Below, piece after piece: positions 1 to 64,000 of a DNA stretch of 64,000 nt (positions within the stretch are counted from its first letter, which is position 1; every line of letters begins with the position of its first letter). The position numbers and the translations under genes are program-made. Source of the DNA: Thermothelomyces thermophilus ATCC 42464 (taxonomy: Eukaryota > Ascomycota > Sordariomycetes > Sordariales > Chaetomiaceae); assembly GCF_000226095.1 (NCBI RefSeq), contig NC_016475.1, positions 3,162,001 through 3,226,000 of the forward strand, in the 5' to 3' direction. The notes under the pieces were generated by a model. It searched no databases. It saw only the letters and a list, made by a program, of their open reading frames with translations, and had not been told where the DNA came from.

Positions 1-479
1 GGATACCACCGGCAGGGACGATGCCCGGCGACCCGGGGTTTGACATACCAGGGGAGTATCCGCCGCAGCAGTCCCAGCAATACCAGGGGCACCAGCAGTC
101 TCGGTCAGGGGGAGATCTGGGAGAGGCACGACCCGTGAGCGCATTGACGACGTGCTCTTCGCCGGGTACAGTCCTGCCCGTATCTCCAATGACGCCCTAT
201 CGGCCAGAGAGTAGTGTCTTCCTGACGCCGGGACAGTACCCGCAATCGCGATCGCAAGTCTCGTCGTATTACCCCGACCAGAGCAGCCCTGATCTTCCAA
301 CATTCTTGATCCCCGGGGGAAATAAAGCGCGCGCCGTGAGCTTCTCCAGCGTTGCGCATGTGGGAGGAGGGCCGCGCGTGCCCGAGTTGGTTGGTTCGCC
401 GCCGCCGCCGCCTCAGGCGACCTCGGTGATGATTGTTATCGAAGAACATTCTCCGACACGGCACAGCCATGCTGACTGA
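1..479 (+). CDS. 3' end of an unrecognised low-complexity protein (partial)
   Basis: An open frame enters from the left edge and stops with TGA at 477-479. The first ATG in the window is at 21, but the frame is open upstream of it with no start signal, so this is probably the last exon of a longer gene. The visible part of about 158 residues is rich in Gln, Pro, Ser and Gly, with a run of five prolines near the end and a short hydrophobic piece (SVMIVIEE). No domain is recognisable. Such tails occur in many fungal signalling and transcription proteins, so no function is assigned. It converges on the Zn2Cys6 gene, with about 145 bp between the two stops. Confidence 0.5.
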   Translation, partial: IPPAGTMPGDPGFDIPGEYPPQQSQQYQGHQQSRSGGDLGEARPVSALTTCSSPGTVLPVSPMTPYRPESSVFLTPGQYPQSRSQVSSYYPDQSSPDLPTFLIPGGNKARAVSFSSVAHVGGGPRVPELVGSPPPPPQATSVMIVIEEHSPTRHSHAD

Positions 480-623
480 TCATAAAGAGCGATGTGTGTA
501 CATATCGAGCGGGGCGTTTGCCGTGCCAGAGGTCAAGAGTGTCGACACAAATTAAGGATAATGAATCCACTGCGATCCGTGCTATGTCCTGCTCCATCAC
601 AGAACCGAAACCCGTAGCCTAGC

Positions 624-3037
624 TCAGATGTCCCAGTTGACGTCGAAAAGGCCAGCAATCCACGTCTCCGACTCGCTCGGCTGAAAGAATGGCATGCCGA
701 TTCCCTCCGCGCTGTTGTCGAGAAAGGCATCTGTCATTGTGGTTGCGCTCGGGCCCGGATTGCGTTGGGCGGGAGCTACCTCTGGTGCCCAGTTGGTCTT
801 CATTGTCCGGACTAGTTTGGCGAACTTGGAGAACGGGTCCTCTTCCACGGTCGGCCCGGTTTCAAGCCGTAGCTGTGCCGAAACTTCGTCGAACCTTATC
901 CCCAGCTGGTCTAGCACGGCAAGCAAGTCGATCCTGTTCCTCACCGCCTCACGATTCCATCCAGGCTCGTTGAGGGTCGAGATCTTGGAAAGCGTGAGAA
1001 GACAGTGGGCCATGCTCCACCAGTACGTGAATGTCATGCCAATGTAGACGTAGCTGGGAATAGAAAAATGCCTATCGAACCAGCCCTGGATAGCACTGAT
1101 GCACCCCTCTATTGCTTCACAACGTTGCATTTCGGACGTGATCCCGCTGAGGTCTGCTTTTGGCTTGTTCATGGCCACATCGTGGATCGCTAGTTCGGCG
1201 TAGAAAATGTGACAGAGGATGGTGTCTTGGCATGGTTAGTCAGAAGAGAAAACAAGTTTTATCTTTTTCTTTGCTCATATCGGAGGAAGAGAGGGGTGGG
1301 GGAAGGGCATACCGTTCTGTTGCAAGTGAGGTGGAAGTTGAGCCTTGATAGCTTGGAGCTGTGTCCGAAGCGAAGACAAGACGTAGCTTGGCGGAATGCC
1401 ATCCGGGGACTGGGAAATATTGCGTGCCAAGCGTTCGACTATGAGCTGAACCTTGACCTGGGCCACTAGTAAATCGTCGCCCTGCCATTCTCTCTGCTCG
1501 GAGAGCTCCTGAAGGCACTCGTCCATGTGGGAAGTCCAGGTCAGCGCTTCCATCCGCTTTATCGTGTATGCCGCCCTACATCCATGTCAGCTGATCAATT
1601 CGTATGGAAAAGGGAACTCTTCACCAACTGAGAAGTGAGGAGAAAGCATGCAAGCACCGCTCGCCGCTCTTCGAGGGTCTTGTCTCGTGGAGACGAGTGA
1701 TGGGTCGGCGCTCTTAAGAGAGCCGAGATAAGAGTCTCGTATGGACCCTTGTTGAGGCCCAGGTCATAAATCAGAGACTTTGCGAGAGACGCCAGGACGG
1801 AAAGTTTTGTCTTATCTCCCTTCAAGTGATAATGGGTCCTGAGTTGTGAAGGGGTTAGCACTGCCCGCCGTATCCTGGTCCACGAAGGATTGGTTCTTAC
1901 CAGCCCAACATAGCAAGGAGCCCAAGTAGGAGATCCATGCTTTTTTCATGCTCAACGACTACCCTCTGAGCGACGAACCTCTCGATCGCTTCAGTCATGA
2001 CGAGCCGCCGATCCACGTTCCTGCAGGTGACGGTCATGATGCTGAACCACAGGAACGGATGCGATTCCCTGAGTTTTTCAGAGGTCAAGGTCGCAGGCAG
2101 GTGCACGAATGGCAGAAATATGAGCATGTACTTGCGGAAAGTCATGAGGCGCTCGGCCGCCTCAGTGGCGTTTGGCTGATAGACACAGGATGGCATGGAC
2201 GGGGGCTCTGCCGAGGCGGCCGGGGGGGCGGGAGCTTGGGGTCCCACGACGTCCCCAGGGAGAGAGCTTAGGCATGATGGTCCTGCATCAACTTTTCCTG
2301 GGCCACGGTCTGGCCGTGTAAGTGGCAGACCAGGGGCAGGGGTGGGATGGGAGGAACCCTGCTCCGACTGGCTGGTGGTGGTTGAGTGGGTGCTCAAGGT
2401 TGGCGTACTCGTGTCGATGTTTGTCCCTGTGTTGCTCAGAGATGGCGTCTTGACCGCTGGGGCGGCCTGATGACGGAGCAGCGTGACAAGGTCTTCGATC
2501 TTGGCCTCAAGCTGGGCAGTGCGTGACATATGGGCCCGCTTGCCATTGCGTTTCCTGGCCGTAACTGAGGGGACACACTCCTTGCTCAGCCGGTAGCATC
2601 TATCTTTTATCAGCGCAGTCTCAATGACGGCTATCAGGGGCACGCCAGAGCTTGTTCGGATGAGGATGGGCACGGGCCGGATGACAGCCGGAAGCGGATT
2701 TCGGATCCGAGCCGGAGCCGGGCCATATAGTTCACGTCTTGACGGGGCTAGGACAGGATAGGCAGCATGGAGACTGCAGCCCGGCAGATTCAACCCCAAC
2801 GCTAAACCAAACCGGAAGAAGCCCCCAATGCCGTGTTACTTGCTGCGGAACGGAATTGGAATGGGAGGATAGGCAATCCTGGGCAAATGTCATGCTGGGT
2901 ACACCAGATTCATACCTTTCACAACCGGCCCCATTCGACCGGTATATACACCTGCATTTTGCACGAGCACAGTTTGTACATGCTCTCCCGTAAGGCGCTG
3001 GGGTGCCATTCGATGCTCCACTGCCGTCTGGATTCAT
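624..3037 (-). CDS. Zn2Cys6 transcription factor, Leu3/PrtT-like
   Basis: Likely nuclear regulator of 631 residues from five exons: 3037-2916, 2599-1901, 1838-1629, 1575-1313 and 1225-624. The first junction falls inside the DNA-binding domain and rebuilds a complete binuclear cluster, C20-X2-C23-X6-C30-X8-C39-X2-C42-X6-C49, followed by a basic linker (ARKRNGKR) and a short coiled segment (QLEAKIEDLVTLLRHQ). Residues of about 70-150 are Ser/Thr/Pro-rich. The second half reads like the fungal middle homology region: LLLGLLAMLGW joins THYHLKG across intron 2, then SLIYDLGLNKG, as in the Leu3/PrtT/War1 type of C6 regulators. Those control branched-chain amino acid genes, secreted proteases or weak-acid stress, and the target here cannot be told. 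The donor of intron 3 (GTTGGT) is weak, so that junction is the least sure. The 316-bp first intron is long for this window. Confidence 0.85.
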
Positions 3038-3913
3038 CGTTCTCCCTTTCAAGAAGAGCAACGAGAAGACGGCGAAAGTGTGTCGGGGTTAGGGTTGCCT
3101 GCGCGCTGACGATTCGAGCAGGAGTGACGCAGAAACCAACACGCTGGTCAGGCGCACGCCTGACGGCGGTGGGATGCAGCCCGCAGGGCCAAAGTATGCG
3201 TCGAAGGCGAGCGGTGTGGGGAACGGCAGTTGATGGCCCTTGACTCGGGATCGAGGGCGGGCGGCTGCCGAATTGATCTTCGTCTCTCAAAAAAGTTGAA
3301 GGGCAGAACTTGCGCGGAAATCGGCCAAGGAGGGTACATCCGAAGTCCGGGTAAGTTGACTCCGAAACTGCCTCGGATCTCAGGTTGGCCAGGCACCACG
3401 CTCTTTGATTGGTAAAGAGGGTTAGGGTCTACCTATCGTGCTACATACGACATCGCCTCACTGTCTCCACCGACGACGCTTCTGATGATCACAATCACTG
3501 AGAATTAGCAGCAACAGAATGAGTGCTATTGTCTTAGCTAAAAGTGTAGAATTGCGGACATTCTAACCGCGATTGTTCCGTAATTTAAATGCAGCCCCCC
3601 AATATGACAACAGCTGGTTGGGGCAACGGCTATTAGCTCCAATTGCGTGTACTGCAGTACAAGAAGAGAGAAAAGGGACGAAAACAGCCGCGGCCTCTGT
3701 TTGATGGAAAGACTCTGTTTAGAACCGAAGAGCTTAAAGTCTACGGCATGAACCGATCAGACCAAGAATGTAAACAGTGGTCAAAGAGTTATTTGGATTC
3801 TGAGTGCTCCTAACGCCAACATCAAACACCGGACTTGTTGCGATCCCCAGACGAATGCAGCTACCTGTGAACTTCTTCTCCATGTCGCGGCGGAAGTGCC
3901 ACGATCACAGTGA
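3038..3913. other. intergenic, about 0.9 kb
   Basis: This is the upstream region of the Zn2Cys6 gene and the downstream flank of the U6 gene. Open frames here are short, overlap one another on both strands and lack credible starts. No coding, RNA or repeat feature is visible. Confidence 0.5.
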
Positions 3914-4015
3914 AAAAAATTGGTAGCGTCTCTTTGAGTAGCGTGTCATCCTTAGTGCAGGGGCCATGCTAATCTTCTCTGTATCGTTTCAAATTGACCA
4001 AATGCCCCGAAGGGC
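3914..4015 (-). ncRNA. U6 spliceosomal snRNA
   Basis: Read on the minus strand this is a nearly textbook U6 RNA of about 101-102 nt. It starts with a GC-rich 5' hairpin (GCCCTTCGGGGC), continues with the CATTTGGTCAATTTG block, the ACAGAGA box (GATACAGAGAAGATTAGC), the AGC triad region and the 3' part ending CGCTACCAA. It ends in a run of T residues (A run at 3913-3919 on the plus strand), the usual RNA polymerase III terminator. U6 pairs with U4 and then with U2 and the 5' splice site in the spliceosome's catalytic core. No intron interrupts it. A TATA-like stretch (TATTTAAG) lies some 50-60 bp upstream, further than the usual -30, so its role is unsure. Confidence 0.95.
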
Positions 4016-4348
4016 GAGGAAAGAAAGAAAAGAAGAGGAGGAAGATCTCGGGAGAGAAGAGGATCTTAAATACTGCTAGCTAGGTGGCCAATGCACGACT
4101 GCACACTGCGCGGCTCAAAGCCACAATTGAACCTTAGTGGACAGATAAAGCGCCACTTAATGTGGCTGTGCCTTTGGCTGTCACTAGGAACTCCAGCCTT
4201 GTTGACGTCTAACGAATCAAACGTGCCCATCTTGAGCTCCCAGCAGCGCCGAGGCTGGTCTCGTTCGACCACGACCCTGGCCTTGCAGGTGGGCAAGTGT
4301 GACATAGTCTTCCCACAACAACTACTGTTCCAAAAGGAACAGTCCATC

Positions 4349-5135
4349 ATGACGCGAATATCGCTTACCCTTCTTTTTCTCGCCGTTCTGGCAACGCTTG
4401 CCAGTGCAAGTAAGTTCGAAGTCGCCATGCTTACGACCCATCGCCGAACCTCGATTCCGAACTTCACTCCACCGATCCTCTCAACGGCCAGGCCTGACTG
4501 ACACACTTCTTAACCCAGCGGTCCCCTCCTTCTGCAAGTGCACTTGCTTCCAGAACAGCACCATCATCCCGCTCGGCCCTCAACACGATAACAACAACAA
4601 TAACAACAACCAACAACCGGCCCCTCCCCCGCCATTAAACCCAACCAACCCCGACGGCAACGAAGACGTCGACGGCACCAAACCAGGCCAAAGAGGAACC
4701 CAAACCTCCCTCTTCCACCTCCTCGCTCCGCGTTCCTCCTCAACATCATGCAAGCAATGCAACCGGGCCTTCTGCCTCAAGTACAACCTCCCGATCTGCA
4801 AGGATGCTGAAGAAAAGGACATCAAGACAAGCTGTTTCCAGCGTGACAGTCCAAAGGACAGAGTCATCGTGTGGGGCTTCATCGTCGGCACAGCCGGGCT
4901 GCTGGGGTGGGCAGCACTGCGGCGAGTGATTGACTCGGCGCGGGAGAGGGGGCAGCAAGGCGGCTTACGGGGCATGAGCGGAAGAGCGGGGGGGCACGGG
5001 AGTCTTGGAGGGATGGCGAATGGCGGGCGGGGCGATAATGGGAGGGGCCTCAGGACTGGCGCCGTGGACAACAGAGCGGCATATGACCCCTTCGAGGACG
5101 GGCATGATGAAGGTGTGACCCGCGGGCCAGGCTAG
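4349..5135 (+). CDS. Small secreted or type I membrane protein, cysteine-rich, function unknown
   Basis: A 225-residue protein from two exons, 4349-4409 and 4519-5135; donor GTAAGT, acceptor CCCAG. The start at 4349 gives a clear signal peptide (MTRISLTLLFLAVLATLASA). The ectodomain has a cysteine cluster right after it (FCKCTCFQNST), an Asn/Gln/Pro-rich spacer, then a second cluster (CKQCNRAFCL, ICKD, SCFQRD). One hydrophobic span follows (VIVWGFIVGTAGLLGWAAL, about residues 140-160), then a glycine-rich cytoplasmic tail. The layout suggests a plasma-membrane or secretory-pathway protein with disulfide-bonded ectodomain. The cysteine pattern looks familiar from other filamentous ascomycetes, but I know no function for it. 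Confidence 0.8.
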
Positions 5136-5489
5136 GTGGAAATTGTTACTGTCTTGTTTTCTGCCCATTCCATTTAAGCGATGCTCAAATTTAGGTTATT
5201 CGTCACTTGCCAGGTCGACCACAAGGATCACTCGTCCACGGAGAACGAAGACAATCTGCACGAAAATGGATCCATCGATCTCATCGGGGCATTCTATTAT
5301 ACTTTTTTAAGAAGAAGCTCGTAGCCCCGTTGATCCCTAGACCTGTTAGAAAAAGGATATAATGATTTTGATTTTGCTCAGCCCTCGCATGCTTCCATCC
5401 CTCACCCGGTCCACCATGTTTTTTCTTTTGACTCCAACCTCTGACGGCCTGTTCCTCTTTTTAAGCGAGACGAAGGGAATGGATAAGAC
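5136..5489. other. convergent intergenic spacer
   Basis: About 350 bp between two stop codons facing each other. It should hold the 3' untranslated regions of both neighbours. No feature beyond short T-rich stretches. Confidence 0.5.
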
Positions 5490-8164
<2,675 letters not shown>

Positions 8165-9361
8165 ATGGTTGTTGCGGCTCAGTTTCCCGATCAACACCGC
8201 AAGAGGTTCAGAGAAGAGGATGGGGACACTTCTTCGACCTATCCGGTCGGATTCACTGAACACAGAACCGTAAGGAAATCCCTCCGTAACACGCTACGTC
8301 TGTCGTGCCCCTCGTTATCCAAGCCTGGGGGGCATCCGCTACGCGCGAGGAATTGCTCTTGCTTCGGCGTCTCGTGCCGGCCACGGGGCTTGACAGAAAA
8401 CGCGATCTGACAAGCGTTGCAGAAACGCCTCCAGTCCCTCCCGCTTAGGACGTCTCCGGACTCGAAACAATGGTTCGATCGACCGAGCTTCCGGCAGCCG
8501 AACGCTTTCGCCGCCACGAGCAATGTTCAAACCATCACACCGGAGGAGCCGATAGAGGAGCACATGTGGGCAGATGAGCCTGAACTGGTTCCGGCCGCAC
8601 CACAGCTCGACAACGACCTGGACATGATGGACATGGCAGATTCAGTCGCGAGCCGTGACCAGACAGGCCTCGAGGGTCAGATTCGCGATGGACAGGTTTC
8701 ATCTCGCGCGGATCGAGACGCACCCAGCGTGACTGGCCGCATACCGACGCCGATCCACTGCAGTTTTGCGGCGCAAGTCCGGGGCAACAACTGGAACGGC
8801 GGAAACGCGGGCCACGGCGATAGCCTTCCGGCAACGCTCGAAGAGCAGAGTGCAGCAGCCTTAGACAATAATCAGCTGGTGGACATATCTACCCAGAAGT
8901 ATACCTCGGCAACAGCCACACAGGCCATGGCAGACTGGAGCGTGGTCCAGAACCGGCGACTCCCGTCGCCCATCAGCGAGTGCGGGGCGGAAGAAAGCCA
9001 AGGGAGTGCAAGGATGGCGCTGGATTCGCCATCTTCGCACGGTGACAGCTTGAGCCGCGTTACGCATGAGCACCCCTTGGTGGCCGGGCTCCCGCTCCGC
9101 GGAAGCTCTGCAATGCCAGCGCGGTCGGGACGGGAAGGCACCCCCGCGGTCGACAGTCACGGTGGCAATGCCATGGATGTCGAGTCTTCGGTCACACCAT
9201 CACTGCCGAAGAAGGGACACACCAGGTCCAAGCACACGCTGAACTCGTGGACGGCATTGCAACCCGGCATGACGCGGACGTTCAGCATAGGGTACCGAGC
9301 GGACTGCGAACGGTGCCGGAACAAGGTGCCAGGCCACTTCAACCACATCATCATCTCTTAG
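8165..9361 (+). CDS. Conserved-looking fungal protein, function unknown
   Basis: A 347-residue protein from two exons, 8165-8269 and 8423-9361; donor GTAAGG, acceptor TTGCAG. The join reads EHRT then KRLQSLPLRTSP, in phase. The start at 8165 has a good context (CAAGATGG). The N-terminus is basic (HRKRFREEDG), the middle is a disordered acidic and Ser/Gln-rich region with Met/Asp clusters (DLDMMDMADS), and the C-terminus is compact: RTFSIGYRADCERCRNKVPGHFNHI, here given in two pieces as TFSIGYRADCERC and VPGHFNHI. The C-X2-C followed by two histidines could bind zinc, but this is a guess. Only the tail looks conserved-type; no function is known to me. Confidence 0.75.
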
Positions 9362-10325
9362 GAGGGCTACGACGGCCAGCATATGACTATGATCGAGCCG
9401 GCGGCTTGCAGAATCAAGAAGCCGGCACAAGCCGGCCCTGTGTCGGCTTGCTAATAATGCGTGGATACGAAAGGTAGTTTCTGATACTGCAGGGCGCGGG
9501 CGGTTTTGCACGGCGTTTTTGGTCACGTACGGGAACGATAGGCGCTTGAGGTCGTCGCTCATTCATAGCTTAGCGTGGGAAACTTCCTTTTTTTTGGTGA
9601 CAGCGCGAATTGCGCGGTTTAGTCGGCTGGTCATGTATCTATTCACGTCATGGACATTATGGCGCGCTTGGTTTTGGGACTGGAGCCACTGGGAAGGGAG
9701 CGAGCGGATTCAGGGAATAATTGGTCATACCAAGTAGTTGAATGAGTCGATTCCGTTAGCCATGCAACCTTGCTCTTGCCGTTTGTACGGAGCGTACCAC
9801 TCAGATTTGGGCTTGGAAGCTTTTGAGGAGAGAGGTGCCTGACGTGTGGGCCATACTAAGAGCAACGGCTATCGAAGAGAAAGAGCATTGTACATGCAAT
9901 GATTTCCTTTGGGTCGAATCTAGCGTGAATGGTAGCACAGCTGGGAAGCTTCACTTTCCGATTTCAACTACGTACGTATACATGCGCAGATTCCGCGCCA
10001 GATGAATGCACGCCCAGTATCCCCTACTACACTATGATACAGTTCACGCCCCCTCGCTCTCCTTCTCCTTTGGTACGGGTTTCTTCGCCAGGCCTTGGCC
10101 AGCAAACCCAAAGATCGCTGCCGACAGCGTACGCGCTGTCTGGGCGGTCGCATGACGTAGGAAGGCGGTATACCATGCTCAGCTTACCAGCCCTGCGACA
10201 GGTAGGCAACTGGCTCACCGCCACCCGTTTTTTTTTTTCCCTCTTCTTTTCTTCTGTTCCCATCATCCCCCCCCCCCCTTGATACTCCCATCGCAGTTCA
10301 CGGGCAAGAAAAAAAAGAAGACGAA
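9362..10325. other. intergenic, convergent, about 1 kb
   Basis: The space between two genes ending toward each other. It contains a 12-base C run at 10267-10278 and a T-rich stretch just before it, no gene-like frame and no RNA gene. Confidence 0.45.
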
Positions 10326-11560
10326 TCACCAGAACCAACCCTTCTTCTTCGGCTTGTCACCGGTAAGCTGCTCCCCATCCTTGGCAACCCCGGTCTCCCC
10401 CTCCTGAGTCCCGACCCGATCGAGCGGCCCGCCCGACCGCTGGTTCTCTCTCTCCTTGTCCAGCGCGGCCTGCGCCTTGGCCTTGAGGGCGGCCCGCTTG
10501 CTCTCGACGGCACGCACAATGTCGCTGTCGCGAACGCCGTTCTCGTCATCCGGGCTTAGGGATTCGTAGCCGAGGCGGGGTGTCGAGGGGGGAGGGGATG
10601 ATGAGGAAATGGGTTCGTCGGCTTCTTCGCGCTTGAGGTTCGAGGTGAGCCAGGACCAGATGCCTGAAGATTTCCGCTCTTGGTCCTGGTCCTGGTCCTC
10701 TTGGTCGGCGGGCAGGGCGCCGTCCTTTGGTGGCCAAGACACCCTCTCGGTTACGCTGCCGGGTTGCGGGAGTGTCGTTGTGGTGGATTGGGGTGATGTT
10801 TGTGCGGATGATGATGATGATGATGAGGAGGAGGAGGAGGAGGAGGAGGAGGAGGAGGAGGGGTTGGCCGTGGCATCGGCAGGCTCCGGTGTGCTGAGGA
10901 CGCTCAAGTCGGAGAAGAAGGACGTCTTGCGGCCCGACTGGCGCTCGCGCTCGAGCTGCTCCTCGACAAGCTTGATCTGCTCCTCGGTTGCCTTGCCCGT
11001 CATGTAGGCGATGCGGGCGGCCTCGAGACTGTCGGCCTCCAGCTTCTTTTTCCTTTCAATCCACTCGGCATTACGCCTCTTGTTGTACGTCAACATGTCG
11101 ACGGCGGTGTAGGCGGTCGCGAGGCCGGCAATGACTGGTTCAAGCGATCAGTTACACGAGCGCGGGTGGCAAGGGAGCGCGTCTCCCCCCCGGGGGGGGG
11201 AGGAGGGAGGAGCCGATTACCTGTGAAGCCGATCAACCCCGCAACCGTGATCTTGTGGGCCGAGTCAAACACCCGACTGCTCGCGGCGATGATGCGGTCG
11301 AGCCTCGACGTCTGCGCCGCCTTGGCCCTCAGGTGTGCTGCCCGTAACCGGGCGACCTTCTGCTCTGGTGTCTCATGAATTGGCCCGCCCTTGCCGCCGG
11401 CGCCGGCGCCAGGAGCAATGTTTCCAGATCCCGACTTTGGAGGCGCAAACCGCGGTGGTGGCGCGGCGGCCTTAGAGCTCGCATGCAGCGTAGTAGCCGT
11501 AAATCGCGTTGCGTCTGAGACGCTGCGCGGGGCAGCGGATAGCCGCACCGTCGGCTTCAT
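10326..11560 (-). CDS. Cox14-like mitochondrial inner-membrane assembly protein, extended form
   Basis: A 382-residue protein from two exons, 11560-11221 and 11134-10326. The N-terminus is rich in Arg, Ser, Ala and Thr with few acids, as in a mitochondrial presequence. One hydrophobic span at about residues 103-125 (ITVAGLIGFTVIAGLATAY, rebuilt over the intron) is followed by DMLTYNKRRNAEWIERKK and a charged helix. This order matches filamentous-fungal members of the Cox14 family (cytochrome c oxidase assembly), which help couple Cox1 synthesis to complex IV assembly. The C-terminal half is long and disordered, with a serine run of about 19 near residues 206-224 coded by a trinucleotide tract, and ends KKKGWFW. 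The family call rests on the membrane segment and its flank, so it is fairly but not fully certain. Confidence 0.7.
10807..10860 (+). repeat. trinucleotide microsatellite (GAT)6(GAG)12
   Basis: Six GAT units run straight into twelve GAG units. On the minus strand, in frame, they encode serine (TCA and TCC codons), forming the polyserine stretch of the Cox14-like protein. Such tracts usually vary in length between strains. Confidence 0.9.
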
Positions 11561-12014
11561 CTTTCACTTCTCGAAAATGGCCAGCGCCGGGGGGAAAGGT
11601 TGCGCCCTCGAGGATTCAGGATGTCAACGAGACGGCAGGATGCGGGTGCGAGTCGGAGCTGTGCCGAGCTTTTCCACCCCCCGAGATTTGAAAGCTCGGG
11701 TCGTTCAACCTCTGATCATCCAATGCCAAGCCAAAGGTTTTGATCAAAGCTTCGGGTTCGGCAGGAGCTTGCAGGTGCGCAAGCCACATTGCACACACGC
11801 CAATTGCCGAGAAGTGTGGCTGGTGCTGAGAGCGATTGGACCCCCTGGCAGCAGGGAGGACCCGCTTGCTTCCCTCCGGAGCCCGCCCGTCTCGGATGGA
11901 AATTTTGGCTGGAGCTTTCGCTTGGCTCGCGGGTCGCGCGGTGCGAGAGCAAAAGACAAACCTCACAACGCGCCGCCAATTAATTCGAGTGTTTGTCGTC
12001 TGCAACATCCAGAC
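11561..12014. promoter_or_regulatory. shared divergent promoter region of two mitochondrial genes
   Basis: About 450 bp separate the start codons of the Cox14-like gene (minus) and mL50 (plus). Both products should act in mitochondria, so the region may co-regulate them. An open frame crosses it on the plus strand into mL50, but it lacks family features and is best read as chance. I see no clear TATA box or named site. Confidence 0.5.
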
Positions 12015-13399
12015 ATGCGTCGTTTACCGAGGTTACCGACACCCGCCTCGGCGGGTCTCGTCCCGACGTCGACGTCAGCCGGCCCCCTCCGTGCGTGTGC
12101 GCCGGCGGCGACCATCTCGTCGAAGACGCCGGCTCCCACCATTACGACACAGAACAGGCAATCCCGCCGCTACCTCTCGACGACCCCCGTCCGGCTTCAG
12201 GCCCAGAACGCGACCGAGGCTTCCCCCGAAGCGGTTGAGGGATTCAGCGAAGACTACCTTCCCTCCTACCGGCCCCGGATTAGAACGCAACTAGTCTACC
12301 CGCGCGGTGTATCCATCGCCCAGCCGGCCGAGGACGTCTCGGATCTGTCCTACACACCCGCCGAGTCGGCTGAAGGTCTCGAAGAGGTCGGCGGCGTCGC
12401 CGACTGGTGGGACGAGCCGACGCACTGGGGCACCGAGGGCGGCGTGGCGCAGTATGTGCAGTCGGTCGTCGGACAGTTCGGCCCCGCCGAAAAGGTCACC
12501 GACCCGGCGGTGCTCGAGGTGCTGGCCAAGAGGGCGATCGTGGAGGCGCTCGTTGTGGCGCGGTTCGCGGGCGCCGAGAAGAGGAAGGCGGTCGACCGGC
12601 TCTTTGCGCACGCCAGCGGGACGGACCGGCTGGGCAAGATTGTCAGGGCCGAGGTGGTCGCCAAGGAGGACGGGACGGCGACGCTGAAGGAGGCCGCCGA
12701 CTGGACCCGGGTGTGGGACGTGCTCAAGTCGGCGGTGAAAAAGGCGCGGCAGCAACAGCAGCAGCAGCAGCAGCAGCCCGAGCAGAACAAGGCGGAGGGG
12801 GAGACGGCCGAGGCCGCGGAGGCTGAGTCTCAGGAGACTGCGGTGGCACAAACCGAGGCCAAGGAAGCAGCTCCTGCTCCGCAGCTGACACCAAAGATGG
12901 CCAAGAGCCTGATGGGAACCTGGAACAAGGACTGGAAGAAGGCCGAGTTGAGGGATCCAGTGGTTAAGTTTTATGTCAGTCCATCCTCGATACCCTGAGG
13001 GTGTCCCCCCCCTCCCCCCCCCCCTTTTTCTTTCTTTTTCTTTCAATTGTCGCGTTACTGACACCGTCGCAGGCTGTCAAGCGCATCCAGCAACTGACGG
13101 GACACCGGATTCCCGACGGCAAGCTCGTTAGCATCCGCACCATCGACAGCCTCGTGAAGCAGCTCATCGAACCGCCCAAGCCGAAGAAGCTCGCCGAGCT
13201 CGTCGAGCAGGAGGCCTTGTTCAAGGGCCTTCCAAACGTCCGTGTGTTCCCCAGGAGGGTGACGCCGATCGACAGGGAGCAGATGGTGGGTCGCTGGAAG
13301 ATTATCGTCAAGGAGCTCGAGGACCGCGGTCTGCCCGTCACTGGCACGGGCGACTATGGTCCGCCGATCGAGAAGAGGTGGATCGAGGGGCGGGTGTAG
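12015..13399 (+). CDS. Mitochondrial large ribosomal subunit protein mL50
   Basis: A 428-residue protein of the Ribosomal_L50/mL50 family (yeast Mrpl13 type), a structural part of the mitochondrial 54S subunit. Exons 12015-12974 and 13073-13399 join in phase (VVKFY then AVKRIQQLTG). The start at 12015 gives a mitochondrial targeting peptide rich in Arg, Ser, Thr and Ala, with a likely cleavage zone near RRYLSTTPV. Core signatures are DWWDEPTHWG, the helical region EVLAKRAIVEALVVARF, and the C-terminal LTGHRIPDGKLVSIRTIDS and FPRRVTPIDREQMVGRWK. A Gln-rich, low-complexity insert coded by CAG/CAA repeats sits near 12750-12780, ahead of a Glu/Ala linker. The intron uses GTCAGT as donor and carries long C and T runs (13005-13050). 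Confidence 0.85.
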
Positions 13400-13970
13400 A
13401 GCGGTGGTCGCCGAGGAGGACTCTTGTGTATGATACGATACCTTGGGCTGTGCTCATCCTGTGTATCATGTATAATGTAGAACAACTTGTTGTGTGCTTG
13501 TTGGCAATGGGTTTCCCATTTAGTTCGGTGAAGGTCAATGAGATTGTTTGGTTGCTTCGGTTACGTGATGAATTGCCAGAAGAAAAGTGTCTAGCGGTGT
13601 TCCTGTTCCAGGGCGACCTTGATTGTTGAGGTAGGTATCCGTATCCGTCGTCGGATTGTCAGGGTTCGATGTGGAGGAGGATGCTTTTGCTTCGGCTCGA
13701 GGGCGAGGGTTGGCGCCGCAATCCAAACGTGCCGCGCAGCGAGAGCAAGAGGGAAAGCAACTACCTAATTCATTTAGCATCGACCTCAGACCTCAGCAAC
13801 GCTGATTGCTGCAAACAAGTCAGGCAGCCTCAACTTGTCCTTCGAGACAAAAAAAAAAAAATTAGCTTTCCCCGAATTTGAGAGGAGTTTACTTGTGCCA
13901 CACAACAAGTGGGAAAATAGACGAAAAGAAAAGGGGTCGAAGCGCTAACACGGCTAAAGAGCTTCAAATA
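13400..13970. other. intergenic, 0.57 kb
   Basis: Tandem spacer holding the 3' end of mL50 and the promoter of the SmgGDS-like gene. An A run lies at 13849-13860. No other feature. Confidence 0.45.
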
Positions 13971-16483
13971 ATGTGCACACGAGAAAGCGTTGCTGCCCTG
14001 CTTCGCAGCTCAAATGGAGGGGTGGCCGAGCGCACAGAGCAGTTGAAAGAAGTCCTTTTTGGGCTTCACAAGGAGGCTGATAATAGTGATCGGGCTGCCG
14101 TGGTCGAGGCTCTTGCCGACGGTGCCAGAGATGGTGAGTTCAGCACATGCGCTCACCACAAACGAAGGTGATGATAATCGTTACGCATGCTAAGATGCTC
14201 TATAACTTCTCCTCTAGCATCCTGGAGGTTGCCTCTCGGAGAGTCAGGGCTTCTCGACTTTGTCCTCTCCTCCGTGCCTGTCAAGGAACCCCGACATCCC
14301 CTGAACAAGCACGCCCTCCGCTTGGTTGGCAATGCTTGTGCAGACTGCGGTAAGCGTCAACACCCAAGCCGGCCGTTGCTCTCTGTTCAATTCACTGACA
14401 CAGTCCCAGACGAGAATCGAGCACGCGTTGTCAGCTCTGGAGCGCTCCGCACCTTCATTATGTACATCATCGAGGATCCCAGCGAGGATGACCTTCTCCC
14501 GTTCGCCACCGCAGCAGCACTGAACTTGTGTCTGGAGTACAGTAAGACGCAGCGCCATTATTCTGGAATTCTGCCATGTCACTGATCACTGACGGCCTGA
14601 TCCTAGCACCCGCACAGCAGCACGCTTCCGAGGCCGGTCTGAGCCGGGTCCTTGTCGACCTGGTCTCGGGAGATCGAGGGTCGTCCGACTCGTGCCAGTC
14701 GTCTCTCAGCCGTATCATGACCATCCTAGAGTTTCTCTGCAACCAGGGTATCTAGACTTCACTCTGCTTCTTGAGTCATGGACGATCATGTCGCCTAACC
14801 AGAAGTTCATCAGATGCCGAGCCCAAAACCGCCAACCCGAACACGCCCGCACTGCTCCTTGGACTCGCGACTAGCGAGCGATACGATGCCGACTTGGAGT
14901 CCTTCATGGAGATTTGCACGCCTGCCCTGGCCTATCTGACATTCCAGGATTTCCAACGAGTTCTTTTGCAGAACGGAGGGATTGAGCTGCTGCAGCTTGC
15001 CTTCTACCAGCTGTACACACGCTTCGACACGACCGAGGCCGCCTCTGATACCGCCGATCAGCTCAAGCAGGTTGGAGACGCCTTTCTGACAGTCTTTGCA
15101 GACATGTCTTCGCTACCGGAATTTTCTAGCACCTACCCGCTCGACAGCAAAGCCGTCCAGACCTTGGTCGACTGGCTGAGCTTGTCATCGCCGCTCGTCG
15201 GCCTCCAGACAGCAGCTTGCCTCTCCCTCGGCAACCTCAGCCGCTCTGATGAGTCGAGCATCAGCCTCGTCCCAAGGGTCCGAAGATCGCTGGTTGAAAT
15301 TGTTTCTCGCGCCACGCCTCCCGCTCTTTCATCTCGCCCTACCCCAGAGACCCCCCGGCCTCCTCTGCAGCTTACCCACGCGGCCCTGAGCTTCCTCAAG
15401 AACCTCGCCATTCCCCAGGTCAACAAACCCATCCTGGGTGCCGCCCTGCTTGACCCGGGAAACCCCTTCCTCCCGCGCCTGTGGACCTCGACTCGCACCC
15501 AGCCCCAGCTCCAGTTCGCCGCCGTGTCCCTGACCCGCCTCCTCCTGGCCAACTGCCCCGTCAACATCCGCCACATTTGCGCGCCCACCACAGCCAGCAA
15601 CACCCGAGGTACCACCAGCAGCAGCAGCAGCAAGAGCGACAACAACGGCAGTAAGAGCAACCTCGCCTTGCTCACCACGACCGCCGCCTCCGCCGACGAG
15701 GATCCGATCAAGGTCGAAGCCGCCCGCGCGGCCAGCCAGGTCTGCCGCGCCCTCCACTCCGTCCCGGTGACCGACGTCCTCGACCCGTCCTGGACGTGGC
15801 CTTCCTCCACGGACCCGGCCCGGGCGACCGCAGACGAAGAAGAAGAACGCGCTCCCGCCGACGCCGAGGCCGACGACGCGCTCCGGGCCCGCTTCTACGC
15901 CGCCCACGGCCCCGCCAGCATCGCCCCGTCCCTGCACCACCTCCTCACCCACCCGCGCTTCCCGGCCCTCCGCTCGGAAGCCGTCTTCGTCCTGGCGCTC
16001 ATGAGCCGCTCGCCCGAGGGCGCGCGGGCGGCGCTGCAGGTCCTGCGGCACAACGCCGCGCAGACCGCCGGCGGCGGCGGGGCGGGTTGGCAGGCCGTCG
16101 CCCGGGCCATCACCGGTTCCGAATCGGAAGAGTTGGCGGCTGCCCTGGAGGGTTCTTCGACGGCATCCCTGCGGGTCGAAGAGGCGGGGGCGGATGGGAA
16201 GAATGAGGGTGGGGAGCGAGGTAAGGAAGGTGAGGACGGAGGCGGAGAGGTGACTGTTGAGAGGCTCAGCCTGGAGCCGCAGCTGGTCGATGTCCAGGGC
16301 CACAAACAGCAGCAACCTGCCCGGGTGGCTCGGATGGACCGCGAGAACGCAATGGTGCTCGTCGCCGAACTGCTGAGGCGGTTTCCCGAGGCACTGTCGA
16401 GCCTGCGGAAGCCGCTGGAAGGTCTCCTGAGGAAGGGCGGCGAGTTGGTGGCGAAGGACCGAGGAGGACAGGAACAGCAGTGA
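13971..16483 (+). CDS. SmgGDS-like armadillo-repeat protein
   Basis: A 747-residue protein from five exons: 13971-14133, 14218-14349, 14404-14541, 14607-14747 and 14814-16483; every junction leaves phase 1 and has GT..AG. Helical ARM-type repeats run through most of the chain, for example LLDFVLSSVPVK, ALRLVGNACADC, AAALNLCLEY, LQTAACLSLGNLSRS and LTHAALSFLKNLAIP. The LGNLSRSDES and FLKNLAIP elements resemble Rap1 GTPase-GDP dissociation stimulator 1 (SmgGDS) and yeast Bem4, which bind small GTPases such as Rho and Rap, often with a basic prenylated tail. The C-terminal part has Ser/Asn-rich and Glu/Gly-rich inserts that look disordered. The family call is by repeat pattern and intron-rich N-terminus; the partner GTPase is unknown. 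Confidence 0.75.
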
Positions 16484-16833
16484 TATATATGTAGGAACGA
16501 GCATTCCTTTAGGCAGACATTCAAGTACATTCATCCAAGCATCGGCAGATTAACCCGGTTGATTCAAAGTCCCCAGCATCAAGCGCGGCTTGGCCGTCAG
16601 TCATGCTTTTTCCTGTCCATTCAGTTGCGATGCTCTAGCAAATCCCTATGATGCGTGTAAACTTTCTGAATCCTGTCCTGACGCAAGTCCCCGAAGATAC
16701 ACGGTCATAGCAGAAGGAATCCATGTTCCTCGCCCGGGTTATCAGGAAAAGCAGAAAGCGAGACCAGACCAGACCAGCCAAACGAACACCGGGAACCGTC
16801 CTATCCGTCGCCACCAATCAAACCGAGAACCGT
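16484..16833. other. convergent intergenic spacer
   Basis: About 350 bp between the stop of the SmgGDS-like gene and the stop of eL13. No feature is visible beyond the expected 3' untranslated regions. Confidence 0.45.
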
Positions 16834-17868
16834 CTATTTCTTGGCGGCATCGGCCTCGGCCTTCTCCCGCGCACGCTTCTCCCGGACACCAACCAGGCGG
16901 GCGTCCGACCTCGCCTTCCGGAGAGCCTTGTAGGCACCACCCTCGACGCCCGAGGGCAGCTCGCTCTTGGGGATCTCGGTGAAGCCGGGAGCAAGGGGCT
17001 GCTCGACGCCGAAAACGTCGCGGATATGCTGTGTGGTCTCGGCGGTCTGCTGGTCCTTGGGGGTATCGGCCTTCTTGGGCTTGTTGGACTTGCGGGGGAA
17101 AACGATGAGGCGAGCCTTGTACTGCTTCAGGCGCTCAACGTTGATGGCGAGGCTCTCCTCCGAGAGGTTCTGGCGGCGGGGATCGACGGCGATACCGATG
17201 GTGCGGGCATAGTGCTTGGGAATGCCAGCAGCCTATTTCCAAGTCAGAAATCCCATCCCACAAACTCATCCCACAGCGCCACTCCTCCCCCCCCCCCCCC
17301 CCCAAACAAAAAAAAAAAAAAGCGTCTCTTCGTACCTTGAGCTCAGCCAGCGTGAAGCCACGGCCGAGACGTGTCCGGCGGTTGTACTTGATGGTGCTGC
17401 GAATCGCTATTAGACTCTTCCGTTCCACCCACGGCTGCATGATCGGAGCAAAACTAACGGGCATCGGACAATCGGGCGGAGCTTGTCGACAGGGCGGGGA
17501 GCAAGCGCAGCAGCCTTAGCACGGCGCGCCAGACGGCGGGTGACCTTCTTGCCGGGCTATTATCCATTACACGTCAGAACGGGGCTTCGTTCGGTTGCCG
17601 TGCGTCTTTCCAGCATATCTAACGAACCTGGTCGAAGTGGCACCGCACACGCCGCTGCCAATGCTTGCGGAAGTCTGGAAACTGAGCGTCAGCGTCGTCC
17701 TCCTCCGTGCGGAATACTCTTCGTCGTCGGGTCGCGCTCACGGTTGTTGGGAATCGTCTGGTTGTGCTTGATCGCCTGTACGCAAGAAATGCATCAGTAA
17801 ACCGTCCAGACAATGGACAGCAAGAGCGACCACATTTGCAATCGCTCAAGAAACTTGTTACTCACCAT
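16834..17868 (-). CDS. rpl13: 60S ribosomal protein eL13
   Basis: Cytosolic large-subunit protein of 213 residues, the normal length. Six exons: 17868-17866 (the ATG codon alone), 17775-17742, 17674-17628, 17556-17459, 17396-17336 and 17232-16834. The chain reads MAIKHNQTIPNNHFRKHWQ, then RRVRCHFDQ, PGKKVTRRLARRAKAAALAP, RPVDKLRPIVRCPT, YNRRTRLGRGFTLAELK, AGIPKHYARTIGIAVDPRRQ and ends EKAEADAAKK, matching eL13 throughout. The exon that codes only the start methionine is typical of fungal ribosomal protein genes, where introns cluster at the 5' end and help expression. Intron 5 (17233-17335) carries a 17-base C run and a 14-base A run on the plus strand. Confidence 0.97.
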
Positions 17869-18957
17869 TTTGCCGGTTGTGGATCAAGCCCTCGGTCCCT
17901 CTGGTTGTCGAAAATATCGCCGGTCGTGAAGCGGGTGCAAATTGGAGGTCGCTTGCTTGGAGGAGCTACCAAAATTTTGGCAGGGCTTGGTAACCCTATG
18001 AAGGGCGGTGTGCGGGTCCGATTCGACCAAAATCAGCCTCGGTGGGGCAGCAGAGCACACGGAGAATCGAAGCAGAGTGACTGTCAATTGGCGGCCAGCT
18101 GCCACCACCGCCAGCAATACACAGTACAGCTTGAGAGTTGTTACAACCCTCCTTTTACAATTGAAACCTGCAGCGACGTGTTCGGAAGTACATCAGTATA
18201 CTGGTCAAGAATCGGCCGGGTCCTGAGACCTCTTCCGCGTAGTTAGAGGCATTTGGTGGTGTTTTTTGTGTTCAGTTTCCCCGTTTCAATACTCGCGCTT
18301 TCTTCCTACCTGGTATCTTAATCCGCGGAATGGTTGACCAGACCATGTACGCATCGCTACTCCGTTCTTTTGAGAACGGACGATTCACGTCTCTTGGCAA
18401 ACCAGATCCGAACTGGCAAGACGGAACGCGGAGTATCTCTCCAATGAATCAGCACAGATGCGGCGCGCGTACTCAGATAGCGATACAAGTATCCGTACAT
18501 GGGCCAGTCCAGATCTTCGGACTGCCCACAAACTGACCGTTCACTCACCGCGATCCCAACGTAGCAGTCATACGCGAAGAGCCAATTGGCATCGCAACGC
18601 ATTATCAGATGAACACTTGGCTAGGCTCGATGAGTTTAACAGCAACAGCTACATAAAAGTATGGGTTGATTTCGTACCACTCAACGACCCAATTTGGCAG
18701 ACCAGCATCGAGATCGAGCTGAAGGATCAACATGTCTGTTAATTATATAGTTCTTCATATTCAATATCTGATCAATTGGTTCTGCGCTGGTCGCCATCAT
18801 CTCACGTAAGAAGATAATTAGATCAATTTCGACCCGGCTCAACGGCTCGTGTTTCCCGCGCGACTTAATTGTAGGGTATTATGTGAACGCTTATACTTCA
18901 TGCGATGGCAGAAACCATTCCAGCGTCCCGCCAATGATAACCACAGGGTTTTGAAAG
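17869..18957. other. intergenic, 1.1 kb
   Basis: Upstream of eL13. The first few hundred bases should hold its promoter. Short frames around 18330-18740 have no family features. The sequence becomes more A+T-rich after 18700. No RNA gene or repeat is seen. Confidence 0.4.
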
Positions 18958-19389
18958 TTATGTACACAAGGACGCCACATCTCTCCTCTGTTCTCTCGTC
19001 AACAACTTCGCTCGTGTCCCCTTAAGCGTGCTAAACCCATTAACCAAACCGGTCTCGGGGTCCCTCGTCAATCCTCCTCCTGTTACCACACCCTCCAGGC
19101 TGCTCAGGCAGTCCTGGTCTCCGTCGGATGTCGCAGGCGCCGGGGCTGCGGCATTCATGCTTGAGGAGACATCTATGCACAGAACGATATCGCAAGGGAC
19201 ATGGTGAGGCTCGCGGTTGGCGGGCTCCTTGGGTGGCCGGACCTTGACGATGAGGCCGCCTCGTTCGTCGTCCGACTTGAAGGGGTGCAGCTGGACTTGG
19301 GGCGCCTGGCTCTCTTTCGTTAACCCGACGGGTAGCGTGAACTTCGTCCTCAGCCGAAGCGCTGCCAACATGTAACAGCCCGTGGCCAT
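18958..19389 (-). pseudogene. Truncated VWA-domain protein gene
   Basis: A 143-codon frame carries the start of a fungal von Willebrand A domain: VQLHPFKSDDERGGLIVKV, then HVPCDIVLCIDVSSSM, which includes a MIDAS-like D-X-S-X-S motif, and a short acidic linker. After that the expected VWA strands and helices are absent and the frame ends in an unrelated tail (LTREQRRDVASLCT). Fungal relatives continue for several hundred residues with further domains. I read it as a gene fragment whose 3' part was lost. It could instead be the first exon of a heavily spliced gene, but no plausible continuation is visible downstream. Confidence 0.5.
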
Positions 19390-21414
19390 TGCTGAGGATC
19401 TTGGTAACCATCCTGTTCCTCGGGCAATGCCGAAGAAGTCAGCTCGTTGGGGATGGGAAGCGTGACTGTTTGACTGGTAATTAATAATTAACTATTGAAA
19501 AACTGCGCGTTGCTGTTTCGTGAACACCTTTCGCCCAATAGGAGATTACCCGTCTTCTAATTTCTGTTCCAAGACGGTCGACAAGGCAATGGGTCTTTCC
19601 GGATTAATTATAAGAGGATTGAGGAGGGAAAGCTCTGGAGATGCTTGGAACTGGCACTGAACAATCGAGCTTCGGTTTCTTGCTTTTGAGGCCTATTTAA
19701 CTATAGTGATGCGACCATAAGTCTAGGTGGGCAACCTACATTCCAACCTTACTGCGTGCCTTGCCTGCTTCGAATCCAAGGCAGCCCTGCAGGCTTCTCT
19801 AAGAGATCCATTGTCGGCTGTGTTGGCTGTTGGCGGTGATCCTGCACCGCGAACTGGCTGCTCCTGCCCCGCAAATGCTGCGGCGCTAGAACGCTTCGCT
19901 GGGCTGTGGTGTCGGGGGGCCTTCGACCTTCGAGGCTTGGCAGCACTAGCAGAGGCAACCAATGCAGAGGACAAGGAGGGCAGAATGGTGGGGGATGCAG
20001 GGTCCATGACACACTACATAGTACACTAACCACGCATTCCCAACCACACTGTCGCTTTTAGCCCTCTGCTCTCCTTTCCACTCCGCCTCGTTGAATTTCG
20101 CTTGTCGGCGCGCTGCGAGGGAAGATGCAGACCCCTACGCCGACACGTAGAGTTTGGCAGGAAATCGAAAAGCCAGGCGTGAACACACGAAAGTTTATTT
20201 GAACACACCGTGCATGCTAGTACTGTAGTGAACTCAACTCGAGTCATTAAAAGACCCGGAGAGGAGCAGGTTCCGCTTCTCAACTAAACGTTAGCCTCAC
20301 TCTTTCCCTTTTTGAACCGGTTGGTCTTAGGTTATCGGCCGGTAATTAAATTACGCGAACGACATCATCGAGCGAACCGAGAGCTCTCGCTCAAGAGCAG
20401 AACTAGGTGTCCAATTAGCTCTAGAGCTATACGATGGTGGGAGCGAGACCAGTGGCGACCGTCGGTCGTCATTACGTTAGCTACTCAACTCTTATGGCCC
20501 AAGGAGCACGAACTCGGAAAACTTGTTTGTCATGGTCACGGTCATGGGCGGATCGAGAACTTTTAAGAGGGATACGGACCGAGTCGAGCCACTCGTCGTT
20601 CCCCTCCATGGCCACCAAGTGCTTTCCGGATCTGGACACATTTCAACCTCCACCGCGATCGGTCAATCTCAGATCGTGAACCAAAAATGTTGGTGTTTCT
20701 CTGCAGGGTACTGCACCACTGATGTCATTTGCGTTGTAACGCGGAGATTGCCGCTGCCGTGCCCCCACACGAAGCTATAGCACTTAGCAAATGTTTAAAC
20801 CTCATGCGTTTCTCTTATTGGAAGTCGTGTGCTGCTCCGACCAATCCGGGCCGCACGATAAATCGCGGGGAATGTGCGATGATCTTGAGCTAATGCGAGG
20901 CAGAAGAAGTCTGTGTGCAGGGTACCACACCCACCTTCACACCTTTACCAGTTGCAATTCCCCAGACATCCCGCGCCCCCAGCATGGTCCGCAATTTGCT
21001 GGCAAGAGCCTGGCCCGACGGGTCGAACCACTCAAAACGTTGCGCCTTGCGACTGGGTTCCGATTTCGCCCGCCTCTGGGGAGGCCAACCTACCTGCGAG
21101 CCCTCTGATTCGCTCGAGCTTAGACAAAGGAGCGAGGCTTCCCGGAACAGGACCCTACCGCAATACTATGGTAAGTGACCAGCACAGCAAGGGGAAAAAC
21201 CTTTGCCACCCACCCCCCGACACCACCAGCGGCAGCAGTGGACGTATATTAAGCTGTGGAAGCTTACCTCTGCCGCTCTGCTCCCCCTTCTCCGGCCTCA
21301 TCCTCTCCCACTTGCCAGATCACTTCTCACTCTCCGCGAATTCAAAGAGAAACAACAACCTCCATCGATCCAGATCTTTCAACATAACTCCTAGCAACGA
21401 CAACTCATCCCACA
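19390..21414. other. intergenic, 2 kb
   Basis: No gene-like frame was found on either strand; overlapping frames near 19727-20033 have no recognisable features. The last 200 bp (21200-21414) are pyrimidine-rich and read like a promoter and leader for the small ORF at 21415. Confidence 0.4.
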
Positions 21415-21516
21415 ATGTCGGCCTACCAGCCTCGCTGCTGCAAGTGCGGGTCTATCCTCGTCATCAGCCCGTCGTGCAGCCACTGCCGGCACGGTCAATG
21501 CGTTGACTGTGTCTAA
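21415..21516 (+). CDS. 33-residue cysteine-rich zinc-ribbon microprotein
   Basis: A short ORF with good start context (CCCACAATG) after a pyrimidine-rich leader. It has seven cysteines in 33 residues: C8, C9, C11, C21, C24, C29 and C32, giving C-X2-C (8,11), C-X2-C (21,24) and C-X2-C (29,32), with H23 and H26 nearby. The spacing suits a small zinc ribbon or knuckle. A similar cysteine spacing occurs in small domains found in longer hypothetical proteins of filamentous fungi, so this may be a free-standing version, the last exon of an undetected gene, or chance. No intron is needed. Function unknown. Confidence 0.45.
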   Translation: MSAYQPRCCKCGSILVISPSCSHCRHGQCVDCV

Positions 21517-23329
21517 ACGACAAGACGGCAGAAGCATTTTAATATTTGTTATCATCTATCTGCGGGCTTTCCGCTGCTGCACTCTCCCTCTTCGGCGCGC
21601 AACTACACATTCAAGACGGCGCGGAGATCGATGTCAGATCCAAACTGAGACGACCCAGTTAATCGGTCCACTTTGCAACGGAACAAACAAAACGAGCAAA
21701 AGCGACATGCGCCCGCAACCTTTCCGAGACGGGGTGACCGCGACTGGATGGTATCACCCGCTTGATTTGCACCCAGCGACTTCGGATGCCGGGTTTGCCG
21801 GCCCCTCACGCAGCAACAAGGAATATCCTTCTTGAGGCTGTTCACTTTGCCATTTTGGGTCTGGAGTTTGGGAAGCGGCGTCATGGGCTTGGACTTGGGG
21901 CGCATGGTTTGGATTGGACAAGACTGATACCCCGACGGCTGGATTTCGATGGAACTCGAGGATGGGGATCTAATTTTTGGGTCGCGCGCGCTGGGCGAGG
22001 CGGTATATGTCTCTTTTTCTTCCATAGTCAATTTATACCGCTTGCTTTCTGCAAACTGCGACCCACACCACACTGCGCTCTCCCTGTAATTACACACTGC
22101 CGGGGAAGCCTGGAATCGGGCATCGACTTGGCTGCAGGGAGTCCGCAGGGTTCGAGGTTCTAGAGAACGCCTAGCCAGCAACTCGAGAAACCAGCCTTGG
22201 GAATTCCTCCATCTTCTCGGATCTCCAGAGCTTTAGGCCCAGGATGGGATGACGGAGAGGAGCTGTGGTTGTGTCAGCTTATTTACACGGTCAGATAGCA
22301 GCTAATAAACCATTGCGTGTGTAGGCACAGAGTAATATATGACTCCTGGCTCATTGCATGGACAAGGAACCCCATACTTTCATCCCACATTCAAGGTAGA
22401 CAAGACAGAATCGAGGCACGGGCGTCGCAGGATTGGAGGAGAAGGCCAACGAAGAAGTGATAGCTCCGGAGGAACACCACATATTATCAGCCACGTTGAC
22501 ACACCAGAGAAGTTCACTTGCCGCCCGTTTTGAAACGAGCACTCCTCGCTCGAGGGATAGGAAACATGTCAGTAATTAATCATTCCAGGAACTGGGTACT
22601 TTGAAATCAACGACTCTCTCTCCACCCCCTTCCTTCTTATCCCTTCCGCCATTTCAAGAGTGCTGATGCAGTACGTTGTCTGCGGACGCGTCTTTCATGT
22701 ACGAGTAAGGTTAGATTAGATAAGTCTTGGTGGGTCCTGGCTTTGTGGGTGGAGCCCTCTTTGTGCCCACCCTCTTCTTTATACCTGGCTGCAGGGCCAA
22801 CTTACAGGAACCCACGAACTCGAGACATCGAACTATTGAACTATCTTGATTTACAACAACCACCATATTCCATCAAGTGCTAATTAGACTTCAAACACTC
22901 TAATTAGACTGGGATGACCTAGCAACTCATTCTGCTCAAAGTGCACCAGTCAAGCGACGTTTAGATTAATGTATAATTATATTCCTTTCCCGCCAAGTGC
23001 GCAGGGACACGTAAACCGTCTTGAGGGACCTGTCCCGGTCGGTGCTTTAATTAATACACCATCGTTCTGTTGCTCTTGGTAATCGATGACGTTGAAGCGC
23101 TGTATTATTCTTGGGTTGGACGAGAAAACACAATCTCTTCCATTCCTTTTTTTGAAAGAGATCCAAAGCCCTCCTGACCATGATTTCAGTATTCACAAGA
23201 AAGGCCCAAAAGCAAGAAGAAAAAAAGGAAGAAGAAGAGGACCGACTGACCCAAGACCTCCGGCCCCGGCCCTCTTCCCCCAACCCTTATGCTACCTCAG
23301 CACCTAATAATTAATTAGTAGCGCTTCCT
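21517..23329. other. intergenic, 1.8 kb
   Basis: No supported gene. At 22770-22870 a TATA-like element (TTTATACC) is followed by an A/C-rich stretch that looks like a fungal leader, but the next ATG leads to an immediate stop. This could be a promoter remnant or a non-coding transcript start. Confidence 0.4.
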
Positions 23330-24688
23330 TCACTCCCTGACGAAGACGCCTGCCATGCCCATGCCGGTCCCGATGCACATGCTCACCACGCCCACCTCGC
23401 CGCCGGTCCGGCCGAGGCCGTGCATGAGCGTGCTCACCATGCGCGCGCCGGTGGCGCCGAGCGGGTGGCCGAGGGCGATGGCGCCGCCGTCCGGGTTCAC
23501 CTTGCCCTCGGCCAGCTCCTTCTCGAGGCCGAGGGCGCGGACGCAGTAGAGGGCCTGGCTCGCAAAGGCCTCGTTGATCTCCCACCGGTCCACGTCGGCG
23601 TTGCTGAGCCCCAGCTGGCCCAGCAGCTTGGGGATGGCCAGGGCCGGGCCGATGCCCATCTCGTCCGGGGCGCACCCGACCACCGACGCGGCGACGAACT
23701 TGCCCATGATGCTGTCGGCCAGGCCGAGCCGCGTGGCCGTGCTGCGGCGCATCAGCAGCGTGGCGGCCGCGCCGTCGCTGACCTGGCTGGAGTTGCCGGC
23801 CGTGCTGGCCCCGTCGGGCCGGAAGGCCGGCTTGAGCTTGGCGAGGGACTCGATCGAGGCGCCGGCGCGGATGCCGTCGTCCTGGGTGACCGTGATGGTC
23901 TTCTCCTCGCCCACCTTGTTCCCTTGCTTGTCGACCTCCTGGAAGCGCGTCGTGACGGGCACGATCTCGGCGTCGAAGGCGCCCGAGTCGCGCGCGCGGG
24001 CCGCCCGGAGGTGGGACTCGACCGCGAAGGCGTCCTGGTCGGCGCGCGAGACCCCGTACCGGCTCGCCACGTTCTCGCTGGTCAGGCCCATGGGCATGAT
24101 GCAGTCGCGCGCGTCCTTGACGGGGGACTCGCGCAGCGCCGGCCAAAAGTCGACGGGGATGGCCTTGGAGCCGTAGTTACGCGTCATGCTCTCCATGCCG
24201 GCGCCGATGCCGACGTCGATCATGTTGGTGCGGATCTGCGAGGCAATCAGGGCGATGCTCTGCAGGGACGAGGCGCACGCCCGGTTTGCCGTGTACAGCG
24301 AGGTGGTCGACGGGAAGCCGACGTGGTTCATGGCCATGCGGGCGGCCTTGGAGCCGCCCAGCTCGTTCAGCACGACGCCCACGGCGACATCGTCGATGTC
24401 GGCCGGGTTGAGCTGCGGGTTCTTGTCCAGGGTGGCGCGGAGGACGACCGAGAGGAGCTCTTCTGGGTAGGCGTCCTTGAGTTGGCCACGGTAGGACCGG
24501 CAGATCGGGGTACGGAGGGATGAGAGGATGACCACATCGGTCGGCGCCTTGGCCAGGACGGCCTTGATGCCGTTAGGCAGGACAGTCATGGCGTCGTCTT
24601 CGACAAAGAATTTGTTGACTTGTTTAGAGAATCCGGTACAACAACAGGGAGACGAAGCTTGCCCGATGCTTGTGAGCTGTCGGAGCAC
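23330..24688 (-). CDS. 3-ketoacyl-CoA thiolase, probably peroxisomal
   Basis: Acetyl-CoA C-acyltransferase of 452 residues in one exon. It performs the last, thiolytic step of fatty-acid beta-oxidation. Catalytic elements are complete: the nucleophile C138 in NRACASSLQ, H408 in GHPLGATGAR and C438 in CIGTGMG, plus the substrate loop NEAFASQAL. The start at 24688 adds about 33 residues before the second Met (M34). That leader contains RQLTSIGQA at residues 3-11, which fits the loose PTS2 pattern at positions 1, 2, 8 and 9 but not in the middle, so peroxisomal import by Pex7 is plausible. Starting at M34 would remove it. A TATA-like GATATATCC lies roughly 65 bp upstream. Confidence 0.93.
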   Translation of the reverse strand: MLRQLTSIGQASSPCCCTGFSKQVNKFFVEDDAMTVLPNGIKAVLAKAPTDVVILSSLRTPICRSYRGQLKDAYPEELLSVVLRATLDKNPQLNPADIDDVAVGVVLNELGGSKAARMAMNHVGFPSTTSLYTANRACASSLQSIALIASQIRTNMIDVGIGAGMESMTRNYGSKAIPVDFWPALRESPVKDARDCIMPMGLTSENVASRYGVSRADQDAFAVESHLRAARARDSGAFDAEIVPVTTRFQEVDKQGNKVGEEKTITVTQDDGIRAGASIESLAKLKPAFRPDGASTAGNSSQVSDGAAATLLMRRSTATRLGLADSIMGKFVAASVVGCAPDEMGIGPALAIPKLLGQLGLSNADVDRWEINEAFASQALYCVRALGLEKELAEGKVNPDGGAIALGHPLGATGARMVSTLMHGLGRTGGEVGVVSMCIGTGMGMAGVFVRE

Positions 24689-25451
24689 AGACAGGGAGCT
24701 TTTCGGCAGTTATTTTGGGAAGGTATCCCTAGTACGGAAACGCCAATCGCTTGGATATATCAAGGCAAACCGAACGCCGGGGTATCTGGAAGATGATACG
24801 AAATAGGAACAAAGAGGGAAAAAAAAAAAAAGAAAAAAAGAGGAAGAGAGAAGGCTAAGGAGGCATCGCAGCTTCTTGATGCCTCCAACGGCGGAAACCC
24901 TTTGATTCGGGATAATTCGCGGCCGCGATGCCCGGTGGGGATGTGAACGCCCGGCAAGTGGAGAGGGGGAAAACGCAGACCCGGGAGGCAAAAGGCGGCA
25001 GTGTCAATCGGCAGCGCGGGGTCCCCACTCCTGGGGTTGGGGTACCGAGCTCGGGCTCACTGGGGAGAACGATGGCTTGTGCCAGGCAAGGGCATCCACT
25101 GAGCAGACAAAGCTTTCACAGGCCTCGACGTTTCATTTTTCCCGGTCCCCCCGCTAATCGGCCGGCTTTCAACCACCGCAAAGCTCGAGCCAATCTGAGA
25201 AGCATACTATTACATGCAAACCGAGATTCCAGCAAGGGAACATCATATACCGCCCTCCGTCCTTGACCATTTCGCCGTTGCATCATCGAAACCCTTTGGC
25301 CAACCCGGTGTGCTGACTGCAAAACCACCGTCCTCATCGTCCACCATGGCCATAAACCAAGAAAGCACACAAATTTTGTTATTCGCCGGTGTACCTCAAA
25401 AGGAAGAAAACTGAAAAAGTTCAAACGACCACTACCTCGTCGGTCGCCAAC
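24689..25451. other. intergenic, 0.76 kb
   Basis: Upstream of the thiolase and downstream of the coiled-coil gene. A purine-rich block with a 13-base A run sits near 24818-24855. No gene or RNA is visible. Confidence 0.45.
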
Positions 25452-27185
25452 CTATATCTCCCTGCCATACTGTATTCCTAGCCCGACTCGACCTGGATCC
25501 CTCAGGCCGCCAACCTCGCGCAACTTCTTAGTTGGGCTGGTGACGGGGTCATGCGCCGGGTAGCCATCCACAAGCTCGCCGTGGTGGTGCCCACTATACT
25601 TGCGCTTGCCCGGGACCGAGAGACCGCTCTTATTCAAGCCCCCAAAAAGCTTAGCCTGCAGCTTGGCGCTCCGATCCGCGGCTGCTGGTGTGCCGTCCCT
25701 CGAGTTTCCGACCGAGGCGGCCAATTCAAAGCTCTCGCGGGCGTCCCGGCGGAGCATTTCCGAGGCTGCCTGGCTAGCCTGGCTCTCGTAGATCTCTGCT
25801 CCTCCATCCGCGTCTGACAAACGTCGACGCGAGCTCTGCGAATGGTGTGAACCGCGCGAGACAATGGATTGCAATGCCTGGCGCGCGAGTTCCTGGTTAT
25901 CCTCGGCCGAGATCGTGCTCTCCCTACTCCTGCGCCGCTCACGGCCTTTGGGAGTGGCAGGCGTCTCGGGTATGAACCGGGTGTGCCGCTGCGGCGGCTC
26001 GGTTTGGGGTACGAGGTCGATCGACGGAAGAAGGCCTCGGCTGTTCCCGGGGGTTCGGGCCAGGGGGGTGGATGGCAGGGAGGACATGGACTGGACATTG
26101 CGTGTGTGCTTCAGGGGGACACGCGGCCCAGGCCGTTGGCCGATCAGCGGAGTTGAGGGAGCGCTATTGTTGTCCTGGCTGAGTGCCTGGAGCAGTGCGG
26201 CAAAGCCTTCCTGATGGGCGTCCCGGTGGGTTTCTCGGTGCGATGTCTTGGGAGTCTGTCGTGGGGTGGCTCGGTGCTGCTGAGGGCTTGGGGCTTGGGG
26301 CTTGGGCGTCACGGCCCCGTGAAACATGCCTCCAGGGCGGCAGAGGCGGTGGAAGTGGTCGCGATTCTCCCGGATGCGGTTGAGCAGCATCTCCCGATCG
26401 TCGAGCAGAGCGGCGATCTCGTCCTCTTTCTGTTGTATGACCTTCCTCGCCGCCCTGATCTTCTTGTGCAGGGCCTCGTTCTCTTCGAGTACCCGTTCGT
26501 GCATAGCCTTGAGCTGCAGGTACTTAGCCTCCGTCAACTCGGATGCTGTGATGATGTCGAGGCGGGCTTGACGAGCGCCCTCGGCCTGCTGCAGCGCCTG
26601 TACTTCCTTCTTCGTCATCTCGTGTTCGACGGCGGCACGCTTGGTGTCCTCTTCAGCCCGCATACTGAGCATGTTATACTGCAGTTTGTGGTGGGCAGCC
26701 TCCATCTTGAGTCTTGCGTGCTCGGCCAGGCACCCTTGGAGCATGCTCCGGAGCTCTTCGACCGAAGCATCGGCAATCTGGGATGGGGTTGGGGTAGCAA
26801 AGTCGTCCGTGGCAGCCTCTCGCTTGACGCCGTTCATACCAGTTGCTGGCGGCGAAAAGATACCCGAGCGTTGCGAGCCGATGAAGCCGAGGGAATTGAC
26901 GGCACCTGTGACGGCAGCGCTGGGTACTTGCGACGAGGGAGGAGGGGTGAGCGACGAGGGAATAACAACCGAGGCCGCTATGCGGTCTTCATTGTGCTCC
27001 GTCTTAAACGACGATGTCGGGTCTACCGGGGAGTTGGGAGCCTCGGTTGCGGGTATGCTCTGCTGCGACGAGGCAGGAATGGACTCTTCGTCGAGCGGCG
27101 TGGTTGATTCGTCTTCAAGGCCGGCCTGCCCCGCGTCGGGAAGGCCATTGAGCACCTGCGCAGATGGTTCCGAGTCCGAGGACAT
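25452..27185 (-). CDS. Coiled-coil protein, function unknown
   Basis: A single-exon protein of 577 residues. Residues 1-135 are acidic and Ser/Pro/Thr-rich. Residues of about 140-285 form a long, nearly unbroken coiled coil (for example VEELRSMLQGCLAEHARL and LEENEALHKKIRAARKVIQQ) that ends in the motif LLNRIRENRDHFHRL. The rest is basic and disordered, with repeated short Ser/Thr-Pro sites (ATPRQTPKTS, LARTPGNSR, ETPATPKGRE) and a basic stretch (GRERRRSRES), suggesting phosphorylation and a nuclear or cytoskeletal role. I do not recognise the family and assign no function. Confidence 0.75.
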   Translation of the reverse strand: MSSDSEPSAQVLNGLPDAGQAGLEDESTTPLDEESIPASSQQSIPATEAPNSPVDPTSSFKTEHNEDRIAASVVIPSSLTPPPSSQVPSAAVTGAVNSLGFIGSQRSGIFSPPATGMNGVKREAATDDFATPTPSQIADASVEELRSMLQGCLAEHARLKMEAAHHKLQYNMLSMRAEEDTKRAAVEHEMTKKEVQALQQAEGARQARLDIITASELTEAKYLQLKAMHERVLEENEALHKKIRAARKVIQQKEDEIAALLDDREMLLNRIRENRDHFHRLCRPGGMFHGAVTPKPQAPSPQQHRATPRQTPKTSHRETHRDAHQEGFAALLQALSQDNNSAPSTPLIGQRPGPRVPLKHTRNVQSMSSLPSTPLARTPGNSRGLLPSIDLVPQTEPPQRHTRFIPETPATPKGRERRRSRESTISAEDNQELARQALQSIVSRGSHHSQSSRRRLSDADGGAEIYESQASQAASEMLRRDARESFELAASVGNSRDGTPAAADRSAKLQAKLFGGLNKSGLSVPGKRKYSGHHHGELVDGYPAHDPVTSPTKKLREVGGLRDPGRVGLGIQYGREI

Positions 27186-28063
27186 CCCGAACGAGCGACA
27201 GAAGCCTGAGTTTGGATTCTACCAGCGAGATCTGGGAGTTGGGAAATGGCTAGAAATGTGTGTCGTGAATAGGTCGGAAGTTGGATCGGTTCTGTTTGCG
27301 ATTCGCCGATTGCAGCTGCGCAATTGCACTGGACCACGTCACTCCGACTTTATGTGGGCGGCAGAAGAAGGGGAAAAAAATGGGTTGAAGCAGGGGGGAG
27401 GTGGGAGGGCAACGCAAAAACCAAGAGCCGCTAACGACTCATCAAGCTTTCTGGCTTCGCGCTGACAACAACTCCCGTCGTGAGCGTTGATGCGGACAAA
27501 CAAACGCGAATGGGGATGGCGGGAAATGGCAGCGATGAGGGTGGAGAATCCCCCAACTTTGACGAAAGTAACTGCCTTGGCTGTTGCCCAGTGGACGGGG
27601 GAGGCTGAGGGCTAGATTGAAGGGGTTGGCCTGCCTCCGCTAACCGGAACGGGGCATTGTCCCCCTATTTTGCCGTCTGAGACCGCTTTCCGCCGACAGG
27701 CCATGTGCGGTATTCCCCAGTCACCAAGCGAGGTCTCCAACAACCACCACCGCTTGAAGTCAGAAGTCGTTCACGGGCAAGCAGGCATGACGTACGGTAG
27801 GTGATCTTTGGGTAATGGCTTAAGAATGCTCGCGGTTGTGCCGTTGCACTGTTCAGGGTGTGGTTCTAGCAATGGTAAGTTGTCTTCATTAGTTGGTGAT
27901 TGTTGATGCCGTGACGCTAGCGCCGCAGCTGGTTCGACGGGACGACTACACGATATCAAAGCCTCCATGTTCCAACCATGCAGAGCTATTAATACACACT
28001 TAAACTGATGACAAAAGTCAGTTGATGCAACAAGAAAAGCCAGTCTCCCCGATCATCCTGTTG
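27186..28063. other. intergenic, 0.9 kb
   Basis: Promoter region of the coiled-coil gene and 3' flank of the multicopper oxidase. The sequence near 27530-27660 is GC-rich with short purine runs. No RNA gene, repeat or credible frame. Confidence 0.45.
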
Positions 28064-30156
28064 TTAGTGACCGGAATCCTCACTATCCCCGGCCCCCGCG
28101 GCACAACATTTGTTCGTGTCGTCGAAATAGTGATAAACCTCTGGGGCGTGTGTATCATTTCCGTAGACGCTGCCGCCGTATGTGAAGTAGTTCTGGCTCA
28201 CAGACAACGGAATTGTGACGATGTCCTCGGCGTCTCCGACCACCCAGATCGTTTCCATGCCTGAGAACACAGCCTCATGTCAGCAAATGCCATCCGGCAA
28301 AGCACAAGCTACGCAAATGAGACATCAGGTTAATATACTCACCCATGATCATGTGTGCCAGAATGTGACAGTGCACCATCCACACGCCAGGATTGTTCAT
28401 CTTCATCCTCCACGCCCTCCACCCGGCCGGCTCGCCGGGCGCCACCTTGCCTTCGCCGTACCGGTACACCATTGTCGTGTCCCGCTTGATTGGCCGGTAT
28501 CCCAAGCTCGCCAGCTTGGCGTTATTGGCCTCGGGATCGTACTTGCCGGGCCCACTGCCCACATCGTAGAAGTGCTGACCGTGGGCGTGGAAGGGGTGCG
28601 TCTCGACGATGCCGCTGGCACCGCTGTAGTGCGATCCCGTGTTCTGGATCACAATCTCGAGCACCTCGTCTTTCTTCGCGGGGAACAGCTTCGTTGCCGG
28701 ATCCCAGCCGTAGTTGGTCAGCGCCGCGGCATAGTCCGGCATGGCGGCCTCCCCGCGCTCGTATATGTCGACTAGCACCGGCTTGTCGCGTGACATGTCA
28801 GTCCAGGTCATGTGCGCGAGCTTCCAGACAAGGCGACCGGTTGCAGGGTCGATCTTTTGCTCGGCTTCGAGAATGACGCGGCGGGTGACCTCTTCGGCCG
28901 TGGGAGACAAGCTGCTCGAAGGATGAAGTGGCTGGAAAGTGTATTCCAGCCAGTTGTTGACTTCGGCCGGGAGAGTGAGCGCCGGAGTCGTGGGGGCGGC
29001 GGGGACCGGAGTGCCGAGATTATACCGTAGGACGCCATAGCCGCGGTAGGGATCGGGACGATCGCGGGTTTCAAATTGCAGGAAATAGGTGGTCTTGTCG
29101 CCGTTGCATCTGAGCTCCTCGGCCGTCTTGGTGCGGAGAAGAACGTCGAAACGTTGACCTCCGCCGAGCTGGATATGGTCAACCGTTACCGGCGCATTGT
29201 ACTCGCTGCCGTCGACCTGAACAATAGTGAGATCGTTGTGATCCTCGAAACCCATCGTCAAAAGGGACAGGCCTGTGGCACCAATGAAGCGGAGCCGGTA
29301 AGTCTTGCCCGGCTCGACATCGATGACCGGGAGAGTGCAGTCAGTTGGAGGTTCGATCTGATCATCGCCACGTATCCCATCCCAGGAGTTGGAGGTGCCA
29401 TCACCCGCGCGGAAATTTGAGAAACGGTGGCTTCCAAAGAAGCCGCTGGCTTCGCCTGGTCGGCCCTGGACGGCTGCTTGGTTCGGCGAGACGCCCCTGC
29501 CGTTCAGTAAGATACCCCGTGTCTCGCCGGTCCACGTGAACTGCGTTGACGTCAGGCCTTGAATCATTTCGAGATCGCTCTTCTGGAAGTGGTCTTGGAA
29601 TAGCAGTATTCGCTCGTCGTCGTAGTGGTACGGTGATGATCCACAGTCCTCCACGATCAAGGGCCCGGTGCAGCTCAGCGCCTGCATGCCCACGTGTGAA
29701 TGGTAGAAGTATGTCCCTGCGTCTTCTGGTTCGGTCAGAATTTCGTAGTCGAAGAAGTGCCCGGGCGGTATGGGCCATTGCGTTGCGGATGGTGTCCCGT
29801 CGGAGAACGGGGCGAATCGCTGAGAAAGGCCGTGCCAATGCTGCGAGTCTCATCAGTGCCCGTGCATTCCATGAGTACAGAAGCGCTGCTCTACTCACCA
29901 TGCTAAGGTTCCGGTCATTCATGTCATTGTAGACACGGATCCAAGTCCTAGCGCCAGGAAGCAAGTGTATGGCAGGCCCCGGTGAGGTCCCGTTGACGAC
30001 AACGTCTTCCCGGTTCTCGCAAGCCGAGGGCACCTGGGCAACGGATACCCTGAGAATATGGTCCGGGATGAACTGTTCATCATGGACAAGAGTTCCGGCA
30101 TACACAGCAACGGACAGCCATTTGGCAAGCAGAATAGATAGTTTCGAAAGTAACAT
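28064..30156 (-). CDS. Ascorbate-oxidase-like multicopper oxidase, secreted
   Basis: A 650-residue blue copper oxidase from three exons: 30156-29899, 29840-28343 and 28260-28064. It should oxidise a phenolic, ascorbate-like or metal substrate and reduce oxygen to water. The start gives a hydrophobic signal (LSILLAKWLSVAVYAG), followed by the ascorbate-oxidase-type VNGTSPGPAI and WIRVYNDMNDRNLSM. All four copper motifs are present: HWHG (87-90), HSH (133-135), HPFHAHGQHF (501-510) and HCHILAH (576-582), followed by MIMGM with the likely axial Met. Two motifs (HWHG and the last) abut introns. The domain order is cupredoxin 1, 2, 3. The substrate cannot be told from sequence. The PXB gene diverges from it, and a copper metallothionein lies about 5 kb away. 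Confidence 0.92.
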
Positions 30157-31502
30157 GTTTGCTTTGAAATGAGAAATGGTAATGTCTGAGAGTTGGTAGC
30201 GTCGGATGTGAGTGTCGGTGTGGGAATAGCAAGGGATTATCGTGGAAGGGCAGTGTTTAAAACGGGATTTTGAACCGGAGAACATGTTCCCCCATCTGGG
30301 AAGGAGACGCCCTTGACCGGGTACAGGAGATGGCTGTAAGCCAGGGAACGTAATTAGATGGCATAATATGAACTGAGGAAGGAGACGGCTGGGATCTCTG
30401 GGGAGTTCGACTTCGGCTTTCGCGGTGTGCATGCTCCAAACTGGAAATGGCGCCCCACGACAGACTTGGCTGCTTGGTTGTACCCGTATCGAAGTGCCGC
30501 AGAGAGCACACACTTGTCTGGTGCTATTAGCGAGAAGTCGAGGTCGTCATCAGTCCCGGATTTTTTGGGCTCCATGGGTGGCTCGTGGTAGCGATCAACA
30601 TCAGGAATGGGACGCCTCACAGGTTAAAGAGTGTTATTGACAGTAGAGCCATCTCAACTGACAATCCTGAAGTTTGCTCGAGGCAGTTGCTCAAGTCTCG
30701 CAGAGAGCCATTACCTCGGTGCAGCAGTGAATCTCCACCCCATCTGGTTTGCCTTTTAGACACATTGAATCCTCCAAGCCGACCGAAGCCAAAGGAACAA
30801 TCCCTTACGGATCTGCGAGAACTGAAGACACAACGGCGCTGTTGGGTGCCACCAGTGGAGCAATATAAGCTGCACGTGTTGTCTGCGCATGCAGTGCTCT
30901 TGCTCTGAGCTGCAAACATGCCGGTTTCCGCTTTTGGTGACTAATGTGATTGATGGCAGTTGCAGGTCCCTGCATCACCGTTCAAATCAATCGTTGCACG
31001 CGCATCTGATGTGGGTAATGGAATGCAACCATGGTCGCAGCGCGGGCTGGTTATATTATACCTTTAACATTGTTTGCCACCTCTGAATGGAAGGTTAGTG
31101 ACCGCAGGACAATGGTGGGTTGGTTGTCTACTGCGTATCGCCCATGAACGAGTGTTTTGGGTTAGGGTTGTATGTATGTACCTCTGTGTCCACTTTCAAC
31201 GTCACCGACTCTCGTGCAACCACAGCCACGCTCAGAGCCATGCCATCAGCAGCCCCTTCATTCGGTCAAGACAACAAAGCAACTTTGCCAAGATGGCCTG
31301 GAGACATAGTGCATCCTATAATTTATAGCGACTATGCGCATCTTTTAATTAGTGTTTCCTGCGATCAAGAAATTCCCTGCTCGCCTCCGCCGTGCACAAG
31401 AAGAATCGTTCGGGTCGCTCCGTCCACGGCTGCCTCCAGGGCGCTGTTGCGGAGCAGGCTGCAGCAGCCTGTTGGGCGCTGACACGCCACGCATGTATCG
31501 TC
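30157..31502. other. intergenic, 1.3 kb, divergent promoter region
   Basis: Between the multicopper oxidase (minus) and the PXB gene (plus). Several short frames but none gene-like. A small upstream exon for the PXB gene cannot be excluded. Confidence 0.45.
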
Positions 31503-34022
31503 ATGGAGGGACAAATAGCAAGCAGCACTCTCGAACATGCGTCTCAATGTCCTTCTGCGACCCCCCTGACAGCAGCCCAACTCCATGCCCTTCTCGACAT
31601 TCTTACCCATCACCAGACCTATGCAGAGGTGGAAAGTTTCAAAGACCCTGGTACCATCTCCGAATATGGATACCCGTTTACCCGCCATCACCAGCAGCCC
31701 AGCAGCGGCCCGTCATACGCAAGGGACTCAGTATCAACTCCACTGCTTGCCGGCGTGCTCCGAAGCATCGTTCTCCCTCTCCCAGGTATTCGGAACCTTC
31801 CTCCAGAGTTTTGGCATGTTCAATTCCAGAGCATCTTGGAAAAGCTTGCCGAAGCAGAGCTCTCGGAATCCTACGATAAAGGTGTACTGGGTACGAGGAA
31901 GACCCTAGCCACCGCAGCCTCGGCTCTTCACGAGGCCGTGTCGAGGGGTATTCTTGGGGGCGTCTCAGATGACGCAGGTCGAAACTTTTACGGGGAATAT
32001 GACAGGTCCAAAGCTACTGATCTTGTCCGGGCATGGGAGGATGGTGTGCGAGAGCTCGTTTACGGAGATTTGATTGAGGAACTGTTCACCTGCGCGGCAG
32101 AGAAGCAGAGCCTTGAAGAGCACTCTGCAGGAGTTCGGGCAGCGGCGGACTATGTCATAATCCAGTAAGATTCTGATCCGTTGATTCCTCGCAGTGACCA
32201 GCGCTGACAAAATCGCAGCCTGGCAACGTTGATACACCACATCTTCATCGTGTCACCAGAGGGCCCATATCTACTGAAGCTCTTGGAGAATGTGCATAGA
32301 TTGTTGCCGTACTCGATGGTCAAGCACACGCTCCGCATCGGCAATGCAGCAACCATGCTCAATGGCATGATGCGTCTGCTCCTGGCCAAGGTGGGCGTCG
32401 GCTCGATCTTGAATTGGGTCGGGCTGACCCAGAATGCCGACGACGGCATGAACCTTCTTCAAAGGTATGAATCTGCTTAATCGTCCGGGCCTATGTCTAA
32501 CCCTCACAGAATCATTTGGCTTGTCCTCACATGGGATGCTTCTGACTTCCGCAAGTCTGCCGAGGCCATAGAAAAGGCAAAGGGTTGCTCGAAAGAGCAG
32601 CTTGCTGCAATCAGGGAATACCTCAACAAATCAAGGGCCGAACACGACGAAATTCGCAAAGTCAGCGCTCAGAGAAAACGGTCCGTGGTGGAGATAATCC
32701 TGGAGCGCTCAAACCCAGAGCTCCTAGCCTCCCTTACAGAGACTCAGCAATCACAGTGTTCCGAGTATCTTACGGCGTTGCTCGAAGCCCGAGATCGCGA
32801 TGAGATTATCAACACCCTGTGTCGTCAGAGTTCTGATTTCTTTACCCAGGCCATCAAAGACGCCGTGGCAAGCTTTGAGCCCATGATCAGAGCCATCCAT
32901 ATGAAGGTTGATCTCCATGAGCACGTATCCGCAGGAGAGGCGTTCTTAACCGAATTCATCAACATCAGCCGAACAAAGAAGAACACCTCGGGCTTTCTAG
33001 GCTCTTTGACGCCCACCAAAGCAGAGACATCGGAGACCCACATTGCTTCGGTGGAAGACTACGTCCTTCTCCTCAGAAACAACCGTCACCTTCTCTACAA
33101 CTGGCTGCACCAACTTGCAAGCCAATGTCCAGAGGTCTGTGATGAGTTTCGCGCTTGGGCTAAGGAAACCATCAAGGTGTTTCGACAACCTGTCAACCCC
33201 GAATACCCCAGGACAGCTCTCAATACAGAGGATGACAATCGCCCAGGGGCCGCCGGTGCTTTAAGCGGGCACCTTCAGCATCTCTTTGCAACCCTCCCCG
33301 CTTCCACGCGATCGCGTATCCTTCCCGCCATCGACGCACACGCGGCTTACCTTTCGGCTCTGGAAGATCTCTCTCTAAAACGCATGCAACGTATCCTAGA
33401 TAACACGGTTAGCATTAACAACACGGCTATCACCACCAACTCCGCCGCCGCCACAACACCTTCCGCTCCATCAAACCCTTCCTCAACTGCTACAGCGCCA
33501 GCAGCCCCCACATCCTACCTTATTCCTTCCCGCTGGTCGCGGCCAGGGCGCTCCACCCCGCGCTCGCCCAGCCCAAACTCGGCTTCCTTGACGTCTCCAC
33601 CTAACGGCACCAACGCCAGCGAGGCGGAAAGCAAGAAGAGGTCCTTCTCCGGTCCGGGGATGTACCTTGCCCGCTGGCAGCAACTCCTGGACGACACGGT
33701 CATTGGCCCGGCTAGCTCTAAGATTTCTGGAGGCACGGGGCTGAGGTCGGGGAGGGATGTCAAAGGGGTACTGGCGAGAGGCAAGACCGGATCTGGCGGC
33801 GATGGAACAAAAGCCGATTCGGATTCAGGGGGTGTGAGCTGGGAGTTGAGTTTGCTGGGGAAGATAGGAAAGGAGGGGATGGGGGTGGAAGAGGAGCCGA
33901 GGGCGGTTGATGTCCGATGCGTGGTCGAGGCATTGGGGGAAGGGTTTAAAGCGTTGGTCCGAAGCTTGGTCAAGGGACGGGATATGAATGGTGCTCGAAC
34001 AATTCTTTGCCCCCCTCTGTAG
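31503..34022 (+). CDS. PXB/DUF3818 protein (PX-associated)
   Basis: An 806-residue protein from three exons: 31503-32164, 32219-32464 and 32510-34022. The N-terminus matches the PX-associated PXB domain (PLTAAQLHALLDILTHH, AEVESFKDPGTISEYGYPF, LPLPGIRNLPPEFW). The DUF3818 region follows (LLKLLENVHRLLPYSMVKH, RIGNAATMLNGMMRLLLA), continuing through long helices past residue 500. The C-terminal third has an Asn/Thr/Ala/Pro-rich linker and a helical tail. Fungal relatives often also contain a PX phosphoinositide-binding domain and are tied to membrane traffic; I see no complete PX domain here. The start at 31503 puts the PXB domain about 20 residues in, as usual for the family; the frame is open further upstream. 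Confidence 0.8.
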
Positions 34023-35068
34023 ATGCTGAGTCTTCCCTAGTGGCGGGAGGGATCAAGAGCAGAAGGCAGGGGCCCCGTTTGCCCTTTCCACCCCTCCCGG
34101 CCCTCCTCCCTACCCCGGCCAGTTTTCGAGGCACGCAATCCGGATCAAGCTTTCGTTGAGCGTGAGAGACCTCTGGATTGGGTTTTCCTGCATCATTCGG
34201 GGCGCCAATCACTACCTAGGAAGTTAGCATAATTAAATATTAACGGCACTCTCAAATACTTCTACACCGATGGTTGTTCTCCCTTGGAGAGATCTGGTAA
34301 GTCGAGGCATGTATTGAGTTTCCCCCTGAAAAAAAGGTCACATCCCATCTCGTTAGTGGATATTATCAACCGGCCCTGTCGAATAATATGCCTATTAAGG
34401 ACTATTTGATGCGGCATTTGCTGCGGATGTTTATGCGCTACAAAATTAACCAACCGCTCCATGGGTGCGAGTCAGAAGCGGATACGGGGTTTTGCGGGGG
34501 AATGCCCTGCCTTGACGTGCGGATGTTGATGTCTTTCTAGAGAGGGATGATGGGTTGAGATGCGAAGGGTTTGACGATGAGCATGAAATACGCATGTTGG
34601 ACATGGTCGCCACGCGGCAACAAGTAGCACTAGTTGATGGTCGATTCAACAGGCTAGCAAATAATTGTTACTATTATACCGTTTCTTGTAGAGGTTGAAG
34701 AGGGCATGTTTAGGAGGGTAAGGATGGGCGTTGTGCCTTGTATTCCTTCCCTTGAGGAGCATTAATGACAAGAGTTACTATCACTGCAACAAGTGAACTT
34801 GACAAACAAGACGATATTCATCAATTTCGAGAATAACTAGTGACTCCTAGCCATCGGTATTCGTTCGTGACTTTTCCTCAGACGGAATTCATGAACTTCA
34901 TGCAATCAATGCACCGAATCTCCACCCAGATCAGAAACCGGTCTTCTCAATTCAGGCTTGCTTCCATGTGATTGCTTCCTCGAGAGTCCCTCGGCTGCTG
35001 CAAACCTGAGTAGAGACATCGGCTTGGTAGATGAATATGCGACCTAGTTCCTCAGAGGAGAGAGCAGT
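34023..35068. other. convergent intergenic region, 1 kb
   Basis: Between the PXB gene and the metallothionein, which end toward each other. The sequence is more A+T-rich after 34200. No supported frame, RNA gene or repeat. Confidence 0.45.
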
Positions 35069-35235
35069 TTATTTGCAGCCAGAGCAAGAGCCTGTATGTC
35101 CATTGACGAGTTAGTATCGCTCGATCAAGTATCTTCGAACGGGATGAGTTGTTTGGGGGGGCGGGGGAGGGGGAACGAACAGGAGCTGCCGCAGTTGCAG
35201 GCAGAGGCAGAACCATTGCAGTCGCAACCAGCCAT
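35069..35235 (-). CDS. Copper metallothionein, 25 residues, two exons
   Basis: Exon 1 is 35235-35181 and exon 2 is only 23 bp, 35091-35069; the 89-bp intron has donor GTTCGT, a good branch site (GATACTAAC, 35110-35118) and acceptor ACATACAG. The joined protein starts MAGCDCNG and ends CNCGSSCSCSGCK. Its seven cysteines (4, 6, 13, 15, 19, 21, 24) sit in C-X-C pairs almost exactly as in the Neurospora crassa copper metallothionein, whose gene also has one intron of about this size. It should bind Cu(I) in one cluster in the cytosol and protect against excess copper. Without splicing, the first exon would read on into a Pro-rich tail, so the intron decides the call. Confidence 0.9.
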
Positions 35236-35386
35236 CTTGAAGTGGTTTGGTATAATAAGTGATTGATGTTCTTGAGTGTTTGTGTGGTCCGTGGAGCCGC
35301 GAAACAGTCTTCGATTTGTGCAAGTTGATGCGAGTTGGGAATGGAGGGTCCAGGTTCCGCCGGAAAGGAGGAGAAATGTGGGCTTA

Positions 35387-35396
35387 CTTATAGACC
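35387..35396 (-). promoter_or_regulatory. TATA box of the metallothionein gene
   Basis: On the minus strand GGTCTATAAG lies about 155 bp before the start codon, followed by a C-rich start region and an A/C-rich leader ending TTCAAG before ATG. This suits a strong, inducible gene. I found no sequence fitting the yeast Ace1 copper-response consensus exactly. Confidence 0.5.
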
Positions 35397-37986
35397 AGGG
35401 CCAGTAACCAGCTGGGGCGCTACTGTGTTGGTGCCTTCCTGTTAATGCGCGGTTTGTGCGGAGTTGCGCGTTTTGTGCCTTCCTGAAGAATTGCGGATCG
35501 GCTTGGGTGTCCACCCATCGCCCGCGCCAAAAAGAGTTCGGGACACTGAGCCAGCTCGAGTGCGAGGCGCCGCAGGATAGTGCCTGCCAAGGAAGACTAC
35601 CCCCAAAGCGTAATCCGCATGTTGATTCCTTTGCCACCGTGGTGTGTCTGCAGGCTGCCCGGAAGTAAGGTTGGCGGATCGTTCTTGCTTTTGGTTGTGA
35701 ATGAGACCCACAAAACAGATGGCAGCAGCGATTTGGCTCGCTGCGTGGACCTCGTCCCACGCCTGCGCCATGTCAGCTCCTGCCTGCGAGATTTGTGCGC
35801 GAAATGTGCCGAGTCAATGCAACAGCTTTTCGTCCAGTTCGCCAATGATCTCCTCGCCTGGGTCTTCACAAGAACAGCACTGCTTTATACCTCCCTGAGC
35901 GCCGTCATGGGCCGGAACCAAGCAGAAACAACCAGATTCCTCTCAACTTGCTGACCTCAGCGCAGCGACCTTGCCCATCTCCTAATGGTCGTCGACCTTA
36001 TCACGACGATTACTCCCGGATCGGAGGCTGACCGACATGCCCTTCCCATACCTAACGTTGTTTAAGAATGTATACGCATATCTCGTATGCCCTTGAAGCA
36101 GCAGCCCCCCAGGCAACAGCACCAACCAACAGAGCGCCATCAACTCGGCGAGCTCTGGCTGTAATTATCAGGAAAACCGAACCGAGCTGGTTCAGTCTCC
36201 CCTCCCATTCCAGGAGGAATCAATGATTAGTAATTGGATATACCAACAACTTACTGACATTTCGCTTGAACAAAACCTCGAAATCGGTCTATAATGCCAC
36301 TAAGATCGATCCAATCATTGTGAAGCAAGTCGGCCAGAGGAGGGCCAGCTCAACAGCCATATCATCTAGAAACCGCCACCCACAGCTCCTACAACATTCG
36401 AATACCTGGCATGCCCACCTGTCCTCCACGAAGTTATAGCGCCTTATTTTAAAGCGTGTTGTAAGTTGTTTGTCATGGTTTCCTCGCCCCCACCATGAGA
36501 TAATCGCGACTGGGATTAGTGAAGGCAATAGAGAATAGAACCTACATGATGCCACTCTTCGAATGTTACCTTCTTCACAAGGCATCAGGTCGCATCTTTT
36601 CGGGTGAGCCCAGGAACGCTGAAACGAACTGCTTCCCGCTCATCCCCTGTATAGTCCATAATATTGTTGAGCTTGGGAAAAGAGAGACCCTAAACCCAAG
36701 AGAGTGTGACCACCTGTTCATGGACTTGAGTTTTCATCAAAGCAGACCGCTTATTATAATTAGGTATCTTGAATAATCATACAAGTTCCCATGATCATTC
36801 TCTGCTCATTGCGAGATTGCACCTTTGTGTCATTGTCTGACAAGCTTCAGTGCTTTCCCGACAACGGACTACGACGAACCGAGCACCAGCGCTCCACTCC
36901 AGCTCTCGTGGCCCGTTTGTGATTTGTGTAACGGAGGTCTCGGCGCAAGTAGATTGCTATTGCCATCATGGCCAGCTCCTCCAGCCCTCTCAACACACTC
37001 CCCATGTTGCTGCCGATACCCCAACGGTCGGTTCTGTTAAGCTTCTCTCGGACTTCTGTGTGAATAGCGTTGCCAATTTTCAGAACGACGAAGGTCACTA
37101 CGAGCTTAGCCAAGCCAGATATCTGACCAAACCCCGGAGCCATATATCTGTCCTCTCAGTCTTTCATGCATTGTGCTGTCGGGCTGATGGTAAGGTTTAC
37201 TTGTAATACATACGGATGTAAACTGACCGGCACTATTAGTACATCTGTTAATTACAAATTAGCTATGGCAGTATTGCCGTGGGTTACTGAATGAACGGCT
37301 GTGGGTTGAGGCCGATTTTTGCGGACTTCTCTATTCTTTTCCATGACTCAGGCGTACAACTCTTGGTTGGCAGAATAAATGCCTCCGCGCATAGGCACCA
37401 ATTCTAGAAATATGTAGTTAGCCTTCAATAGGATTGGCCATTACCGCATCTTAACTTCATTCTTACCACCGTTAGTCACTACCGTGCGAAGTCTGATTCT
37501 GATCTCGAACCCAAGAGCTCAACCTAGCAGACCAAACATGTCAACGTCTAGGTCCCGATAGCCAAGTTCAAAACATGGTCTAACTGGTCAAGGGCCTAAT
37601 TTCCAGTTGCTGTGGCAGAGTTGAGGTTGATGAAACGGAGGATCAAGTGTGTTGCCAGATATATACATGGGTGATGGGTTGAAGTTCTGCTGCCCTAACC
37701 GAATAAGGAAGGTGAACGTGACATTACATCCCCAGATTAACATGCCGCTGTTTGCATACACTACTTCGTAGTCTTTACACCTCGGAGTGTTTTCTGTATT
37801 GAGGCCGCTGCTGCCTTCGCGACGAAGATCGCCCAACCCTAGCGAATCCGCCGAATGCATGGATACACGTTCGGTTATCAATAAGCCAGCGACTTAACAC
37901 AGGCTAAAATGCACACTAGCCCGAGCAAGCGTAGTGTTGTGGGATCACAAGAACCAACACAAAAAACCCCATCTCATCTCCACTAC

Positions 37987-38035
37987 GAATACATTACACT
38001 GTGTATACTACGCAGCACCCTTGTGTAATGTATTC
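37987..38035. repeat. inverted repeat, 13-bp perfect arms
   Basis: GAATACATTACAC at 37987-37999 is repeated as its exact reverse complement at 38023-38035, with a 23-bp loop. It is followed at once by TGTA/TACA-rich DNA that includes a 20-bp perfect palindrome (GTATGTATGTACATACATAC, 38063-38082). This could form a hairpin or be the end of a decayed small transposon; no matching partner is seen nearby. Confidence 0.7.
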
Positions 38036-38116
38036 AGTACTGTACTGTACTGTATGTACATATGTATGTATGTACATACATACGGATCCGTACATTAGTG
38101 CACACCACTATTTCCA

Positions 38117-39864
38117 TTAGAGCATTAGAAACCTCAGCCCCTCCTGGACTCTTTCCGCCCCCAAATGGGACGCATCAGCAGTCCGCCCTGCCAACCGCGA
38201 GCCAACCGCGCCATCAAGAGCAGCACACAGATCCACCGCAAACCGGAGCCCCGACACCTCAACAACGTTGGCCCCCAAATCCTCCTCCTCCTCCTCCTCC
38301 TCCTCCTCTTGCCGCTCGGCGCCCGCCAACGAACCGCATCCCACGGAACCGCTCTGTCTCCGCTGCTGGCGCCGCCACCGCCCCAGCATGGGACTGATTT
38401 CCATCTCTGCCTCGGGGGCCCGCGTGCGCTGCCGCTTGTTGGTGGTGGTATCGCCCTGGCGGGCTTGGTCGGCCACCTTGTCGGCGATGGTGCCGCTGCC
38501 GGGTCGCGTTTCTCTACGGCGTCCGGTGACACTCGGGCAAGTGCACGGATTCGTCGTGTAGGTGCCGGTATTATCGCGCCTACTGGGAGGGTTGCTGGTG
38601 CGGCCGGCGGCCGGCGGGATGCGGATGGCGGGCGGGCGCCAGTCCTCCTCGCCTGGGGCGAGGGCCGCGGCGGGTTCGAAGGGGGCCGCGGGACTCGGCG
38701 GGTTCGAAGGGGGCCGCGGGACTCGGCTTGGACGCCAGTGCGCAGCGGCGACCGCGCGGGCGGGTTCGGAGGGGCGAGGGAGAGGGAAAGGGAGCAGGGT
38801 GGGCGACCTCGCGGTTGTTGGTCCGGTCACCGTGGGACTGTCGCGCGGTTTCGGGTTCATTAGCTTGGCTGCCAACGGCAGCCGGCGCTTCGTCAGGCCG
38901 TCGCGGACTGTTGACCGAGGCCGTCTCGATCTCCCCGCAGTCTCTGGCCAGGATCTCTGCGATCTTGGCCCCCACGGCCCTCTCCAGCTGCATGCAGAAA
39001 CCCGCCAGGTTGAGACCCTGCAGCTGCGCGCAAGCCCGGGGACAAGAAACGTGCTCAGCCGGGTCACTGTTCATCAACCGGGGCCAGTCGCGCACAGCCA
39101 GGGTATAGTCTCCCCTCGTTTCGTCGGGTCCCATTGTGTGAGAGCTCTCCCAGTCGATGGGCGGGATTCCATGCTGCCGAATGCCCCGTTCCGGTGCCGC
39201 CTTCTTGCGCCGTGCGGGTCGTATTACTATGGGCGGCGACGGGGCCGCCTTTCGCTTCGCGGCGCGGGCGGGTTGGATGCGAGTCGGAATCTGAAATCGC
39301 CTGCCCAGTGTACAAGTATCACAGAACTTTGAACTCGTGGCCCGCCCGGTCGGAATGTGTATTCCTGAGCCAGGCTCACTTGTTCTTGTGCCGGAATCGA
39401 CTGTCGAGGGCTCGGGGTTGGCCTGGGATTTGGCCTCGGATTTGGCCTCGGATTCCTCCTGATGACGAGTTAGAAATGGATTTGGCCCCCGACTAGCTGT
39501 GGATAGGTAAGAAGATAGATAGTTGGGTATGCAGAAGCGAAACCCGTGGTGTCGCGGTATGTACCGTAGGTATGTATGTACGTGCCTCTCTCACCCGTGT
39601 TGAATGCAGCAGCCGATCAACTTCAGCCTTGTACCAAGCTCTTGCTCGCTTGAAGAAGTCATCCTGTTGATAAACTTCCCCCTTCCTGAGAGCCGCGAGA
39701 TCATGTTTGAGAGCCTCCTCAGTGAACAAGTATTTTCCTATCGCCTTAATGACGCACTCGCCTCTTGCGTTGAAGTGGAGCCCGTGGTTACCCTGCTTGC
39801 AAGGTGGTGAAAGCCGGCACGGGGCGTGTGTTTCCGCGGGGTCGGAAGGAGGTTGAGATGCCAT
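38117..39864 (-). CDS. Unrecognised protein gene, apparently frameshifted by a 28-bp duplication
   Basis: Exon 1 starts at 39864 (MASQPPSDPAETHAPC) and holds a helical stretch (TEEALKHDLAALRKGEVYQQ and FFKRARAWYKAEVDRLL) up to about 39590. Exon 2 begins near 39496 after CCACAG and reads with a clear protein character: FCDTCTLGRRFQIPTRIQPA, KAAPSPPIVIRPARRKKAAP, GIPPIDWESSHTMGPDETRG, LERAVGAKIAEILARDCGEI. The exact donor is unsure; a GTACAT site keeps the frame. This frame stops at 38580. An exact 28-bp tandem duplication (38669-38724) lies inside it, and skipping one copy would move reading into the frame that ends at 38117, with a poly-Glu run and a compact tail (LRFAVDLCAALDGAVGS). So the gene is either newly frameshifted, polymorphic, or mis-sequenced. 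No family recognised. Confidence 0.5.
38669..38724. repeat. exact 28-bp tandem duplication
   Basis: Two identical 28-bp units (38669-38696 and 38697-38724) start GGCGGGTTCGAAGG and end GGGACTC. A third, imperfect piece (GGCGGGTTCGGAGG) begins near 38759. The length is not a multiple of three, which matters for the gene around it. Confidence 0.9.
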
Positions 39865-41948
39865 AATAATGCTAGGTAATAGGCTGGGAATAATTAATTA
39901 CCCTTAATGTTGTGTTTCTTCCAGTTTCATAAAATTCATTTCCTCACAGCCGTGACTCGGGTCGCTCGGCCGTCTCGGTTCGCGGTAGATTCGAAGGAAC
40001 AAGGCGCCTGAGCATCGGATGGATGCATGGGTCTTCCATTGATATCAAACTCGAACTCGCTGTTAGCCCTTTGTCAATTCATTGATCTCGCGGCCTTTGT
40101 CTGCCTGATCCGGCAAGCTCATCACCATAACACTCAAGGCCTTTCAATTACCTGAGGCATGGGACGCCACGCCATTGCTTTCTTTTGACAGTTGATACGA
40201 AGCGCAGCCACTAGGTGCGCCACATATTTCGAGTAACCGCGCACGGCGTGTCTGCAAAAGTTCCCAAGCGAGGCCGCTACTGCGTATAATGTCACCTCGT
40301 AGCGTTGTGCCCTGACAAATAATTAAAACTTAATTACATGGACACGAGCTCTCTGCCGTCTGCTACAATCCTGTTCTATGCTCGTCACAACTCATCAAAC
40401 TTATGGATTGAACTCTGCATTTGGCCGGCTCTTATTTCGATAACAAATTACCATCCATCAGACATGTCGAGCAGCGTATGTAATCTGGAATCAAGAAAAA
40501 CAAAAGTCAAGCTCTTCAGTTCTACAAGCATGGCTTTCATGTGATTTTGTTGGAAGGGGCAAATGCGGTAACGTCGTTCGCTTCGCTTTCAGCTGAAGTC
40601 AGGAAGGCAATCATCTCCCTTGTTTCCATCTCGAATGAAGGTAACAAAGAGATATCGAGGTTTCCGACAGACGTATCCGAGCTTAGAACTCGATACTGAA
40701 TTGAGGTAGGTGTAAAGAAGCACGTAAAAGGATGCCGCGCCTCTCGTGTTCCGGCCAGTTTCAGCTATTCTCGTGTGCCGGTCTATGTTTGGTGTTACGA
40801 AAAGGATCAAGCAGCATCGCATGGGTGGTGTAACAACGCAGCCAACAGGCCGCAGCCAAGCCGCGTTAGGTGATGGCGATTGGAATGATGAGCTCAGCGA
40901 CGAATAATCTTGGCCGCCAACACGAGGCGGGAGTAATCGGTTTACCCTACTCCGTAGTGTCCTCCGCCAATCAGCCAATCAGTTAATCCCCCAACTTGTC
41001 GCACAGTTACGTGTGTACGCTCAAACGTACATGCAGTCTCAACGTCTACCACACGACAGTTTGTCGCACTGTAGGCTACATTTCTCCAGAATCCTTGGCC
41101 AGATGGATAGTTATTCCGAGCCAACACCAACTGACTCCGACCGATCGGCAAACTCTGGTTACGGAGATTGCCAGAGCAAACCCCGGCTCTTTAAACGACC
41201 GGGTATTTACCCGGTATCTGGCAGTGTGCTGAATCGATGTGCTAGTCCACAAACCCCATACCCATTTGATGCTATGTGTGCGCGACCTAACAGTAGAAGG
41301 CAAGGTACCTAATCAATAAGACGTGCATACCTACCTATATATATATACAGGTATAGAATATCCATCAACGCGTCGCCGATACTTTCGAAAAGCGACTGGC
41401 AGGAAATTATGTACTCTGGGTAACGGGTCACCTGACGACCTAGCAGTTATGACAGCGCGTCAGCCACGGCACTGGACTGCCGGCCGCGTACTGGGCTATG
41501 GCACGGTTGGTTATTTTGTTTTGCTGTATAAGTGATTTGTCTACGATGCAGGTCGGCACGTATGTACGTCCTTTAGGTATTTAACGTCGGCCACACTCTA
41601 CACCGGCTGCAACCAGACCTGCGGCGCTTTTTCGTCGAGATCCATTGGTGACGGTGCTTGTGGCGATGCAGGCTAGTGTGCGCGCGCCCCCGCTGCTAAT
41701 TTGTCCCCGTCAGGCTCCAGCAGAACTGTCTACACTAGTGCCACTCATTACTACTATTCACTAGTATTAGGCTATAAGAAAAGCAGCCCCTCATAGATCT
41801 AGCCAGTCACGGGACACGATGAGTGTTGGGTGTGATGTCGCGTTGTTGTAATGATTGGTCATGGGAAAGCCTAAGGACCAAGAGCGGGTGTATGATACCA
41901 TAGCTGTAATGAGGATCAAATCTTGCCCTTGGGACGTTCTATAGCTGC

Positions 41949-41987
41949 CTACATATTGTACGTATATACAGGATATACGTAATGTAG
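41949..41987. repeat. inverted repeat (hairpin-forming)
   Basis: CTACAT at 41949-41954 pairs with ATGTAG at 41982-41987, and TACGTATAT at 41959-41967 pairs with ATATACGTA at 41973-41981, around a 5-base loop and with one 4-base bulge. It resembles the palindromes at 38.0 kb in composition. Confidence 0.7.
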
Positions 41988-42371
41988 TGCACCTTGTATA
42001 CGCACCTACCGAGCTTAGTTGTATGTCTGTCAGGACCGAAGTGCGGGTTTGACCCTTGGTGTGATGTTGTCGGCGGAATTAGAGCGGCGGAATTAGAGGT
42101 GCGTGAGAAATGACAGAGGTAAGTATGATAGGGCGGTTAGATACAGGGATGAAACAGTCGATGATTCATCAGACTCGGACTTGGTTGCCGCAGCCGATTA
42201 AATGACTGGGGCTGATAACGATCAACAGACGTGTGTTTCGGAAAGCATGCCGGTTGTACACCGCTGGTGCTCACTAGTGTACACACACTACATTGCTGCG
42301 TGCACTATTTCGCACACGCCCAAGGGCTCTTTGGAGGTGCAGAAGTATGGATTTTGTATGTTTTGCCGGTG

Positions 42372-42439
42372 GAGGCGCTCGAATTCCGGAGGTGCTCGAC
42401 TTCCAGAGGCGCTCGAATTCTAGAGGCGCTCGATCCAAC
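42372..42439. repeat. tandem repeat, four copies of 17 bp
   Basis: Four head-to-tail units of exactly 17 bp begin GAGGCGCTCGA or GAGGTGCTCGA (42372, 42389, 42406, 42423). The first three continue with ATTC or CTTC, and the last copy diverges at its end. It lies outside any gene and has no known meaning. Confidence 0.85.
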
Positions 42440-44836
42440 GGATTTGGCCCGGCAGTCTCGTACTGTATTTGTTTTGTGAAGGTGGCATGACAGGCGGGGG
42501 TGGGTCCAGCACAGAGATCCGTGGCAAATAATAACTAGCTTATGCGCTGTTTAGACACCTAATAATACCCCTAACATGTCGAGGGATTTTTGGTGGGAAA
42601 GAAGCGCACTTAAGTGCTCTTATTATACGAAACTGGAACTTTAAGCACACGCTACACTCGTGTATGGAATGATGCATGTCTGTACTACACATGTATTGCG
42701 TACTTTGCGTACTCTCGTAGCTTTCATTTGGATTCCAGACACTTGTGGTGCAGCCGGAGAAATAGACCGAACTCGATGGATCCTGATCACTGATTATCTG
42801 ACACGAAGGACACTAACGCCGGGAGGGTGGACTCCCCTGGGCAGCCACGGATTGGGGATGTCTGCCTAGAGAGAGTGCCTGAGCTTTCGGATTATATACG
42901 GATTATACCACGCAGTTGCTCTGGAAAGCCAGGTAGAGAGTTCGGGAGGAGGTGCGAGCATACAAGGTCTTAATTCACGGAGCTGGATGTACGGGACACG
43001 TACTACCTTCTAATTACTTTATAACGTTATACCTAATCACCCGTCTAACACTTGGAATCTAGCGATGTACTCCGTAATGATTATTGATACCGTCAAAAAT
43101 GCACGCTATAACGCCCGATAATTGAACGACCACATTTGATCCAAACCAAGCTAAACTAAAAAATGCGCTTTACTTTACGATACCTCACTCAAAACAGATG
43201 CGAGTTTGTACACAGAATGCATTCAAGCGTAATACAAGGAGTTATACCTGTCTGGTTGAAAATGTTTATCTTCAGGCGTTTATGCCAGGTGGTTTGGCCG
43301 ATACACCAGGGATTGCGCTCCTTCGTTGCACCGATGTTGGGACCCGACCCTCCGAGGGTGTACTCTACACTACGCCGCATCTAACACAGCGCGCTCTAGT
43401 GTAATCCGTACATACGCGAGTGCTAATCTTATACGGCCACCATGATCCCTGTCAGGCATACCGTTTCCTAGGTCTCAGCCACATTATTCTACTCGCTAGT
43501 CCGGCGCAAGCTCTCTCAAAATACCCTAGCGTGCCGAGTCGCTGGTGTGGACCCACACCCGTGCAGTACAGTGCGCCTCGACGGATCCCCTACACGGGCA
43601 ACTTACAATATGATGACTACAATCCAGTGTGCTCAAGGTCTGCTAGGGTTATACGGGCGTACCAGGTATGTATGTAACTACATAATGTATGTACATACAG
43701 GAACCTGGAACCAACTTCCACTCCAAGCCCCTTACTGGCGCAACTGACCCCCGAAGTTCCCAATAATAAGCAAATGTATTATCTCAAGTCATTTCAATCC
43801 ACGTTTGCCCTTTCCATTTACCGCTCACCCACCACCTATATTCATTCATCTCGTCCGCGTTCCCGGTTTATCGCCAGTCTCTCCGTTGCGCGCATCGCCT
43901 CGCCTTTCGCAATTTGGGGTCGTTAAATGCTCCTTCACAACCACGACTGCGGTAAGCGCGATGTTAATCCTTCCCTCACCCAAGTCACCTTACGCGCCTA
44001 CTCTTGTGCGTGCCTGCCAAGTTGGCAGTTCCAGCGGGCAAGGTCCTCGCTGAAGATCCTTCCAGCGACCTCGTTGCACGGGACAGTCTCATTTCCATTT
44101 CTGCCAACTTCCAGTGAAGCAGCCGGCGCCCGTCCCTTCTTAGAGTCGAGGCTTTCTGAACCCTCTTGGTTTCCCCGAGCAGGCCAGGCAAGCGTCGCCC
44201 AGATCAGAATCGCCCAAAAGGGGTGGGGCATGAAATGGAAGCCTCTGCAGAGCCGGGTTTCAACCGGACTTTGGCACTGTATGTGACTGCGGTCTTTTCA
44301 TCTCGGGTCTCTTCTGGGTCTATTTTTTTGCACCACCTACACAAACATCCCGACCTCGTCAAACGAGCGGCGAGGGTGGACAGTGCCGCAAACACACATA
44401 ATCCGCAGCACGTTACCGATGCAAGAGCCTGTTTGGCCTAACAGCACTACCTGCCTGACCAAGCGAATCCAGTGCCTCCTCTTGACTATGAGCCAGGAAA
44501 GCTGTCCGTACAGCTAGCTACTAATCATGGTTCTTGGCCGAGGCTGGGCACAACTGTCTCTATCTTCCAACGCATTCTCTGGTGCCGTGTTTCACCTCAC
44601 TGAATAGCTGCTTCTGTTTCACATCGCCGCTTCATTTGGTCCACCCGTATGATTTCGAAAGCAATATATTGACAGTTAACTAACATACACGTTGTCGTTT
44701 CCAGGTAATCAAATTGGGAACAGAGATCAAAGCTCCCTGTTTCTGAGCTAGTCGTTGGGGCTCCTGAATCGCCATCCCGGCCGTGTTCGCCAGGCCAACG
44801 CTTGAGATGTGCATGGTGACGCCGCACTAGCTCAAC

Positions 44837-47800
44837 ATGACGGCATCAGAGGGCCTGTTGCCCGAGACGATGCGGGCCGAGGCGGACCACGCCGAAATCC
44901 AGCGCAGGATCGATGAGCTGGCCCGTCACTATGGCATCCAGGAAAAGCAGGCGCTTGCAGAGTTGGACGAGAGATTGGCGGCCCTCAACGCGCAGTTTGA
45001 AAAGGAGAAAGCGAGGATGGAGGCTCAGCTTCAGCCGTCTCAGGGACTGCTGGGCAGCGTCCTGACGGCCCTGAGCAAGAGCAGAGACTTAGAGATTGCA
45101 GAAATCCGGAGGGCGTACGAGGACAAGGCGAACGAACGAAAGAAGCTCTACGAGCAGCAGAAACAGGAGTACGACATGGAATTGTACAGAGCCATCACAG
45201 CCGTCATGACGGCCGGAGTAAGTCACTTCGCACTACAGCTCTTTGCCAGCAAGCCTCAGACCGGACGATTTGTTAAATCAATACCTGCTATGGCAGCCTG
45301 GTCTCGGCCTAGATCATCGGTCGACATTTTCATTGCCCCCTTCAGATACACCTCAGAGAGCAACCTCCATGGCTGGTGTCTCGAGCAAGCCCGCCCACAT
45401 TGCAACTGTTCCTGCTCCCCCTTCTTTAGCCAAGGTTCCGTCTCAACCTGAGCTATCCGCGCTACCAACACCGACGGCAACAGAGGTGGATAGACAGTCG
45501 ACTCCGGTCGAGAACGACGCCTCGGGGGATACACCAACAGCATCGCCCCTGCGCCCTTCTGTGCAAGTCCAAAGCACGCCAACTACGCTGTTGCATCCGC
45601 TCCCGACAACAGAGGAGCATCGCAAGCATCCTCTTGCCTCCTCTGCGCAGCAATCTCCCGCTAAGCCGAATACCAGGCCGGCAACTGTTCTCGACCAGGA
45701 AAACATCCCCCCAGAGGCCCCAACCTCTCCATATAAACTCCAATCTTCTTTTTCTGCAAAGTCGAGCCCTCATTCGGGCTCCGCCTTGAAGCGCAAAGTC
45801 AACGGGGAGTCGAATCCCGGCTCGCCCGCAGATTCGACTGGCGTGAAGCGTGCCAGGCTCGAAGGAGTCAATGGAGCCGACGTCTCGGAAGTAGATCATC
45901 CTTTGCTCGTAGCATCCGACACGGCCTTTGGGAGGTCCGTCTCATTTGAGGATGTATATGGCTCTCCAGAGAAACCGGCACCGTACAAGCACATCATAGT
46001 CCAGTATCCTCCTACTGTGGGCCACTTTTACATTCTCAAGTGCGACGAACATGGAGTGCACTTTGGCGAGCATCCCCTTCGGGGCGCAGCCAAGCACCTA
46101 GCTAGCGCTCAGCACGGCTACATGTCCAAGGCCCATGTGACTGCCATTGAGACTCTTGGGTATCGGGTTCGCGGCTGTACCAAGGAGATGGCGGACAAGA
46201 ATAACCAAGAAGTCCTGAAGGCCTTCAAGGACGGGTCCTACAAGGCATTCAACGCTAACAACCTCAGCCAGACGAAGCGCGCTGAGTTGGGCTACCCTGC
46301 GGTTGACCCCTTGGTTTCCCAGAAACCTGTCCAGCATCGCAAGCAAACGGCCGCCATCACCGAGCCCCAGCCATGCCGATTTTACGTCACCAGCGGCGGA
46401 GACCTCAGGTGCCCCGTTCTAATCCTTCCATGGGGCGACACCTCGCAGGCCGGCCTGATGGGCACACTGGCCGACACTGGCATCTTCCGCGAGTTTAGTG
46501 ACGACCGGAGACCACTCGGGGTGCCCAAACTACCCAAATGCTATGTCTATCGTGAGATCGACGGCAATATTGTCGGTATAAAGGGCTGGGCGAAAGGTTA
46601 CGAAAACGGAGGCCCACTCGAGAGGAAACGTGAATTCCCCGTCTTGTGCGCCGAGAGTGCCGACTAGTAAGTCTCCCACACATATCCCTTCTTTGGACTA
46701 CGGGCAACAGCTGATAGAAGCAGTCGTATGTGGAGTGTCGGATGGGTGAAGGCGGCTCATCTATCTCAGCTCGATTTTGACGATCCCAGTTCGCGGGATA
46801 TCCCCTTTGTCAGGGAGGCTTGGTATTATTTCCAGACCCGAGTTCTCCGCCGTCAGCGTGATGTTTACCCGGCCTGTGGGACTCGGCTGTCATCTAGATC
46901 CGAGAGGGAATGCAGGGAGATGCCGCTACAGTCTACAGACAAGTCGTTCCGAGACAGCGTCCCAGGTTCCAGGAGTGAGGATGTCGAGATGACGGATACG
47001 GCTTGTCTTGTTCAGAAGGAGCTCGCCAGTGAATCCGACGGGAAATCCATCAACAAGAGAACGGCCGAGTCTAGAGATGTTGCCAAGGAGGGTGCTAACA
47101 ATACACGCGCTCCTGGCGGAGAGGATAATCGGGCGGACGCTACTGCCAAGTCTGCAACAGCTCCCATGTCTTCTGCGCAACATATCGCGGCTCAGGCGCT
47201 GAACTTGCAGGGGCCGGTCCGCAGCGGATTCACTACGGTCAATGCTGGCGGTGGCGCTGACAGGAGCGCCTCTCGCAGTGCTCGTGCGAGTCCGGAGTCG
47301 CAATCGGGGGATGGCTCGGTGTCGAGCACGGAAGGCGGCGGTCACAGGAGGGTATTTAAGATCCACGCCCGCAGCAGTAACCGGCCTTTCACTAGCCAAA
47401 CCCAGGGCTCGCCGTCCACGGTGCTGCCCGAGAGGCCAACCGACGGAACAATGCCGCCAAGTAGTGCTGCAAACCAATCCCAAGGCGTGGTGAGGAAGCT
47501 GAGTCCCGCCAGCTTGCAAAACATCCTTCAGGACTTCCCAGATCCTGCGGCCGCGAACCCTCGAGTTGACCCTCAGTCCCCTAAGCCAATGGGCGCGCGA
47601 CGACCTCTACCTTCGGAGCCGATTCGGATTTATTCTCCTTCGCAGCCAGCATCTTTGTCGGCCGTCAACGAGAAGCCCAACCCACCGGCAACAAGCAACG
47701 ACAGGGCGGGCTCCGCACCGGCACAGTTGCCACCCCAGACGAGGGACCCAGTAGCTGACGAGATACGGCTTTGGGGAACGGCGTCGGCGGCTCTCAGCCT

Positions 47801-48641
47801 GAGTAGACATGCCACACCTCAACCCGTAGCCGCGCCCACGCTTACACCTTCTCCAATGTCCGCCCCAGCTCCCGAGCCATCGCCCGAGCCCAACCAGAGG
47901 CGGGAACAAAACGCTCCGCCTATCCAACTGCCCCCGCCAACAACAACCCTTCTACCAATCTCCCACCTTAACACCACCCCGCTCACTACGATGAATGCAA
48001 GTACGGGCAATACCCGCGCCAACTCACCCAGCATGACCCACGTCTCCAAATCAGGCACGCCCGCCACGGCCGGCTTCTCTAAGCCTGAAATCTCTGCCCT
48101 CACCCCGACCTTACCTTTGCCGCAAAACTGCTTTGTCCCGACCATGGACGTCTTTGACCTCGCGGGCTTCATGGACGGCAACAAGGAGCTCTTCCGGTCG
48201 GCGGAGCCTGGCCAGTACCTGCGCCTCATCGACGACCACCAGAGAGGAGTGTTCACCACCGCTTCGGACTCGCCCGTGCAACTGCGGATTGATCCACAGC
48301 GGATCAAGTCGGCAGAGCGGGTGTCTGCGCAGGCCGGGGCGGTTTGTGTGGTCACGCTCGTCTACCTCCCTACCGAGGATGCGAAGGAGGGAGACCAGAA
48401 GGGCGAGGCGGGAGCGGCGCAAACGCAAACGCTCGTTTTTGAAAAGGCGCGGTCGACGGTGCGTGGGCTGGAGAACGGCACCCTGCATGCGAGGCGGTTG
48501 TGCCGCAGGCTGCAGGCGTGGAATCCGGCAATTGAGTGTCCGACTCCAGGGTTCGCGTGAGTTAAAACCTTTTTTTGTTTCCCTTTCAGCGTCGATTACA
48601 GGGTGTACAACCATACAGGACCAATTAAACTGATGCGGTAA
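44837..48641 (+). CDS. Large nuclear-type protein, function unknown
   Basis: Three sure exons, 44837-45217, 45357-46666 and 46724-48560, give 1175 residues. Residues of about 10-125 form a coiled coil (EIQRRIDELARHYGIQEKQA, FEKEKARMEAQL). A Pro/Ser/Thr-rich linker follows, with a bipartite basic signal (LKRKVNG ... GVKRARLEG) suggesting the nucleus. A compact domain of roughly residues 355-610 (HIIVQYPPTVGHFYILKCDE, KAHVTAIETLGYRVRGC, KCYVYREIDGNIVGIKGW) runs across intron 2 into SVGWVKAAHLSQLDFDD. The C-terminal half is mostly disordered, with a helical end (GLENGTLHARRLCRRLQAW). A GTGAGT at 48557 with an AG at 48600-48601 allows a final 45-bp intron and a tail ending NHTGPIKLMR at 48641 instead of the stop at 48560. 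Family not recognised. Confidence 0.75.
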
Positions 48642-50215
48642 TAGAATGGATTCCGTTCAGTGGCGGTTCAACAATCAGGCGCCGGCGCCGCTGTCGGCCC
48701 CCGAGACTGCTGCCCGACCAGGTGGGGAGAAGCCGAAGTAAATGCGACCATGGGGAACAAAAGTGTCACTTCAACAATACGCCTATCTTCCTTCTATCCT
48801 TGCGGGAGTTTCGGAATTATTCCATGTTCTCCGCGTCGTTTTGGCCTTTTTTTGGGTTGGGGGGGGGGGGGGGGAAGGTTGAAGGTTCACCGGTTTCGTT
48901 TCAATCTGGCCTTCCGGCTCACGTCGTCTTTATCGGAGGAGACATGGCGTTAACTAAATCCCACACGTAATGATACCCCGTCGCCCGATGCAGGCGATAA
49001 TGACAAGAGCTGAATAGTTGGTATGTATGGACCGGGAGTGCCTAGGTGAAAGGGGTTTCTATGGCGTTGAGGGCATTGACTTTTTTTTCCCTCCCGAGGG
49101 AGGTTAACCGTTCTTTGAATGCTTGGTACTTCGTAGATTTCTTGTATATGGATGGACCTTGACGTAACACATACTAGTTTGAGATGAAGCAACCAAGCTC
49201 GGGCCAACTCACTTGGAAAAATGATGCTGCATTGCTCCTAGGTTCCTTGCGGATTGCCTGCACAAGTCTCTCTGTGGTTCCGCGGGTATTTGCTCGCTTG
49301 TTGCTCGGTTGTCCTTTCTGGTCATAAGTGGTGGGTTGGTTCAACATTTGCATGTGATTCCGCTCGTTCTGGGGAATCTGGGGGTTGCGGCGGGGCGTGT
49401 GCGGGCCCTCATATGTGCGTGCCTGGCAAGAGTGGACCATCCCCCGCCACGTGAGATTGAGTGCCTTCTCTGCACCGTTGACCTCGGGTTCTTTTCTCTG
49501 TGCTGTTCTCCTCATGACATCTCATAATCATCCCCAACTAGCATCGCAAGCGTTACCGTACCGATAATATATTATACTGTACATTGTTTCCTGGTGCTTT
49601 TTCGGCGCTTCACGCGAAGAACAGGTGCTTGCGCTCTGTTGACCAGTCCGTCAGCCAAAAAGTGTCCGGGCGCGCAGCCTATGACGTTTCGCTGGCAGGG
49701 AGCGCGCAAGCCATCCAGGCGCAGATGGACTAAGCCGACGCCCTAAAACGTCGGCGAGCCAAGTTCATGGCTGCATTTGTAAGTTCAATCTCTTTTTTTT
49801 TTCTCCTCTTCTTCGCTTTCTGGACTCGTCGCCCTCTCCGAACGAAGTCCGACATTTTGTCCCCGTCCCAAGCCAACTTTTGCAAACATCGCCAAAGCCG
49901 GGGTCTTTTCAGGGACCGGAACTTGCCGTTCGCCGCCGCGGCGATCCTTGGCGTCCGTCGTTTTGTCGTCCATCATCCTTCTTCCCTCTTCCTCTGTCCA
50001 TCGTCCACCGTCCATCGGACCCGGGGTCTGACGGCGGTTGACACGACCCCAAGCCAAAACAAGCAAACTTGATAGGGCATTTTCGAGGTCCAAGCACGCA
50101 CGGATCGCACACAGGCACTGGCCGTCTGAGTGTGGCATGCTATGGGAGAGGTCGACGACGACGTAAGCTGACAAGCATACCTCACCCTCAACCCCAGGAA
50201 CCGTGGCTCGAGCAC
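48642..50215. other. intergenic, 1.6 kb
   Basis: Between two genes on the plus strand. A 16-base G run lies at 48859-48874. The part from 49780 on is T- then C-rich and probably promoter and leader of the peroxin; a 5' untranslated intron ending near 50197 is possible. No other feature. Confidence 0.45.
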
Positions 50216-52353
50216 ATGTCGACTCCCCGCATGCAGCGCGGTGACCCCCTTGACCCGTCCATCCCCTCGCGTGACGATGGCTCCACGGTCCTCTCTGGAG
50301 CTCCAGCTCCGACATACGCCTCATTCTCCCCCGCGACTCTCAGCTCGACCGCCCCGAGTGCCACATCGGCGGCCAAGAGGAGTACCATCCTAGTACACCA
50401 GAAGTCGCCCCTGCTGCTGGCGACACCACCACAGATCACGCGCGCGCTCGCATATAGCCACCCATTTCTGCTGCCGCTGAATAGGCTGGTCGGCCTGCTG
50501 ACATGGACGACGAACGATCCGTGGGAGAGCTTCCTGCTGTTGATGGCATTCTGGGCAACAGTGCTATACGGTGATGTCGTGGTGCGCCTGGCGGGTCCGT
50601 TGGTCCTGGTGCTGGTTCTGATCGCGGGCATGTACGGACGGCGCTTCAGTCCGTTGAGCAGCAGCGGATGGAGCGAGCCGGGACTTGGCACCGCGGACGG
50701 CACAGCCGTTGCCACCGATGCGAAGAGTACCAAGGCTGCCCGAAGGACTAAGAATCTGTCGGTCGACGGGCTGGTGGAGAAGAACGGGAGAGGAGGGAAT
50801 GGGAACGCGGGAGGCGGAGGGAAAGGCGGCCACACGAGGAGCCAATCTTCGACATCGGAGGCCACAAACACTCGGCACCAGAAGACGCTGGATGAGATTG
50901 TCGAGACCCTGCGGGAGTTTACAGCGAGGTGCAATATCCTGCTCGAGCCACTGCTGGAGCTGACCGACTTCCTCAGCACGCAGCGGACCCCGACGTCAGC
51001 AACCACTCGGCCGGCGCTCACGATGCTGTTTGTTCGCATCCTGCTCTGCATCCCGTTCTGGATCCTCCTCACACTGCCTCCTCTCCGCGTCATCACCACC
51101 CGCCGCGTCATCCTCATTCTGGGTACCGTCCTTCTGACATGGCACTCCCGGGTCGCTCGAGTGACCCGTGTCATTCTCTGGCGCAGCGCCACTCTCCGAC
51201 GAGCCCTGAGCCTCGTCACCGGCCTGCAATTTGAGGGTACAACGAAGCCCTCATCGGCCGCTTCCGCCGCAGGAGGCGCCGGGACAGCGAAGAGCAGCGC
51301 CGCCTCGTCTACCAAGTCCAAATCCCCATCCCGCTCGAGCGGCACCACCATGACGGGGCACGAGTCCGAACTTACCAAGGCCCTCCGTCGCGCCCGCAGT
51401 GGCCGTGGAACGGGCGTGCGCTTCACTTTCATCATTTACGAGAATCAGCGGCGGTGGGTTGGCCTGGGCTGGACGACCAGTCTGTTTGCCTACGAGAGGC
51501 CCGCGTGGACCGATGAGCATAACAATGCCGTACCTCCCAAAGCGGAGTTTGAGCTCCCAGAGGTAGAGGACGGGAGTAACATGCGCTGGCAGTGGGCAGA
51601 GGGATCCAGGTGGAGGGTCGACGGTGTGCCTGATGAGGCGGTCGCAACAGGTGCTGACGATGAATCTGAGTGGGATTATGATGGTCCCGGCGGGCGGATG
51701 GGTTGGGTTTATTACGATAACAAGGTCTGTTTCCAATTCGCCCTGGAAAAAAAAAAGGGGGGGGGTTCCTCCCCATTTGGATATAGAGGCTGACTGTTCC
51801 GCAGTGGCAAAACGGCCGGAGAGGCCAGGACGGTTGGGGTCGCTGGACCCGACGGAGGAAGTGGTACCGTGATGCCGAACTGGTTGAAGTAGACGAGGAG
51901 GCTGAAAGACAGCAAGCCTCGGAAAGCACCTCAGAACAACGCAAAACCCCAGGCCCGGCACCCGCAGCTCCAAGACCGCCAGCGGGCCTCAACCCAACCC
52001 CCGCCGTACCAACGGTCGACTTGACCCCGAGCTCTCCAGACGCGTCCATGTCCCCCCCATCCTCAATCCAGGATCGGCAACGCCCGGCCACTTCCGGGGG
52101 AGGAGATCGAGAAGAAGAGCACGACTCGGCCTCGCTCATGTCTACATCGAGCAGGTCAGCGCCCTTCACGCTACGACGCCGCCTCACCGACACGTCACAC
52201 CGCAGCACCCGCAGCAGAAGGGCGAGTGTTGCTGCGAGCAGCGAGGACGACTCGGCCATGTTGGGAACCCAGACTAGGATGGCCGTGCAGGAGGCTGGCG
52301 CGGAGGCCGGGAGTTGGGGGGTTGGAGACGAGGTTAGGATGGGGTTGGAGTAG
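50216..52353 (+). CDS. Peroxisomal membrane peroxin, Pex24/Pex28-32 family with dysferlin motifs
   Basis: A 685-residue protein from two exons, 50216-51724 and 51805-52353. These peroxins sit in the peroxisome membrane, often at ER contacts, and control peroxisome size and number. Seen in order: a Ser/Thr-rich N-terminus; hydrophobic spans (SFLLLMAFWATVLYGDVVV, LVLVLVLIAGMYG); a helical region (LDEIVETLREFTARCNILLE); a second membrane block (MLFVRILLCIPFWILLTLPP, VILILGTVLLTW); then a DysF-type domain with FTFIIYENQRRWVGLGWTT, MRWQWAEGSRWRVDG and, across the intron, GWVYYDNKWQNGRRGQDGWG and WTRRRKWYRDAELVE. The tail is disordered and ends in a basic Arg/Ser stretch. The start at 50216 is chosen because the frame upstream is unlike coding sequence. 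The intron has A10G9. Confidence 0.9.
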
Positions 52354-52662
52354 ACGCTGAACAAGTTGCTTGCGGCAAGTACGTGATGGACACAAGGTTG
52401 TTACTAACTTGCTGGAGGGAAAACAGGTAGGAAAGATGATGGCGGTGGTGGTGTATTCTCATTGGCTATAAGAGGGCTTTCGGTTAGGGATTGCCAGGGT
52501 CATCGCATTATTTGGGCAGCGCTCTTTGATGGATCAAACTTGGGCTAAGGAATGATTACGAGGTCAGGGTTTATATATATGGTTGTGTGGAGATAACGGA
52601 CTCAGAAGGGCGTGGGATAGCAGGGTAGTGCTTCAGCCTGTCGTTAAACCGGAATGTGAGCT
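52354..52662. other. spacer left of the LTR element
   Basis: About 310 bp of 3' flank of the peroxin gene. Its last five bases, GAGCT, are the left copy of the element's target-site duplication. Confidence 0.6.
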
Positions 52663-52873
52663 TGTCGGAAGCTGTGGAGCTTCCAAGCGTATTAGCCACG
52701 CGTTTGCCACAGCTGTATGAGGCTGTTCAACGCTTTGGCCAGCTCCTTTGTCTATAAATATCAGTCGTTTTGTCTCCTTTATAGATAGTTCAACAAGGCA
52801 CTCTTTTCCTTCGTATAGCCACCTACTACAGACTGCTTTTAACGCTCCTAGAAGCTTATTACTACGTTCGGCA
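52663..52873 (+). repeat. left LTR of the copia element
   Basis: 211 bp beginning TGTC and ending GGCA, with a TATA-like TCTATAAATAT in its middle that probably served as the element's promoter. It differs from the right LTR at about 24 positions, nearly all transitions, which points to RIP. Confidence 0.93.
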
Positions 52874-55800
52874 GTTATAAGCCTAGTGCCTTGATTACTC
52901 CTCTACCGACGTATCTTTAATATTAATAGTAGCTTCTTCTATTATAAACTCTCTTATCTTGCTTTAATACGCTTTTGACAATGTATCTATTATATCTGAG
53001 ATCTTAGTTAATACTTTTATATACCTTATAAGGCCTAGTTCTTAGAACTTATAGTATATTAAACTATAGTTATAGGCTAAATTTACTAGTATATAGGGAT
53101 TTATTAACCTTAATAGTAACTATAAGCTAGATTTAGAAGTTCTATAGTACCTAATTTATAAGTAAGCTAGAGATAACCTTATCTTAGCTTTTTAAGAGTA
53201 ACTTTTAGAGAGATTATTACTTTTAATATCTATAGATTTAATACCTTCTAATATAGCTATTATAGCTAAATTTATATAATTATAAGACTCCTTTTATAAA
53301 GATATCGTATATATTATAGATGTTAGTAAGCGGATAAGATAGCTATAATACTAGCTAATATATATTATAGATCCTAAACTTTATAAAGCTATAAAAGCGT
53401 ATAAGAAGAAAGATATTAACCTTATTAGGGAGATTATCTAGGCGTTTCGCTCTATACTTATACTATCTATTATAATGCTTCATATAATAGTTACTATATA
53501 ATATATAGCTAGTCTTAATATAGCTAAGTGTTTAGGAGTTAATCTATAGTATTAGATTTGTAACTTTAATATTGCCTTCTAGTAAGCTATCTAATATAAT
53601 ATCCTAGAAGTATAGGGTATATAAGGACTTTATACCTTTCTTAATATTATCGTTATATATATCTTACTAACCTAGGTAGTAAATAAGAGGATGGAAATCA
53701 AGCTTACTAATAGTATAAGATAGCTACTTTTAGAGCTTAATACCCTTATTATAATAGCTAAGATCCTAATTAATAATAATATATAACCTAGAGTCTCTTA
53801 GAAGTATAGAATCTTCTTAATAACTTATATATTAACACTTTCTATGGTATAAAAGAGCGGTAAGAAGAGAGGTGGAGACTTATACGCTTAGTAATATAAT
53901 ATAAGATATCCCTATAAGCGTCTAAGACATTTATAGGATCTAGTAGATTATTACATGCTTAAGTAAGCTATCTATAGTAACGAGTAACGCTTATACCTTT
54001 CTAACAAGGAATATAAGAGGATTTACTAGAAGCTTAATAAGCTAAAGTAGGCTAGATTAAAAAATTAACTTATTACTAAGTAGGGGGAGCTATCTTATTC
54101 TAGGTAGTTAGGGGTAGGATACCCTAGTTCCTTTAATACGTTAATTATTAGCCCTTAACTACTTGGCAAGCTCTCGACTTATTATAGGGCATTTAATATA
54201 GTTACTCTATAGCGTTATCCTCTTTCGAAAAGCACTTTACTAGACTTATATAGTATAACCTACTTAGTTAATAACAAGAAGTTCCTTTTACCTAAGATAT
54301 TTATTAAGGTAGATAATCTTAAGTTTATTAAAGTAGGTACGATAACCTTTCCTATTAGTAGGAGGGGCACTTAGGTAATCGAGAACATTTTAGATAGACT
54401 ATATAGACTATATACTAAGAACCTAACGCTTAAAGATATTACTATCGTTAAAGGATTCTATATTAATATTATCTTGGAAGCTCTATTGCTTAAGGTAAGC
54501 GCTTAGTACTATAGCTTAGATTACTTACTATGTTTTAGAATACTAGAAAACAATATTATACTTCGTAAGTTAGAACGTAAGTATAATCTTACCTTCCTTA
54601 AATATAAACCACTTTCCTACTACCTAAGCTTCTTAGACTATATCTTAATTAGTAAAGTGGGTATTATGAACGTTTATATATCCTTATAGAATATATTTGC
54701 TATATATAATAGAAGGTCCTAGACGCGAGCGTTACCTACTATAAGAGAGAATACCAAGGATCTTTAGTACTTAAGAGCTAGCTACCTTAGACTAGAAGCG
54801 TTAAAAGCGCTTATTAATAACGTTAGAAACGTCTATATTAAGGAGATAGTACGTATTAAGTGTAAGAGCTATACTTATACTTATATAAGCAAGGTTATCT
54901 CTAGAAAAATACTACCTAAGTAGAAGTCTATACACCTGTTCTAGCAAGTAGCCTAGGATCTATTTAACTATCCTAAAGCGATTAATAGATTATAATAACT
55001 ACTTATAATTGTTAATAAATATAGTAGGAAGCTCTTCCCTTTCCTCTTAACAATAAAGTCACTAGACTAGATTATAGGAGTTATCCAGAATTTCAAGAGC
55101 TAGGTAAAACGCTAATATAGGCTCACTATCTATAAGATTAAGTAGGATAATAATACTACGATAATTAGTTTAATAGGACATATACTAATATACTACTAGA
55201 CTTAGGCTATAGAAAGCGGTATTGATCTTAAACTCTTATCTTTATATACCTACAAGCGTAATAGACTAGTAAAGCAAGTAAGGTAAGAGCTAATCTTACA
55301 CTTAATTAAGATGCTTAATAGTGTAAATCTCCCTATAAAGCTCTAGTTAGAAAGCATATAAGTAGCCGTATACTTATATATAATAAGCCTAAGCTATACT
55401 TACTTGTTTAAAACTCCTAATAAGGTACTCTATAACTGGTTTAAATAGTATTTTCGCTAGTACGAACCTAGCTTAATAATTATATTAACTAGTAACTTAT
55501 ACCTAGATTTGAGTAGTATCTTTATATATAAATACTAGGTATATATCCTCCATAAGAATAGGGAAGCTAAGTAGTATATAAAGGACTTTAAGGTACTATT
55601 ATATAGGCTAATAGGGTATCTTATAAGAAATTACGTATTTAATATCTATTATATTTAGATACCTAAGCTCGATAAGGTTATTATAATTTATAACGTTTAC
55701 TTTGATAAGAAGACTTTCTACTATCTAGGTAAAGAGTAGCTAATAAAGCCATTACTAGTAGTAGCAAGCTAGGAAGTTAATTAATTCGATCTTAGTAAAG

Positions 55801-58800
55801 ATTCCTAGGATACTAACTTTCTCTAGGAAGTATTATAATAGACCTGGTAACTAGTAAAAGACTCTATTATAGTAGCTTAGCTACCTCTATTATAAGAAAG
55901 TCCGGTAGTAGATTAACCTCTCTAACAAGGTTAAGACTCAAGGGTAAGGGAGCTCTCCAATATATAGCCTATAAGCGAGTAATTAGTTCTAGAGACTCTT
56001 ATAATAGAGACGTAAGTAATAGACGAACTTACTAAATAGATAGAGAGCTTTAAAAGACTTTTAACCCCTAAATATATGCCTAAGCCCTCGGTGACTTGCC
56101 CTATACCGGCTAGTAAAGGGGATATCTACTAGGAAGTAGGAGGGTTTAAATTAGGGCCTTCCTAATCACTAGCTAGCTAACTAGACGCTAGGAAAAGTAG
56201 GGGAGCTATTAAATCTAATAGAGAAATACCTTCTATAAAAGAATCTAGTATATATAATAAGTAGATAGAAGAGCTAGGAGCTAGGGATAGTACTACTAAT
56301 ATATCGTACCTAGCTAGGCTAGAGGAGTAAAGCGTTAAGCAAAGTCTAGATTAGCTAATATATCCTCTAGAAGGTAGAAGTAAAGGAAAAGCTACTTAAT
56401 AACCTCCTATAAGGAAAGGCAAAAGTAAGAGGAGGGCTTATAAGCCTAGAGACCCTATCTAGTTAAGCGAAAGGCTATAAAATGAAGAGAGGGTCAATTA
56501 CTATTACTCCTTTATCTATATAATAAAGAAACTCTAGTAATAGTTCTATAAGACTTATCTACTTAATTAATAAAAAGCTTACCTAGAGGACTAGAGTATA
56601 AGAACAATATATATAGTATTTACTACTACTATATAATGGAAGGATATTATATACCTTAGAGTAGCTCTAAATAAGTCACATTAGTATATTAACAATCTTA
56701 CTTACGTTCCTACTAATTAGCAAGACCTATATAACTACCTATTAGGATAATAGTTTAAAGATATAGCTTGTAAGAAGATATATAACTTAGAGAGTAAGGG
56801 AATATAGAAGATCGTACTATACAAGTAGGTAAAAGCACGACCTATCTTATTAGAATAGGTCTTTACGTATAAGTTTAATAAGGACGGTTTTCTAGAGAAG
56901 TATAAGGCGAAGATCTATATATAAGGAGATCTATGAGATATTAGCTTAGTAGAAAGTACGTATATAGCTACTCTAGTAGTATAGTCGTTCTATATAATAA
57001 TAGCGATCGTTATATACTTTGACTTAGAAGTTAAGTAGTTCGATATAGTATAAGCGTTCCTTAACGCTAAATAACCTAAAGACAATTCTATCATCTATAA
57101 ATTACTAGAAGGATTTAAGTAGCTAAGGAAATATATAGAGTTATAAAGAGCTCTATATAGCTTAAGAGACTTATTACTCTTATAGTATAAGGAGTTCTAT
57201 AAAACGCTATTAGATCCAGGTATAGAACTATTAGGTAAAGAGAAGTGCCTCTTCTTAAGCTATAATAAACGAGTTATCCTAATCTTCTATATTAATGACT
57301 TCTTAGTCTTCTTCTATAAAAGTAATGCTATAGTAGCTAAGTAAGTAATAGAAGGAATTAAAGCTCGATATAATGTCTATAAGCAAGGTAATGTCGCTTA
57401 GTTCCTTGGCATTAGGGTAATCATCGAGACCGACCTATATATAAGATATAGTTAGTCTATAACTAATATATTAGAAAGGTAGTAAGAAGATATGGGCTAG
57501 ACGTACCTAGCGTATACAAGCTAACTCCCTTAAGCTATAAAGAACTTAAGAAGTTTAAAGGGAGCGCTACTAGTATATGGATCAAAGAGTATTAAAAGCT
57601 CGTTAGATTAATCCTATATTATATAGTTATACTATATCTAGATATTATATATACCTATTTAGTACTCTCTTAATACCTAACTAACCCAGGATTAGACTAC
57701 TTATTAGAGGTATAGCAAGTAGTAAAATATCTATTTAGGAGCTCTTACCTATTAATCTAATATAGAGGTAAGCAAGCATTAAAAAGTCTAACGCTTATAA
57801 TTACTAGGGACACTTTGTATATAAATAACCTAGATATATAGTATTTGTTATAGGGATATATCCTTTTCTTATTTAAAGGTTCTATTATATAGAAGGCGTT
57901 GTACTAAGATATTATTATAACGTTAAGTATTAAAGTAGAACTTCTAACGCTTTCCTTTATAGTAAGAGAGGCTATAGCACTTAAAAGGCTATTTATAGAT
58001 ATTAATCTTAAGCTTAGAGAACCCTAGAATATCTATTATAATAATTAGTGAATAATAAGACTAGTAATGGCTAAGAACGAATATATTAATACTTACCTAT
58101 AGTATATAGATATCTATAATATATAGTTATACTAAGAAGCGGTAAAAGGAACGTTTAAAGCTATATATCCACTAATTAGTTAGATACTAGTAGATAGGCT
58201 TACTAAATGACTTAGCTAATAAGCCTTTAAGCGCTAAAAGGCCTTCCTTAATCTTTAAAATATTAGTTATAAGCTTATATAACTAAAGGATAGAAAATAA
58301 GTCAAATTCGCTAAATAAAATATTACCTAATACTTCCTATCTATTACTATTAGCCGTTGCTAGGATTAATAGCCTTGCCCTTACCTTTATCCTAGCTAGG
58401 TAATAACATAGCACCTAATATATCATTAGATACGCTAATACGAGTATTATAAGCCTCCTTAATCTTACCTAACTAGTAGAAGATGTCGTATATAGAGTAG
58501 GTAATCTTTATAAAACGTATAAACTTAGCCTTATCGAGCTTATACTTCTCTATATCGTCTATACCAGCGCGTTTTAGATTACTCCGAAGAACTATATATA
58601 ACTTCTTAAGATCTTATATATAATTATTAGCAATTTGCCTATATATTAGAGGTAAAGGTTTAAGATCTAGAGACTTATAGAAGCCTTAGCTCTATCTAAT
58701 AGAGCTTTTATTAAATCCTTTACTAATCTAATATAAGAAGTAAGACTACTATTATAGTTAATATAAATATTATAAAAGCTATTAGATATATAGGTAATTA

Positions 58801-59432
58801 ATATATATATCCTTATACTTATAAGAACTATAGGTATAATAATGGTAATAAGAGCTAGTACTAGAATAATCGCGATATTTACTAAAAGAATATCTTACTA
58901 GAGCTAACTATATATATATTTTATAAGGTACCTTATAAAGCTTATTAGCCATAATATTACTATATTTAGTTAGCTTAAATAATCTTAATATAACTAGTAA
59001 AGTACTAGAAAACTATAAAACTAATAATAAAATTAATTAAATAGAGATAATAAGAATACTTATAGTCTAGAAGCTTTAATATACTTATACTTTTAAGGTA
59101 TTATAAAAGTGAAAGTTAACTTACTAGTAATAATAGTATTTATAATAGGTATACCTAACAAGTTATCCATTAATTTAAATATAGGAAGTATTATCCTATT
59201 ATTATTATTATAATTAAAACTAGTAATACTATTACTACTATAGTTATAATAGCTATATTTAATCTATAGCTTTAAAGGAATCGCTCTACTATACTTAACT
59301 CTTTTAGACTTCTAAATATAAAAGGTAGGCCCCTAAAGGAGCTATTAAGGTAAGAGCGACAAAGGATATAACACTAAGAACAATATTACCACAAAGCGTA
59401 GTTAAACAACTACCGCATTTAACTAGGGGGTA

Positions 59433-59643
59433 TGTCAGAAGCTATAGAGCTTCTAAACGTATTAGCCACACGTTTGCCACAGCTATATAAGGCTATTTAA
59501 CGCTTTGGCCAGCTCCTTTGTCTATAAATATTAGTCGATTTGTCTCCTTTGTAGATAGTTTAACAAGGCACTCTTTTCCTTCGTACGGCCACCTACTGTA
59601 GACTGCTTTCAACGCTCCCGGAAGCTCATCACTGCGTTCGGCA
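59433..59643 (+). repeat. right LTR of the copia element
   Basis: 211 bp, same ends as the left LTR, preceded by a short purine tract (AGGGGG). About 89 percent identical to the left copy by hand alignment, with no length change. Confidence 0.93.
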
Positions 59644-59997
59644 GAGCTCTACACATTAACGAGGGCAGTTTGTCGTGGCAGCGGAACATGAATCTGGACA
59701 TCAACTTCTTGTTGGGAGATGCTTTGGCCAAGCCTACCAGGCCTGGTCACTTGGGGGAAAGGACCTACTAAGACACAACTTGCATGTAGGCATGATATGT
59801 TTACAAGTCAAAGCCAAGACTCACTATCAATGGCTCCCCATAACAATTATGGGTACAAATATAGCGTTGAATGAAGGAAAAGGACAATCTCCGACCATGT
59901 CACTCCTACCGACGAAGGTGGTATCCTATCATAGGCTCAATGGTCCCCTCTGGATGCAGGGGTTGGTGAGTGGTGGGGGAGAGGAGGGTCTAATTAT
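59644..59997. other. spacer right of the LTR element
   Basis: Starts with the right copy of the GAGCT duplication. The composition returns at once to that of the rest of the genome. No supported frame. Confidence 0.5.
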
Positions 59998-60303
59998 TCA
60001 CCCCCGAGAGAATGGGCATTCTCGGTGTTGTCTGACATCCGCCGAAGCTTGGCCCAGGCTCTCCTCGATCCTGGCCAGCGTGGCTCGGTGGCCGCGCAGG
60101 AACCGACGGGCGTCGAACCGCGAGGTGCGGGAATCCTCCATGTATATCCCCCACCGGACCGCCCTCTCGACCAGAGAGACGGCCAGGTCGACCAGGATGG
60201 AGTTGCCGTGCAGCTCGCGGGTCGAGAGCAGCCGGAGGGCGTCGTCCAGCACCTCCTGGAAGCCGACCTGCAACTCCATCTTTTCCTCTAGTTCTGGCGA
60301 CAT
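59998..60303 (-). CDS. Small helical protein, function unknown
   Basis: A 101-residue single-exon frame with coding-like composition. It starts MSPELEEKMELQVGFQEVLD and contains ILVDLAVSLVERAVRWGIYM and ARRFLRGHRATLARIEESL, so it is mostly alpha-helical and carries Arg and Glu-rich surfaces. No cysteine pattern, signal peptide or membrane span. No family recognised. The overlapping frame in another register is Pro/Arg-rich and looks like a shadow. It lies about 350 bp from the copia element. Confidence 0.55.
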   Translation of the reverse strand: MSPELEEKMELQVGFQEVLDDALRLLSTRELHGNSILVDLAVSLVERAVRWGIYMEDSRTSRFDARRFLRGHRATLARIEESLGQASADVRQHRECPFSRG

Positions 60304-61078
60304 CGTTATACCCGCGGTGGTTGTTGGGTCTTGCTGACTTCGAAGAAGATGCTTGACTGTATGTGCCTTGATCTGCCGTTTCTGGCGGTGGCTTGGTTGG
60401 TTGGTTGGGTTTGGGGGCTCTGCGATGCTTGGTTGGTGATGGGTAAGAAACTGTTGCTGCTAGAGGGCGAGAAGCTGCGAACTCTGGTGAGTTCAAGAGA
60501 CTCAAATATATCATCTCTGGGGTGCGTGTAAAACAAGGACGTTGGAAGCATGCAACATGGGATGATCACATCGATGTGAATCTGGACTGTAACCAACTCG
60601 AGTCATGGGACTGCTCGTTGTTTTCGTCTGGTTATGAGGACAACAAAGCTGAGAGCCAAACAGGGTGGACTAAGTCAAGATAAGTAACTATCTTTCTTGT
60701 ATATACGTACTGTCATGCCATGTTAGCCTTGGCTTATCAGGATCTCCAGTGTCGATATATTATGTCAAGCGGACAGCAAGGGAAGCACGGTCTCTTATGA
60801 TCTCCGGGCGAGAGCGCCGTGTCTCGCCCATCTAGAGAGAAGCGATGCACCCAGGCGTAACATGATTACGGTTTGACTTGTGATGGTCATGTATGTACAG
60901 AGTCGAGCAGCATGCAATATTAAATAAAGCAAGGCCCTGCCAGCGCATTGAGCTGTCCCTCTCCGCGACCTGGCATTGACACGTTTCAGGGGTTGGAAAG
61001 GGTGACAGACTCGCCTGCTACAGTACACTGAACGCCAGCATGCATGTACAGCGGCCTGGTGCATGCATCGAAACACGG
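60304..61078. other. intergenic, 0.8 kb
   Basis: Promoter side of the small helical protein, then the 3' flank of the ABC transporter remnant. No RNA gene, repeat or credible frame. Confidence 0.4.
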
Positions 61079-62145
61079 CTATTCATGGGGGTACAGAGAG
61101 AAGTAAGGCCATTCAAGCCGATATCTGGCCTGGCCTCGCAGCTCCCCGTCTCCATTCACAACCAACTCCCGCACATCGCTCCAGACGCCCTCCAGCGTTC
61201 CATCTCGCACCCGGACCACCACGTCACTCGCCGGCCGCGCACACTCGGCCAAGTGGCCCAGGCGATGCGAGACCACGATGACGGTGTGGCCCCCGGCCAA
61301 GAGCTCGCTCTCCACCACCAGGGGCTTGCAGATTACTGTTAGATCCGACTCAGATAGCCTCGCTTCCTCTAGCACCTTCAACCAGGCTATCGCACCCATA
61401 GACATTTCTAGGTTTGCCCATGATTCGACCAGCCGCAGCAAGGCGGTATTGACAACAAGCATGGGATTCAGTGCAACACCGACTTGTCCACCGCTGACGC
61501 GACCACGGAGGGCTACGGTGCTACTAAGAACGCCTGTTGCCACGGCTGCGGCCAACAAGTCAAGGGCGAGATTTATATTAATACAGGATTTGACTGCCAA
61601 TAGGTCAGATCCGACTGACCTACCAATAGGGATAATAGACCAGGGTTCGACATGTATTTAGACAACACCTACCTCCAAGTGCCTCCGGCACTTGAGAGAA
61701 TCAATGCATCTTTTACCACCTCTTCTGAGGCTCATACGAGACTTCCAGGAGTGCCGCCCACGGCGCGTATACCGCTGTGGTGTTGTATAGGGACTGTAGC
61801 ACCTTCATGCTGTAACAACTTCGGTGTCGATGCTCATGAGAGTGACGGCTTCACTGTTATCGTGGGCCGCACTCGGTGAGCTGATGGTTTTGTCGTATAA
61901 GTATAATGCCGATGAGGGCGTTCCTTGTGACAATCTTGAGCTTACTCAGCCGGTGCTGATATGCTGCTGTCGAGAGCTTCAGCAATAGTTGACTTAGCAT
62001 GGGGACAGCGAATTCTAGAAGTGCTGTAAGGGGCAAAGCTTACAGCAGCGCCCACGTAGGTCGTGACCGCCCGAGAAACACTAATTAAAATTGTATCGCC
62101 CATCAGCATCCGCAGGCATGACCATTCGGGAACAAAAAATACCAA
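61079..62145 (-). pseudogene. Decayed ABC transporter (ABC-C/MRP type)
   Basis: On the minus strand 61600-61079 encodes the end of a second transmembrane domain typical of fungal ABC-C multidrug pumps (LALDLLAAAVATGVLSSTVA, LRGRVSGGQVGVAL, LLRLVESWANLEMSMGAIA). It then jumps to the end of the second nucleotide-binding domain (GGHTVIVVSHRLGHL, containing the switch histidine). The Walker A, signature and Walker B parts that should lie between are missing, so a large internal deletion removed ATP hydrolysis. A frame just upstream (about 62145-61942, ISVSRAVTTYVGAAVSF) may be another piece of the same domain. Most of the N-terminal half is gone. The gene cannot make a working transporter. Confidence 0.7.
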
Positions 62146-62441
62146 CGATTTTCAGGAGACCCACAGGTCCGGCAGTGATTCTGGGGTGATAGCCATCTAA
62201 CCCCCATAGTTGAGGCGCAAGAGGGACCAAGAAGGCGGTAGTGTTGGTTATTGAGAGCCACCGAAGCATTTCTTCTTTCGCCATTGGCGGCGTTGCCGGG
62301 TAAGACAATGGATAGAAGTGTTGAGATTGGTCATGTTCAAATACCAAACCTTGCCCCTTTCCTGAATTTGGAACAGCAGAATGGAGCAATTGGAAGATGT
62401 CTTGGGCCGCCGAGGTTGAGTTGATTGAGGAAATTCGCAAC

Positions 62442-62653
62442 TGTCAGAAGCGACAGAGCTTCTGGGACGCTGGCCACGAGCAATGCAAGCCACTTTGCAG
62501 GCTCATCGACGCACGGATCATTTTCTTTTGTCTATTTATATCGCTCTTTCTCTCCTTTGTAGATACTTCAACAAGGCACTCTTTCTGTTCCTTCCTTGCC
62601 ACTACTCTCAACGCCTCCTATACGCTTATTCGAGCTCGTAACTGCGTTCGGCA
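62442..62653 (+). mobile_element. solo LTR related to the copia element (fossil)
   Basis: 212 bp beginning TGTCAGAAGC and ending GTTCGGCA, clearly related to the LTRs at 52.7 and 59.4 kb, especially over its second half (TTTGTAGATACTTCAACAAG), but more distant than those two are from each other. It is flanked by a perfect 5-bp target-site duplication, GCAAC, at 62437-62441 and 62654-62658. Solo LTRs arise by recombination between the two LTRs of one insertion. It is not A+T-enriched, which fits the idea that very short repeats escape RIP. Confidence 0.88.
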
Positions 62654-62658
62654 GCAAC

Positions 62659-63277
62659 CGTTAAGATGAGCAGCGAAATCAGTGGGCAGGGACTGCGTGG
62701 ACCAGTAAGAGTTGCTCGTATCGGTGCAGAAGGGAGGAGAGATTTAATGGTTAGGCCCATCAGGAGTATTATGCGAGGAGCCCACTGGCGCAACTGGTAG
62801 CGCAGTAAAGGAAGGTGCCTTCCCGCTGCAATTGCACAGCCATCTGTGCTGTATGTACATACGTGCGTGAGCGGAAAATGAGGGCGTGTTGAAGAGCGAA
62901 ATCCGCTAGCCAAGCACCGGAGAGCGCACACGGGGCAAGCAAGATGCAGCGACTCAGGTGTCGTTTCTGCGCCATTGCTGGAGGGGAAAATCAAGCCGCA
63001 TTCAAAACATGACCAATTACATACAACCTGAAACAGGTAGGTACTCGGGGAGGTGTTTCCAGTCCTGCATACTATTATCACTGTATAGTTATACACGCGA
63101 CTTGTCCATAGAACTAAACAAAGAGGGATAGCAGGTCGGATATTGCAAAACAAACGATATATCCTGCGGAAATGGAGGCGAAGAACTGGGCCAACTTCAT
63201 GGTAATACTAGTTCGCCAGGTATTGCTTTGTTCACAAGCAAACATCTTACTGCCTGCCGGTCTCAATCCTCTCCATT
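62659..63277. other. intergenic with a tRNA-like fragment
   Basis: No supported gene. At about 62779-62805 GGAGCCCACTGGCGCAAC and GGTAGCGCAG look like the acceptor and D-arm of a tRNA (A-box form TGGCGCAACTGG). The expected anticodon arm and B box do not follow; instead come two short perfect hairpins (GGAAGG/CCTTCC and GCACAG/CTGTGC). It could be a tRNA half, a remnant of a tRNA-derived SINE, or a structured RNA. Confidence 0.4.
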
Positions 63278-63961
63278 TCACAGATCCCTCACCATCCATA
63301 CGTTGCCCTCTCTCTCCCCGCCCGGATAGACCCGGAAGCCAACCTTTTCGTAGAACGGCACCACCTTGGTGTTCTCCCCCGCGACACCCAGCTGGATCCC
63401 CTTTCCAAACTGCGCCCCGGACGCCCTCACCGCCTCGACGAACTTCTCAATCATCTGCCTCCCCCACCCCTTGCCCTGCCACTCTTCCAGCAGGTCGATG
63501 TGCAGCATGGCCCGGTACGTCTCCACCAACTCCTTCTTGCCCTCCACGCCCTCCAGCACCAGCCACTCGACCTTGTACGCCATCTGTGCCAGACATCGCG
63601 GGTTCACCCTTGCCCTGTACTCTCCTCCTTCTCCATCTCCTTCTCTTCCTGCCCCACCATCGGCAGCGAGAAACCACGGCTCCTGCACGTCCAGCTGTTC
63701 CGGCGGCGGCACGTCCGCCCGGCCCTGCCCGGCCTGCAGCACCTCGGCGACGTAGCGCGGGTAGGCGGCCGCGAGCGCGAACACGTCGGACGTGCCGATC
63801 ACGTAGCCGACCGCGTTGCCGGAGCCGTCGTCCAGGACGAAGCACGTCTCCGGCGAGAGGTGCGTGAAGGGGAGGGTCCAGAGGTACGGGGACAGGCGGA
63901 CTGCGTCGGCGGACGACGACAGAGATGGGGGCAAAGTAGCGCGGCACTGTTTTTGAGGCAC
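63278..63961 (-). CDS. GNAT-family N-acetyltransferase (5' end beyond the window)
   Basis: The frame ends at 63278 and encodes about 227 residues of a fungal GNAT protein: a YLWTLPFTHLSPETCFVLDD entry strand, GNAVGYVIGT, a long variable insert, then AMLHIDLLEEWQGKGWGRQM with the acetyl-CoA loop Q-G-K-G-W-G, and GVAGENTKVVPFYEKVGFRV. The order fits GNAT folds that move acetyl from acetyl-CoA to an amine; the substrate is unknown. The first conserved part of the family is missing, and a pyrimidine tract followed by AAAAACAG at about 63948-63990 looks like a splice acceptor. I therefore think the true start is in an exon to the right of the window, and the ATG at 63961 is not the start. Confidence 0.8.
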   Translation of the reverse strand: MPQKQCRATLPPSLSSSADAVRLSPYLWTLPFTHLSPETCFVLDDGSGNAVGYVIGTSDVFALAAAYPRYVAEVLQAGQGRADVPPPEQLDVQEPWFLAADGGAGREGDGEGGEYRARVNPRCLAQMAYKVEWLVLEGVEGKKELVETYRAMLHIDLLEEWQGKGWGRQMIEKFVEAVRASGAQFGKGIQLGVAGENTKVVPFYEKVGFRVYPGGEREGNVWMVRDL

Positions 63962-64000
63962 CGAAGGGAAGAGAAAAAAAGGGGGCGAGGGTGGGTTTGA

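Follow-up and report, generated by a model that had tools for sequence, protein, structure and literature searches.

A predicted two-exon gene for a Neurospora-type copper metallothionein with a 23-bp terminal coding exon in Thermothelomyces thermophila

The metallothionein gene of Neurospora crassa is reportedly the subject of a paper of 1985. Its product, the N. crassa copper metallothionein, is listed in PMC4755600 under MT family 8 (fungal 1), and proteins of this kind have been described since 1980 (Lerch 1980, cited in PMC4755600). The short seven-cysteine pattern given there is CXC, CXC, CXC, C, in which the last five cysteines are spaced CXC-X3-CXC-X2-C. The founding pair, the N. crassa and Agaricus proteins, are described as Cu-thioneins and share the spacing X2-CXC-X5-CXC-X3-CXC-X2-C-X3, which the available text of PMC4755600 gives as the pattern of these two proteins and not as a family criterion. 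The long Cu-thioneins of Tremella mesenterica and Cryptococcus neoformans, the latter described with Cu5-(7-Cys) clusters, are likewise built of seven-cysteine units that can be aligned to the Neurospora protein (PMC4755600). However, they consist of repeated units and measure 122 to 257 residues, and the Tremella gene has 10 exons (PMC4755600), whereas the T. thermophila gene described here would encode a single unit in two exons. A further described gene, PaMt1 of Podospora anserina, is called copper inducible (PMC2654708).

The T. thermophila gene lies in a stretch of 64,000 nucleotides, here called the window. An initial annotation had proposed a complete two-exon gene of 25 residues with a 23-bp terminal exon, and its coordinates and lengths proved exact on recomputation (Table 1). 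It had also described the branch site and both splice sites as visible, and we located all three: the GTTCGT donor, which departs from GTAAGT, the TACTAAC element, which fits the branch-site consensus, and the ATACAG acceptor. Exon 1 opens with ATG GCT GGT TGC GAC TGC, closes with AGC TCC T, and codes for MAGCDCNGSASACNCGSS, with its last base opening the next cysteine codon. Exon 2 finishes that codon and adds SCSGCK and a TAA stop. Joined on the minus strand, the two coding parts yield MAGCDCNGSASACNCGSSCSCSGCK, whose 25 residues include seven cysteines and three C-X-C motifs. The start codon is the first Met of a stop-to-stop frame at 35125-35772. If the intron were kept, this frame would stay open for 17 proline-rich codons into the intron and stop after 36 residues with five cysteines, so that the claimed conversion of a proline-rich read-through into a seven-cysteine C-X-C protein by splicing holds as a prediction. 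The two-exon model on the minus strand at 35235-35069 is thus supported, with splicing itself carried over from relatives.

Table 1. Features of the predicted metallothionein gene and its upstream region (window coordinates)
Feature	Position	Strand	Details
Exon 1, coding part	35181..35235	-	55 bp; ATG to phase-1 splice
Intron	35092..35180	-	89 bp; GTTCGT...TACTAAC...ATACAG; in-frame stop if retained
Probable branch site TACTAAC	35110..35116	-	18 nt before exon 2
Exon 2, coding part	35069..35091	-	23 bp; GC-TCT-TGC-TCT-GGC-TGC-AAA-TAA
Putative core promoter and leader	35236..35392	-	TATAAG at 35392-35387, 157 bp before ATG
Possible copper-response region	35236..36435	-	15 sense-strand GCTG cores in 1.2 kb

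The joined protein had been suggested as a query against fungal metallothioneins, and this comparison leads to Neurospora. A PDB search returned 1t2y, labeled 'Metallothionein', as the sole match up to E 10, at an E-value of 0.92 that is weak taken alone and not significant; Pfam gave no match up to E 10. The aligned letters of 1t2y are those of the N. crassa metallothionein as printed in PMC4755600. A good E-value is hardly within reach of a protein this short and biased, and we therefore compared the alignment score with those of residue shuffles. The score was 93, against a shuffle mean of 47 and maximum of 82, so that none of 5000 shuffles scored as high, and 16 of the 24 aligned residues are identical. 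Both proteins (N. crassa: P02807; 1t2y) have seven cysteines arranged as three C-X-C motifs and a final Cys, are rich in Gly and Ser, are without an aromatic residue, and carry Lys at the C-terminus. After removal of Met, the cysteines occupy positions 3, 5, 12, 14, 18, 20, and 23 in the T. thermophila protein and 3, 5, 11, 13, 17, 19, and 22 in the N. crassa protein. A layout nearly identical to that of Neurospora had been claimed, and the seven cysteines and three C-X-C motifs are indeed kept. However, the spacer between the first and second C-X-C is X6 instead of X5, and the chain ends in C-K instead of C-G-S-K.

The T. thermophila protein therefore shows the short seven-cysteine pattern with its CXC-X3-CXC-X2-C end, while the exact founding-member spacing is absent through the X6 first spacer and an X1 tail, with no Cys lost. 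Since that spacing is not matched to the letter, we propose that the protein is homologous to the Neurospora metallothionein and assign it no formal family number. The gene model, its splice signals, and the proposed kinship with the Neurospora copper metallothionein are supported, and their strongest independent support comes from a primer used on genomic DNA of P. anserina, a fellow member of the Sordariales.

The reverse primer for PaMt1, used on P. anserina genomic DNA, has a complement that reads CTATAG and then, past the deduced junction, GCTCCTGCTCTGGATGCAAA, followed by a His tag (PMC2654708). The RT-PCR primer for the same gene runs through the stop codon, and its complement starts with TCCTGC (PMC2654708), which places its end 2 nt inside the deduced junction, as expected of a cDNA primer. 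Together, the primers point to an acceptor ending in TAG and a 23-bp terminal exon, as in T. thermophila, although for Podospora the junction is deduced from primers rather than from an annotated gene, and the genomic primer also forms an open frame if no intron is assumed (...IGSCSGCK). The last 23 coding bases are nearly identical in the two fungi: 21 of 23 agree with the P. anserina primers, and both differences are synonymous third-position changes, an outcome produced by 83 of the 1890 possible double substitutions in the seven codons (4.4%). The two genes would thus have in common the terminal exon, its acceptor, its phase, and the C-terminal SCSGCK. The N-termini differ, with MGGSCN in PaMT1, as given by its primer, and MAGCDC in T. 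thermophila.

We consider it very probable that the locus is a spliced, two-exon, probably single-copy gene for a Neurospora-type copper metallothionein, which would serve as a Cu(I) buffer and would probably be induced by a copper-fist factor. By analogy with its relatives, removal of the 89-bp intron would produce the seven-cysteine protein, which would wrap a small Cu(I) cluster held by thiolates and buffer surplus cytosolic copper, while a copper-fist transcription factor would probably induce the gene. All four points, namely splicing, the binding of Cu(I), induction by copper, and a role in buffering, are carried over from these relatives.

The upstream region was searched for signs of such regulation. 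GCTG is the core of copper-fist sites, and the 1.2 kb upstream of the start codon holds 15 copies on the sense strand, compared with 5.9 in the motif counts and with a window mean of 6.3 per 1.2 kb and strand. At least 15 cores were found in 0.8% of 1256 overlapping window-strand samples. The opposite-strand CAGC shows no excess over the same 1.2 kb (7 versus 7.6). Longer motifs gave smaller counts: T-H-N-N-GCTG-D occurs 3 times versus 0.54 (reverse complement, 1 versus 0.88), TC-N2-6-GCTG occurs 3 times versus 1.8 (reverse complement, 4 versus 2.25), and TTTGCTC and its complement are absent from the 1.2 kb. The one-strand GCTG excess, which was tested after the fact, is only a lead on copper regulation. 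A Pfam search of the same genome gave two copper-fist matches that pass the cut-off. One copper-fist protein, encoded by the frame 1474-3036 of locus L003 (G000:C4:2602268 +), carries the motif CxCx3CxCx2Cx2H twice in its C-terminal part, as CGCGEGCQCVGCLAH and CPCGDSCDCPGCLVH, and the five cysteines of each are spaced like those in the C-terminal half of the metallothionein. In Mac1/Cuf1-type factors, cysteine motifs of this kind act as Cu(I) sensors.

A genuine metallothionein with the same gene model could instead serve mainly another metal or be constitutive rather than copper induced. A sequence does not reveal metal preference with certainty, and the RT-PCR product of the Tremella metallothionein is given as unchanged in copper-enriched culture (PMC4755600). 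Yet the description of both founding proteins as Cu-thioneins (PMC4755600) and that of PaMt1 as copper inducible (PMC2654708) argue against this alternative, which we regard as unlikely. It overlaps the preferred explanation, so the probabilities that we attach to the readings do not sum to one.

It is very unlikely that the intron is often retained, with the 36-residue, five-cysteine, proline-rich reading as the main product and the spliced form minor or regulated by copper. The read-through frame that continues into the intron before its stop and the donor other than GTAAGT would fit retention. However, the branch site and acceptor are both present, the exon junction is apparently common to Podospora with solely synonymous change in exon 2, and nothing in the sequences used here shows the proline-rich tail to be conserved. 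A bolder version, in which splicing would act as a copper-dependent switch between a seven-cysteine buffer and a five-cysteine proline-rich peptide and the intron would have been kept in Podospora and Thermothelomyces for this purpose, strikes us as extremely unlikely.

We also counted donors by collecting, in the window and 20 sampled stretches (264 kb), the GTNNGT hexamers that have a branch site and an acceptor downstream. GTTCGT ranked first, with 10 occurrences versus 2.9, and the method overall found 55 versus 39.4. We rejected GTTCGT as a favored donor: its 10 occurrences include a look-alike repeat (loci L019 and L026), overlapping hits (L026 and L029), and the metallothionein intron itself. 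Because the excess is inflated in these ways and the method found little overall, it lends no support to the gene model. The look-alike stretches, near 7763 on the minus strand in L019 and near 7980 on the plus strand in L026, are apparently copies of a dispersed repeat, in which GTTCGT...CTAAC...TAG mimics an intron and spoils simple donor counts.

Chance was assessed at the level of the gene model and of the window. With the metallothionein ATG as the start and a stop reached within 34951-35235, seven cysteines result from only 1 of 27 GT-AG pairings; the three next-best pairings give six cysteines each and lose the cysteine spacing. A scan for mini-genes on both strands, allowing one or two exons, 18-40 amino acids, and at least six cysteines, returned three candidates in the window, two of which start at the metallothionein ATG (the model and an alternative donor). 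The third, a frame at 21415 unrelated to the gene, has seven cysteines and only one C-X-C. Among 30 randomized windows (first-order Markov), which gave eight candidates in all, none combined seven cysteines with three C-X-C motifs. The leader adds a TATA-like box, and no other ATG occurs in the 157 bp between TATAAG and the start codon. That the locus contains no gene, and a cysteine-coding stretch just happens to adjoin splice-like signals unrelated to it, is extremely unlikely: the 25 codons are short, the PDB E-value is poor, and Pfam is silent, but neither the randomized windows nor the shuffles equal the observed result, the Podospora terminal exon agrees at nearly every base, and a TATA-like box and an ATG-free leader are in place.

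The unrelated short frame, MSAYQPRCCKCGSILVISPSCSHCRHGQCVDCV (window 21415-21513, plus strand), has some of its seven cysteines in CxxC pairs and gave no Pfam match up to E 1.

When the 25-residue protein was used to search the genome in six frames, it hit the metallothionein locus alone, through exon 1. The N. crassa protein as the query matched nothing in the genome, the metallothionein locus itself included. The gene is probably single copy, although such a search is insensitive to diverged copies. On one side and on the opposite strand lie a PX-associated frame (31353-32165) and a DUF3818 frame (32481-34019); on the other side, the next listed frame of at least 170 codons, apart from the metallothionein's own, begins at 38120. 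Of 20 other frames of the window that were scanned, 5 gave Pfam matches (COX14, thiolase, PXB, DUF3818, and Pex24p), and none of these suggests a copper gene cluster.

The window also contains, at 28278-29849 on the minus strand and roughly 5 kb away from the metallothionein gene, the main coding frame of TtLMCO1, a laccase-like multicopper oxidase. This frame aligns without a mismatch from residue 4 to 503 with PDB 7zn6, 'Laccase-like multicopper oxidase 1', the crystallized TtLMCO1 of T. thermophila (PMC10306062), which makes it very probable that the window comes from this species. TtLMCO1 is the single other copper protein seen in the window, and its proximity to the metallothionein gene is probably a coincidence. 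Farther along, positions 52001-60000 form an AT-rich block, possibly a repeat-rich, RIP-mutated island, whose two 4-kb steps have GC contents of 34% and 31%, compared with 49-61% in the other steps.

A literature search on metallothionein in this fungus found no paper on the gene, as judged from titles and the starts of abstracts. We conclude with high confidence that the gene is real but ordinary and easily overlooked, and that its product is related to the Neurospora copper metallothionein, adding one member to a protein kind that is already known. The case shows that sequence alone can suffice to recover a gene of 25 residues whose terminal coding exon measures 23 bp. The heat-loving T. thermophila is in industrial use. 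The fungus, also known as Myceliophthora thermophila, makes many copper enzymes, among them laccases and LPMOs (PMC4061905). For an industrial fungus with so many copper enzymes, the predicted copper buffer and a promoter that is possibly inducible by copper are therefore of practical use.
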